Assembly: GCA_963989385.1 (NCBI GenBank)
Contig: OZ022501.1
Span: 96,642,979 to 96,706,978 of the forward strand
DNA length: 64,000 nucleotides
Reading direction: 5' to 3'
Source: Ctena decussata
Lineage: Eukaryota; Mollusca; Bivalvia; Lucinida; Lucinidae
The notes under the pieces: model-generated
Told to the model about the DNA's origin: nothing
Seen by the model: only the letters and a program-made list of their open reading frames with translations
Database searches by the model: none
Position numbers and translations under genes: made by a program
In this document: one piece after another, positions 1 to 64,000 of the stretch
Numbering within the stretch: position 1 is the first letter of the stretch
How the letters are laid out: every line of letters begins with the position of its first letter

Positions 1-510
1 GTCATGCTCCATGTGAAATTTGAGATCCATGGGTTCAGTGGCTTTAGAGAAGAAGTTGTTTGAAGTTGTTTAAAAAGGTCATTTTTTGACATTGGCATTT
101 GAGCAAAATTACACACATAAACAGAAAGTAGGTCACTGAGACAAAACTCCCCTACAGATTTTTTTCATTTTTACAATTTTGAATACCAAGGTTTCACTGA
201 TGTTCCATGCCAAAATTCAGATAAATATACCCAGTAGTTCTGGAGAAGAAGTTTATTTTGTTGTTTTTGCTATTTTTAGTAATGGCGGCCATCTTGGATT
301 TTCAACCTGACCCAATTTTACAATTCTGAGACCCTGGAGTCAGGTCATGCTCCATGTGAAATTTGAGAACCATGGGACCAGTAGTTTTACAGAAGAAGAT
401 GTTTGAATATTTGTTTTTAGGTGTTGACGGACAAATTTCGTGACGACGCACGACGGACGCATTGGTATGACAATAGCTCACTATGGCCCTTCGGGCCAGG
501 TGAGCTAAAA
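1..510 (+). mobile_element. Family B hairpin-ended element, right part
   Basis: The window starts inside this element. It ends with the hairpin GGCC-CTTCG-GGCC (485-497) and CAGGTGAGCTAAAA, after a GACGGAC-type stretch. The sequence closely matches 40740-41233, the right part of a full copy. Confidence 0.75.
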
Positions 511-2284
511 AACACACAACATTTATGTAGAGCTAATGTCATGAACATGTATGCAAAGAATCAGCTTCATTCCCCTATAATATTATGGTTTTTATGGAGA
601 AGATTTTTGAATATTTTTTCGAATTTTTTGTCTTTTTGTTGCCATGGCAACAAATCAAATTCGGTGATTTGGACAAAATTAATATGACTCATAGAGGACT
701 ACTCAAGAAACATTTCTGTAGAAAAAAAATCCAAATAACTGCAGTGAGATAGCAAAAATTGTGGATTTGCATTTTTCCCATTACAAGTCAATGGAAACTT
801 TAAGTTGCCATAGCAGCCTATCAGCTGAAGCAATTGCCATGAAAAACAGTCATTCTATAGAGGCTAGTACTAAGATCCTTTCTGTGAAGTTTGAGCTTTA
901 TCGGCAACATAGCTTCTGCAAAATGAAATTTGATATTTTTTTGTATACGGTTCACAAAAAGTAGGGGATATTCAGGTATGAAAAATTGGATAAATATCTG
1001 TTAAGACACTTTTCATGAAAGTTTAGATGATATATCCTGTCACGTGATCTGCATACAATTTGTTTCATACAGGGGGTCAGGACTAAAATGTGGTAAATTC
1101 CAACAAAAATTTATTCAAAATCTTCAACTAAGCTAACCATTTTATGCACTTTTAAGTTTTGTATGCTAAAAGATTTTTTGTCTTCTTCAAAACTGTTATG
1201 TTGGGAAGAAAACCAGCAAACAAAATTCGTACAGGTGCATCGAGTTACCGAAAAATTCAGACGTTTATGGCCTGCACTCATTATTTTGTTGAAAGAGTGT
1301 GTAAACCCAATTTTCAGTTTGTTAAATGAAGCATGAGTGTTTCTGTGTAAATTTTGTAATCCACACCAGATTCGTGTGAAATTTGGGTGTCAACCCCCTG
1401 TCTAAAACGACACGCAGGTCACGTGACAGGATATACCATCCAAATTGTAATGCAAAATGTCTTATCGAATATTTGTCTGATGGATACTTGCCGTTTCAGA
1501 TGGATTTGGTATTTTTTCTAATTTATACGATTTTTAATAACTTAATATTCCCTACTTTTTCTGAGCAGTATATTTTTGACCATTCAATTGCAATGGCAAC
1601 CAGCCAAATTGTGCAATTTCATAAATTTCATGTGGTTGATAGAGGACTTCTCAAGGAACATTTCTGAAAAAGTTGTGTCAAAATATCTGCAGTGACAAAA
1701 GCAATAAATGCAAATTTTCCATTTTCCATTATAAGTTAATGGCAACTTTAAGTTGCCATAGCAACCAAACTGCTTGAGCAATTGCCAAGAAAAACAGAAT
1801 TTTTATAGAGGGTAGTACCAAGATTGTTTCTGTGAAGTTTGAACTTTATTGGTAGCATAGTTTCTGAGGAGATGATTTTTTAAATATTTTTTCTATTTTT
1901 AACCATTTGGTTGCCATGGCAACCAACCAAATAGTGCAATTTACATAAATTTCATGTGGCTGATAGAGAGCTATTCAAGGAACATTTCTGTAAAAGATTT
2001 GTCAAATTATCTGCAGAGAAATAGCAATAAATGCAAATTTTCCCATACAAACCAATGGAAACTTTAAGTTGCCATAGCAACCAAAGTTCTAAAGTGATTT
2101 AAATAAAAAACGGTGTTATTGGTTTCCCCTGCCAATAGATGCTAGAAATGAAATTTGGTAACAATGAGCCTTGTAGTTTCAGAGGAGATGTCATTTGAAA
2201 ATGTTGACGGACGGACGGACGAACGACGGATGCCTGCCTATACTATAAGCTCACATACGAGCCTTCGGCTCAGGTGAGCTAAAA
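511..2284 (+). mobile_element. Family C hairpin-ended element with ~330 bp core repeats
   Basis: Core units contain GCCATGGCAACCAACCAAAT and TTTCTGTGAAGTTTGA and recur about three times. The right end has GACGGACGGACG, the hairpin GAGC-CTTCG-GCTC (2259-2271) and CAGGTGAGCTAAAA. The left boundary is uncertain. A separate inverted-repeat element (956-1560) is inserted in it. Confidence 0.65.
956..1560. mobile_element. Inverted-repeat element nested in family C
   Basis: It starts AAAAAGTAGGGGATATT and ends AATATTCCCTACTTTTT. Inner parts of the arms also match, including TATCCTGTCACGTGA on the left against TCACGTGACAGGATATA on the right. It encodes no recognisable transposase. Confidence 0.6.
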
Positions 2285-2684
2285 AAACATGCTAATACCT
2301 GTTTGGTATTCATAACTAACTACTGAAAAAAGCTAACAACTACTTGTCAGTAAAATTCATGAAAATACTCTACTTATACTCCAAAACTCATTTTAACATC
2401 ACTGATCAGGTCCACCAACTTTGTTGTTCCACCAAATATTTGTTGTTCGACACATAGTTTGTCCATTCACAAATCAACAAGATATGTCAGAAGACAATAA
2501 AGTGCAACTTACTGAAGCTAGGCTTTAAGAAAGGCATGTTTAATATGGACAATAAAGACCAAGTGAAATGAAATCAACTGCAGTGTGAGAATGTACAGTT
2601 TTCCTAAGACTAATTCAAACCCCTAAAATATTGCCAGAGATATGACAATGTGGATGGATGGACAGATGACTTGAGCTTTTATGT

Positions 2685-2857
2685 CCTTTTTAACAGTACT
2701 TCAGTCATATCATGACGAAGGGTGGGTGATAACGAAAGGCTCTGTGCAATGGAACCCTGTTTATGACTGAAAAGATTCCCGCCTGCCTGGATGCTCAAAC
2801 CCTGGACTGCTAGATCAGCATGCCAGCGCTTAACCTACCTAGCTACCAGGGCTCCTA
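2685..2857 (-). mobile_element. tRNA-derived SINE
   Basis: Read on the minus strand it starts GGAGCCCTGGTAGCTAGGTA, has an A-box-like GGTTAAGCGC, an anticodon-arm-like part, and a B-box-like GGGTTTGAGCATCC. A tail follows containing ATGACTGAAGTACTGTTAAA. That is a tRNA-like head plus SINE body. Confidence 0.65.
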
Positions 2858-3361
2858 TATGTCAATATGACTAAACTGAAGAATATAGGTCAAAGTGATC
2901 TAGAAGTGATATAAGGTCGATCTCTGTATCTGAATGTACCATTACACAAAGTATGATACAAATCCATGAAATAGTGTTAGAGATATTGGCTAAAATCAGA
3001 CCATGAAATATAGGTCACAATTACCTGCAACTGAAATGTGGTATCTGACAGTTTCACTGGACAATGAAGTATATGTCAAAACTCAATACGATTCACTGCA
3101 TTCTGTTGGTCTGTCGAAGATGTAAGCGTATGCCAAATATTTCGACTCTACCCCATGTAATTACTGAGGATCTGGCTTAAACAGTAAGTGATTTTTTCTA
3201 GTGAAGTTTTTTTCTTAGTGCGGTGAACCATAAACTATTGGTCAACATCAGATATGGTTTACTGCATTTAGTTGGCCGTCCCAAGATATGCCAAATACTA
3301 CATATTTACCTCTTGCAGTAACTTAAACACAGTTTGTAAAGTGAACTGTGCTCAGGTGAGC
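2858..3361. other. AT-rich spacer with no clear feature
   Basis: Sequence between the SINE and the next inverted-repeat element. It contains repeat-like phrases (ggtcaaagtgatct, taggtcacaattacc) but no coding signal that I can support. Confidence 0.4.
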
Positions 3362-4151
3362 TTAAGGTGGTGATTTGTGGTGTATATACAAAAATCTCAA
3401 TAAAACCATAAAAAATTATTGTATCTTTCTGAAAGTTAGCAGACTTCTTATTACTGTTGTCCTTTACAGTTTAGAATACAATCTCAAAAATAAAATCCGT
3501 TGTTGAAAATGTACTTAGCTCTGAAGATACTTTGATGTATTAAAAAAAAGCGTCCTAGCAATAATTTGTTCCAGCTCTTTCTCAAATTGTTAGGTAGACC
3601 AGATATAAACAGTAGCTTTTTCCTCAAATGTCTGACCATGTATAGAAGTGCATGTACTGTGGTTGCATTCATTAATACAGGTAGGTCAGGTACACCTATA
3701 TCATACTCACAGTATAAATATTACATTACAATGACCAAGACAGGTGTATTATTGAAATTATTCAACCTTGAAAACACTCTGCTATGTATTTTTAAGACAA
3801 ATATTTGGACACAGGCCACATCTTTTTTAATCTGCACAGCCTGATAACGTGCAATGAAAATGGAGAAAATAATTGCTAGGACGCTCTTCATAATACATTA
3901 ATTTATGTTCAGACCTGGTTACATTTTCAATAATGATGGTCATTTTTTAGATTTATTCACACAAATTTAGCCTTAGATCTTTTCTTATATAAATCCTTTT
4001 TAACATCAACATGTCCTGCATTTTGGGATTCTGAATTGTGAGAAACAATATAAAGAAGGTATCTGCTAAGTTTTGGGAAGATCTGTTGTATTTTCAGCAT
4101 TTTATGCAAATTTTTGTCTTATTCCCAAATCAGTGATAATCACCACCTTAA
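3362..4151. mobile_element. TTAA-flanked inverted-repeat element, GGTGGTGAT family, copy 1
   Basis: It starts TTAAGGTGGTGATTTGTGG and ends ATAATCACCACCTTAA. The arms stay similar for well over 100 bp (TGCTAGGACGC against GCGTCCTAGCA). A second, interrupted copy lies at 26011-27642. Confidence 0.7.
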
Positions 4152-4175
4152 ATGTACATAAATATGCAATACCAT

Positions 4176-4408
4176 GGGGCTAATACCAATTTGGCTACCT
4201 TTGCTTTCGACCAAGTCTGTACTATACAAAGGGACTTTCCACCAAGAATACGATCGTAAGCATTACCAATGACAGTAAATGGTACAACTGTCAATGGCTG
4301 TCAACCAAGCTGATGCTGCTGTCAATTGTCTTGGTCGACAGCCACTTTTGCATGAATGGTAATGACCGACTTGGTCAAAAGCAGAGGTAGCCAAAGTGGT
4401 ATTACCCC
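4176..4408. mobile_element. Short inverted-repeat element (MITE)
   Basis: The left end GGGGCTAATACCAATTTGGC matches the reverse complement of the right end (GCCAAAGTGGTATTACCCC), and the match continues through CTACC..TGCTTT.GACCAAGTC. About 230 bp, with no coding content. Confidence 0.7.
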
Positions 4409-4443
4409 TGTGAATACATATATACTAAAAAGAACAAAAAAAT

Positions 4444-6016
4444 ACAAAAGGTCCATGGTGGACCTAAATCGCTCACCTGAGTTAAGATGAAATAACATGG
4501 AAGATCATCTATTTGATGTCGATTCAATTGGAGCAGTTTTGCATTTTCCAATCTATATTCTGACAAAGTTTCATTTAGATTGGATCAAAACTGTGACCTC
4601 TAGAGTGTACACAATGTTTTTCTAAGATCTGACCTGGCGATCTAGTTTTTGATCAGACATTATTAAGTTTCAAACTTGGCCTACATTTCATGAGCATAAA
4701 CGTTCTGACAAAGTTATATGAAGATTCCATGCAAAATAAAGCCACAATTGTGTACACAAGGTTTTTCTATGATTTGACCTAGTTTTTGACCTGACAAAAC
4801 CCAGTTCCAAACTTGGCCTAGATTTCATTAAGATAATCATTCTGACGAAGTTTCATGAAGATTGAACCAAAACTGTGCCCTGTAGAGAATACACAATGTT
4901 TTTCTAAGGTTTGAAATAGTGACCTAGTTTTTGATCCAACAGGACCCAGTTGCACTCTTGGTCTAGATTTGTTGGTGATAATTTTTTGACAAAGTTTCAT
5001 GAAGATTGGAACAAAACTGTGGCCTCTGGAGCATTCACATGTTTCTTCTAAGACCTGACCTAATTGACCTAGTTTTTAAACTGACATGGCCCAGTTTCAA
5101 ATTTGGTCTAGATTTCATAAAGATAAGCATTCTGACAACGTTTCATGAAGATTGGATCATAACTGTGCTCTCTAGAGTGTACATAAGGCTTTTCTAAGAT
5201 TTGGCCTAGCAACCTAGTTTTTGACCCTACATGACTCAGTTTATATCCTGGCCTAGATTATATAAGGATAAGCATTCTGACAAAATTTCAGGAAGATTGA
5301 ATTATAACTGTGCCCTCTAGAGTGTACACAAGGTTTTTCTAAGATTTGACCTAGTGACCTAGTTTTTGACCCCACATGACTCAGTTTCCATCTTGGCCTA
5401 GATTGTATAAGGATAAGCGTTCTGACATAGTTTCATGAAGATTGGATTATAACTGTGCCCTCTAGAGTGTACACAAGGTTTTTCTAAGACTTGACCTCGT
5501 GTCCTAGTTTCTGATCCCACATGACCCAGATTCAACCTTGGTCCAGATTTAATTAAGATAAACATTCTGACAAAGTTTCATGATGATTGGATCAAAACTG
5601 TGCCCTCTGTGTCATTCTAAGATTTATTTCTATTTCAGCTCTGGCGGCCATTTTGTTCAGCAGATTGGAACTGTTTTAGCAATTTTGGTTCAAGGCCATG
5701 AGCCAAACATTTTTGTGAAATTTTGAAATCGAGCCATTGGCTTCAGAGGAGATGTCGTTTTTTTAAATGTTTTTCTATTTTTAGCTGTGGCGGCCATTTT
5801 GTTCAGCAGAGGCAAACCATTTTAGCAATTTTGGTTCAGGGCTATAACAGAAACATTTGTGTAAAATTATTTTGAAATTGGCTCACTGGCCTAGGAGGAG
5901 ATGTCATTTGAAAAATTGTTGATGGACACACGGACGGACGGATGTACGGACGGACGACGGACAAATATCGATCACAATAGCTCGCCTTTAGCACTTCGTG
6001 CTCAGGTGAGCTAAAA
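4444..6016 (+). mobile_element. Family A hairpin-ended minisatellite element, copy 1
   Basis: The left end has the hairpin GGTCCATGGTGGACC and GCTCACCTGAG. The core has about eight ~145-bp units with GACCTAGTGACCTAGTTTTT, then two ~130-bp units with GCTCTGGCGGCCATTTTGTT. The right end has GGACGGACGACGGAC, the hairpin AGCA-CTTCG-TGCT and CAGGTGAGCTAAAA. Confidence 0.8.
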
Positions 6017-6289
6017 ATAGAAGAAAATGATTTGAAATGTTAACACCTGCCTAGTGTTTGAGGCTGAAACTGGAAATACATTTTTACTCTTCAGATTGTT
6101 GCCTCCACAATCATATTCTATGCATGCTGTTACATGTATAATCAGATCCACATACCTCTTTTTCATTTATCATAATAGTGCAGTGTATCTGTGCTGCATG
6201 TGTGACAGGTTGTCAGTTTACATAAAACAGGCATAAGTATTTCTGATATTCCTGGTAAAGTCCTAAGACATGGTTCTTAATTGTAAATC

Positions 6290-6485
6290 AGAGCCCTAGA
6301 TAAGAGTGAGTATTTGGTGATAATTAAGGATAATTTTTGTTAATTCTGCATTAAACACATGTTATGACCCCTCATCTGAACCGTCTCAACAAGACAGTTC
6401 AGATGAGGGGTCACAACATATGGTTTCAATGAGAAATAAAAAAAATTATCCCTCAATTATCATCAAATAACCCTCTTACATGATC
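6290..6485. mobile_element. Foldback MITE, GACCCCTCATCTGAACCGTC family, copy 1
   Basis: A near-perfect palindrome: TTATGACCCCTCATCTGAAC then a short loop and its complement, with outer arms TATTTGGTGATAATTAAGG. A second copy lies at 28325-28530. Confidence 0.75.
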
Positions 6486-6664
6486 AAGTTAGATACTATA
6501 TAAAATGGCAACAATGATGAATTTTTCGTATCATTTTCCATTTGAACAGATTTTATGCAGTTAAAATACTAATAGGAATCATACTCAACATAAAAAACCC
6601 TTCAGTTACAGCAAGAAGACATAACAAGAAATATGCATACCTATGCAAAACCCAGTTTTACATA

Positions 6665-6963
6665 CCGTAATCGACCCATTTACCGCACCGTGCGCTTAAC
6701 TTTTTCAAAATTGCAACAAAAAGATGTGGTTAAAATATATTTAATAACCGCACACTCAGAACAATGAAATGCAGGGTGACTGGAAAGAGGCAACATGGGT
6801 AGGACTGGAAATACTTTGTGTTTATACTTTTCATGAGTTCCCTGTTAATTATTGGGTTTTGTGAGAGTTTCAAAGAAAAAGCAGTGTGCGCTTGTGCAGT
6901 TTGTCCGGAAATGGCCTTGGTGTGCGGTTATAGGGGCATGTGCGGTAAATGGGTCGATTACGG
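6665..6963. mobile_element. 299-bp MITE with TA target site, intact copy
   Basis: Exact 24-bp terminal inverted repeats beginning CCGTAATCGACCCATTTACC, flanked by TA on both sides (6663-6664, 6964-6965). The short ORFs inside are not convincing as genes. A second copy (45414-46062) carries an insertion. TA duplication fits a Tc1/mariner-type origin. Confidence 0.85.
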
Positions 6964-6986
6964 TATGTATACATACAAGACAAAAA

Positions 6987-7814
6987 TTAAGGGGTCAAAC
7001 TTTTACCCTGCAATTTCTGGAACATTTCAAACATTAGGTAAAATTAAATCATTTTTACCTTCCATTTTATTCATTTTGCATGTTTTATACACATGAAGTT
7101 TGAACCTATAGCATCTGTCTTGACCAAGTCCAGGCTTTAAGTCAAGCTGCCCCTAAAATGAAAGTGGTTTGAATTCCCATATACCTCTAGGTGCAGAATA
7201 TCCTTCAGTCAAGGTTACTATTTTTAGAAACACCAATACTTAAATGCCTGTAAAACCATATTGTAACTTTCAAAGTGTAATTTTATAGTTGTTATGCTAA
7301 ATTCACAGCTGCAGCTAATATTTGGCGATACAATCTATTATCATGAGCCACTTACACACGGTTTGTTTAAAGAATCAAATTTAAGGTCTTGCTGCCTAAA
7401 ATTGTTCCAAAGTGTAGTTTGTTCCCTAAGGTACATATTCCCTAAGGTACATAGAGAATTGATAGTGTGTCAGTCTGGTCAGGCATATCTTCTAAAATTG
7501 ATATGAGTTTATATTTGTTACAGCTTGCTGACCTTAAAAATGATTGAAATTGATGACTATCAAGCAATTTTGCAAAAAATTCATGAATTGGCGAAATCAA
7601 AAATTTTGGTAAATTTACTCCTAATGGACTTCCGACCACTTTGATTTTGAGGGTAGTGTGAATTGAAGTCTGGACTTGGTCGAGATAAAGGCTATATTTT
7701 CAAACTTTACGTGTATAAAACGTGCTAAATGAATGAAATGTAAGGTAGAAGTGATTTATTTTACCAAATATTTGAAATGTTCAGAAATCGTAGGTTAAAA
7801 GTTTGACCCCTTAA
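6987..7814. mobile_element. TTAA-flanked element with long inverted repeats
   Basis: The ends are TTAAGGGGTCAAACTTTTA and TAAAAGTTTGACCCCTTAA. Similarity between the arms runs about 150 bp inward to GACTTGGTCGA / TTGACCAAGTC. No transposase ORF; non-autonomous. Confidence 0.75.
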
Positions 7815-9540
7815 TATTTTTTTGAGTATGTAATTTTTTCGTAACATAAAACATTTTTGCATGTACAATTTATATAACACAGAATGAAATAGATCATGCC
7901 TTCTATTCTAAACACTTGAAAGATACAACTGCAATGTATTTCTGACTGACCAATGACCATTTATAAAGCAGTTCTCAGCCACACATGGAACTGATTTATA
8001 CACACATTGGACTGTAAGCTTTCACACTGCTATTGAAACATCTGGGAGCTATCTATATACATGTCAGAAAAAGAATCTGACAATACCATAATGTTCCTTA
8101 TTGTTGGACACTGACAGTCTGAGTATCAATGTAGATACAGATCAGACTGCTCCTAGAATAATCTGATCAGGGTCCACTCAGACTGCTCTTTGTCTAGTCA
8201 GGGCTACTCAGTTTGCTATTTTGTCTACATCTTTTGAATGAATTACAGTCAAACCTGTCTTAAGGGGTCACACAGGGGAAGGACAGAAATTGGTTGTTTA
8301 AGACAAGTGGCCCTTTAATACAGCTTCATCTGCACTGTGTTTTGGTCCAATGGACCAAGAAAAGTGACTGCTTAAGAAAGGTTATCCCTTTATAGAGAAG
8401 ACCACATAAGCAGGTTTTTACTCTACAGACATAGACAATGATTCTCTTCTAATCTTAGGAACATTACAGCAATTTTGTGAGTGTCCAAATTTTAAGGATT
8501 TTACGGTACTCACCAATGTAAATTATCTTTATACTACACTACCGAACTTTATACAACTCTACAATTTATACCAGAAATAAACTGTACACTAGCCTTCCAA
8601 TCACTCATGCCAGGCTCAATCAAAACCAAATTTAGTCTATAATTTTCTGAAGCATAATTTGTAAGATGTAAGAATGCTATTAATTTTGTTGTATACAGAT
8701 TGTATTTTTCATATGTGAACAGTTTGACCTACCGTATATATATTGAAATGCAATTTTTAAAAAGAAAAAAAAACAAACAAAAAAACAGTCATGTTGAACA
8801 AATTAAATATCCTAGAAAAGTTAATACTTTCATATAAGGAATGTGACAACGTTTCATTCTGATATTTTACATAAAAAAACAAAAAGCATTAGAAAACATT
8901 ATTCAATAAATCCTAGAAAAATTTTTACGTCCTTTTTAGCAGTATTGATAACAGTTTGGCATGGGAGTGACTGGTAGGTGTACATTTCTTGATATACTCA
9001 AGATGACGTGGCTAAATTAGGTGAAGGAAAAATTATACCATAATACACCAGCTACCCCATCCATATTTCATTTGCACTTCAAGCTACTTTTAAAATACAG
9101 CTCAAGGGATGCTCTGGATGTGTATGAAAATAATTTAAAATGTTAAAATGAATTAAGAGTTCGTATTTGACCACTTTCATTGAAACACATGTAATATTCC
9201 TCAAACCAAAGCAAAATATATACAGGTTGTACATTTCAGTTTTGAAAAATTAGGTATGGTAGTCCATTTTCCTTGTATTTTTAAACACAATGTCATGGGA
9301 ATTTTGAAAACTATTCCATAAGTTGGCGATTGTTGAGCTTATTATTTCCTTATTTTAATTTCACAATTAAGGGTTTAGGGTACCCTAATGGAGGATCTTA
9401 TACGAGTGGTCATTTCATATGAAATTATAAAACAAGCCTTCTGCGAGTTTCATAAATTCATATGAAATGACCATGAATGAAAGATTCTGTTTATCATATG
9501 TTTTAAAAAAATTTCACCTTCAGAATGAACATTATTTCAA
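7815..9540. other. AT-rich non-coding stretch with small repeats
   Basis: Contains a possible MITE (8243-8425; CAGTCAAACCTGTCTTAAG on the left against TTAAGCAGG on the right) and a small palindrome at 9405-9480 (GGTCATTTCATATGAAAT and its complement). Otherwise I see no gene. Confidence 0.4.
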
Positions 9541-9576
9541 CTACAGGTGGCAGTAAGCATGGCCGGAATACCCCCC

Positions 9577-9577
9577 T

Positions 9578-9608
<31 letters not shown>
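9577..9608. repeat. Poly-C tract
   Basis: A run of more than 25 C residues; a simple repeat and an assembly-risk position. Confidence 0.9.
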
Positions 9609-9619
9609 TTGCATTTACA

Positions 9620-11905
9620 CACACTTCACACACTTATTTGAAAATTGTCAGAGAAACAGTTCAGGCGAAGAAGCAGCAACAACTCTGTTTTCAAAAACCA
9701 CAAAGGGGCATAACTAAGCCGGAAAACTCTTCTATAAAAAGCTAATAATATTAGTAATCTATTGTCTTCTGAATCTATGCACCAAAAAGGAATAAAATCA
9801 AAGCAACATGACAAAAAGGTCCTATATAAACGGTGCATAAGATATCAACAAGAGGTCCATGATGGACCTAAATCGCTCATCTGAGTTATGATGAAATAAC
9901 ACAGAAGATCATCTATTTGATGATGGTTCAATTGGAGCAGTTTTGCACTTTCTGATCTATATTCTGACAAAGTTTCATTTAGATTGGATCAAAACTGTGC
10001 CCTCTAGAGTGTACACAATATTTTCTAAGATCTGACCTGACAATTTAGTTTTTGATCAGACATTATTCAGTTTCAAATTTGGCCTACGTTTCATGAAGAT
10101 ACACATTCTGACAAAGTTTCAAGAAGATTCAATGCAAAATAAATCCACAATTGTGTATACAAGGTTTTTCTATGATTTGACCTAGTGACCTACCGGTAGT
10201 TTTTGACCTGACAAAACCCAGTTCCAAACTTGGCCTAGATTTCATTAAGATAATCATTCTGACAAAGTTTCATGAATATTGAACCAAAACTGTGCCCCCT
10301 AGAGTATACACAATGTTTTTCTAAGGTTTGACCTAGACCTAGTTTTTGATCCAACATGAGCAGTTGCACCCATGGTCTAGATTTGTTGGAGATAAACATT
10401 TTGACAAAGTTTCATGAAGATTGGAACAAAACTGTGAGCTCTGGAGCATTCACATGGTTTTTTTAAGATCTGACCTAGTGACCTAGTTTTTGACCTGACA
10501 TAGTCCAGTTTCATAATTGGTCTAGATTTCATAAAAATAAGCATTCTGACAAAGTTTCATGAAGATTGAATAATAACTGTGCCCTCCAGAGTGTACACAT
10601 GGTTGTCCTAAGATTTGACCTAGTGACCTAGCTTTTGACCCTTCATAACTCAGTTTCAATCTTGACCTAGATTGTATACGGATAAACAGTCTGACGAAGT
10701 TTCATGAAGATTGGATCATAACTGTGCCCTCTAGAGTGTACACATGATTTTTCTAAGATTTGACCCAGTGACCTAGTTTTTGACCCTACATGACTCAGTT
10801 TCAATCTTGGCCTAGATTGGAGAAGGATAAACATTCAGACATAGTTTCATGAAGATTGGATCATAACTGTGCCCTCTAGAGTGTACACAAGGTTTTTCTA
10901 AGATTTGACCTAGTGACCTAGTTTTTGACCCCACATGACCCAGTTTCAAAATTGGTCTAGATTTCATTCAGATAAACATTCTGACAAAGTATCATGATGA
11001 TTGGGTCAAAACTGTGCCCTCTGTGTCATTCTAAGATTTCTATTTTTAGGTCTGGCGGCCATTTAGTTCAACCGAGTGGAACCGTTTTGACAATTTTGGT
11101 TCAGGGCCATGAGTCAAACATTTCTGTGAAATTATTTTGAAATCAAGCCATTGGGCCATCGAGATATTGTCGTTTAAAGGTTTTTCTATTTTTAGCTCTG
11201 GTGGCCATTTTTTTTCAGCGGAGTGTAATCGTGTTAGCAATTTTGGTTCAGGGCCATGAGTCAAACATTTCTGTGAATTTTTTTTTAAATCGAGCCATTG
11301 CCTCAGAGGAGATGTCGTTTAAAGGTTTTTCTATTTTCAGCTCTGGCGCCCATTTTGTTCAGGGGAGTGGAACCATTTTAGCAATTTTGGTTCAGCGCTA
11401 TAACAGAAACACTTGTGTGAAATTATTTTGAAAATTGGCTTACTGGTCTACGAGGAGATGTCATTTGAAGAAATTGTCGACGGACGGAGGGACAGACGGA
11501 GAGACAGACGACGGACAAATATCAATCACAATAGCTCACCTTGAGCACTTCGTGCTCAGGTGAGCTAAAAAGGGGCATAACTCAGGCAAAAAGGGTTGAC
11601 AATTTAAATTATAACATACTTAATTTCAAGAAAATCGGTCAAGCAGTCTTGGAGGAGTTGCCATAACAAACTTTTTTTACGAAAAATATAAAGGGGCATA
11701 ACTCAGCAGGCAAACACTTCCAGAAACAAGACCTGTCACCGGGCCAGGATAGCTCACCTGACAGCGCCTTGCCCATCACATAAAAAACTTTAACGTAAAA
11801 CTTTAACATTTTGCTAACGCCGCCGCCGCCGCCAACGCCACCGCTGACACCGACGCCGGGGTTAGTGCAATAGCTCTTCCTGAACTTCGTTCAGGCGAGC
11901 TAAAA
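9620..11905 (+). mobile_element. Family D hairpin-ended element, split by a family A copy
   Basis: Pieces on both sides share AAAGGGGCATAACT and cAGAGAAACAGTT-type core phrases. The right end has a GCCGCCGCC-rich stretch, the hairpin CTGAA-CTTCG-TTCAG and GCGAGCTAAAA at 11905. The left boundary is uncertain. A fragment of the same core occurs at 33640-33890. Confidence 0.55.
9849..11573 (+). mobile_element. Family A hairpin-ended minisatellite element, copy 2 (nested)
   Basis: The left hairpin GGTCCATGATGGACC is followed by ATCGCTCATCTGAG. About nine ~145-bp units and three ~130-bp GGCCATTT units follow, then GACGGACGGAGGGACAGACG, the hairpin GAGCA-CTTCG-TGCTC and CAGGTGAGCTAAAA. It sits inside a family D element. 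Confidence 0.8.
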
Positions 11906-12212
11906 ACTGGATAAACATGTGTCAACTATTTTCTTATGAGCCATCTATGAGGCATCTATGACCCAAATCTGAATAATTTCGAAGCAAAAACAACTATAAG
12001 GAGTATTTTATCAGACCCCCCCCCCCCCACCCCCCCACCACCACCATCCCGCCCCTCCTCCCAGTGGCTGAGAAGACCCTTGGATTATTTGACCATGACT
12101 GGCTCAGTTAACAAACAGTGCATTTTGTTACTGCTACATAAAATTTTCAAAACATGAATAAGTTGCTGCTTTCACAGCATCCAAACTATTCATCCCAGAA
12201 ATAGAGTAGTCC

Positions 12213-12218
12213 TTTATT
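12213..12218 (-). promoter_or_regulatory. Second possible polyadenylation signal AATAAA
   Basis: AATAAA on the minus strand in unique-looking sequence about 535 nt beyond the stop of the large ORF. It is followed by an AT-rich stretch and is an alternative 3' end. Confidence 0.35.
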
Positions 12219-12393
12219 CTTCAATAGCATACAACAGATTATTTACATGCGTAAGTTATTTACAGGGGTAAACAATATGTACAGATATTTACACTTTGTT
12301 TTCTAAATGGATGTGGGTACCAACATTTGAAAAAAAAATAGTTACATGAAATGTCCAGGAAGTGCCAAAATCATTGATCAGTTGAATATGGGA

Positions 12394-12399
12394 TTTATT
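12394..12399 (-). promoter_or_regulatory. Possible polyadenylation signal AATAAA
   Basis: AATAAA on the minus strand about 355 nt beyond the stop of the large ORF. It lies at the edge of a TTAA-type repeat, so a repeat may supply the 3' end. Confidence 0.35.
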
Positions 12400-12581
12400 A
12401 ACCCTTTAAGCGCCAAAAATAGACAACAAATTATACATCTGCAAAATTTAAAAACAATGGTTTGTCTGAATTATATCATTGAGAATTCAAATACTAGGAG
12501 GCAAACAGTCTAGATCTAGATGACAAGCCGCCTCATCAGGGTCTAGGCTGTTTGCAAGTTATGATTTGATATTGTTCATTT

Positions 12582-12713
12582 TCACAGCACTCTTCCTTTT
12601 GTATCCCTCAGTCTACTATAACCAGCCAAAAATGATTGATTGCCATCTGGCAGTATGCAATGAGCCCGTTGGCTAAAATCATCTTCTGTGGGCCAGTCCC
12701 ATTGGTTGCACAG
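12582..12713 (-). CDS. Candidate small terminal exon downstream of the large ORF
   Basis: On the minus strand a plausible acceptor (ATCTTTACAG) is followed by 43 open codons ending in TGA. The peptide includes WDWPTEDDFSQRAHCILPDG, which looks protein-like. A phase-0 join from a weak donor GTTAAG at 12796 would splice it onto residue 1673 of the large ORF, replacing that ORF's last residues and removing an 83-nt intron. The donor is poor and a stretch this long can be open by chance, so this is only a candidate. It could instead be a terminal exon of a longer transcript from upstream. Possible AATAAA signals lie further downstream. Confidence 0.3.
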   Translation of the reverse strand: MCNQWDWPTEDDFSQRAHCILPDGNQSFLAGYSRLRDTKGRVL

Positions 12714-12754
12714 CTGTAAAGATTAAGTCTATGATAATTATGCCTAGAACATTT

Positions 12755-15700
12755 TTACTCTAATGATAGAGATGATGAAGAAGTCATATTCTTAACATGG
12801 AGCCACTGTTCTTTATAGTGGCTTTTGAGGTCATTTGGTAAGCTCATCCATTCTTGAAAATAATCTGACACAAGCATCCGTCTTTCCTTGGCAGGAAGCT
12901 TTTCTTTCACTGTTTCAAGACACCTTGAAACAAAAAACTGTGCAGAGTTTCTCCACACTTTCTGTTTACGGGCCTTCTTCTTTAACTGTCTGGCTTTTGT
13001 TCTCCTTGCCTTTTTGATCAGCCCTATGAAAGTCTTATTCTTGTTGAAATGCTTTTGCTGCATACTTAGATCTTTCGTTATTTTAGAGCTGATTTTCTTT
13101 GTCTCTACTGTGTATTGATCAGTTTCCACCAAAGAGTTTTTGTCTATACAGTCAAAGACATATGAGTAATCAAGAATTGGACAGTGCCTTCTAATTGCTA
13201 TTCTAATGAGTGGTGGTACTTTCTTCTTCAAGACATTTTGTCTGTTAGCTAAAACTGTGTAAGTTTTAGTGGATATACCTTTCTGCCGAAAAGGAATTGT
13301 AGTCCTTACTCTCCCTCCATTTCTCACTATCAACCTTGTAATGTCCTCCTGAGTAGTTCTTTTCTTCCCCTGGTTTGGAACAGCACCAAACAAAACAAAG
13401 ACATGAGAGTCAAACAGTGCTGTTCTATCTGCATCTACTGTTGGAAACAATTTGTTTAAATTTCTTTTAATTTTTAAATTCATTTTCTTTTGTTGGCCTG
13501 ACATGGGGGCAGAAATCCACCCAGCTTTCAAGAGTTTTTTTCGCACAAGATAGCCTCTTACATGTTTTTGTAGAACAGTTGCTGCACAATGTGAAGAACA
13601 ATATTTAATGAAGGCATGGCCTACTTCTTGCTCCTCTTGATTATTTGACATAGTCAAATGTGTAATTTCATATGAGACTCTGTTCCACAAGGCCTGAAAC
13701 TGTGCTAAAATGGTGTCTGGTTTACCCTTCCCACCATGTCTTGTTGTATGTTGGTTGTAGAATGTGTTATGTTCATAATTTGCATGCTCCCCTCCTTCTG
13801 ACTGAAACCTTGCTATTGGGAAAGGCAATGATACCATTAATTCTGGAACATGATCAATCAATTTGATCATGTATGGTGTTAGCTCCTTGTATGAATATCT
13901 ATCACAAAAAAGTTGATAAAACTTTTCAGCATACGTGACATACATTTTCTTGTCTTTTTGTGTGTAGCCCCAAACATGATCAGCTTTGTCTTTTTCTGAC
14001 AAAGTGCCTGTGTTTGAAGACGGACAAGGATCCTTCAATAATATCAAAACCATTTGATAAAATTGGAACCAGATTTCTTTCACAAGTTTTAGTTCTGTTA
14101 ATGTGTTTGGGAATCCAAGTTTTTCTCTTACCTCTGCTGGAATTGAAAGTGTTACATTCTTTTCTTTAACAACATTAAAAAGGATGTGAGGGAAACCTGG
14201 TTCCTCTGGACTGATTATCGCCACTGCATGATCCTTATTCAATGAAACTGGTACTGGATTTCCCTTCTGATCAAAAAGTATTCTGAAATTACCCTGTCTT
14301 ATTCCCCTTCTGCTAATGTTTGCTTCTAAATTTTGTATTGCTGTTTCTTTAAAGCCTTCACCATCACCTCCACGCTGAGTCTCTTTATTTCCTTCTGAAA
14401 TTATGTTCAAGACTTCTAAATTGATGAGTTTTTCAACACATCTTGTAATAGCATGTAATGCACACAAGACAGTTCTCTGAATAGGGATGGACTGAAGTAA
14501 ACTACTGACATGTTCTCTATCAATTTTCCTTATTAAATCAGTTCTTAGTCCAGTTCTTGCTTTCTCACTTTTAGATTCAACTCCACTTTCTGTGTAAATA
14601 TTCCAGCCATTTTGAGTTGTCGGACCCAGCTTTTTATCTCCATCAAGGACTGCTTCCAAAAACATTTCGTCACCAGTCAGGTAAAAGGTATCTCTTGGAA
14701 ATCTGCTAAGAGCCACATCAAGAGAAGAAGGAGTACCAAGATTTTCTTCCAAGTTATCCCTACTATCACTCTCATAAAAAATGTAGCATGGAAAAACATT
14801 CTTTGGGTTGTGAAAGCTCAGATCACTGTAGTAGGCCTCATTATTCAAAATACTAATGGCTACAAAGGTACTCTGTCTTCCACCTATCTCTCTTCCATCT
14901 CCGTATATTTTCCAATGTTTATCTCCAGGAACACTATGGTATTTGAAATTGAGCACTTCCAACATTCTAGCCGGATCAATCTGCCATCCACTGGCAGTAC
15001 GCCTTGGAGTAAGTACCGAAAAGAATACTTTCTGCATTTCCTTTTTCGCTGAACGTTCAATACGCTGTGAAGGAAACACACCTGGCATTATCTTTCTGAA
15101 ATGGTCAAATAATCTACAGCCACTTAAATTTTGCTCCATGTATATAAATTCAGCTGGAGAAACATTAAATACTTCTTTTGCTTTACTACGAACCAAGTAT
15201 TCCATAAGGCTTTGTTGCTTTCCGGATGGAGATTTTTTACCTCTTGTTGTCTGTAGCAAGTATGATATGTCATCAATGCTAAAATATCCATCGAAGTACG
15301 AATCTGGTGATAATGTGCCTTTAGTTTTCAGATTTGGTTTTATTAGTGCTGCCAAGGAATCCAAAAAAGACTTTGTTTTGCCCTTAAAGTTCTCAATACA
15401 GAAGTTTTTCATTTTTCTTCGAATGTTCTGTTTCTTCCTAGGGCTTCTTCTTTTGAGGATTATCTTTTTCCTAGCCTTTTTAACTCCATGTAATCGAAGC
15501 CTTTGAGGAGTTGAGAACACTGTTACAGGGGAAGCAAACTTGTTTCTTACTGGTGTTGACATCTGCTTCTTGATGACTGCTCCTGTTGCCACATCATCCA
15601 CCAAAGCTTTAATCAAACCTTCCCTGATGTTTTTTTTATTCTCTGGAACCAGCTTTGAGTTCAAAACAGCCATGAAGGCCCTGCTAGTTATGTAGTGTCT

Positions 15701-17818
15701 GGATGTTCCTTCTATAAAGAAGCAATGAGAAGAATGAAGTCCCTGCTCCTCCAGTGTTTTGTCAATGTGTTTGTAACCTTTCTTCTTGATTGACCCTGAA
15801 AGTCCTATTGCACCAAAGACTTGACTGCAAGACAGACCTATTTCCTTTTCATGACCACTTCCTAACACTTTATACTGTATTTCATATCCCTCTACATTGA
15901 TTGTACCTGTTGGAGTGGGGTCATTTGTTCCATAATTAAATGCGTCTTCATATTTACCTTCTTTTCTTTTATTTATGACATTGTCCAAGTCATATAATAG
16001 TTGCTTACCATTGACAGTTAGGTTGAAATTACCTTCAATCACACATTTTAACGCATCCATAGATATAGAGAGTCTCTGTCTTGTCTTACCTCGAAAAAGG
16101 AAATGCTCTTTAATTGTAAAACCATTCTTTACTAGCCTCCTGTCAATCATCTTGAAACCCTCTTTGCTAATATGCTTCTGTAATCCACAAAAATTAAAGA
16201 CCTCCTTGCAAGATAAGAACTTTTTCTCTTCGTATTCCTTGAATATAAAATTGTTTCCAAGTAACATGCAATTGAGATTTTGATCTACTTTCTTTTCAGG
16301 ATGACTTTTGTTTTCTGTTTCTATATCTGTGTGAATAATATGTACTTCTTCTGAGGATGTCTGATTTAAATATGTAGATGAACGATCATTTGTGGTCTGT
16401 CGCTCAAAAGTGTTTTCATGATTTTGGCTAGTATTTGGATGAGCATTGTCTTTTGTCTTCAAACGTCTACACCTTTTGCCATCGGACAATTGCACAGTTG
16501 GCTCTACCACTGCCTTTTTCTTATATTCATTCTCTTGTTTTGATTTCAGGTGATGCAAGAGTTTTCTAGCTTTCTGAATTGCAGCACTATGTGAAACATC
16601 TTTATGTTTCCTACCAGACATTTTTAGTCCTCTTTCAGCAAGATGATTATCTTGTCTTATTGGTTGACTGTCATCTCTTTTTTCTGAATCATCTACAACA
16701 TTCTCATCAGCTTCATTTGTTTTGTCTTCTTGTTTTGAAACTACACCATGTGCTTTCTCTGCAGACTTTTGTATTTGCATCTCCATTCTGTTTTCCACTT
16801 GCACTCGCATATATTGCTTTTCTTCATGCACATTTTCACTAGGCCGGACATTTGAAGATTCTGTAAGAAATTGTCTTCCTTGCTGATTTGTTTGTACCGT
16901 AAATGTAAGTCTCTCATTTTCAGATATGCTTGATACAAAATATATCAAAATATGGATACCATTCTCACTGTTGGAAGTTATATGATGGTCTTGCAATAAA
17001 ACAGAATTACCCGTCATAGCCCCAGAAAAACAAGGAAATAATTTACAGGTTTCCTTCAAGTCATCTACAACCATGAATGCACCATTGTACTTCAGAATGC
17101 AGTAAAAGTGGCCTGGTTTCACCACAATGGCTGCAGTAAGTTCAAAATTAAGGTCACCAGAGAGAAACTCCTGAGGAACCAAAACAGGGGTATTATTTTT
17201 ATGATTCACAATCCCTAGTTCTATCATCAAATATTCAGGCATGTTATAAGAGGTAGTACTCAATACTGTTTTGCATAAATAACATTTCTGACTTAACATT
17301 TGCTTCAGAGCATCAGGTAGATAACCATGCGTACCTTGAGCAACATTAAATGGAAGAACTAGTGGATTCTGAACAAGCTGTCTTGGCTGTACTACCCCAC
17401 AATTACAACATGTTTGCTCATACCTGGTCATGCAGAAAGAGTCCATCCTCGAACTAGTTGCTAACCATCTGAAGGCCTGCAATGTTTCTGCATCATCTCT
17501 ACCTTTTGGAGCAAATGATTCTGGCAAATTCTCTACAAGCCAATCCCACACCAGGTGTCTAGAAAAACAGGTAGCTTGTCCTAACCGTTCACGCTCTATA
17601 CAAGCATCATTCAGTTTTCTAATCAGACCATTTCCAGGGCACTGTAAAATGCCCTTTCTCATATACACTGTGTGATAATAAAACTCAAGTAATACATCTA
17701 TGGCACAGCTGGCACCCACACCACATATTTCATGTACATTGCATAGAAAGTTATTCCTATAAAATGATGCATTCTGCATTATCAGGCCTTTTTTCTCATA
17801 ATTATTCAAAACAGCCAT
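12755..17818 (-). CDS. Large multidomain USP-protease / transposase-like / BRCT / HMG-box-like protein
   Basis: One uninterrupted 1687-codon ORF; the ATG has A at -3 and G at +4, and an in-frame stop lies ~100 nt upstream. Residues ~26-295 look like a ubiquitin-specific protease: Cys box GVGASCAIDVLLEFYYH (C38), zinc-finger pairs C137/C140 and C179/C182, His box around H237 followed by VDDL (D252/D253). Residues 300-510 are a charged linker. Residues 533-597 and 660-722 are a duplicated module (LSC..VF...GL...I.K.G.K.ID..L). A basic patch covers ~780-805. Residues ~960-1400 resemble an RNase H-fold transposase: IYGDGREIGG (D974), YLTGDE (D1050), CALH (C1119/H1122), HVPEL, then SEGGEHAN (E1341/E1344). 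An IQ motif (LQKHVRGYLVRK, 1416-1427), a BRCT domain (~1467-1565, GG at 1501-1502) and an HMG-box-like helix set (~1624-1676) follow. It may be an intronless transposon gene or a domesticated one. I cannot name the transposase superfamily and see no flanking terminal inverted repeats. Confidence 0.9.
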   Translation of the reverse strand: MAVLNNYEKKGLIMQNASFYRNNFLCNVHEICGVGASCAIDVLLEFYYHTVYMRKGILQCPGNGLIRKLNDACIERERLGQATCFSRHLVWDWLVENLPESFAPKGRDDAETLQAFRWLATSSRMDSFCMTRYEQTCCNCGVVQPRQLVQNPLVLPFNVAQGTHGYLPDALKQMLSQKCYLCKTVLSTTSYNMPEYLMIELGIVNHKNNTPVLVPQEFLSGDLNFELTAAIVVKPGHFYCILKYNGAFMVVDDLKETCKLFPCFSGAMTGNSVLLQDHHITSNSENGIHILIYFVSSISENERLTFTVQTNQQGRQFLTESSNVRPSENVHEEKQYMRVQVENRMEMQIQKSAEKAHGVVSKQEDKTNEADENVVDDSEKRDDSQPIRQDNHLAERGLKMSGRKHKDVSHSAAIQKARKLLHHLKSKQENEYKKKAVVEPTVQLSDGKRCRRLKTKDNAHPNTSQNHENTFERQTTNDRSSTYLNQTSSEEVHIIHTDIETENKSHPEKKVDQNLNCMLLGNNFIFKEYEEKKFLSCKEVFNFCGLQKHISKEGFKMIDRRLVKNGFTIKEHFLFRGKTRQRLSISMDALKCVIEGNFNLTVNGKQLLYDLDNVINKRKEGKYEDAFNYGTNDPTPTGTINVEGYEIQYKVLGSGHEKEIGLSCSQVFGAIGLSGSIKKKGYKHIDKTLEEQGLHSSHCFFIEGTSRHYITSRAFMAVLNSKLVPENKKNIREGLIKALVDDVATGAVIKKQMSTPVRNKFASPVTVFSTPQRLRLHGVKKARKKIILKRRSPRKKQNIRRKMKNFCIENFKGKTKSFLDSLAALIKPNLKTKGTLSPDSYFDGYFSIDDISYLLQTTRGKKSPSGKQQSLMEYLVRSKAKEVFNVSPAEFIYMEQNLSGCRLFDHFRKIMPGVFPSQRIERSAKKEMQKVFFSVLTPRRTASGWQIDPARMLEVLNFKYHSVPGDKHWKIYGDGREIGGRQSTFVAISILNNEAYYSDLSFHNPKNVFPCYIFYESDSRDNLEENLGTPSSLDVALSRFPRDTFYLTGDEMFLEAVLDGDKKLGPTTQNGWNIYTESGVESKSEKARTGLRTDLIRKIDREHVSSLLQSIPIQRTVLCALHAITRCVEKLINLEVLNIISEGNKETQRGGDGEGFKETAIQNLEANISRRGIRQGNFRILFDQKGNPVPVSLNKDHAVAIISPEEPGFPHILFNVVKEKNVTLSIPAEVREKLGFPNTLTELKLVKEIWFQFYQMVLILLKDPCPSSNTGTLSEKDKADHVWGYTQKDKKMYVTYAEKFYQLFCDRYSYKELTPYMIKLIDHVPELMVSLPFPIARFQSEGGEHANYEHNTFYNQHTTRHGGKGKPDTILAQFQALWNRVSYEITHLTMSNNQEEQEVGHAFIKYCSSHCAATVLQKHVRGYLVRKKLLKAGWISAPMSGQQKKMNLKIKRNLNKLFPTVDADRTALFDSHVFVLFGAVPNQGKKRTTQEDITRLIVRNGGRVRTTIPFRQKGISTKTYTVLANRQNVLKKKVPPLIRIAIRRHCPILDYSYVFDCIDKNSLVETDQYTVETKKISSKITKDLSMQQKHFNKNKTFIGLIKKARRTKARQLKKKARKQKVWRNSAQFFVSRCLETVKEKLPAKERRMLVSDYFQEWMSLPNDLKSHYKEQWLHVKNMTSSSSLSLE

Positions 17819-18010
17819 GTTCAGTTTGAAAAAGGTGAAAATATCAAGAATTTTAAAGAAAAGAAAAGATTGAGATGCAAAAGCAAATAAATCCTAAACA
17901 GAATTTAAATACATGTGTTAACTAGAAATGTTTTTCAGAGAAAAACTGCTGCCCCCCCCCCCCCAGCCCCCCCACCCCCCAAGCCCATTTCCCAACCCCT
18001 CTAATGAATA
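17819..18010. other. 5' flank of the large gene
   Basis: A pyrimidine-rich minus-strand leader precedes the start codon, with a possible acceptor AATTCTGTTTAG about 75 nt upstream, so a separate untranslated 5' exon is possible. A C-rich tract (17951-17990) separates it from the next repeat. I see no terminal inverted repeat. Confidence 0.4.
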
Positions 18011-19949
18011 ACAAGAGGGCCATGATGGCCCTGGATCGCTCACCTGAGTATCCTGTGAACCTAACCTCAGAGACATCCATATGACCAATAGACAGAGTTT
18101 CACAAAGATTAAATGGAAAATGAACCCTTTATCGTGTACCTAAGGTTTTTTTAAGATTTAACCTAATGACCTAGATTTTGACCCCACATGACCCAGTTTC
18201 AAACCTGGTCTAGATTTCTTGGATATGAACATTCTGACAAAGTTATCAAAACTGTGCCGTCTAGAGTGTACACAATGCTTTCCTGAGGTTTAACCTAGTG
18301 ACCTACTTTTTGACCCAACATGACCAAGTTGCATCCTTGGTCCAGATTTGTTGAAGACAAACATTCTGACAAAGCCCTATGAAGATTAGAACAAAACTGT
18401 GTCCTCTAAAGCGTTCACACTGTTTTTCTAAGAACTGACCTAGTGACCTAGTTTTTACCTGACATGGCCCCGTTTCAAATCTGGTATAGATTTCATGAAA
18501 ATAAACATTCTGACAATGTTTCACGTAGATTGGATCATAACTGTGCCCTCTACAGTGTACACAAGGTTTTTCTAAGATTTGACCTAGTGACCTAGTTTTT
18601 GACCCCAAAAGACTCAGATTCAAATTTGGCTTAGATTTTATATAAATAAACATTCTGACAAAGTTTCATGAAGATTGGATCATAACTGTGCCCTCTAGAG
18701 TGTGCACCAGGTTTTTCTAAGATTTGACCCAGTGACCTAGTTTTTGACCCCACATGACCCAGTTTCAAAGATGGTCTAGATTTCATTTAGATAAACATTC
18801 TGACAAAGTTTCATGATGATTGGATCATAACTGTGCCCTCTGTGTCATTCTAAGATTTATTTCTATTTTTAGCTCTGGCAGCCATTTTGTTCAGCGGAGT
18901 GGAACCGTTTTAGCAATTTTTGTTCAGGGCCATGAGTAAAACATTTCTGTGAATTTTTTTTGAAATTGTGTTATTGGCTTCAGATGATGTTTAAATCTTT
19001 TTTCTATTTTTAGCTCTGGTGGCCATATTGTTCCGCGGAGCAGAACGGTTTGAGCAATTTTGGTAGAGGGTCTCCTAAGGAACATTTCTGTGAAATTATT
19101 TCAAAATCGACCCAGCAGTTTTGGAGGAGAAGTTGTTTAAAGGTTTTTCTATTTTTAGCTCTGGCGGCCATATTGTTCAGCGGAGCGGAACCGTTTGAGC
19201 AATTTTGGTAGAGGTTCTTCTAAGAAACATTTCTGTGAAATTATTTGAAAATCGGCCCAGCAGTTTTGGAGAAGTCTAAAGGTTTTTCTATTTTTTAGCT
19301 CTGGCAGCCAAAATATTTTGTTAGCGGAGCAGAACCGTTTGAGCAATTTTGGTAGAGGGTTTCCTAAGGAACATTTCTGTGAAATTATTTCAAAATCGAC
19401 CCAGCAGTTATGGAGAAGTTGTTTAAAGGTTTTTCTATTTTTAGCTCTGGCGGCCATTTTATTCAGCAGAGCAGAACCGTTTGAGCAATTTTGGTAGAGA
19501 GTCTCCTAAGGAACATTTCCGTGAAATTATTTCGAAATCTGCAGAGCAGTTTTGAAGGAGAAGTCGTTTAAAGGTTTTTCTATTATTAGCTCTGGCGGCC
19601 ATGTTGTTCAGCAGAGCGGAACTGTTTGAGCAATTTTGGTAGAGGGTCTCCTAAGGAACATTTCTGTGAAATTATTTCAAAATCGGCCCAGCAGTTTTGG
19701 AGGAGAAGTCGTTTAAAGGTTTTTCTATTATTAGCTCTGGCGGCCATATTGTTCAGTGGAGCGGAACCATTTGAGCAATTTTGGTAGGGAGTCCCCCAAG
19801 GAACATTTCTGTGAAATTATTTTAAAATCAGTCCAGCAGTTTTGGAGAAGAAGTCGTTTAAAGCAAAAGTTGACGCTGGACGACGGACGCCGGACAAAGA
19901 CCGATCACAATACCTCACCTTGAGCACTTCGTGCTCAGGTGAGCTAAAA
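18011..19949 (+). mobile_element. Family A hairpin-ended element, copy 3
   Basis: The left end has GGGCCATGATGGCCC and ATCGCTCACCTGAG. About five 145-bp GACCTAGTGACCTAG units and seven ~130-bp units with GCTCTGGCGGCCATATTGTT follow. The right end has the hairpin GAGCA-CTTCG-TGCTC and CAGGTGAGCTAAAA. Copies differ mainly in how many units of each type they carry. Confidence 0.8.
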
Positions 19950-20133
19950 AGCCTGAACAAATAAAATATCTATGCAAGCTTGGAGAAAATCCACCCACTG
20001 GTTCTAAAGATATCCTACATAGAAGACTGTGTCCTTGAAAAAATGGGTCAAGGTCACTAACTACTGCCATGAAGTTTCATCAAGATATCCCAAACGGTTA
20101 TCTAGTTATGGTGGGCACAAGACCAGTAGGGTA
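19950..20133. repeat. Short repeat fragment between two elements
   Basis: Contains GGGTCAAGGTCACTAACTAC and CATGAAGTTTCATCAAGATA, phrases typical of the minisatellite-core elements here; boundaries unclear. Confidence 0.35.
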
Positions 20134-20414
20134 AACAAGAGGGCCATGGTGGCCCTGAATCGCTCACCTGAGCATTAATCAGTTCACTGGCTCTGGTGAA
20201 GATTTATAAGAGTTTTTACCATACATGGGAATGGCGGCCACCTTGGTCATGTGACCAAGATCATTTGAAGAACTTTCAATCCTTTGACCCATGTGCAGGC
20301 TCCATATGAAATTTGATCTGCCCAGTGGTTTCAGAGATGTTTGAAAATGTTTATGGATGGATGAAAGAGGCAGCTAACACCAATACTGTAAGGCTCGATC
20401 AGGTGAGCTGAAAA
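20134..20414 (+). mobile_element. Short hairpin-ended element related to families A and B
   Basis: The left hairpin GGGCCATGGTGGCCC is followed by ATCGCTCACCTGAG. The right end GATCAGGTGAGCTGAAAA lacks a clear CTTCG hairpin. The core has only one GGCGGCCACCTTGG unit. Confidence 0.65.
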
Positions 20415-20589
20415 TGGCAGAGTCGCTTCTCCGAAAAGTTCCCGTTCATGTTGAGTTCCTTTGATGGATTTCAACTAGACTTAACTAGGCAAACACAGAT
20501 GATAGAATGGTAGCATCATTATCTCACTGTGGTGAAACTAATGTATTCCAAGGAGTTTGTGGCTGGCATCATTGCAATGTTAGTTCTGA

Positions 20590-22881
20590 TTCTTGCAACA
20601 TAACTTAATTTAAATTTGACCTAGTGACCTAGCTTTTGACCCAACATGACCCAGTTTCAAACCGGATATTGTAAGAATAAACATTCTGACAAAGTTTCAT
20701 TGAGATTGGATCAAAACTGTGCCCTCTAGAGCGTATACAAGGTCGTTCTTATATTTGACCTACTGACCTAGTTTTTGATCCGACACAAACCAGTTTCAAA
20801 CTTTCCTAGATTTCATAAAGGTAAACATTCTGACAGAGTTTCATGAAGATTGGATCAAAACTGTGCCCTCTAGGGTGTACACAAAGTTTTTCTTAGATTT
20901 GACCTAGTGACCTAGTTTCTGATCTGACGTGACTCAGTTTCATAAGGGGCATATATATATGGACAATAAACATTTTGACATAGTTTCATGAAGATTGGAT
21001 CAAAACTGTTCCTTCTAGTGCGTACACGAGGTTTTTCTAAGATTTGACCTAGTGACCTAGTTTTTGACCTGACATGACCTACTTTCAAACTTGGCCTAGA
21101 GTTTATGGAGATAAACATTCTGACAAAGTTTCATGCAGATTGGATCAAAACTGTGTCCTCTAGAGCACACAAACGGTTTTTCTATGATTTGACCAAGTGA
21201 CCTAGTTTTTGACCCTACATGACCCAGTTTCAAATTTGTCCTTCATATTATGAGGATAAACATTCTGATAAAGTTTCATGAACTTTGGATCGAAACTGTG
21301 CCTTCTACAGCGTACACAAGGTTTTTCTAAGATTTGACCTAGTGACCTAGTTTTTGACCCGACATGACCCAATTTCGAACTTGGCCTAGAGTTTATGGAG
21401 ATAAACATTCTGACAATGTTTTATAAAGATTGGATCAAAACAGTGTCCTCTAGAGCGTACACAATGTTTTTCTATGATTTGACCTAGTGACCTAGTTTTT
21501 GACCCAACATGACCCAGTTTCGTAGTTGTCCTAGATATTATAAAGATAAACATTCTGACAAAGTTTCATGAACTTTAGATGAAAACTGTGCCTTCTAGAG
21601 TGTACACAAGGTTTTTCTAAGATTTGACCTAGTGACCTAGTTTTTGACCCTACATGACCCAGTTTCAAACTTGGCCTAGAGTTTATGGAGATATATATTC
21701 TGACAATGTTTCATATAGATTGGATCAAAACTGTGTCCTCTAGAGCGTACACAAGGTTTTTCTATGATTTGACCTAGTGACCTAGTTTTTGACCCGACGT
21801 GACCCAGTTTCAACCTTGTCCTAGATATTATGAGGATAAACTTTCTGACTAAGTTTAATGAACTTTGGATGAAAACTGTGCCTTCTAGAGCGTACATAAG
21901 ATTTTTCTAAGATTTGACCTAGTGACCTAGTTTTTGACCAGACATGATCCAGTTTCGAACTTAGCCTAGAGTTTATGGAGATAAACATTCTGACAATGTT
22001 TTATAAAGATTGGATCAAAACTGTGTCCTCTAGAGCATACACAATGTTTTTCTATGATTTGACCTAGTGACCTAGTTTTTGACCCAACATGACCCAGTTT
22101 CGTACTTGTCCTAGATATTATAAAGATAAACATTCTGACAAAGTTCCATGAACTTTGGATAAAAACTTTGCCTTCTAGGGTGTACACAAGGTTTTTCTAA
22201 GATTTGACCTAAAGACCTAGTTTTTGACCCTACATGACCCAGTTACAAACTTGGCCTAGAGTTTATGGAGATATATATTCTGACAATGTTTCATATAGAT
22301 TGGATCAAAACTGTGTCCTCTAGAGCGTACACAAGGTTTTTCTATGATTTGACCTAGTGACCTAGTTTTTGACCCGACGTGACCCAGTTTCAAACTTGTC
22401 CTAGATATTATGAGGATAAACATTCTGACTAAGTTTCATGAACTTTGGATGAAAACTGTGCCTTCTAGAGCGTACACAAGGTTTTTCTAAGATTTGACCT
22501 GGTGACCTAGTTTTTGACCCAACGTGACCCAGTTTCGAACTTGTCCTTGATATTATTAAGATAAACATTCTGACAAAGTTTCATGAACTTTGGATGAAAA
22601 CTGTGCCTTCTAGAGTGTACACAAGGTTTTTCTAAGATTTGACCTAGTGACCTAGTTTTTGACCCGACATGACCCAGTTTCGAACTTGGCCTAGATTTTA
22701 TGGAGATAAACAATCTGACAAAGTTTCAGAAAGATTGGATCAAAACTGTGCCCGCTAGAGTGTACACAAGCAAAAGTTGACGGACGGACGTCCGGACGTC
22801 CGGACGTCCGGACGGACGTACGACGGACATCAGGGTATCCCAAAAGCTCACCCTGAGCACTTCGTGCTCAGGCGAGCTAAA
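20590..22881 (+). mobile_element. Family A element, copy 4, with a long tandem array
   Basis: About 15 units of ~145 bp carrying GACCTAGTGACCTAGTTTTT, then GGACGTCCGGACGTCCGGAC, CTCACC, the hairpin GAGCA-CTTCG-TGCTC and CAGGCGAGCTAAAA. The left terminal hairpin is not recognisable, so the copy may be 5'-truncated. Short ORFs with GSKTRSLGQILEKPC recur because the unit is tandem; I do not regard them as genes. Confidence 0.8.
21362..22520 (+). repeat. Higher-order repeat, about 580-bp period (four 145-bp units)
   Basis: Unit-specific variants recur at a ~580-bp offset: TGGAGATATATATTCTGACA near 21687 and 22267, and TTTTATAAAGATTGG near 21420 and 22000. TTTTTCTATGATTTGAC and TTTTTCTAAGATTTGAC mostly alternate every 145 bp. 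This indicates recent block duplication inside the array. Confidence 0.75.
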
Positions 22882-23369
22882 AAAAATAATCAAAGGGGCA
22901 TAACTTGGAACTAAGAAAGGGGGAGCAACCATTTGTGTATGCGGTACTTAGCCCCATCCTAATATATATACCTTCAAAATTTCATGAAGATATCTGGAAT
23001 GGTTACTGAGATATGATGCGCACAAGAATGTTGACAGACGGACAGACGGATGGATTACGCACCAACATTTAAGGTTTAGGTTGTAAAAATACTTGTCCAG
23101 GACATGTTTGTAGGCTATTTAGTGTTAGGGGCTACTAGCCCATAAACCCATGTAAAATACTCCCATCTAACTAAGGGGGTAACCCTTATTGAATTATTCT
23201 ACTTTTTAGCACCACCTAATCCTATAAATAGAAAGCCCACAGTCTTAGAAAATATTTGTCCAGCATTGTGTAGACACTATAAGGGGCTATATTTTGAGGT
23301 TTTACAGGCTATTTACCTCTTAATGCTTGGACAAATAGCTCATTATCTCAGACAAATAGTACATAAGTG
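22882..23369. other. Repeat fragment and AT-rich spacer
   Basis: The first ~190 bp have minisatellite-element phrases (AAAGGGGCATAACTTGG, GACAGACGGACAGACGGATG). The rest shows no gene or clear repeat. Confidence 0.4.
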
Positions 23370-24893
23370 TTCTACCCCGACCATTAAGGCATGTTGCAAC
23401 ATGCCTTCCTCTTCAAATTTCCTTTGCAACATGCCTTAATTTCCAATGAAAATTTATAATAAAAGCACCGCAGGCACTGCATGATACCCTGCCACTGTAA
23501 CTTATTTTTTGAGATAATAGTTAAATAGCCACAGAACTGGGATAGACAGAGATATGATGTCTTACCTAATATAAACCACTCAACAATGTGGAGCATTCTG
23601 ACCAGTGTAGATTAAGATCAGGCTGTAAAGCATTCCTTTGAGCTGAGAGACTCGTGTTTTTTATTCTATGGTGTTAAACATATCAGTGAAGTTTCGTTCA
23701 GATATTCCATAGGTTATAGGAACAACAGGTCAAAAACATTTTAAGATCTCTCAAGGGGGGATAACTCATGAACTGGAAAGTCAAGACTGACGGTCCTTTG
23801 TCACAATATGTAACCTTTGATGTGAAACATATCTATGAAGTTTCATTCAGATACTCCATATAGTTAAGGAACTACAGGTAAAAAAAAAACATTTTTCTGG
23901 TCAATCAAGGATGAACAACTCATGAGTTAGAAAGGTCAGAGTGACCGTTCTTAGTCACAATGTGTATCCTTTGATGTGAAACATATCTGTGAAGTTTCAT
24001 TCAGATATTCCATATAGAAAGGGAACTACAGATCAAAAACCATTTTTCAGACCTATCAAGGGGGATAACTCATGAACTGGAAAGGTAAGAGTGATGGTTC
24101 CCTGTCACAATATGTAACCTTTGATATCAAACATATCTGTGAACTTTCATTTAGATATTCCATATAGTAAAGGAACTACGGGTAAAAAACGATTTTTCAG
24201 ATCAATCATGAGTGGATAACTCACGAAATGGAAAGGTAAGAGTGACTGTTCCTAGTCACAATATATAACCTATGATGTGAAACATATCTGTGAAGTTTCA
24301 TTCAGATAATCCATATAGTAAAGGAATAACAGGTCAAAAACCATTTTACAGACCTATCAAGGGCGGATTTCTCACAAACTGGGGATGTAAGAGTGACGGT
24401 CCTTAGTCACAATATGTATCCTTTGTTGTATAACATATCTGTGAAGTTTCATTCAGATATTCCATATAATAAAGGAACAACAGGTCAAAAACCATTTTTC
24501 GGACCTATCAAGGGCAGATAACTCACGAACTGGGAAAGTAAGAGTGACGGTCCTTAGTCACAATATGTAACCTTTGATGTTAAACATATCTGTGAAGTTT
24601 CATTCAGATATCATAAACAGTAAAGGAATAGCAGGCCAGAAACCATGTTTCCGATACGAAAAAAGGCAGTAACTCTGTTAAAAATGGACGGATTTTGCCC
24701 ACTTACAATCCCATACCACTCATCCCCGATATCAATATGTATGCAAAATTTGAAAAAAATCCGTGGATAAATACTCAAGTTATCGATCAGAAATGGTGAG
24801 CACGGACGGACGGACGTACGGATGGACAGACGGACGCGGACACCGAAAGGTATAACATAATACCCCACCACTGAAATGTGGCGGGGTATAAAA
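23370..24893 (+). mobile_element. Family E element with ~151-bp tandem core
   Basis: About seven units carry AACATATCTGTGAAGTTTCATTCAGATATTCCATA and TAGTCACAATATGTAACC (positions near 23676, 23827, 23980, 24129, 24282, 24430, 24583). The right end has GACGGACGGACGTACGG and ends CACCACTGAAATGTGGCGGGGTATAAAAA. The left end probably begins near TACCCCGACC, the complement of CGGGGTA; AAGGCATGTTGCAACATGCC nearby is a palindrome. Confidence 0.6.
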
Positions 24894-25815
24894 ATTCTAT
24901 AATTTTCGTTTCTTAGCCAGTAAAATTGTTTTAAATGCATTAAGGACCATCAATAAATGATTGATAATGTAAATTTAAGCTAAATTTGATAAAGCATTGC
25001 TATATTTAGGATTTAAAAAATTGATCAAAAAGTCAAAATCTGATTTTTGTGTTAAAAATGACATGCTTTCTGAAATTTCTGGGGAGAACACTGGTAATAT
25101 TTGGACAGAATTAGCCCCTAAACCCATAGCCTCTAAAACTTCCATGTCGGTCATGGACGGGCAGACAGCGTCATGCCATAATTAATTGCTACCGCCTATT
25201 TTCTTTTCTAGTAACACTCAACTCAATGAAATCTGCCAAATGCAAAAACTGAGAGACGAATTAGAGTTTTATTCATGCATTTCATGAACCTGAGTAAGTG
25301 TAAAATTCATTCAGCAAGGGTGTTTCAAAAATCACTCACCAAAATTTGGCAAGTGTGATTTTTTATAGATTTTCCCCTGTTAACCCTATTGCAACAATGT
25401 TCGCAAGCTGGTCTAACTCCACCTATTGGTTCAGGTGATAAGAGTGCAGACAAACCCCACCTGATTAACTGCAATTTTCCTGATCCTTGACTGCAACTTT
25501 CCTGAGCCAACAAAGAGTCAAATTCTTTAAAATCCCTCATATTTTCAAAACAGTTGATCGGACCAAAGTGGCAATAACAGGTTGAGTCACAGATAAAAAA
25601 AAAATTAAATTGGCTTGCTGAAACAGTCTATCAAATTGTAAAAGGGATCTGCCCAAAAAGATTTTTTAGTCATGCCATCTTTTATGCACTAAACACCTTA
25701 GCAGAACATTTATCAGGAAAATACTATTGTTACTGTAAATTTTTAAAATCACATTGCGATTCTTGGGTCCAATATTGCATAGTAACGTTGAGACAAAACA
25801 GAAATTCCCATGGCC
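24894..25815. other. No supported feature
   Basis: AT-rich sequence; short ORFs only, none with recognisable protein features. Confidence 0.4.
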
Positions 25816-26007
25816 TTAACACTTTAAGCGCCAGAGACGAAAACAGCAGAATTTGCCAACAGTGTAGATCCTGATGAGGCTGCTCATGATGAGCTGTCAC
25901 ATTAGGATCTACATTGTTGCCCTCTACTTTTTTAACTTTCAATAGGAAAGGACAAGACATTTTTTGAAATACACTTGTGGTCTGCTTTTTGGCGCTTGAA
26001 GGGTTAA
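25816..26007. mobile_element. TTAA-flanked MITE, AAGCGCCA family
   Basis: Starts TTAACACTTTAAGCGCCA and ends TTGGCGCTTGAAGGGTTAA, with TTAA on both sides. Related pieces lie at 12398-12580 (right end missing) and, by internal phrases such as GATCcTGATGAGGC, near 37830-38040. Confidence 0.7.
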
Positions 26008-26366
26008 GGCTTACGGTGGTGATAATCAATCATATGTTTGTGGTGGATACAAAAATCTGCATAAAATGCTGAAACTACAACAGAACTTCCCAAAACTTAG
26101 CAGATGCTTTCTTAATATGTTGTTTCAAACAATTAGAATCCAAAATTGCCTGATTTTAAAAAAAAATAATAATATGAAAGGGTTAATAAAACAGAAAATT
26201 AAAGGGTAATTTTCTGTGCATAAATTTAAAAAATTAACATTATGGAATTAAAAATCTATTTAGGTCTGAAGACGCTTCAATACAATGAGAAGAGCATCCC
26301 AATGAGAAGAGCATCCCAGCCATTTTTCAAACTGTTTCACGCCATATCATGTTGAGCAGATAAGAA

Positions 26367-27349
26367 AACTAGAAATGTTTCATAACAGAAACAGATGTCC
26401 CCCTACCTGCATTTTCTCATTAGTGCCATATTACCTATATATCATTAAATCTTGTTAGTTAAAATGATGACCCTGGGAAATGTTGCATTAAAAACCTCGT
26501 GAGCTTGCTAATTAGTCAGTGCTAGTTTTGTATGACTGAAACACATAGTTCAGGAGATAGGGATATAGAATCTTAACATTCTATAACCACCTACAAGCTT
26601 GAAAATATAGTCAATGTCACCAAAATATAATCAGTTCTGCCCCTTTTCAGTTTGATGATTTCATGCTAGTTCAGTCAATGTCAACCATTTCATTCAGATG
26701 GTGCCGGGCCACGTAGCACGGTGAGTCAGAGTGACCTTGAAAATTGGATCAAAGTCAACATAATATTTTTTTTCCATATCCCAACAACATATCTGTACAA
26801 GTTTGGTGGAATCCAGCCATCCCTTACAGGAATTTGATGAAGACAAGACATTTTTCAACATTCCGTGACAACCTGTGACCAAGAAAATGGGGTCAAGGTC
26901 CTCAAAATCTAATCAGTTCCTGTCCATGTCTCAACAATATATCTGTGCGAGTTTGTTCAAAATCCATCCATTCCTTCAAGAGGTAGGGTGCAGACAAGCT
27001 CAGTCCTGGTGTGAACTTGAAAATGGGGTCAAGGTTACCAAAATTCAATACATTCTTGTCAATGTCCAAACAATATCTGCCAATGTTTGGTCAAAATCCA
27101 TCCACTCTTTCTTGAGAAAGGGTGCAGACAAGCCATTTATCAACATTCCGCGACTTCATGTGACCTTGAAAATTGGGTCAAGGTCACCAAAATCTAATCA
27201 TCTCTTATCCCTACCCATTAATGTATCTATATGTTTGGTCAAAATCAATCCATCCATTCAGGAGATAGAGCACAGACAAAGGCTACACCCACATGAACGC
27301 CAACCCTAACAGGATCCGCACCAAAAATTCTATGTTCCCCCAAGTGTGT

Positions 27350-27380
<31 letters not shown>

Positions 27381-27470
27381 GGGGGGGACATAAGTAGCCT
27401 TTATCCAAATCTTTGTCAGTTGGTTGTGTTGAAGTTGAAGTACCTTTAGACCTGAATACATATTCCATAG
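26367..27470 (+). mobile_element. Family F element with ~140-bp core, nested
   Basis: Starts near ACTAGAAATGTTTCATAACAG. Four to five units carry GACCTTGAAAATGGGGTCAAGG and CAAAATCCATCCATTC. The right part holds a (GT)n plus poly-G tract (27345-27388). Boundaries approximate. Confidence 0.5.
27345..27388. repeat. (GT)n followed by poly-G
   Basis: About ten GT units run directly into more than 20 G residues; assembly-risk tract. Confidence 0.9.
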
Positions 27471-27642
27471 CAACATTAGTCTTTTAGATTTTTGCATAAA
27501 ACAAAAACACTTTATGAATCAACATGTCGCTATGTCTTGTATTCTAAACTGTAGCAAACAACAAAAGTTGAATGTTTGCTAACTTTCGAGGAGATACATT
27601 AAACATTCAGATTTTTGTATTTACCACAAATCACCACCTTAA

Positions 27643-28249
27643 AATAATTTTGTCATCTCCTTTTAATAATTTTTCAAGAATTTCCGCCACTGACTGAGCA
27701 TCGTCTTAGAAGATAGCACTGACAGACATTAATTTTGTCTGGAGTTGGCAATTTTTTTAATAAAAAAGAGGTGAGAATGTGAGAGTGTGTATCAGATTAA
27801 GTACAGTATGTACACATATACAAGATCATAAAATGGAAAAATGAATCTTATTTATAAATTTGTGCTTTGGGTAAGACAGAAACACATCCAGAGTCCAGAG
27901 CTAAGATTAATATTATACCAACTGTACTACTCATTATCTTTATCATCATATTACCAAAATTATTTCTTCAACATTCAACAAATCATAATTGGCTCCTATC
28001 CAGTAGCTCACCTGGAGCATTTAGCTCATGGGAGCTAAAAATATGAGCAGGATATGAGAACCAGGAACTATCTCACTTCCCAGAATTAGGCTGGTCAAAG
28101 AATAACATAGCACTGTAATTTGTCAATGTGCACTAAAAATAGCTTAAACTAGAGCAAATGAGCAGAGGCTCACGTACAGCCCTTAAGAACTCCACAACCT
28201 ATTATAATAAATACACTCTGTATACACCTGAAAGTGAATGTTAAACAGA
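27643..28249. other. Non-coding spacer
   Basis: AT-rich. Near 27990-28040 there is CTATCCAGTAGCTCACCTGG and GCTCATGGGAGCTAAAAA, a degraded right end of a hairpin-ended element. Confidence 0.4.
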
Positions 28250-28604
28250 CAGAAAGATGGATTTGACCTATTGACCAAGTTTTTGACCCAACAGAACCTA
28301 GTTTCAAAATTCGCCTTAACTTCACAGAGCTCTAGATAAGAAGGCGTATTTGATGATAATTATGGATAATTTTTCTTATTTCTCATCGAAACCATATGTT
28401 GTGACCCCTCATCTGAACCGTCTCGTCGAGACGGTTCAGATGAGGGGTCACAACATAGGTTTTTATGCAGATTTACAAAAATTATCCCTAATTATCACCA
28501 AATATGCCCTCTTATCTAGAGCTCTGACTTCATAAAGATTAACATTCTGTCAATTTTCAATGAAAACTGTGCCCTCTAGAGTGTATACAAGGTTTCTTGT
28601 TGCA
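28250..28604 (+). mobile_element. Family A fragment split by a foldback MITE
   Basis: GACCTATTGACCAAGTTTTTGAC before, and CATAAAGATTAACATTCTGT then GTGCCCTCTAGAGTGTATAC after, are one broken 145-bp unit. The MITE at 28325-28530 lies between them. Confidence 0.7.
28325..28530. mobile_element. Foldback MITE, GACCCCTCATCTGAACCGTC family, copy 2 (nested)
   Basis: Ends AGAGCTCTAGATAAG and CTTATCTAGAGCTCT, arms about 95 bp, centre CCGTCTCGTCGAGACGG. ACTTCA occurs on both sides of the insertion in the family A unit, the likely target-site duplication. Confidence 0.8.
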
Positions 28605-28996
28605 CCTGCTTTAGCAAGGTGCAATATAGGCATACAGTTTACCATCAGTCTGTCCCTCAGTTTCACAATTTACGTCGATCCTAGCATTTAAGTCCATTCA
28701 AATGACTTATTCTCAAAAACCACTGCAGTTAACGCTTTCAGAGAAAGAGCAAAATCAGAAACACAATACTTTAACACAGCTTTTGTACAAATTTCAAAGT
28801 CTGTATAACCTTGACCTTGGGTCAACAGCACCATTAAGGTAATGCAAAGTTATCAGAAGCCAACCTCTGCTAAAATACTCAGCATCTATGATACTAAGCA
28901 TAACTTTATGTAAAACTAACATATTGACAGATGAATGGAAAGACGAACAAATGGACAGAAAGACGAAAACTATACCCCAACATATACTTGGATGTC
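28605..28996 (+). mobile_element. Short element starting TTGTTGCACCTGC
   Basis: The left hairpin TTGCACCTgctttagcAAGGTGCAA is followed by CAGTCTGTCCCTCAG-type sequence. The right end is uncertain, near GACGAAAACTATACCCC. The exact complement of its first ~28 bases closes the element ending at 41535. Confidence 0.45.
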
Positions 28997-29157
28997 GGTG
29001 GTACAACATATACTGTAATGAAGATACCTGGTCTATGAAAGCCTCAAACATAGTAAACTAATGAATGTTCTGCTGATGATGTCTAAGAAAAAGCGCAATC
29101 ATAAATAAAATACATCTCAATGAGATTCCATACAACTGAGTCACAATTGAACGTCCT

Positions 29158-30142
29158 GAAAGGACCAGTTACCATAAGGGTGTTTTCCTGGTACAATTAT
29201 AATTTTATAATAATTTGTGAACAATTAGCCCTACGAAGGGGACATTCATCCATAAAAAGTTTAAGTCAAACGAAGCTTTAGTTTCGTGTACACTATATAT
29301 TAATGTTTAAAAGTGGGTGGGGTAATTCCATACCAGTCGACCCTAATGAAACTAATTGGTAATTCACAATCTTCCAATAATAGATTGACCACAGGTTGTG
29401 GCATACATGTATATTAAATGAGCAGTAGACATAATTTAAGATGCTAAAAGGTTTCTGTGTCCACTAGATACCTGTACTAAAGCATATCCCTTTATTTGCA
29501 ATTTTTTTATATTTGCGTATTTTGCACCTACCAACTTTGCGGAAGACCACAACATTTCTCCATCAAGCAAGAGAATTGCCCTTTCCTTTGGTGCTAGTAT
29601 TTGTGTGTGACTCGACATTGCAGAATTATGAGAATTGTCATAATTAGTTTCATTGCAGAATTATGGTCATTATCATAATTCTGCAATGTTGAGTCACACA
29701 CAAATACTAGCACCAAAGGAAGGGCAATTCTATTGCTTGATGGAGCAATGTTATGGTTTTCGGCAAAGTTGGTATGTGAAAAATACACAAAAACTAAAAA
29801 TTGCAAATAAAGGGATATGTTTTAGCACATGTATCTAGTGGACACAGAAACCACATAGCATCTTCAAGTGTGTTTCCTGCTCATTCGATATATGCCACAA
29901 CCTTTACTCAATCTATCTTTGGAAGATCATAAATTACTAATTAGTTTCATTAAGGTTGACTGGTATAGAATTACCCCACCCACTTTCAAGACATAGTGTA
30001 CACAAAACCAAAGCTCCATTTGACTTAAACTTTTTATGGTTGAACAGCCCCTACATCATGTACATAGGGCTATTTGTTCACAAAATATTATTAAATTATA
30101 ATTGTACCAGGAAAACCCCCTTATGGCAACTGGTCCTTTGCA
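29158..30142. repeat. Long inverted repeat (~485-bp arms), near-palindrome
   Basis: The left arm runs 29158-~29635 (starting AAAGGACCAGTTACCATAAG) and the right arm ~29660-30142 (ending CTTATGGCAACTGGTCCTTT). Most positions pair across the whole length. The innermost segment is CATTGCAGAATTATG with its complement around a ~25-nt spacer. No transposase ORF; probably a foldback element. Confidence 0.85.
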
Positions 30143-30343
30143 GATGTACTATCGAAGTTTAGAGGGAAGAAGTTGAAAAAAATCAACAACCTAAAAATTA
30201 TAGGCAGCCCTGATAAGCAACTTCAAACCAGCAGTTCTCTTTGTAAATATATACTAAAATTGGGTAAATGCAAGCCATTTTTTTATCAAAAATGACCAAC
30301 AACCTTTGGGGTGGTGGAACATGGACTGGAAAACCTTAAATGT
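30143..30343. other. Probable 3' untranslated region of the Tudor-like gene
   Basis: Lies directly downstream of its stop codon. AT-rich, with no canonical AATAAA on the minus strand, so the transcript may run into the inverted repeat. Confidence 0.35.
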
Positions 30344-31269
30344 TTAAACTAACCCGCCATTGTCTTCATCCTCTTCCTCCAAGTCTGAACATTCTGCACC
30401 TACTTCTGCTTCAGCAGATAATTCACTGGTCTTTACATAAGACCTGTAGTTTATATTAAATGCAGCTCTGCAGACTGCAGTGTAAACTGTGCCACTGATG
30501 AACATTCCATTCAGTCTCATGGTTAATTGTGTTACAAACTTAAACTGTCCTGGTTCCTGTTCCTCCTCTGGCAAGACATCCCAACTTCCTCCAAGAAATG
30601 AATCAAAAGATTCCATATTTTCCTTTTTGTATGAAACTTCATACCTTTTCTGATTCACATCAATATTAAGAATTTCAAAATCGTGTTCCAACTGACATAG
30701 TCCCAATATAAAACGTCTTTTGAAGTTCCGGCACTTTAGTGCTGATCTAACTTCTTTGTGAATTGCTGCAGCAAGCTGTGCCTCCCTAACTCTTTTTCTA
30801 ATTGATACGTCAGACTTTGCCAGTTCTTCTTGATGACTGGTACTGGCGAAAACATTGAGCCTTCCCATAAAGTCTCTGTCTTTCTTCCCAAGAGAACAAC
30901 TAGTTCTTGATATCTTCTCTAATGGTATTTCTATTTTAACATCGTGGTCAATTCTTCCATTCAAAATCAAATCCCCTTTTACACTTGCACTGGAAGTGCA
31001 TCTATCTACTATTTCAGTGACTGCTATGCTCAAGCTATTAAAACCTTTCATGCTGCATGTCTGTCCAGTATGGACTAGTGTTCCATTGGCAAAAACCATT
31101 GGCAATTTGATATCTGTTGGTTCAGGGTTTTTTTGTGAAGCCTGACTATGGGAACATGTTGTTTCCATCCCAGATGTTTCAGTCTCCACTGCGTTCTCCT
31201 CTGGTGACTTTCTTCTCTTGTCATTTCTTTTTCTGCCAGATTTAACCTTTTCAGGAGCTTCTTCAGGAT
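30344..31269 (-). CDS. Exon 3 (last coding exon) of the Tudor-like gene
   Basis: The acceptor TTATTTATTTGTAG|AT restores aspartate 137 and opens 307 more codons to TAA at 30344. The encoded part starts PEEAPEKVKSGRKRNDKRRK, is Ser/Glu-rich, then more ordered (for example HKEVRSALKCRNFKRRFILG), and ends in an acidic tail. A weak alternative donor GG|GTTAGT overlaps the last codons, so an alternative 3' end is possible. No canonical AATAAA is seen just downstream. Confidence 0.78.
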
Positions 31270-34200
31270 CTACAAATAAATAAGTAAAATAATGTTTACT
31301 CAGTGATCTTTCAGCCTGTATCAGGATCCTGACTAAATTGGGCAAAAAGTATCAACAAGAATTCCGCAGAATGCGGTGTCTCGCCTGCTGGCACTTTGTC
31401 ACAAAACAGAGCTAAATCAGCAAAGATGTATGTATGAACCAAGTTTCTTGGCTCTAGCCCTAATAGTTTCTGAGAAACAGACCTAAAGGCGAAAACTTGA
31501 CAAAAAAATGCAAAGTCAGTCAAGCGTAAAATGTTGGTAAAGACTCAATATTGATGATGACTTTGAGCTCTCCTCTTCCAGATAAATGCATGACCCAAGC
31601 AGGCTCTAGCCCTTATAGTTTCTGAGAAAATGGCCTAATCACTAAAACTCGACAAAAAATTGCAAAGTTAGTCAACCGTAAAATGTAGGTCAGGACTCAA
31701 TATTGATGATGGCTTTGAAATCTAAGCTTCCAGATGTACGCACAAACCAAGTTTCATGGCTCTAGCCCTTATAGTTTCTGAGAAAATGACCTAAGCGCAA
31801 AAACTCGACAAAAAATTGCAAAGTCCATCAACCGTAAAATGTAGGTCAAGACTCAATATTGATGATGGCTTTGAGATCTACTCTTCCAGATGCATGCATG
31901 AACCATGTATCATGGCTGTAGTCCTTATTGTTCCTGAGAAAATGACCTAAATGCAAAAACTCGACAAAAGTTTACGCCGCCGCCACCGCTGCCCCGCCGA
32001 CAACACCGCTGCCCTGTCGCCGACACCGGAAAAGCAATACATATGTTGTGCCTCTGCTTCGCAGGTGAGACAAAAAGGGGCATAACTCATGATAAAAGGC
32101 CTTTACTGAAAAACCTAGTTTTAATGCACAGCTTCATACCAATTATGTTCACGTACTTAGTTTCAAGAAAATCAAATGAACAGTCTGGGAGGAGAAGTGA
32201 AACAAAAATAGACCAGTTTCAAACCTTGTCATGATTTCTTGGATATGAACATTCTGACAAATTTATCAAAACTGTGCCCTCTAGAGTGTACACATGTTTT
32301 TCTAAGGTTTGACCTAGTGACCTACTTTTTGACCCAACATGACCAAGTTGCACCCATTGTCCAGATTTGTTGGAGACAAACATTCTGACAATCTCATGGA
32401 GATAAGAACAAAACTGTGTCCTCTAAAGCGTTCACAATGTTTTTCTAAGAACTGACCTAGTGACCTGACATGGCCCAGTTTCAACTCTGGTATAGATTTT
32501 ATAAAAATAAACATTCTGACAATGTTTCACATAGATTGGATCATAACTGTGCCCTCTAGAGTGTGCAGAGGGTTTTTCTAAGATTTGACCCTGTGACCTA
32601 GTTTTTGACTCCACATGACCCAGTTTCAAAGATGGTCTAGATTTTATTTAGATAAACATTCTGACAAAGTTTCATGATGATTGGATCATAACAGTGCCCT
32701 CTGTGTCATTGTAAGATTTATTTCTATTTTTAGCTCTTGGGGCCATTTTGTTCAGCTGAGTGGAAACGTTTTAGCAATTTTTGTTCAGGGCCCTGAGTAC
32801 ATCATTTCTGTGATTTTTTTTAAATTGAGCCACTTGGCTTCAGAGACAATGTTGTTGTTTTTATCTATTTTCAGCTCTGAAGGCCATATTGTTCAGCGGA
32901 GCAGAATCGTTTGAGCAATTTTGGTAGAGGGTTTCCTAAGGAACATTTCTGTAAAAATTATTTCAAAATCTGCCCAGCAGTTTTGGAGGAGTTGTTTAAA
33001 GGTTTTTCTATTTTTAGTTCAGGCAGCCATATTGTTCAGCGGAGCAGAACCGTTTGAGCAATTTTGGTAGAGAGTCTCCTAAGAAACATTTCTGTGAAAT
33101 TATTTCAAAATCAGCCCAGAAGTTTTGGAGGAGAAGTTGTTTAAAGGTTTTTATATTTTTAGCTCTGGCGGCCATATTGTGGAGCGGAACCGTTTGAGCA
33201 ATTTTGGTAGAGGGTCTCCTAAGGAACATTTCTGTGAAATTATTTCAAAATCTGCCCAGCAGTTTTTGAGGAGAAGGCGTTTAAAGGTTTTTCTATTTTT
33301 TAACTCTGGCGGCCATATTGTTCAGTGGAGCGGAACATTTCTGTGAAATTATTTCAAAATCTGCAGTTTTGGAGGAGAAGTCGTTTAAAGGTTTTCTATT
33401 TTTAGCTCTGGTGGCCATATTATTCAGTTGAGCTGAACTGTTTGAGCAATTTTGGAAGAGAGTCCCCCAAGGAACATTTCTGTGAAATTATTTCAAAATC
33501 TGTCTAGCAGTTTTGGAGGAGAAGTTGTTAAAGCAAAAGTTGACGACGGACAAAGACCTTTCAAAATACCTCCCCTTGAGCACTTTGTGCTAGGTGAGCT
33601 AAAAATACAAATTCAGAGCATTTAACAACACCTGAAAAGGGACATAACTCAGAAAAAATGCTGAAGTTTCAAACCTATAACTCAGTTAGACCAATATGTG
33701 TTCAGACACTTAATTTTAAAAATGTCAGAGAAACAGTTTAGGAGAAGAAGAAGCAACAAACTCTCTTGTCAATAACCATAAAGGGGCATAACTAAGCCAG
33801 ACAACTCTTCTGGAAAAAGCTGAAAACTAATTGTCATCTGTTGTCTTCTCCTGTATCAATGCACCAAATAGGAATAAAACCGAAATATATATTGGTTGGT
33901 TGATTTGATGCTTAACGTCCACAGTAAACAACTAAGGTCATGTCGGGACGGTCAGTTAACCTAACCACACTATTGGACCTCATTTAAAGATTCAAAACAT
34001 TTCGGACAGATGGACAGACAGATGGACAACATAAAAACAGTACAACCCCCAACAAATAGTTTGGTTGGGGGGGGGGGGAGGGGGGGGGGGGGATTTAACA
34101 ACAGCTCCGCTGAGCAAGGCAATATACACCCATCCATTCAATACTGAGGCAACAAAATCACAACACAATTTAAGCTATACAAAAGGTTGTAATTGTGTTT

Positions 34201-37200
34201 AAAGTAGTGAAGCACTAACTTATAACCGGTCTATAATAAAAGAAAAAAAATAGAAAATAGGTAAAAATAGTTGTTAAATGTTTTCAGTATAATCTGTTTT
34301 ATAATAGTCTGTTGTGTGGTACATGTGTGCACTGCGGCGGAGGGTGAGGTTGAAGGTTTGGGCCCAGTAAAACCAGTTTAAACTCCTCAGTAATTATTAC
34401 TGAACATCCCAAGGCGGTAATTTCGTTGCAGTTGCATTTGTTTTATGTTCGGTGCTGTTTAACTTATTGTGTTTTCATTTTAACCCTTCTGTTGGTCTAA
34501 ACTATTTAGTTCTGTAAAGATAGCTGAGTTGCCACCTATTTTGGAAAGAGCTGCTGACTCGGCTTGTCAATTTATTGTTTGTTGGGATGTCTTTTTCAAT
34601 CTTTCCCTTTGATGTTGGGGATAGGGTTTGGGATCTGATTCTGTCAGTTCCTGAAGTGTATTTACTCTTTAAATTTCATTTTCCTCAAATGAAGTGGCTT
34701 TCTGAACTGTCATAATATCCTGATGGTGGATGGTCATTATTGTTTATAGACCACCCAGAAGATTGTTCATAATGTCCACAAATTACTATCTACAGGAAAG
34801 TGTATTAGTGACACTCCATTAGAATTTAGATTCATGAATTCCTGGCACTGACTTAAGCCTCGTTTACACGATATGTTTTCCACATAAGTTTTCCTAGCAC
34901 ATATGGAAAACATACCGTCTAAACAGAGTTATGCACTGCTTATTCTTCCCACATGATTGTGGAAAGCACAAGGAATAGAACATGTTCTATCCTTATGCTT
35001 TTTTCCATAAGCTTTTGACCAATAAGAAGAGAGTTCACTGGTGAATGATTGTCCTTGGACGTATCACCAGTAAACAATTCTGATTCTGATTCACTGAGGT
35101 TAATTGCTTTTGCACTGAGATTAATTGCTTTTGCAACCTCAGTAGGTATTTAAAATACCAAAATATTGATATCAGGGGTATAAGAATGTATATATCTTGA
35201 ATATTACATGTATTTTACAAAGGGGAACAACTTTTATGACTTCCTGTCTGCTTCCTTGAACGTTGAAGTCCTTTCATTTTAGGATCTGTTCTCTTATATG
35301 TTGCTTTTGCTCATAAGCATAGGTAATGAATCACACACAAATTGGAATCATCAGCATGTCCTCAGTCTACATTTTTGTAACACAAAAGATGACAAAATTA
35401 TGCAGACATTTTCAGGTAAATGGCGGGAAAGCCTGAGAACATATGTGCTCTCTGCATATCGTATAAACACAAAACCATATGTGCTATTTTCCATATATTC
35501 TTTTTGCCACATGTGCAAAAACATATCGTGTAAACAAGGCTTTACATATTCAATACCTCAAAGTTGAAAAGACTACTTCATGGCACTGCTATTAGCAGCA
35601 GAATCGCCCTTTTGCACAGAAACTCTGAGAGATAGAGGCCTTTGTTCAAATATTCCATATTCCAAATTTATCAACAATTAAACACAAGCGTTTTTTTTAT
35701 TCATAACTTCTTTTATCATCAGCTTTTACACTTGAAAATAACAACCTGCGGATTTGTTCAGGAAGGGCTCCACTTTTTGAAGAACTAATAGGAATTTCAT
35801 TTTGTTTTCTTGACAAATTTTTGTTTACTTTCAATAATTTTGGCTCAAAGTTATGAATAAGTTCTAAAGTTATTATTTTTAGCATTTGTTCAGTGGATTT
35901 TCATTAATTTCTGATGAAAATTTCTTTTTTTTTCATTTTAAATTTTCTCCCATTTACTGAAGACCTATTCTATTTTTGAATACAGGGTATACAGAATAAT
36001 GTAGTAGTAGTTGTAGTAATTTACAGTCAGATACAATTTCCATTATTGCCAAGTCAAATTAGTTGCCTGCTTGAGTGACAATTCAAGTTATTAACTGAAC
36101 AGAGCCAAATTATGTCAGACATTGCACAATGCACCGTGAGTATTAACGGTACTTTGGAAATGTTGCTGGTGTTCGGATAGGTCTTCTTTGAATTTCAAAA
36201 ACTGTTTACACTTTCTAGTTCAGTGGCAATAAGGTTTATTCATTGAATAAGGGATGTCACGCCTGTATGATTTAGCATACTATGCATGTGCAATCAGTGC
36301 ACTGTTCAAAATCTCTTACCTTGCTAGTTGTGCGTAAATACATGCTTAGAAGCCTCCTATGACTCCTTAACCCACTCCATTTGGATACCCCTTTAGGGGT
36401 ATCTGGGCAAACAGTTTGGATCAAGATGAGGCCCCATAAATGTGGGGCCTGATCTGAGATCCAAGCTGTTTGCTGCCTAGACATCATTTCTACACGAGTT
36501 AGTTAGACCAATATTGTCAAAATATTCTTGATTTTTGATGCAGATGACAATTTCAGCAGATGACAAAAAATACCCAGAGTGCAATGGGTTAAAATGAAAG
36601 CATGGAAAAGGCCAAGTTCTGAACTTCATTATTTGAATGCTACTACTCTGCAGTTTAAATATTTGAAACTGGTTTCTCAACTAAAACTAGATATTTTTGA
36701 AAACTGGACCAAAAACAGCTATTCAGAAGATCTTGAATAAACCGCATATAAGCAGTACAAGGTCTTGAGAAACAGTTTTCAAACTGTAAGACTTTGTTGA
36801 CTGGCTTTGACCATGGCAGTTTAGGCTTTCCAGAACTGATGCTTATTGATATACCTCTTTGCATCTATACGAAGACAATCTGACATCTGATATCTTTCCC
36901 ATTTTACTGTTTACCATGTACATGAATATATACCGGTACTTGGATTTACACTCAAAGTGATATCTAAACACAGGTACGAATTTGGTCTTACAAGCAAATA
37001 AATGTTCCAAAATGATCTGTAAAACTTGCACCACCTTACTAAATATTGGGGCAGGAATGTCTGAGCAAACACTGTAGACCAAGGCCAGACTTTCAGAGAC
37101 TGCATTAGTATTTCCCATTCTGCCAGCACCTTTGTGCCAAATTAATGACAGTCAAATCAGTGAAGGTAAAATCAACTTAATTTAGGTTTACAATGGCATC

Positions 37201-40200
37201 TGCTGCAGAGATGGCTTCTGTTAATACTAAAGCTGCCATGATAAAGTGTTATATCAGAAAGCAGTCAGCAGTAGCAGAAGGTTTAAATTGTGCTAAAATG
37301 GGCAGTCAACCTTAGCGAAGTGGACTTGTCAGTTACGCATCAGACCTGTTCTTAAAATTTGTATATAACCTAAAGCTGTATGTTCCTTTTGGTTCATAGC
37401 TAGCCTAGCCACTAGGCCAAGAAGTTATATCAATATCAGTCAGCCATTTTATTTTCCCAGTTCCTACAGCTAGTCTATAGTATACTCATAGCTGGACTTC
37501 TTAGCTTTCATAGCTTGGAAATCTAGGGAGGGCATTTATCAGCTTCACAGCCACTTTCAAGTATTGGCATTTAATGGTTTTGGTGTTTACACAGATGGAA
37601 GGGGCTAAAACCATAAACTTATCATGGTTCAAATCAAAGTACAACACCAGTGAAAAGATTCTGGTTAGGGAGCTACTTTAATATTGGCACCACGTGAGCA
37701 TAGGCCTTAGACCATGTGTGTACACTAGATAGTAAAATTAGCCTGTGCATCTGTGTACACTGTTCAGTCTTCACTTATTTGTGTATATATTCCACCGGAT
37801 TTATAAATTATAAGTGGTAATAAAGAACAATGTGTGGATGTGCAGGCTGGTCCAATTCCATCCTGTTCGCACATGCCAAACGGTACTTGTTCATACGCCA
37901 ATTAATTAGGAAACAAATGAGCTGATGCAGTGAATTTTGCAAGCAGCATAGATCTTGATGAGGCAGTTCGTCATGAGCCAACTCATCTGGGTCTACACAG
38001 TTTGCCATCCAGTCTTTGAATTCTCAATATGATATTGCTTGATCAAATTATTTTTGAAATTTTGCAAACATAAATTTTGTTGTAGTAAGCTTTTGTGGCA
38101 CTCTAGTTAGGAGTTAAGTGTTATTTTGTCTTTTGCACACATTGTACAATCATTTCTTTCAAGGATATAAAGGGTGACAGAATGCTAGATTTTAATTCAT
38201 TTTAGATGCTGAGCAGACACATCTTTTGAAAGATTTGACTTGTCTAAGTAAAAGTGATCAAATAACCATAATCATTTAACAGAGAAGCATTGACAAATTC
38301 AATGATTTAGATACAAAGACATGGACCCCTATACTGAGTTATTCTTTAAAAATAGTCCATATTATTATCATTATCATTATTTTAAGGCAAGGGGGTGTGG
38401 AATGGGCATGGGACATTCATATAATAAAATAAAACATTTATCCAATTAAATACTGATAATATTAAAACTACTGTAGGCACAGATGCTGAAATTAATCTGT
38501 CTTCAACTGGTTTGACATTTTGACAGTTTGCAAGAATTAAACAAGAATTCCGTGGAATGCCATGTCGCACCTGCTATGTGCTTCCACATGAAGAACTCAA
38601 TGAAAGCATCAGTTTGATACATGTTTGGTCAAAATCCATTAAATTATCCGTTTCATACTTTTGCTGTTTTTAGTAATGGCCAATGGCAGCTGTTTCGGAT
38701 GATCATTTTGCAAAAAATTGAAATAGCTTCATTCAAGGATCATTCTGACACACAATTGGTCCAAATTCATTCAGAAGTTCTTGAGAATTGTCATTTTCAT
38801 GTTTTTGCTATTTTTCAGTAACAGCAGCCGATGGCATTCTCAGACTGCCCAGTCAGATAAATTTGAAAAACTCCATTTACAGATCATTCTGATTCAATTT
38901 GACTGACATCTGTTCAGCATTTCTTGAGATATATTGGCATTTTAGCAAAACTGGACTTGTAAATACATGTAGAAAGTAGGTCACTGTGACGTAACTCTGC
39001 TACAGATCTAGTTCATGTTGAAAATTTTGAAAACCGAAGTCCCACTAATGCTTCATGCAAAATTCAGCCAAATATACAAAGTGGTTCTGAAGAAAAACAT
39101 GATTTTATTGGTTTTGCTATTTTTAGTAATGGCGACCATCTTGGATTCTTGACCTGGCTGAATTTTACTATTCTGAAGCCCTGCAGTCTGATCATGCTGC
39201 ATGTGAAGTCTGAGAACCATGGATGCAGTGGTTTCAGAAAATAAGCCATTTGAATGGACTTAACTGCTAGGGTCGACATAAATTATGCTAGGGTCGACGT
39301 AAGGTCACTGTGACCTAATTCCGCTACAGATTTTTTTTCATTTTGATAATTCTGAATACCAAGGGTCCACTTATGCTTCATATAAAATTTCAGCCAAAAA
39401 GAGGCCCAAATGGGCCTAATATCGCTCACCTGGCTTTTGTGCAACGGGACCATTCTGATACAAAATTGGTCCAATACCAGAGATTTTCTCAATTTCACAC
39501 TTTGCTACTTTTAGTAACAGAGGCCAACTTGTCTGGTCTTTATATATTTACTTTTGAAACACATCAATGCAAGAATCATTTTGCCATAAATTTCATCAAA
39601 ATCCATTCAGGGGTTACTGAGATATTGTCAGGTTCATGTTTTGTGCTATTTTTAGAAACGGCAGATGGCGACCATCGTGGAATACAAAATGCAAAAAAAT
39701 CGAAAAGCTTTCATGCAAGGACCATTTTGACACAAAATTGGTCCAGTTCCAGTGTAATTTTTTAATTTTCATTTTTTGCTATTTTAAGTAACAGAGGCCA
39801 ACTTGACGGGTCTGTATTTGTTAATTTTTGAAACACCTCAAAGCAAGAATCATTTTGCCACAAATTTCGTTTAAATCCATTCAGCGGTTAATGAGATATT
39901 GTCATTTTCATGTTTTGTGCTGTTTTTTGTAATGGCAGATGGGGGCCATCTTGCAATGCCAAAATGCAGAAAATCGAAAAAGCTTAATGAAAGGACCATT
40001 CTGACAGAAAATTAGTTCCATTTAGATTTTCTTATTTTCACATTTTCCTATATTTAGTAACAGAGGCCATTATGACTTGTCTATATTTAGTTACTTTTGA
40101 AACATCTCAATGCAAGAATCATTTTGACACAAATTTCGTAAAAATCCATTCAGTGGTTACTGGTCAGACATTGCACAATGCACCGTGAGATGTTGTCCTT

Positions 40201-43200
40201 TTCATGTTTTGTGCTATTTTTAGTAACAGCAGATCGCAGCCATCTTGGAATGCCAAATTGCAATTAATCAAATGGCTTCATGTAAGGGACATTCTGACAC
40301 AAAATTGGTCCAATTCCATTCAAGGGATCTAGAGTAATTGTCTTTTTTATGTTTGTGCTATTTTCAGTAATGGCCCCCATGTTGGCCATCTTGGATAGTC
40401 AACTGGCACAAAATTGAAATTATTCCTTTCAAGGACCATTTCTGACCTGAATCAATTGCGTTTTCTTTAGATACTGACATTAGAGCAAAATCGGTCTTGT
40501 AAACGCTAAGTAGGTCACTGTGACCTAATTTCGCTGAAGATTTTTTTCATTTTTATAATTTTTAATCACAAGGTCCCATTAATGTTCCACGCAAACTTTC
40601 AACCAAATATACCAAATGGTTTTGGAGAAGAAGTTGATTTTGTTGTTTTTGCTATTTTTAATAACGGCCATCTTGGATTCTTGACCTGAACCAATTTTAT
40701 ATTTTTGAAACCCTGCAGTCTGGTCATGCTTCATGTGAAATTTAAGACCCATGGGTTCAGTGGTTTCAGAGAAGAAGTTGTTTGAAGTTGTTTGAATAAG
40801 TCGTTTTTTGACATTGGCATTTGAGCAAAATTACACTCGTAAACAGAAAGTAGGTCACTGTGACAAAACTCCCCTACAGAATTTTTTCATTTTTACAATT
40901 TTGACTACCAAGATTTTACTGATGTTCCATGCCAAAATTCAGACAAATATACCCAGTGGTTCTGGAGAAAAAGTTTATTTTGATGTTTTTGCTATTTTTA
41001 GTACCAGCGGCCATCTTTGATTTTCAACCGGACCCAATTTTACAATTCTGAGACCCTGGAGTCAGGTCATGCTCCATGTGAAATTTGAGAACCATGAGAC
41101 CAGTAGTTTTACAGAAGAATATGTTTGAAATTTTGTTTTTAGGTGTTGACGGACGACGCACGACTCACTACGCACGCCGGACACATTGGTATGACAATAG
41201 CTCACTATGGCCCTTCGGGCCAGGTGAGCTAAATATACCAAGCGGTTCTGGAGAGAAAGTGGATTTTGTTGGTTTTGCTATTTTTAGTAATGGCGGCCAT
41301 CTTGGATTCTTGACTCGTCTGAATTTTATAATTCTGAAGCCCTGCAGTCTGATCATGCTCCATGTGAAATTTGAGAACCATGGATGCAGTGATTTCAGAG
41401 AATAAGTATTTTGAATGAACTTAAACCCTAGGATCGACGTAAATTGTGAACAGACGGATGGACGTACTGTCTGACAGACGGACGGAAAACCGGACTCCTA
41501 CATTGCACCTTGCTAAAGCAGGTGCAACAATAAAAATGCACAAAATATGCGCTCTTTATAAGGAGGTTGCTACCACATTCCACTTTTGATTTTGTTTATG
41601 GACCTGTGCAAGCTAAGGTTCCATTCCCTGAAATTCATATTGGAAAAAGATTCTACCAATAAACCCAGTCTGGAAAAGGAAATATATAGCAAACAAACAT
41701 GTAAAGGTTAGCATTATGTTAAAACTCAAGAGGTATTTTATAGACAGTACCTTTGTCTTTCAATGAATGCACAGGTATATCCCTTGTGCCTTGTTCTGTA
41801 GTGATCTGCACACAGCGACAAAACCGATCCACTGTCACCACTTCACCTACGTGTTCACCCAGTTCATCAAGGTAAGCAACAGTGTCTCCCCTTTTCATGA
41901 GGCGCAGTTGATCTAACCTGTTTCTGTTGTCCCTCATGGATTGTCTTTTTGTACCTCGCCCAGAGCCTGAAACAATCACAGAAAATTCTTTCAAGGCCAC
42001 AGAAAAAAAAATATATATAAAAAATAAGTGGTTCTATAGGTGTGGAAAAAAAATTGGTCGGTAGGTAAGAAAAACTGTTTATGCAGATATTTTACAAAGA
42101 TAATAACATAAATTCAGATTAAACACCTTTTTTGTATTCAATAACATTTTTACCTGCGAGAAGCAAAAAAAAAAACAAAAAAAAAACTATAAATTGTGTA
42201 TGTAAGACACAAATGATGCCCCCATGCAGCGCCTATCACAAAGTAGTGTACATCATTGAATTGTCCATTATCTTCGAACATTATTTCAAAGAACTTTCCT
42301 GCTAACCTGACTGTCAAAACGGCTAAGCACAAAGTGATCATACAATGCACAACCCTACAACGCAAAAAAAAAAAAGAAAAAAAAAAAACAAGAGCTCCGC
42401 TGAGCGGGGCAATATACGCCCGTTGGGGCTTAAAGTTGGAAAGACAACAAGAGATGACAGAACTTTTGTTAGTAGCTTAAATCTTCAATAATAAGGCAGG
42501 TATAAAACTACAAAACAAACAAAGCTAATATGAAATTCCTAGACAAAAATTACAAAGGCGCATAATTCCATCAGAACTGAAAGTAGGGTCATGGTTCTTG
42601 GTCTCTGCATAATGTCTGATATTTGTACAAACTTCCATGAAGAAATCTTAAACGGTTTTCAAGATATGGAGCAGACATGAAATTACTATATGAAAAATAC
42701 AAAGGTGCATAATTCCTTCAAAACTGAAAGCAGGGTTATGGTTCTTTTTCTCTGCACATTGTCTGATGATGCTTCATATTTGTATAAACTTTCATGAAGA
42801 AATCTTAAACAGTTTTTGAGATATGGAGTGGACAAATAATGTTACCTTTTGAACTTTGACCTCTAAGTGTGACCTTGACCTTTGTTGGACATTGTTGAAA
42901 TACAAGTTCTGCAAGTTGCCTCAATAAGGTGAACATTGGACTAAAGTTTCAAAAAAATCTTTCAAGAACTTAGAGGTTAAGGAGATATGGAGTGGACACG
43001 AATTTAATACAAAATTACAATACGAAAAATACAAGGGGCGTAATTTTGTTAAGTAGGGTTAAGGTTCTTTATCCCTGCACATCATCTAAGTGTGCTTTAT
43101 ATGTATACAAACTTTCATGAAGAAATCTTAAATGGTTTTTGAGATATGGAGCGGACACGAAGCTTAAATTGTGAATTTACTATATGAAAAATACAAAGAG

Positions 43201-46200
43201 ACATAATTCTGTCAAAACAGAATAGGGTTATGGTTCTTTTTCTCTGCTAATCATTTGATGGTGCCTAATACTTATACTAATTTTCATGAAGAAATCTTAA
43301 ACGGTTTTCGAGATATGGAGCGGACACAAAGCTTACTTGAAATTACTATTTGTAAAATACAAAAGGGCGTAATTTTGTTAAACGTGAAAGTAGGGTTACG
43401 GTCCTTTTTCTCTGCACATCGTTTAATGATGCTTAATAATTATACAAACTTTCATGAGGAAATCTTAAATGGTTTTTGAGATATGGAGTGGACACAAAGC
43501 TTATGAGAAATTACTATATGAAAATTACAAAGGGACATAATTCCATCAAAAATGAGAATAGGGTTATGGTTCTTTTTCTCTGCACCCAGTCTGATGATGC
43601 TTTATATTTGTACAAACTTTCATGAAGAAATCTTAAACAGTTTTCAAGATATGGAGCGGACACAAAATTTTACCCTTTGACCTCTAAGTTTGACCTTGAC
43701 CTTTGTCGGACATCATTGAAGTATGAATTCTGCACATTGTCTCGATAAAGCAAACATCTGACCCCAGTTTCAAACAAATCTTTCAAGGGGTTAAGGAGAT
43801 ATGGAGCGGACACGAAAAGTTAACGGACAGATGGACGGACGGAGGTCACGACATAATACGACCCCTCTTCGATGGGCGTATAAAAAACGAAAGAAAAAAG
43901 AAATGACTAATTTCAAATGTCAGAAATAGTTCCAGTTCATTAAAAAAAATATATACCGGTATATGTACATTATTTCCATTATGTCTACAATACATACTCG
44001 AAGTTTGAAAACTGTGAGAGAAGCTGACTACACTAAGTTCATGCACTGCAGTTAGAGCACAACTTTGGATTGCTCTCAGTGTAACTGAATGGGACTCTGA
44101 AGCTCTGCCCGTACTCAGTAAGACGCTGGGGTCTGATGTTAATAGAAATATTGCACTTAATCTTTAATGGAAAAAATGCAGGCCATGATACAATGCACAA
44201 ATATTGAATTTCTCGTTTCAAACTATTTAAAATATATATTTAATTTCATAATCATAAACCCCCAAAATATTCGATGTCCGGGTCTACCTTACACTGCATT
44301 TTGGGGGAAGGTAAACCCGGATATGTCCTGTTTTTGATAAAATATTGAGTAATATCCATTTTATTCAATAAATAAATACTATAGAGATCATGGAACTTAT
44401 TATACCTGCACTAGTTCGACACAAAACTCTGTATAATTTTAAGGTAACATTTTTGTTTGCCATGAATTATGCAAGGACTTGGTTCACCTGGCTTGATCGC
44501 TTGCAGGTAATTTTGAATTTGTTGCCTAGAAAACTAAAACAGACTTGAAAAGGGCTAGTTTCGGAGGCTGCAGAAAAATAGTCCTTTTATAATCTAAAAA
44601 TAAATACCATTATTTCGAGAAGTAAAGGGGGAAACTGGAAAGAAAAACAAAATCACTGAGGACATGTGCAGCTCGAGATGCATTGTAGCTCAGTGGTCAG
44701 CACACTTGCCTCTGATGCCAAAGGTCCCGAGTTTGAGCCCAGGTAACGGCATTTGAATTTCGGTGTCCAAACACTCTTCCTTAATATCACTTGCAAGGAT
44801 GACATTAAAAAGTATGCTGTCCTTAACTGGAGCCCCCCGCCCCTCCCACTCCCACCCTGTGCAGGGAAAGACATCCCCTGTGCAGGTTAAAGATCCCTTC
44901 TGTAGTTACATGGCTACAAGGTTCATCCTGCAAAACTGTAGCGTTCATCATACACCTGTGAGAGAGAGGGTGTAGCAGTATACAAAGAAAAAAGCTCAGT
45001 AGTCAGTGGTAAGAACTAGTGTCCGTGCAGTTCTTCTATCCGGTTTTACCTTAATCGAGACTACTCTCAGCTTGTCACCCTTTAACAGCCAAATCCATTC
45101 ACTATATGCTTGATTTTTTTCCCATTCGTGTTTGCACACGTGTACATCCCCATTCGGACTCATTTCTTCGAACTCAGTCCTCCGCAAATCTGTCATTTAT
45201 TTTCTGCACACGAACGGAAGTGGCTGCACTCGATTCGTACCACCCGGCCAGAGAGATAAATATCGGGACTAGGAGACCTACTCAATCTGAATACGGTGCC
45301 GGACGGGTGCGTAATTTTACCGGAACGGACTGAATTACCGGAACGGACACCGGAACGGACCCGTTTCCCCTGTCTTCAGTTGATATTTGTGATATTTTTA
45401 TTACCGTAATCGACCCATTTACCGCACCGTGCGCTTAACTTTTTCAAAATTGCAACAAAAAGATGTGGTTAAAATGTATTTAATAACCGCATACTCAGAA
45501 CAATGAAATGCAGGGTGACTGGAAAGAGGCAACACGGGTAGGACTGGAAATCGTCTTCGTCTTCCGATATAAGGTCAGGAGTCTTATTAGACTGTAAAGG
45601 TTGACCTAACTGAGGGATGAAACAGCCATCATGTTTCCAGGTTAAAAACAGTAAAAGTCTAAAAGCATCTGTGAGTAGGTTAAAACTATGTACAGGGCTG
45701 TGGCTGTTTACGCTGTCCTGGAGGGTGCCGCTCTATAGTTGGCAAGAGCAGCCTTGAACCCTTCTAGACTTGTGGCATCGGTGACAAAGACAGGTAGTTG
45801 ATTCCACTGGCGTGTTGTTCGTGGATAAAAGGAATTATTGCAGACTGTTGATGTTGCTGCGGATTGCTGCAATCTGGACCTACCCCTGGTTCTTGAGTCT
45901 CCGCGTTTCATACTTTGTGTTTACACTTTTCATGAGTTCCCTGTTAATTAATGGGTTTTGTGAGAGTTTCAAAGAAAAAGCAGTGTGCGCTTGTGCAGTT
46001 TGTCCGGAAATGGCCTTGGTGTGCGGTTATAGGGGCATGTGCGGTAAATGGGTCGATTACGGTAAATATGGTCCTACACACATCCCGAGAAATTATTGTA
46101 CAGATATTTTACAGTGACCTCTGTTATCACTACCAGATGCTATAGTAAAGGTCATTACTGGTTTTGAAGAATCTCGGGATGTATGCTGGTCTGTTATTTA

Positions 46201-47662
46201 ATATTTATACGTATTCTGATTGCAGTCTAGCGCAAAATCAACTAGAGATATTTGTCAAAATACTCTTTGAGCATTTTGCGCCATGGGTAGGCCTCTTAAA
46301 TAACCCACGCATATGTATTTCCTCTTAAAATCGTATAGTCTTATACAAATTCTGGTTATCTTTCTTCCAAGACTTAGAATGAAAAACACAAAAAATCCTG
46401 ATTTTTTGTTCCATAGTATCATGACCAACATTTCATCCATAGGAAATATGTAGATCTACATGTATAAGTTAGTAGATGAAATCAGGGGTTGCTAGTTAAG
46501 ATAATACATGTTAGTGGCATGTTAGTCATATTTATGGCCTGGAATTAATCTGCGCGTGCAGATCGTATCAAAATATCTTAAAAAATCAGCTGGAAATATG
46601 AGTGAGTGAACTCGGGTACAACGAGGTCATATGGAGACGGGACCTCGGTTTAAAGTCTCATCCGAAAGACCGGAGAAGCGGGGGATCGATCTTGCGACCC
46701 CTGGATTGGTAGTCCGGAGTGTTATCCACTACACTACAGCCGCTCCTTCGCAGGAAATATGAATAATATGGGTCCGTTCCGGTCCGATTCGGTAATTAGG
46801 CCCGCTCCGGTAAATTTACGCACCGGTGCCGGACTGCATTTTTTTACCCATCCGCATCCCAATAAAAACCCAGCGAATCGTCGCTTTTATATAATTTCAA
46901 GGAACTATCGTAATTTTTAAGTAGAATTTTGCAAAATTTCAGGACGGTTCCAGGACAAATTGCACTTTTTGCAAACTCAAGGAGTTTTCCAGGACTAAGG
47001 TCGTATTCCAGGACTTCTCCAAGTATGTGCGAACCCTGCAAACAATATGATTAGGCCAACCTTAACAATATTCTTGTTTCCCCTTACCCTACCTTCTTCC
47101 TCAAGGATGGGTAGGTCGGTCGGGATTTTATTTTTTTTGTTCCCTGAAAATTCACAGCTCCAGTCCAGATAATCGAGCGTGACAACGCTCTGAAGCGCAT
47201 TTTTTTATATGTTTGAAGGAAGACAACTATCAATGTGTAACGCGCAGCTACAGAAAAAAAAACAATTTTTTAAGGCATAACCGTTGCCTGACGCAAGCAA
47301 AGCATTACAGAACATCACACTAAAGTGCTCATTATACAACTATCGCCAGGCCTCTAAAATCGGGTCAAAGGCGACATGATCGAAAGGGAAAACGGTCGAA
47401 ACGACCCGATTTCGCTGAAAATATGTTGCACCACACATTTTTTTAAATAAAATAAAGATGCATACATACCTTCTACCGCTAGTCTGAACGGGTCCACAAT
47501 ATTTCTGATCTCCTGGCAGCCAACAACGCGATTAAATTGTAACCCCCACCCAACAAAACGAACAATAAATTGTCCTTCCTCACATAGTTCCACAACTCTT
47601 GCCTCCTCCCACCTCCCCAACTCGTCTACGGCTTGCACTGCATCCCCCCTTTCAAACACCAT
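30344..47662 (-). CDS. Three-exon gene, tandem Tudor-like domain protein (444 residues)
   Basis: Joining exons 47470-47662, 41751-41966 and 30344-31269 gives 1335 nt with no internal stop. Both introns (5503 and 10481 bp) are phase 1 with GT/AG ends: donors AAG|GTATG and AAG|GTACT, acceptors TTTCAG|GC and TTGTAG|AT. Residues 1-64 form a Tudor/Agenet-like barrel (RGDAVQAVDELGRWEEARVV, then VRFVGWG). Residues ~87-134 form a second (RGDTVAYLDELGEHVGEVV). Residues 137-444 are unassigned: a basic, nuclear-localisation-like stretch (GRKRNDKRRK), a mixed globular part, and an acidic tail (SDLEEEDED). Tudor-type barrels often read methylated histone tails; a chromatin role here is inference. I do not recognise the whole protein. 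Confidence 0.72.
31351..32080 (+). mobile_element. Family G hairpin-ended element in intron 2
   Basis: The left end has the hairpin CCGCAGAATGCGG and CTCGCCTGC. About four ~150-bp units carry ACTCAATATTGATGATG and CTAGCCCTTATAGTTTCTGAGAAA. A GCCGCC-rich stretch is followed by CTG-CTTCG-CAG and GTGAGACAAAA. It lies ~80 bp upstream of the exon 3 acceptor. Confidence 0.7.
32205..33605 (+). mobile_element. Family A element, copy 5, left-truncated, in intron 2
   Basis: Starts inside a GACCAGTTTCAAACC unit without the left hairpin. It has three to four 145-bp units and six ~130-bp GGCCATATTGTT units. It ends CCTTGAGCACTTTGTGCTAGGTGAGCTAAAAA; the loop is CTTTG here, a degraded CTTCG. Confidence 0.75.
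33606..34852. other. Intron 2 stretch with repeat fragments
   Basis: Contains a family D core fragment (33640-33890; CAGAGAAACAGTTTAGGAG, AAAGGGGCATAACTAAGCC), a piece with TTGGTTGGTTGATTTGATGC (33893-33990), a G-rich tract (34068-34093), and the left end of a family H copy (CAGCTCCGCTGAGCAAGGC, ~34100). The rest is unassigned. Confidence 0.5.
34068..34093. repeat. Poly-G tract with single A
   Basis: Two G runs of 12 or more separated by an A; G-quadruplex-capable and assembly-risky. Confidence 0.9.
34853..35543. mobile_element. Inverted-repeat element, CGTTTACACGATATG family
   Basis: The left end TTAAGCCTCGTTTACACGAT and the right end ATCGTGTAAACAAGGCTTTA are complements with one or two mismatches, and the match continues with ATGTTTT.CACAT. 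About 690 bp, no transposase. Confidence 0.75.
35544..36366. other. Intron 2 stretch, no supported feature
   Basis: AT-rich. CAGACATTGCACAATGCACCGTGAG at ~36117 recurs near 40168, a small shared fragment. Confidence 0.35.
36367..36592. mobile_element. TTAA-flanked MITE, GGGCAAACAGTTTGGATC family, copy 1
   Basis: Starts TTAACCCACTCCATTTGG and ends GTGCAATGGGTTAA. The internal palindrome GGATCAaGATgAGGCCCC ... GGGGCCTGATCTGAGATCC is shared with 48837-49059. TTAA plus a CCC start fits a piggyBac-like origin. Confidence 0.8.
36593..37829. other. Intron 2 stretch, no supported feature
   Basis: Unique-looking AT-rich sequence. A 91-codon minus-strand ORF near 36843-37118 has no features I can recognise and I do not call it a gene. 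Confidence 0.4.
37830..38060. repeat. Fragment related to the TTAA AAGCGCCA family
   Basis: GCATAGATCTTGATGAGGC and CATGAGCCAACTCATCTGGG parallel internal phrases of 25816-26007; ends not resolved. Confidence 0.4.
38536..41535 (+). mobile_element. Outer element with GGCGGCCATCTTGGATT-type core, split by a family B copy
   Basis: Starts near ACAAGAATTCCGTGGAATGCC with GTCGCACCTGC. Core units carry TTTTGCTATTTTTAGTAATGG and CATCTTGGATTCTTGACC. The right end has GGACGTACTGTCTGACAGACG and ATTGCACCTTGCTAAAGCAG followed by GTGCAACAATAAAA. A family B element interrupts it at 39397-41233. Confidence 0.6.
39397..41233 (+). mobile_element. Family B hairpin-ended element, full copy (nested)
   Basis: The left hairpin GGCCCAAATGGGCC is followed by ATCGCTCACCTGG. 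Core units contain TTTTTAGTAACAGAGGCCAA and GCCATCTTGG. The right end has GACGGACGACGCACGAC, the hairpin GGCC-CTTCG-GGCC and CAGGTGAGCTAAA. The host reads TTCAGCCA before and AATATACCAAGCGG after, against the uninterrupted CAGCCAAATATAC near 39064. Confidence 0.8.
41751..41966 (-). CDS. Exon 2 of the Tudor-like gene
   Basis: The acceptor follows a pyrimidine-rich TTTTCTGTGATTGTTTCAG. The split codon G|GC restores glycine 65. It encodes 71 residues with a basic start (GRGTKRQSMRDNRNR) and the second Tudor-like barrel. The donor CAAAG|GTACTG leaves phase 1. Confidence 0.75.
42389..43887 (+). mobile_element. Family H element with ~165-bp core, in intron 1
   Basis: The left end has AAGAGCTCCGCTGAGCGGGG and ATATACGCCC; the right end has CCCCTCTTCGATGGGCGTAT. 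ATACGCCC and GGGCGTAT are complementary. About seven units carry TTCATGAAGAAATCTTAAAC and GATATGGAGCGGACAC, then GACGGACGGAGG. Confidence 0.75.
43888..44683. other. Intron 1 stretch, no supported feature
   Basis: AT-rich. AAATATTCGATGTCCGGGTC and ACCCGGATATGTCC (44262-44325) form a weak inverted pair. Confidence 0.35.
44684..44975 (+). mobile_element. tRNA-derived SINE
   Basis: The A box is inside TGTAGCTCAGTGGTCAGCAC and the B-box-like part is CCGAGTTTGAGCCC, 30-40 nt later. A body follows containing GTGCAGGTTAAAGATCCCTT. The head has tRNA layout but no intact cloverleaf, so it is not a tRNA gene. Confidence 0.75.
44976..45411. other. Intron 1 stretch with a GGAACGGAC repeat
   Basis: Near 45310-45362, CCGGAACGGAC occurs three times in tandem. 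A matching GGTCCGTTCCGGTCCG lies at 46770-46790, possibly an inverted partner. Confidence 0.4.
45414..46062. mobile_element. TA-flanked MITE, copy 2, interrupted by a LINE tail
   Basis: Same terminal repeats as 6665-6963 (CCGTAATCGACCC...), flanked by TA. Colinear with copy 1 except for 45552-45909, inserted between GGAAAT and ACTTTG. Confidence 0.85.
45552..45911 (-). mobile_element. 5'-truncated LINE 3' end, nested in a MITE
   Basis: Minus-strand codons give NNSFYPRTTRQWNQLPVFVT and ATSLEGFKAALANY, the C-terminal signature of many non-LTR reverse transcriptases (FFPRT...WN.LP...SLE.FK). It ends with a GAAGACGAAGACG tail. AT flanks both sides. Inactive fragment. Confidence 0.75.
46585..46746 (-). 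mobile_element. tRNA-derived SINE with conserved core
   Basis: The minus strand starts GGAGCGGCTGTAGTGTAGTG, with an A-box-like GTGGATAACAC, an anticodon-arm-like part and a B-box-like GATCGATCCCC. Then comes TTTCGGATGAGACTTTAAAC and CGAGGTCCCGTC, a core motif common in marine invertebrate SINEs. It is not a functional tRNA. Confidence 0.75.
46747..47469. other. Proximal part of intron 1
   Basis: No gene. It includes CCAGGACTTCTCCAAG and TTTCCAGGACTAAGG-type phrases (46930-47035) that look repetitive, and an AT-rich remainder. Confidence 0.35.
47470..47662 (-). CDS. Exon 1 of the Tudor-like gene
   Basis: Start chosen at 47662 because GCAGCCATGG is a near-perfect Kozak context; an in-frame ATG 25 codons upstream is weaker. 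It encodes MVFERGDAVQ through ...FRLAVE (64 residues) plus the first base of a glycine codon. The donor is AGAAG|GTATGTATG. Confidence 0.78.
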
Positions 47663-47775
47663 GGCTGCTTTTTTGTTTGCACTTAACCCAAGAACATTTC
47701 CGAAGGAAAACAAAATTATACTGGGGAAAACGGACATGGATTTTGAAAATCGTAAATGTATTAATACACACAGTG

Positions 47776-47780
47776 ATTGG
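47776..47780 (-). promoter_or_regulatory. CCAAT box upstream of the Tudor-like gene
   Basis: Minus-strand CACCCAATCAC about 115 nt upstream of the chosen start codon. The spacing suits a CCAAT promoter element; no clear TATA box is seen. Confidence 0.35.
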
Positions 47781-48836
47781 GTGAGACCAAATCAAAGGAG
47801 GGCTACATAAAAATGCTTTTTAATTTTAGCATATAAAACGACAACCGAATGGCGTTTTGACCTTTTCTGTGATAAAATGGATGTAAGGAAGGAAAACAAA
47901 CATTTTTTTTAAATTAGAAAAGTAGAACTATTTTTTGTCAGATCAGGGGGCGGTCTCTCTAGCTGTCAATAAAAGATAAACTGGTTTCCCGCTTCCACAA
48001 ACAAATCACGCTTCCGAAAAAACTTAATATTTTAGCTAGAAAGACAAATAAAAATTCGATTTCGATTTAAAAAAAACGTAGATTATGAATCTGAAGTCTA
48101 TTTGCCTGTCGGACAAACAGATAATTTTTTTGTAGTCTTTACTTTGGTATAGGACATATATCGGCACGGAAATTATATAACAGAAGGGATCAAAAGTTCA
48201 TACCAGCAGTTAGCAGAGAAATTATATGGCTATCTACATTAGCAACATCTGGATTATTTCAAACCCGACCTTCCCCTTGTTTTATATTATTTTGGTTGGT
48301 GGGTCGGGTCAGAATAAATAAGACTCGCACACGCTATGAGATGCAAAAAACAGTGCCATTTATGCCAAAAAATGTGAGGAGCTTTTGCTAACATTTGTTC
48401 AGATACAGACAATAGCACACATGATTTTTTTGTTCACTTGAAGATAACAAATCATTGACTCACAACTTATCTACGTTAACAATGCTTTGACCAACTGGGC
48501 CATGTTGTCTCAACTCATAATGTTATGAATGGGATGCCATCTTTTTTTATCTGCTTAATTTTAAAATGATAAATCAGACATCATTTCTTAACAATTTTAG
48601 TATAGACAGTATTTGATAATAAGAACTCTTACATGAAGAAATATACAATATTTACCTGGATAAAAGACATTTACCTGGACAAAAGACAGAGTCCCCCACC
48701 TACACCCCACCTCCCCCTCACCACCACTCACTTTCCAAAACACAAGAAAAATCTAGATCCATCCTATGACACATAACCTAGAATTTGGGTGTTGTTTTGG
48801 AAGGAAACACAATCTTACAGCAGAACTATAATGATA
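47781..48836. other. Upstream flank of the Tudor-like gene
   Basis: AT-rich, with no ORF or repeat that I can assign. Probably the promoter side of the gene. Confidence 0.35.
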
Positions 48837-49059
48837 TTAACCCATTCCATTCGGGATACCCCTTTATATCTGGGCAAACAGTTTGGATCCAGATCAGGCC
48901 CCACAAACGTGGGGCCTGATCTGAGATCCAAACTGTTTGCTGCCTAGACATTATTTCTACAAGATTTAGTTAGACCAATATTGTCAAAATATTCTTGATT
49001 TTTGATGCAGACGACAATTTCAGCAGACGACAAAAAACACCCAGAATACAATGGGTTAA
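48837..49059. mobile_element. TTAA-flanked MITE, GGGCAAACAGTTTGGATC family, copy 2
   Basis: Starts TTAACCCATTCCATTCGGGA and ends ACAATGGGTTAA. Closely matches 36367-36592, including TTGTCAAAATATTCTTGATT. Confidence 0.8.
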
Positions 49060-49333
49060 GACATTAGATTATTTGGGGTCTTTCAAGAAAAGAATAAATC
49101 CTGTTTTATAACTGAATTATTATGACAGTTGTGCATAAAGGCACATGAAAGGTCTGAAATATACATTTAAAAATGGGCAGATCCTGATGACAGGATTAGT
49201 AATGCCCCATCTTATCTGGATCCACCCTGTGTGGCATTCTTCTTTTGATATGTTATCAAATATCCCTTCTCAAATAATGAACTTGTCAACATGCAAATAC
49301 GCAGGTTAATTTAAATATTTAAAAATGACACAG

Positions 49334-49673
49334 ATATGAGCCGCGACGTGACAAAACCAACAAAATGGCTGTACGCCCAGAGCAGACTCAGATTAGCCTG
49401 GGCATCCGCCCAGTCTGATCAGACTCTTAGCTGTCCGCATGGACGTAGCTTAGATCCTTAGCTACACAGTAAGTGCACAGCAGAGACTCCAGCCTGGGCA
49501 TCCACCCAGTCTGATCTGACTCTTCGCAGTCCGCATGGAGGTAGCTTAGATCCTTAGCTACACCGTAACTGCACAGCATAGACTCTGATCAGACTGGGTG
49601 GATGCCCAGGCTGAACTGAGTCTGAGCTGGCTGCACAAACACTTTGTTGGTTTTCTCGTATCATGGCTCATAT
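49334..49673. mobile_element. Inverted-repeat element with duplicated core
   Basis: The left end ATATGAGCCGCGACGTGA plus AAAACCAACAAA matches the complement of the right end (TTTGTTGGTTTT...GGCTCATAT). Inside, GCCTGGGCATCCRCCCAGTC occurs twice directly and once inverted. Confidence 0.7.
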
Positions 49674-49887
49674 GGTAAGCACATGTACTTACAGGAATCA
49701 TATAATTGGCAAGATCACCATATTTAGAAACCTGCATCGCTCCAAGTATTGTGATGTCTATATGGCAACTGAAATGCAAAGTAAATTGATACAGTGAAAA
49801 TAACGTAACCTGCAGACAAGAAAGGCTTGATAATAATTCCTGGAAGGTATTTTATCTCATTTCTTGTGGTGTAAGATCACAATCATC

Positions 49888-50008
49888 TCAGGCAGGCCCT
49901 GAGGTTATGAAACTTGAGTACATTCTCAAACTCAAAATAAAGCACAATCAGTGTGCTTTATTTTGAGTTTGAGATTATTCTCAAGTTTTATAGCCTCGAA
50001 CCCAGGCT
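49888..50008. repeat. Small palindrome related to the 50857-51098 element
   Basis: AACTCAAAATAAAGCACA and its complement around ATCAG, with outer ends GGCCCTGAGGTTATGAAACT and AGTTTTATAGCCTCGAACCC. Confidence 0.7.
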
Positions 50009-50341
50009 GCTTTAATGACATGCAAAAATGTGGATTTAACAATCAGTTATCCTTCAATTGTTGTCATAAGGAAGTCTCCTTGCCTGGAGTTATGAGTACA
50101 AGTTCCAAGGTAACAATACATCATTGTCTGTTGTAGCTTGATTTTTAACACATTTTATTGCCAAGCAATGCACTAACAGGTCTGACCATAAGTTCTAACA
50201 ACATTAATTACACTCTTCCCAGTTGTATGTTGTACCTGCACATAAAACAAATCATTACCTTTTTCAATCAGCAACAGTAAACTTGATAAATATACTGAAA
50301 TAACTGTAAGTGTATTTGTTTCACATAAAAACAATGAAACA

Positions 50342-50359
50342 AAAAAAAAAAAAAAAAAC
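50342..50359. repeat. Poly-A tract
   Basis: About 18 A residues; no LINE or SINE head identified beside it. Confidence 0.9.
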
Positions 50360-50462
50360 CTAAAGTACCTTAATTTTTACTGAGCACCATATTTACTCAA
50401 GCCTCATAAATAGAGGTAGTTTTCTTGCTCAGACGGCGTACTAAATTTACATTGATTCTCCA

Positions 50463-50465
<3 letters not shown>

Positions 50466-50498
<33 letters not shown>

Positions 50499-50526
50499 GT
50501 GCGTGCGTGTGTGTGTGCGTGTGTAT
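50466..50526. repeat. (GT)n microsatellite
   Basis: GT dinucleotides with a few GC interruptions. Confidence 0.9.
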
Positions 50527-50856
50527 GTTTCTATTTTCTTGTTTATTTAAATCTATCATGGCATGCGTTTTCCGTTGGACGTCCATTAATGCATGACATC
50601 TGTAGAAGTCCAGTTTACGGAATTCCATCAAGAATTCAGTGGAAGCCAATCCTTGACGGGCGTCCATGGAGTCCTACTATCTATCTAGTTGTACTGCAAC
50701 ACCCCCTCGCGAGGATTACGTGCAGGATGATTGCGCACCGTGAAGAAAAAAAGTGAGATGAATAGATAAGACTAAAAAGTGCAAAAGTGAGGTGAAGAAA
50801 GATGAAAGGGTTAAAACAGTTAACAGAAGTGAGATATTAAAATCAGATTAAAACAG

Positions 50857-51098
50857 GCCCCGAGGTTATAAAACTTTTTTCATGCTCAACTCAGCTGAGC
50901 ATGAAATTTTCTCTGCTGATAAATATGAAGATGCCAACTAATGTTGGCATTTTCATATTCATAAGCAGAGAAAATTACATATTCAGCTAAACTGAGCAAG
51001 AAAACAACTGTACTTATCAGTAATTTGCTATTTATTAGCATGAAAAATTTCATGCTCAGCTGAGTTGACCATGAAAAAAGTTTTATAACCTCGGGGCC
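50857..51098. mobile_element. Inverted-repeat element, GGCCCCGAGGTTATAAAAC family
   Basis: Arms of about 50 bp start GGCCCCGAGGTTATAAAACT and include AACTCAGCTGAGCATGAAAT. The centre holds a further palindrome (TGCCAACTAATGTTGGCA). Confidence 0.8.
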
Positions 51099-51111
51099 AG
51101 GTCTGTTGTAT

Positions 51112-51423
51112 TTATGGCATCTGGTGGTCAAGATACCTGACTGCCACACTGAACTGAATCAGTGTAGGCAGCAAAACAATGTCAGCTGGTAGTCGATTCC
51201 ATTGCACAACAGCCAGGAGGAAGAACGAATACTTATAAAAAATTGCTTGAATGTGAATTTGAAGTAGCGCAAGTGGGTGGCTGTGACGTGTCATTCTCGT
51301 AGGATGTGTAAAATACGATGGGAGAGGTACAGCAACAATATTGTGAATAATTTTGTATAACATGCAAAGGCGAGCGTCTGCTCTTCTCTGCTCCAGAGAC
51401 CTCCAGCCAAGACTAGACTGCAT
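51112..51423 (-). mobile_element. LINE reverse-transcriptase C-terminal fragment
   Basis: Minus-strand codons read LGWRSLEQRRADARLCMLYK, TRMTRHSHPL and YKYSFFLLAVVQWNRLPADI, matching the usual C-terminus of jockey/RTE-like non-LTR elements (LGW.SLE.RR...L..MYKI...SFFPR....WN.LP). 5'-truncated and without a reverse-transcriptase core. Confidence 0.75.
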
Positions 51424-52027
51424 AGCAGTGACAAGTGTAGTTGTCGTAGGGTGAATGGTTTAAACAATATTTTATTAATCAATTCACATTATATAATTTA
51501 CAATCTCAAGTATCAGGATCTGACAGTAAGCTATAAGCTTATAGTGGTCATCTCCTGATTGGATAGCAAGATGAGGTGAATAGGGTGAATAATTATTCAG
51601 AGTCCAACAATTTATGTAAAGACGTTTTTCATGACACCATTCTGTCAGTATCTTCACTGATGTTCATTAATGTATCTGCTGACAACCATCAGTTTGATCA
51701 TGGGCACCCATTATGACATCTGTGGACGTCCATCAGTTTCCATAGACATTTACCATTTCCGTCCTTGATGATCGTAATCACCATCAGACACTAATATAAT
51801 CGACTCCCATCTTAACATTAGTTTCATTATTGCATCAAGGTAAAAGGTAAAAGTTTCTCGTAGGCTTGAGGTCGTAGGGGTAGTGACCCGTCCTATTTTG
51901 GACAAAGCATAAAAACAGACAGAGACCAGCCCTCGATTCGAAAAGCTACCCCTGAGGAGCTGGCAGCCATAGCTCTTTGAAACAGGGATTCGAACCCGTG
52001 ACTTTCTGGTACAGTTGAAGAGAACCT
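51424..52027. other. Mixed stretch: GGACGTCC array remnant and a SINE-like piece
   Basis: 51640-51840 carries phrases of the GGACGTCC array (CATCTGTGGACGTCCATCAG). Around 51985-52000 the minus strand has CACGGGTTCGAATCCCTG, a perfect B-box-like motif without a clear A box; possibly a degraded SINE. Confidence 0.45.
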
Positions 52028-52576
52028 TTAAAGGTTGGTTCCTGGAGTATGGCAGGCATCATAATTTTTGTGATTTTTTCTCTTGATTATCGGAAATCAC
52101 TTATAACAAGGAAAAAAATAAGTTTCACTAAAAAGTGTAAAGCCAGAAGTATTAGATAAGTAATTTCACGAGGGATTCCCTAACTCTGCTTCGCACACCA
52201 GTTAGCGCTATTTTAGTTCACGCCAAAAATAGATATAATGCGGCTGACACCATGCTGCATTGCATTTTGGGCTAGTATTAACCGATCTGCCATGTCAGGG
52301 CCTCTAGGAGAACTCACAACAAAAGAAAAATTGACCATTTGGAGAATGACGCTAGAAATTACGCACTTATAGACATATGACAAAATTATTTTTAGAACTG
52401 GAATTCCAAGGCATTGTTTAAACCAAAGAAAGTAAACCAGAGAAAAACGACAATTTTCAACAAAATCCAACGGTTTTCTCAGTAGCAACTGTTTCAGAAC
52501 AATAAGAGTATCTAATACTACACAGAAAAAGACAACTTTATTTTGAGAACAGAACTGTTCAGGAACCTACCTTTAA
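52028..52576. mobile_element. TTAA-flanked inverted-repeat element
   Basis: The left end is TTAAAGGTTGGTTCCTG and the right end CAGGAACCTACCTTTAA, one mismatch, with TTAA on both sides. No transposase ORF. Confidence 0.65.
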
Positions 52577-53419
52577 CCACTCGAACATGGTGCCTCTGGA
52601 ATACAAGGCCGATATCTCATTGAAAACGCCTAACTGTTTCCTCACGGTAGTCTATTGCAGCATCCTTGGGCATCTACCAATTTCCGTTTAGCAATAAATT
52701 GGCAAGGGTTTTGTGTTGTAGCCTAAGTGGCCAGTTTAGCAGTGACAGAGGGTCTGTCTGATTCTGTCATTTCTTTAGGTAGAAGACGAAGCATGTGCCA
52801 AAATGTTTTAGCATTAACCGCAAAAGTCAACAAAAAGATTTTCTTCAGCTTATATTATGTGTAAACGCCGCACACACCGCTAGTTTTCGTAAATAATCTA
52901 AAAATAATCTTACAAAAATGCAGTTGTTTGTATCCCAGCTATAACTGCAAATAGAGTTCCCTTTCTCCGTACATAACCCGAAGAAGGTTGTCATCCAAGA
53001 CCGCAGTATCTTTATGCTGTTGAAGGGGAAAAAAGGCTGCTGTGAGTAGTCATGGTCAGCAAAGTAACCAGGTTTCTGGTGCGGCTGCCAGAGTGAGGGG
53101 GAGTAGGCCTACCATAAATGGACACTGGCCACGAACTGCTCCGCTTCCGATGCGGTGCGGGTTTTACTAAAAGCAAACAGTAGTATTGTTGATCTCCCTT
53201 GATACTCTGATTATACCCCACCCCCACCCACTGCACACACACACCGGCGGGAGGCGGGAGACGTGTTGCTATTACCATAGTTGCATAGTTGTCTGTCTGT
53301 CCGTTACAAATTGTGTCACCTCCATAACTCTGAAACTGTTGAGTGCCTAAGATAGATTTTTCATGAAACTTGGTACAAATAATATGTGTGCATCTCATCT
53401 CATTATCTCTTCATATGCA
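52577..53419. other. Non-coding stretch
   Basis: 53280-53410 resembles the tandem core at 54000-54620 (CCATAACTCTGAAACTGTTGA, TTTTTCATGAAACTTGGTAC). No supported gene. Confidence 0.4.
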
Positions 53420-53637
53420 TCCAAGGGCGTAGCTACCTATACGGCAAATACGCAAGTGCGTATTGAAATTTTGTCACAATTTCAAAACGCACCTGCATTT
53501 TGCATGCTGAAAATTTATAAATTAGACAAAATTTCAATACCAATTACCAAGGTGGCTGAAATACTAGCTTTCCCTTCAAGTAGTAGAGAATAAAACATGG
53601 TTGTGCATATTATGAAATTTCCCCTAGTTACGCCCCT
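53420..53637. mobile_element. hAT-like MITE
   Basis: The ends CAAGGGCGTAGCTAC and CTAGTTACGCCCCTG are near-complements of the CAGGGGCGTAGC type common among hAT MITEs. GCATC flanks both sides. Confidence 0.6.
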
Positions 53638-53639
53638 GG

Positions 53640-53783
53640 CATCCACTACGTTTCTGCCAGGTACATGCAACTACAGATTATAATTGATTCCTTTTTTCCG
53701 AGTTGTTTTGTGGAACCGGCTCCCTATAGGTATAATTCTTTTAAGAGATCTTGACTCCTTCAAATTGGAATTAGCAAGATAAA
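53640..53783 (+). mobile_element. LINE C-terminal fragment
   Basis: 53700-53783 reads VVLWNRLPIGIILLRDLDSF then KLELAR and a stop, the WN.LP...L..FK.. signature of a non-LTR element end. Upstream the frame is broken. Confidence 0.6.
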
Positions 53784-53999
53784 CGATCAGAGGCGACACA
53801 AAATAAGATCTGTTTTTACCCTGCTTTTGTCTCATCACTTAGCTACCAATACTAACACTCTCATCTTGTTTTCTTATCTCAGTAACATACTTTCATATCT
53901 CACTATCATTTTCACTATTATTCTTACTAACCCTGCGCATAACACTCAGTATAGAGGGCAATGCAGTAAACATAGATAGATAAATAGTACCATCAGAAC

Positions 54000-54620
54000 A
54001 AGAACCATTACTCCATCTACATTATTTTCAGAATTATGTCCCCTTGTGATTTTGTATTGAACTTGTGTCCGCTCTATAACTAAAACTGCTGAAGATACAT
54101 TCTCAAAAGTGGGTATAAATATAAAGCATCATCAGACGATAACTCTACCTACATTTTTAAGACAATATGTCCCTATGTAATTTTCAGTATAGCAATCATG
54201 TCCGATCTATAATTTTTAAACCGTGGAAGATATTTGCAAACTTTGTATACATATAAAGCATTATCAGACCATGTTCAGAAGAACCTATAAATATAAATCA
54301 CTATCAGACGATGTTCAGAAGAACCACGCCTCCACCTACATTTTTACGGAATTATGCCCCTATGTAATTTTCAGTATGGAAATAGTGTCTGCTCTGTAAC
54401 TCTGAAACTGTCGTAGATACTTGTATCAAGTTTGATACAAATATAAAGCATCATCACACACTGTTGGGACAATAAGAACCATAACGCCACTTACATTTTT
54501 GACAGAATTATGTCCTTTGGTGATTTTAAGTATGGAAATTGTGTCCACTCTATAAACTTTAAAACCATCAAGAGTATTTTCATGAAACTTGGTATAAATA
54601 TAAAGTATCATCTGACTACG
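54000..54620 (-). repeat. Tandem core of a degraded minisatellite element
   Basis: Four to five units of ~120-150 bp carry AATTATGTCCCTATGTAATTTT, TCTGCTCTATAACT and AAATATAAAGCATCATCAGAC. It resembles the cores of families A-H read on the minus strand; terminal hairpins not seen. Confidence 0.55.
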
Positions 54621-54705
54621 TGCAGAGAATACGAACCGTGACTGGTAACTCCAGTCGTCAGAGGTCAAAGGTCTACATGATTTCTTCACAAAACGAATTC
54701 TTTTC

Positions 54706-54708
<3 letters not shown>

Positions 54709-54755
<47 letters not shown>
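54709..54755. repeat. (CA)n microsatellite
   Basis: About 22 uninterrupted CA units. Confidence 0.95.
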
Positions 54756-54756
<1 letters not shown>

Positions 54757-55548
54757 CGACTGGATAATCACAGTCAGCAGAATTAATGATAGGCAAAAGG
54801 TAAAGAACAATATATGACTGTTTTATCAATGACTTCTATGGATTCAATTTTTTTAGAAATGATGTTTAGAAGCGGCTATCAAAACAGAAGAGAAATAGAC
54901 GATATATTCACTGTGTTGCGTTTGTGTACTGTTGATAAGATGATCATTTTACCGTTAATGGGTTCAAGGATCACAGTTTTGCATAACGACCCCATTTTCA
55001 TGCTTGTATATGCACAAAACACTTCAGAAGCGTAAATTTATATTTGTAACATTTCAGATGTGAAAAGAACTCGAGATGTTTGAGCCAAATACTACGAAAC
55101 CATCTGCTGATAGATTTTTGGCGGCCGGGCTGGTGGCATACAGATCGGCCATCATAGAACACCAAAGGCCCAAAAAGAAACCATCTTTCTTACAGAAGAT
55201 GGAAAAAACATGACAGAGGTATCATACTTAACCCAAAATGAAGTGTGGGTCACATGTATTATACCTGCAGATAACATATTGAAGCTTCTTTTTTGAGTGA
55301 GAGTCGTTCTGCTGGGAATTATGCTCTAAAACAAGTGAATGGCAAAGTTGCTGATCAAACAGTGAATCTGTGCAACCTGGGCCACATGTTTTTCAAAGAC
55401 AGTGGGAAAAATAAGATATTGCGATTGTCTTAAGCCAATTTTGGTGGCAATTTCTTTTTCTCTAGAAAAATATGGAAAGGCGAGAGTAAGAGAGAGGCCT
55501 TTGACTAGAATTAATATACATGAAGTATACTATTACAAACTAAAGCAT
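54756..55548. other. No supported feature
   Basis: AT-rich with short ORFs only; none shows recognisable protein features. Confidence 0.4.
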
Positions 55549-55728
55549 ATAGTAGAACTCCATTGGCTCGAACAGGCTTGGGACCATGAAAATTAGTTAC
55601 AGCCAAGGGCAGTTCTAGCCATCCAGGGTTAGTTTCCATATAAAGTGAACTCTAGGGACCAAGAAAAGAGTTCTAGACAGGCAGGGCGAACGAGCCATCA
55701 GGGTTCGAGCCATTGAAGTTCTACTGTA
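55549..55728. mobile_element. Short MITE
   Basis: The left end TAGTAGAACTCCATTGGCTC and the right end GAGCCATTGAAGTTCTACTG are complements with two mismatches; GAAC/GTTC continue the match. Confidence 0.75.
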
Positions 55729-56144
55729 ATTTATTCGAAATCCAGCATGTAGAAATGTGCCTGTGTAATGTTAAACCATCTCCGGTCAAGTGCCTACGCC
55801 CTGACGATGCCACCCATTTGACTATTTACCTGTAACTTTTCAAAACACGACTTTACGCTGCTTGGCGTTTATTGCAACAGTAGGTTTATCTGTCATCTCA
55901 ATATTGGCGAAAGAAAGATGGAGAAAATGTTGGAATATTTGCTGAAAATAAATATCTACATGGACTAGAAATAAATTTACAGCGTGTAATGATAACATTT
56001 AACTAGGAGTTTTAGCTGTTTAAGTTTTAAGCGGCCTTTGGTTTATATCATGCCTTTCGCTTTGTGTCGGGCCGCAAAAATTTAAACAGCTCAAACCTGT
56101 AATGTAATCGTATTTATTATATGACCAACATGTAACACGCAATT

Positions 56145-56300
56145 TCATTGGCTGTTTTGACGTCACGTGCCGGTCAATATTTTGTGATATTCACCGGCCT
56201 GTCAGTGAATATTACTTTTACGCTGACGTCATTGTATTTCGTGACGTAACGTCTGATTTACGTCAGTGTTAATGGCGTAACGTCGCGAGATAATACCGTG
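56145..56300. promoter_or_regulatory. Cluster of CRE-like TGACGTCA/TTACGTCA sites
   Basis: TTTGACGTCACGTG, GCTGACGTCATTG, CGTGACGTAACG and TTTACGTCAGTG occur within 150 bp. They could be ATF/CREB-type sites or part of a repeat; no gene is seen next to them. Confidence 0.4.
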
Positions 56301-56354
56301 TAGTTCCACCATAAATATCTAAAGAAACTGAATTTAGAATTATCATATAATAAA

Positions 56355-56505
56355 ACAATTGTTGACCTTTATTTCGATGAATATGCAGTTTTATTGACCT
56401 GCAAACAGAACATATTGACCTCCGCTTCGCGTCGGTCAATATGATGATTGCAGGTCAATAAAACTGCATATTCACCTCAACAAAGGTCAATAATTGTATA
56501 ATATT
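56355..56505. mobile_element. Foldback element, GCAGTTTTATTGACCTGCAA family
   Basis: Left arm AACAATTGTTGACCTTTATT ... TATGCAGTTTTATTGACCTG; the right arm is its complement (CAGGTCAATAAAACTGCATA ... AAAGGTCAATAATTGT). The centre is ATTGACCTCCGCTTCGCG then TCGGTCAAT. Confidence 0.8.
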
Positions 56506-58176
56506 CTTCAAAAAGTCATGAAATATATTGCATCTCCAAGATTCATATTCTATGATAAGAGGGGACACTCAGCAAAGTATTAGCTTCTTGCTGTGGTAAG
56601 CAGTTGCTCTATTTACTTCTGTGCTATTTGGACTTTCTTTTTGGAGAAACTTCGGTAACCGTAGAAGATAAGGACGACGTACATCGTAGTTTAAGGCGAA
56701 TAAAAGCATGAATAATATCTCTGGTATGGTTATAAAGACAAGAGCTGATCAAGTTATTAAGAGGGAAATCGTAAATCATAGACTGGTATTAACTTTTCAT
56801 TGACAAATTGTGTACTTCATTTTTTTCTTTACTTTTTGCAGATTGTGATGACTGCTTAGCTCTGCTCATGATATTCTTATGTGCTGGGAAGTCAAGAGAT
56901 GCCGCTGAGATTTGGACCAGACAAACTACATGTAGGTGGAGTCGTGGAAATCAGCTACTCAAAAGAATTCTCACAATGGATTCGAATTTACAGTGACTTT
57001 TGTTTTATTCAGACTTTTCAATACGTATATACATTGTAACAATACAAATAATAGGACTGGAACGAAAGCACAAGCACTTCTAAAGTTCATGCCCTTAAAT
57101 TGATGATTGATGCACAGCCAAACTTTGTCTGTGATAACTTTTCGATTTGGCTTATCCAAAGTTACTAGAAGGACATTTTTCTTCCTCCAACCCATTATAC
57201 GAGGATTAAGAGATGCTACCAGAGGGACAACACACCTTGAAAAACATTGTTAGTTTTTGTGGTGAGATTAGCATAATTAATGCAAAACATTATAATTTAT
57301 TATGTATTCAAAAGCTGAGCATATTTAGATTGCTGAAGATGCAACATATGATGCATTAGATAAACATTTCTTTTGAAAGATGGTACCCATTACTGTGTCA
57401 TGACTATGTATTTGGAAGTTTTTAAGAAGATAACTGTACATGTATTCAAAATATCATTTAAGAAGGTATATCGTCGGTTTTATTGTCGCTGAGCTGTAAG
57501 CATAAATAAGACAATATACCTCTCCAAATGAAACTTTTGGACATGGTTATCCCCATTCTTGAGCACTTCTCATATTTATTTATCAACAGTTCCGTATTTT
57601 ATATTAAATATATACTTCACAAGCAATGTATAACCACAAGCGACATCGCTCAACACATCGGAGAATATACAACTCTCTTGACGTTTTCCAATCAGACATT
57701 GCGTTATATTTGCAAGTACGTTAGAATTTCCACATCATATGGAAACTTTACAAGAGGGTGCAAATGGGTATTCTTGTATACTTTCTGATGAAATATAGGG
57801 ATTTTTCTATGAGATAATATAACCGAATATATATATAAATATATATATTTACGTTGAATGAAAAAAACGTTTTTTGTCATTTCTACTGTTTTCACCAGTT
57901 TGAATTTTGGCGATTCTTGGCTTTAAAGACACATTTTATTTCTTAGTGTTTTGAGTGGTACCACAAAATGATCGCTTCCAATAACCAGTACCTACAGCCA
58001 TCGTTCATATCAAAGACTAATCTTATGTAGCTGATTATGAGGTGTTTATGGCTGCTGAGATATATCTTGGAGGGGGGCTTATAAGGGCTACTGTTAAAGG
58101 ATTTACAACAAAAAATTAGAAAAAATATAAATAAATAAATATTAACAAAACTTGTATACCCATTTATTTATTCATT
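56506..58176. other. No supported feature
   Basis: AT-rich; a 62-codon ORF near 56808 and others lack recognisable features. A (TA)n-like stretch lies at 57824-57850. Confidence 0.4.
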
Positions 58177-59135
58177 TTTTATGCCCCCGTGACGATAGTC
58201 AGGGGGCATTAAGATTTGCTCCTGTCTGTCCGTCCGTCTGTCCGTCCGTTCATCATACTTTAGGGTATTAGGGTATAGAGTTTGTGTAATCAACTCCTCC
58301 CACAGTTTTTAATGGATCTTTTTCAGACTTTGTATACATGTTGTGGACGTATTGAAGATGTGCATGTGGATTTTTGATGGAGCTAGAATTAATTTAATTT
58401 TGACTGAATTACGGCCTTTTGAACTTAGTCGTTTAAGGCAAATTGTTGCATTGTAGGGTATGGAGTTTGTGTAACCAACTCCTCCTACAGTTTTCAATGA
58501 ATCTTTTTCAAAGCTTGCATACATGTTGTGAACATATTGCAGATGTGCATGTGGGTTTTTGATGGACCTGCAATTAATTTTGACAGAATTACGGCCTTTT
58601 GAACTTAGTCATTTTAGGTAAATTTTGGCATTGTAGGGTATGGAGTTTGTGTAATCAACTCCTCCCACAGTTTTCAATGGATCTTTTCGAAACCTTGCAA
58701 ACATGCTGCGGACATGTTGAAGATGTGCATGTGGGTTTTTATTTGAGCTAGAATTAATTTTGACAACATTATAGCCTTTTAGACTTAGTCATTTTAGGCA
58801 TATATTTGCATTGTAGGGTAAGTACTTTGTGTAATCAACTCCACTTTTTTTTTCAGGCATTGTGTACTTGTTGTGGATATACTGAAGATGTGCATGTTGG
58901 TTTTTGATTAAAAAAGCACTAATTTTGACAGAATCATGGCCTTTCAAACTTAGTTTTTTATTAGGCTTCATTTTATTAGGCTGCATTTTTGCACTAGAGG
59001 GTATGGAGTTTGTATGATATTTTTGGTGAATTCTTTGTAGATGGTGTTTGTGCTTAAAAGGTGCTTTAGGGATGTACACATCCTATGACAAGCGCTGCAC
59101 GGGGGCATCATTAGTGTCTTACAGACACAATTTTC
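58177..59135 (+). mobile_element. Family I element with ~155-bp core (ATGCCCCCG type)
   Basis: The left end has ATGCCCCCGTGACGATAGTC then AGGGGGCAT; the right end has TGCACGGGGGCATCATTAGT. Four to five units carry AGATGTGCATGTGGGTTTTTG, GAATTACGGCCTTTTGAACT and GTATGGAGTTTGTGTAA. CTGTCCGTCCGTCTGTCC follows the left hairpin. Confidence 0.75.
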
Positions 59136-59280
59136 TAGTTCTGAAATAATTTAAATGAAAAAACAAGATGTGTCTTAATTATTATGAACTTATAACACGA
59201 TAATGACATCCATCAGTGTCGTCATGACGTCCATCTATTTGACTGGTAATATTGCTTTCTATTTCTATTCTATTTCTATT

Positions 59281-59595
59281 TTATCCCATAACCTTACTAG
59301 GTCGTTTGGGCACCACAGATGACTTCGCAACAATCCCTTTCCAGCTTGTCCTGTTTTCAGCTGCTATAGTTGAGCTGGCAAATTTCATCCTTGTCCACTC
59401 TTTAATATTATCTTCCCACCTCTTCTTCTGTTGACCTCTTCTTCTTTTTCCTTTCACTGTGCCCTGCAGAATCGTCTTTGCTAAATCAGAAGACTTTGAG
59501 ACGCGACCAAACCGCCGTAGTTTCCGTTTCTTGATCAGCGTCAGGAGTTCATCATATTCTCTAATGGCTGCTTGGATCTTTCTGCGAACCTCCAT
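59281..59595 (-). mobile_element. LINE reverse-transcriptase C-terminal fragment
   Basis: Minus-strand codons read KKRKLRRFGRVSKSSDLAKT, QKKRWEDNIKEWTRMKFAS and KGIVAKSSVVPKRPS, the basic tail (RRFGHV...GRQKKRW.DNI.EW) of a common invertebrate non-LTR element class. 5'-truncated; it interrupts the GGACGTCC array. Confidence 0.8.
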
Positions 59596-59599
59596 GCTT

Positions 59600-59745
59600 T
59601 ACAGACGTCTATCATGACATCATTAGACGTCTATCAGTTCTTCATGGAGTCTATCGATATACATGTCAGTTTCTTCATGGACGTCCATCATGGCATCTGT
59701 GGACGTCATTCAGTTTGTATGTGGACGTCTAAAGACGTCTGGGAG
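59600..59745 (+). repeat. GGACGTCC array remnant
   Basis: Contains TTCATGGACGTCCATCATGG, TGTGGACGTCATTCAG and GTGGACGTCTAAAGACGTCT, the same degenerate unit as 61760-62850. Confidence 0.65.
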
Positions 59746-60057
59746 ACGATAATATTCACAGAACACATTTTTCACACTAGTGTTATGAACATGGTCGTTT
59801 TCTTCACAGTTTGCCAGTGCTGCAAACGCGTTCAGTTTTAAAGCGAATTTTAATAGAAACACATTTTTTACACATACGGCGTAGGAAGACTGAGAATGAA
59901 TGATTTGATATATCTCTTTCCAACTACGAGTTTGAGACCCAAATGCGCTTAGCATTCGGCTCTTGTGGACATATAGAGCATTCACAAGGCTGGGGAACGA
60001 TGGCATGTTCTTTGTGATAGTTGCTTGAGATGTAGGTTGCTTTTTCAGCAGACACAC

Positions 60058-60110
60058 AAGGTTGAATCAACCTTGATTCGTTGAATCAACGTTGATTCAA
60101 CCTCATGTGC
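60058..60110. repeat. Palindromic GGTTGAATCAACG motif
   Basis: GGTTGAATCAACCTTGATTC then GTTGAATCAACGTTGATTCAACC: nested inverted copies, probably the end of an inverted-repeat element. Confidence 0.55.
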
Positions 60111-60154
60111 GCAGTGGGTTCGGCAAGTGAAATGTCCCGTAGTCTTATAATTAA

Positions 60155-60480
60155 TATAAACGTATTCATACCAACTTTAGTGCGACAGACGCGCATTTCT
60201 GTATTTAACTTCTTGAGTGTCGCTAAACCCCCAAAAATTGAAAGAAAACAGAGGATTGGTAGCTCTCGGCAGGCAACGAGCATCCCTCTCCAAGCCGCAC
60301 TCACTGTCACATTCCGCGGGACACAATGGCCAAAGAAATCCGGTAAGAGACGCCTACGTATTAACCCGCGAGCGGAGGCGTCCCCCATCGAGCCACCTCA
60401 ACCCCTGTGTCTCGAGAATGGCGACAGACAATGCCATCAGGAAAGAAATGTCTGATGCAGCAAGAACCTGCATAAAGCCA
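60155..60480. repeat. Dispersed repeat, copy 1
   Basis: GTGCGACAGACGCGCATTTC, TTAACTTCTTGAGTGTCGCT and CAGGCAACGAGCATCCC recur at 61285-61470. It has higher GC than its surroundings. Function unknown. Confidence 0.6.
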
Positions 60481-61084
60481 TAACAACTCAAAAGAATGGA
60501 AGCCAAACTCCGCTGAGATTCATGTCGCTATGACAAGTCAGTCTTAGATTTAGAACAATTTAGAAATTTAACCAGATATACATCAAATTGAATAAGAAAT
60601 ACTTTAAATCAGTATTTAAAGGCCCCATTGCTCTATCAGCATGAAAAATTTTATCATGCGGTATCGCTGCAAACTTCTCACTGTAGTTTCGTCATTGTTA
60701 ATGACCGTGATTGCCTAGCTTTAGACAGATAAAACATCCTTGAGTTTGGCATAAAAGGGGTTTGAAAACTTATTTGGGTCATTTTAGTAGGCAACTAAAA
60801 TGACCTACTTTCGATTTCATACAATGGTAAAAATACAATGTACAGGCATTGGGTCCCAATCACTGTCCCGCCTCTGTTTATATAGCATTGCTGGACGGGA
60901 AACCAGGACAAGAAATTGCAGTTTGTTGAGCGATTTGTTATTTTTCAAAAACTTGTTTTCTCTACTTTTTGCCAGTTATATGACTCAATATATGCACACC
61001 AACCCACATTTTATTACAAAACGTGAAGGTTGAACCGCTTATTGCAATGATTTGAGTTAAGGCATTTTTTACCGCTGATAGGAC

Positions 61085-61212
61085 TATGGAGACTTTAAGT
61101 AGTGACCCCAATGCCAGAGAACAAGAAGCAACACTGAAACACTACCTAACTGGGTTGATGATATCCTCGGGGACAAATTGTCCACCAGCAGTGGTGTCGG
61201 CCAATGGTTGTA
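61085..61212 (+). repeat. Possible non-LTR element fragment before a microsatellite
   Basis: A short open stretch (AREQEATLKHYLTGL) precedes the AAT-repeat and could be the end of an element whose tail seeded the microsatellite. Not recognised with confidence. Confidence 0.25.
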
Positions 61213-61214
61213 AT

Positions 61215-61279
<65 letters not shown>
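61213..61279. repeat. (AAT)n-(ATT)n palindromic microsatellite
   Basis: About eight AAT units followed by about twelve ATT units; the two halves can pair into a hairpin. Confidence 0.9.
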
Positions 61280-61475
61280 CCAAATTTAGTGCGACAGACG
61301 CGCGTTTCTGCATTTAACTTCTTCAGTGTCGCTAAACCCCAAAAGCTTAAAGAAAAGAGATGATGGGCAGCTCTCGGCAGGCAACGAGCACCCCACTCCG
61401 AGCCACACTCACTGTCACATTCCGCGGGATACATTGGCCATAGACATCAGGTACGAGACGCCTACGTCTCTTACC
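61280..61475. repeat. Dispersed repeat, copy 2
   Basis: Matches 60155-60360 through GTGCGACAGACGCGCGTTTC, GCTCTCGGCAGGCAACGAGC and CACTGTCACATTCCGCGGGA. It ends in GACATCAGGTACGAGACGCC and TACGTCTCTTACCTGATG, an inverted pair. Confidence 0.65.
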
Positions 61476-61759
61476 TGATGATTAAGAGATGCTTTTGACC
61501 AGCCTAGCTCCTTGAAACTTACAGATAAGTAAGACAGGCATTAAATCTCAGACGAACTGACAACTGTTCAGATCCAACCGATATTGTCGAAATCATGTGC
61601 CTCCACGATTGCCGATTAAGTCTATAATTGACCTCATGACAAGCCTAACATCTTCCTTTTTGACTTAATAATTATTTACTGGTAAATTTCTTTCCAAAAG
61701 GGAAGCTAATTCATACAATACTGCTTAAATAGTTTTAACTCATCATTTATTTTTACGTG

Positions 61760-62850
61760 TCGTCATGGACGTCCATCAATGTCTATACAGACGGCTATAA
61801 TGGCGTCCTTGGACATTTAGCACTTCTTCATTGACGTCCATCAATATACATATTGATATCAATAAGTTTCTTCATGGACGTCCGTCATGGCATCTGTGGA
61901 CCTCATTCAGTTTCTATATGGACGTCTACAGACGTCTAGAACCCCTTTCTTTTATTGCAGATATCATGACCGCACAACAGGAACTACACTTCTTATTGAT
62001 CATTTTTGGGTCATTGACCAGTTTCTTCATGGACGTCCATCAAAGTGTCTGTTGACATCCGTCAGTGTCGTCATGGACGTCCATCAATCTATCTATTAAT
62101 ATTTATAAAGAGAAGCCTATCAGGGCATCATTGGATGTCTATCAGTATTTTATGGATGTCCATCAGTATACCTGTTGACATCTATCAGTTTTTTCATCGA
62201 CATCCATCAGTAAAACAGTTGACATCCATTGTCTTCTTCAGGGACGTCCATCAATAATCTGTTGACATCAGCTAGGCTAGTTTCTTTATTGGTACAAATC
62301 ATGATATCCAAGGACGTCCACCAGTTTTAATGTAGATGTCTATAATGACAGTCGTGGACGTTCATATGTTTTTGATGGACGTCCGTCATGAAATCTGGAC
62401 GACCACAAGTTCCAATGCAAACGTGTATAACGACAGCCATTGACGTGCACCTGTTTTGATGGACGTCCGTCATGTAATCTGTGGACCTCCATCAAAGCAT
62501 CCTTGGGCGTTCACCAGTTTCAATGTAGACGTCTATAATAACAGCCGTGGACGTGCACCTGTTTTTGATGGACGTCCGTCATGTAATCTGTGGATGTCCA
62601 TCAATTTCTATGTGAAATCCCATCATGACACCTGTAGAACGCCACCATTTCTTATAATCATGACTATACTCACAGATATCCATCTGCAATAGCTTGAAGT
62701 TCCTCATTCCATCCATGGACGTCCAAAATTTTCTATAAAGACATCTTTAAATCATTGGACATCGAACAATCTCTTCATGGACGTCCGTTCATATCTGTGG
62801 ACATCCATTGGTTTGTTCATGGATGTCCGCCACGATCTAGTAGTTAGTGC
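61760..62850 (+). repeat. Degenerate tandem array centred on GGACGTCC
   Basis: At least eleven GGACGTCC or TGACGTCC cores with CAT before and ATCA or GTCA after, spaced a few tens of bases apart, alternating with TGTTGACATCCATCAGT-type variants. Small ORFs with MDVHQ-like repeats are by-products of the unit, not genes. Confidence 0.75.
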
Positions 62851-64000
62851 ATAACTGATATCGCCAAAGCCCAACCACTCTGTACACACACTAGCTTAGA
62901 ATGACTGACAGCTAGTCCTTAATGAAATGTAAGCCTACAGACTGGCTGAAAATTTGATCGTCACAAATTTTCTTACAGTATTGCATAAACCTTATTAATT
63001 GTTAATCCAACTGGACTTACAGTTCCGTCATTTTTACCACGAATAGTGGTTGTGTGTGACTAAGCGAAATTAAATTGCCCAGATCAGACTGTGTAATTAG
63101 GATATACTGCATAGCTCCTAACTCGGAGGCAAACAGTGTTTGCCTCCGAGTTAGGATCTATGCAGTATTTGCCCCTGAGTTACAAGACATTGCCCGATAG
63201 GGAAGGGGATGGTGGAGTGGCGTTAAGGCAACTGGGTGGACTACTAGTACTGGCTTCAGCTGGAGCAAGGGCCTGTTGTCGAACTGTAGTAACTGACAGA
63301 CAGCAGCACACCCCACCCCGCCCCTCCCGCACACCCCTTCATAGTAATCTTTCCCGTTGGAAAATGGCTATTTAGTTTTTACATAGTAAACTGGTTCTAT
63401 AGCAGAATTTCCCCCAGCAAATATCACCCCCTATAGTGGAGCACGGTTGCAGGGAAACTCTTTATACTGTGGGATTTGCTCCCTTCCCTCGCATAATAAT
63501 GATGTCTAAACCTGAAACAGAAACGTCAGTATTTGTTCGAAAAACACCACTAGGACCGCAAGCATGTTTCCAACAGCCATTCTGTCATTTTTGTTTGGGG
63601 AGAAACAGCTACCATCATCGAAATAGACTCTCTGTCTTTCCGTGACTGCTAAAAAGGATATCTGTGCATGGCTTTGCTCTTACGTATGTGTATATGTTTT
63701 TGTGTATGCGTTCATCTGCGCGTATGTGAAGTTTCCTGTAAGCTTGCATGCGTATGTACGTCTTTGCTTATGTGGACATGTATGTATGTTGACCAGAGTA
63801 TAAATAGCGAAGGCGAGATTCTCAAAGAAGGGGTTAATTTTCTATTGTAAAGTAAGGCTTAGGCATTTTTTCGTGTGTCTGTTGGTTCGCGTGCCCGTCT
63901 GTCTGAGAAGAAATAAGAACGAAGGAATAATCAAAAGTTCTTTCAGAAGTTCTGTCAACTATCGTCAAGCAATCATTAAATAAGTGATGAGATGTCATTT
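62851..64000. other. Right flank with a hairpin and no supported gene
   Basis: Apart from the 63107-63169 hairpin, no repeat or coding region is recognised. Short ORFs near 63136 and 63436 have skewed, non-protein-like composition. 63690-63790 is TGTATG-rich. Confidence 0.4.
63107..63169. repeat. Near-perfect hairpin, ~29-bp stem
   Basis: TACTGCATAGCTCCTAACTC...GGCAAACA pairs with TGTTTGCC...GAGTTAGGATCTATGCAGTA with one or two mismatches and almost no loop. Confidence 0.85.

Follow-up and report, generated by a model that had tools for sequence, protein, structure and literature searches.

A Single Open Reading Frame of the Bivalve Ctena decussata Combines a Predicted USPL1-Like Protease with a Transposase-Like Core: A Candidate Animal Transposon Lineage or a Gene Domesticated from One

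The window analyzed here is a stretch of 64,000 nt from the genome of the bivalve Ctena decussata, whose assembly comprises 1,657,992,415 bases (1.66 Gb) in 245 contigs. Its longest ORF is intact and uninterrupted, as originally predicted, and lies on the minus strand, which that prediction had not specified (table 1). It comprises 1687 codons from the ATG and 1712 codons from stop to stop. All residues named in the original prediction were found at their positions: C38, C137/C140, C179/C182, H237, and D252/D253 in the N-terminal part, and D974, D1050, C1119, H1122, E1341, E1344, and G1501/G1502 further downstream. We detected no Rfam match and no tRNA in the window, and the best matches in PHROGs and NCBIfam had E values of 0.03, the others being worse.

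Table 1. Features of the ORF and Its Relic (Positions Refer to the Window unless a Contig Is Given)
Feature	Residues	Position	Strand	Evidence
Single uninterrupted ORF	1687 aa	12755..17818	minus	Seven homologs
Predicted USP-fold, USPL1-like protease domain	17-300	16919..17770	minus	Cys38, Zn-ribbon CxxC x2, His237-Phe238, Asp252
Tandem domain, copy 1	515-606	16001..16276	minus	hhalign; KilA-N/Bro-N-like at best
Tandem domain, copy 2	638-730	15629..15907	minus	hhalign versus copy 1
Transposase-like core	881-1400	13619..15178	minus	D974, D1050, C1119xxH1122, W1250, E1341, E1344
IQ motif	1410-1429	13532..13591	minus	Pfam PF00612, 1.8e-5
BRCT domain	1464-1575	13094..13429	minus	Pfam BRCT_2 and fold
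HMG-box-like tail	1611-1675	12794..12988	minus	HMG_box_2, under cut-off
Decayed relic of the ORF (L005/L008/L009)		contig C1, about 34.571-34.578 Mb		Stops and frame breaks

A protein search identified seven homologs with 31-56% identity to the window protein. Four of them (P0001, P0002, P0006, and P0007) are single ORFs of 1445-1618 aa running from the protease through the C-terminal tail. The three others are truncated relative to this full architecture, P0003 and P0005 lacking N-terminal parts and P0004 both ends; the truncated and the single-ORF states of the homologs may in part be a product of database gene calling. An assembly chimera, one of the outcomes named at the outset as fatal to the prediction, is excluded in practice, since P0001 aligns with 98% of the protein and is 56% identical to it. 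The four homologs extending from protease to tail speak equally against a chimeric or chance frame, and 1712 open codons would arise by chance at 37% GC with a probability of ~10^-52; we therefore regard such an origin as extremely improbable. The identity to the window protein is uneven along the chain: 43-70% in the core, 28-62% in the protease, and 7-24% in the linker at residues 301-514. All conservation counts given below derive from an alignment of eight rows that includes the window protein, fewer rows covering the N-terminal sites. Pattern scans of viral contigs with the protein and with profile A2, and of prokaryote genome contigs with profile A2, yielded no confirmed relative. A PDB sequence search with the single protein retrieved nothing at E ≤ 1. 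The full profile A1 retrieved DNA ligase IV through its BRCT; two carbonic anhydrases at E 0.04-0.1, aligned to profile positions 178-276, were discarded as chance matches. With the N-terminal profile A3, the best E value was 0.45 and the others were worse.

The proposal of a USP-type protease agrees with two structural searches of the predicted N-terminal model. Using Foldseek against PDB, the SUMO protease USPL1 ranks first (3.2e-8), tied with USP46; in the second search, ubiquitin USPs, USP18, and Pan2 fill the 50 matches listed and USPL1 is not among them. These matches support a papain-like USP fold for the modeled residues 1-300, with Cys, His, and Asp in order, as had been expected for residues 26-295. 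The N-terminal model also gave 12 matches at E ≤ 0.001 in a viral structure library that does not give the model ranges; half of these are named ubiquitin hydrolases or USP-domain proteins and the other six are unnamed or uncharacterized. C38 and the four cysteines of the two CxxC pairs are conserved in all five covering rows, H237 and D252 in all six, and D253 in four of six. The Pfam UCH profile does not match the window protein, UCH_1 matches one of the seven members at E = 0.1, and the C98 profile gives no match at E ≤ 10.

The residue directly following the catalytic His is a Phe in 6/6 covering rows. As reported in the consulted portion of PMC8983731, a Phe replaces at this place in USPL1 the Tyr of ubiquitin USPs. 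Because of this Phe, shared with USPL1, deSUMOylation is a likelier activity of the predicted protease than deubiquitination; of the two activities originally offered as alternatives, the residue evidence thus speaks for SUMO and not for ubiquitin. With USPL1, a SUMO isopeptidase of peptidase family C98, the window protein shares the predicted USP fold, the Cys-His-Asp triad, a putative four-Cys zinc ribbon, and the Phe. USPL1-type proteases have such a ribbon and lack the β8-β9 blocking loop. Tyr451 of USPL1 has no Tyr equivalent in the family, the residue five places before the His being V, L, M, L, and Q in the five covering rows, as established by counting without superposition. The stretch preceding the His looks short compared with that of canonical USPs, the loop being likewise considered without superposition. 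The consulted portion of PMC8983731 mentions no nuclease core in USPL1, whereas here a core lies in the same chain.

The segment at residues 500-730, flagged in the original prediction without an identity, proved to be a tandem duplication. Its two repeats of ~90 aa are copies of the same domain (hhalign probability 99.2), modeled at pLDDT values mostly of 73-90, and P0006 has copy 1 only. Foldseek against BFVD gave weak matches to proteins of the KilA-N (E 0.012), Pteropox zinc-finger-like (0.013), and Bro-N (0.041) kinds, the query being the N-terminal model and the matched model ranges not being given. The modeled domain is perhaps KilA-N/Bro-N-like, and it may bind DNA. Pfam gave no KilA-N, Bro-N, or AntA match for it, and a search of the genome with the PF02498 (Bro-N) profile gave none either. 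Two other assignments were rejected. The AntA/AntB phage antirepressors resemble the repeats by eye, but profile comparison, based on 15 nonredundant AntA sequences out of 66 matches, gave probabilities of 0.27 and 0.37 percent. For a Ski/Sno-type domain, SnoN-type PDB matches were obtained at Foldseek E values of 0.8-0.9 only.

No other long segment of the protein is as well conserved as the core: 121 of the 521 columns at residues 880-1400 are invariant, and D974, D1050, C1119, H1122, W1250, E1341, and E1344 are identical in 8/8 rows. As many Asp (8/24), Glu (9/42), and Trp (3/6) columns are invariant, single residues say little, and invariance of the core is not by itself proof of catalysis. 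Judging from the alignment, the ordered series D, D, CxxH, W, E says more, together with C1119 being the sole invariant Cys out of six in the core. This layout is that of MULE and hAT transposases, according to the consulted portion of PMC5225508. The window protein shares with these DDE transposases the order of the motif, with the Cys-His pair and the Trp between the second D and the E. It differs from them by the lack of any profile match, by its long additional N- and C-terminal domains, and by the fact that neither element ends nor multiple copies were found. The transposase-like core of the original prediction therefore stands as to the order and invariance of its motif, to which W1250 is now added. 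A confident RNase H model and a Pfam transposase match (at E ≤ 10) were not obtained. The model, computed from five sequences, has a mean pLDDT of 60.1, with values below 50 over residues 962-1087 and 1337-1383; at this pLDDT below 50, strands are predicted on either side of D974 and immediately ahead of D1050, in an order that would suit RNase H. The RNase H fold proposed for residues 960-1400 has in its favor this strand order and not the confidence of the model. The C-terminal model had no match at E ≤ 0.001 in the viral structure library. In the second structural search with this C-terminal model, BRCT-containing chains filled the rows, so the core was barely probed.

Downstream of the core, the predicted IQ motif and BRCT domain were both recovered. 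The IQ profile reaches 24.6 bits, above its cut-off of 20.3, and is found in 7/8 members at E ≤ 0.1. BRCT_2 scores 27.6 bits against 27.3, which is marginal for the window sequence alone; G1501 and G1502 are present in 8/8 rows, and the structural search of the C-terminal model also backs this domain. The HMG-like tail is a weaker case. HMG_box_2 remains under its cut-off of 22.4 (13.7-15.0 bits, E 0.04-0.11, one of five members; 13.7 bits for the window protein), and 14 of the 20 matches of a PDB profile search at E ≤ 10 are HMG boxes (E 0.019-2.4), the best being UBF1 at 0.019.

BRCT, HMG-like, and USP domains also occur in host proteins, and with the low-confidence core model and the lack of a transposase profile match, this would suit a host multidomain DNA-repair or chromatin protein in which residues 881-1400 merely carry spaced acidic residues. 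We consider this unlikely, given the complete ordered series from D974 to E1341 in every row, the single invariant core Cys, and predicted strands that, at low pLDDT, fit RNase H. The protein is likely derived from a transposase.

A whole-genome protein search, in which all eight candidates were scored, recovered a single full copy, that of the window, and, at one other locus, three partial matches. Because these three lie within a tandem duplication, with an offset of ~4.0-4.4 kb and 93-95% identity in the longest pieces, they represent one decayed relic that was duplicated. Its pieces are 26-57% identical to the window protein, and an 89-bp minisatellite lies inside the coding relic. With P0007 as the query, only the window gene was found (12 candidates, all scored). 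Between 11501-12760 and 17816-18100, we identified no terminal inverted repeats or target-site duplication belonging to the ORF and no element-sized direct repeats. Near the ORF, the inverted match with the highest score (11) was rejected as element ends, since its two arms belong to distinct dispersed repeats of the flanks, and so was the best direct match, which is poly-C; further weak inverted pairs among the 25 longest of 180 were not treated as ends. The notion of a self-contained transposon with shared ends and several copies thus found no support: one full copy and one relic locus are present in 1.66 Gb.

A dispersed repeat closely flanks the ORF on both sides, at about 9849-11570 and 18012-19952. 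Its two copies have the same orientation, contain internal 145-bp satellite units that look bivalve-like, start with AACAAGAGG...GCTCACCTGAG-like sequences, and end with the hairpin-like GAGCACTTCGTGCTCAGGTGAGCTAAAAA; we take them to be possibly Helitron-type. A further array of about 15 units of the same satellite occupies 20600-22860. The 716 bp of 3' flank searched are unique except for a dispersed repeat of ~166 bp (12397-12563), which has at least 46 matches in the genome, the window included (best 40 of 2284 candidates scored). Elsewhere in the window, the second-longest ORF (30344-31345, minus strand, 333 aa) has no Pfam match at E ≤ 0.1. Two short minus-strand ORFs, at 41719-42033 and 47354-47791, share a GD-x-V-x-x-x-DELG motif, have no Pfam match, and resemble by eye Tudor/chromo-type exons. 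An ORF fragment at 59281-59598, also on the minus strand and with no Pfam match, resembles by eye a LINE reverse transcriptase tail. Nine of the 54 listed stop-to-stop ORFs of at least 90 aa were scanned against Pfam and none matched.

Two histories can account for these data. Since all that remains in this genome is an intact copy and a single decayed relic, the family may be a transposon lineage of very low copy number. The truncated homologs and the frame-broken relic fit a decaying mobile lineage, near extinction in this genome. We give even chances to the reading of an undescribed, very low-copy family of transposase-type recombinases carrying their own Ubl (SUMO-type) protease in the chain. 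Alternatively, a transposase may have been captured once and maintained since then as a nuclear protein encoded by a single gene copy, its core and protease remaining active, to serve as a recombinase or as a SUMO-linked chromatin or repair factor. The single intact copy with its core residues kept fits such a domestication; the lack of detected ends, the largely unique 3' flank, and the maintenance of core residues in relatives as distant as 30-58% identity favor it as well. Its intronless ORF, the truncated homologs in other records, and the relic in the same genome count against it, and we view it as possible without being the better bet. Mobility thus has a slight lead and domestication is nearly as likely.

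In KDZ (Kyakuja-Dileera-Zisupton) transposons, the transposase is associated with an Ulp1-type peptidase. The window protein has in common with them the association of a transposase-type core with a Ubl-type protease, and differs by its USP rather than ULP fold and by the lack of a match of the core to PF18758 (KDZ transposase) at E ≤ 10; no Ulp1 (C48) peptidase is among its Pfam matches. Plant ULP1-bearing MULEs (Kaonashi/Vandal) likewise have a transposon-associated Ubl-protease domain, and the consulted portion of PMC13317346 describes there a captured Ulp1 domain that is encoded by one of the element's several genes, whereas here the USP fold lies in the core's own chain. This capture (PMC13317346, same portion) demonstrates that proteases of this kind are taken up by transposons. 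Among the matches listed in a search of titles and abstract starts of the open-license literature, which leaves most subscription journals outside, we found no description of a USP-fold protease and a transposase core in one chain, nor of a fusion of a USP fold with BRCT and HMG, in line with the original prediction.

If the transposon reading is correct, the tandem repeat domains and the HMG-like tail would bind and bend DNA, and the D-D-CxxH-W-E core, using two metal ions, would cut and join strands. The USPL1-like domain may deSUMOylate nearby host proteins, such as silencing or repair factors, while the BRCT would bind phosphorylated repair proteins and the IQ helix a calmodulin-type light chain. 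The USPL1-like reading predicts that the first 310 residues would process SUMO probes but leave ubiquitin probes intact. We tentatively propose, at rather less than even confidence, that the gene belongs to a new lineage of animal DNA transposons at the superfamily level, or is a domesticated descendant of such an element, with a single polypeptide uniting a DDE recombinase, its own USPL1-type deSUMOylase, phage-antirepressor-like DNA-binding domains in tandem, BRCT, and HMG. In that case transposons would have recruited a SUMO protease twice, the second time from a USP rather than a ULP fold. By carrying a Ubl-specific protease on the same chain as a recombinase, a mobile element would have a direct means of countering SUMO-dependent silencing or steering repair where it inserts, each insertion event being able to lift SUMO-based silencing, or influence repair, locally.
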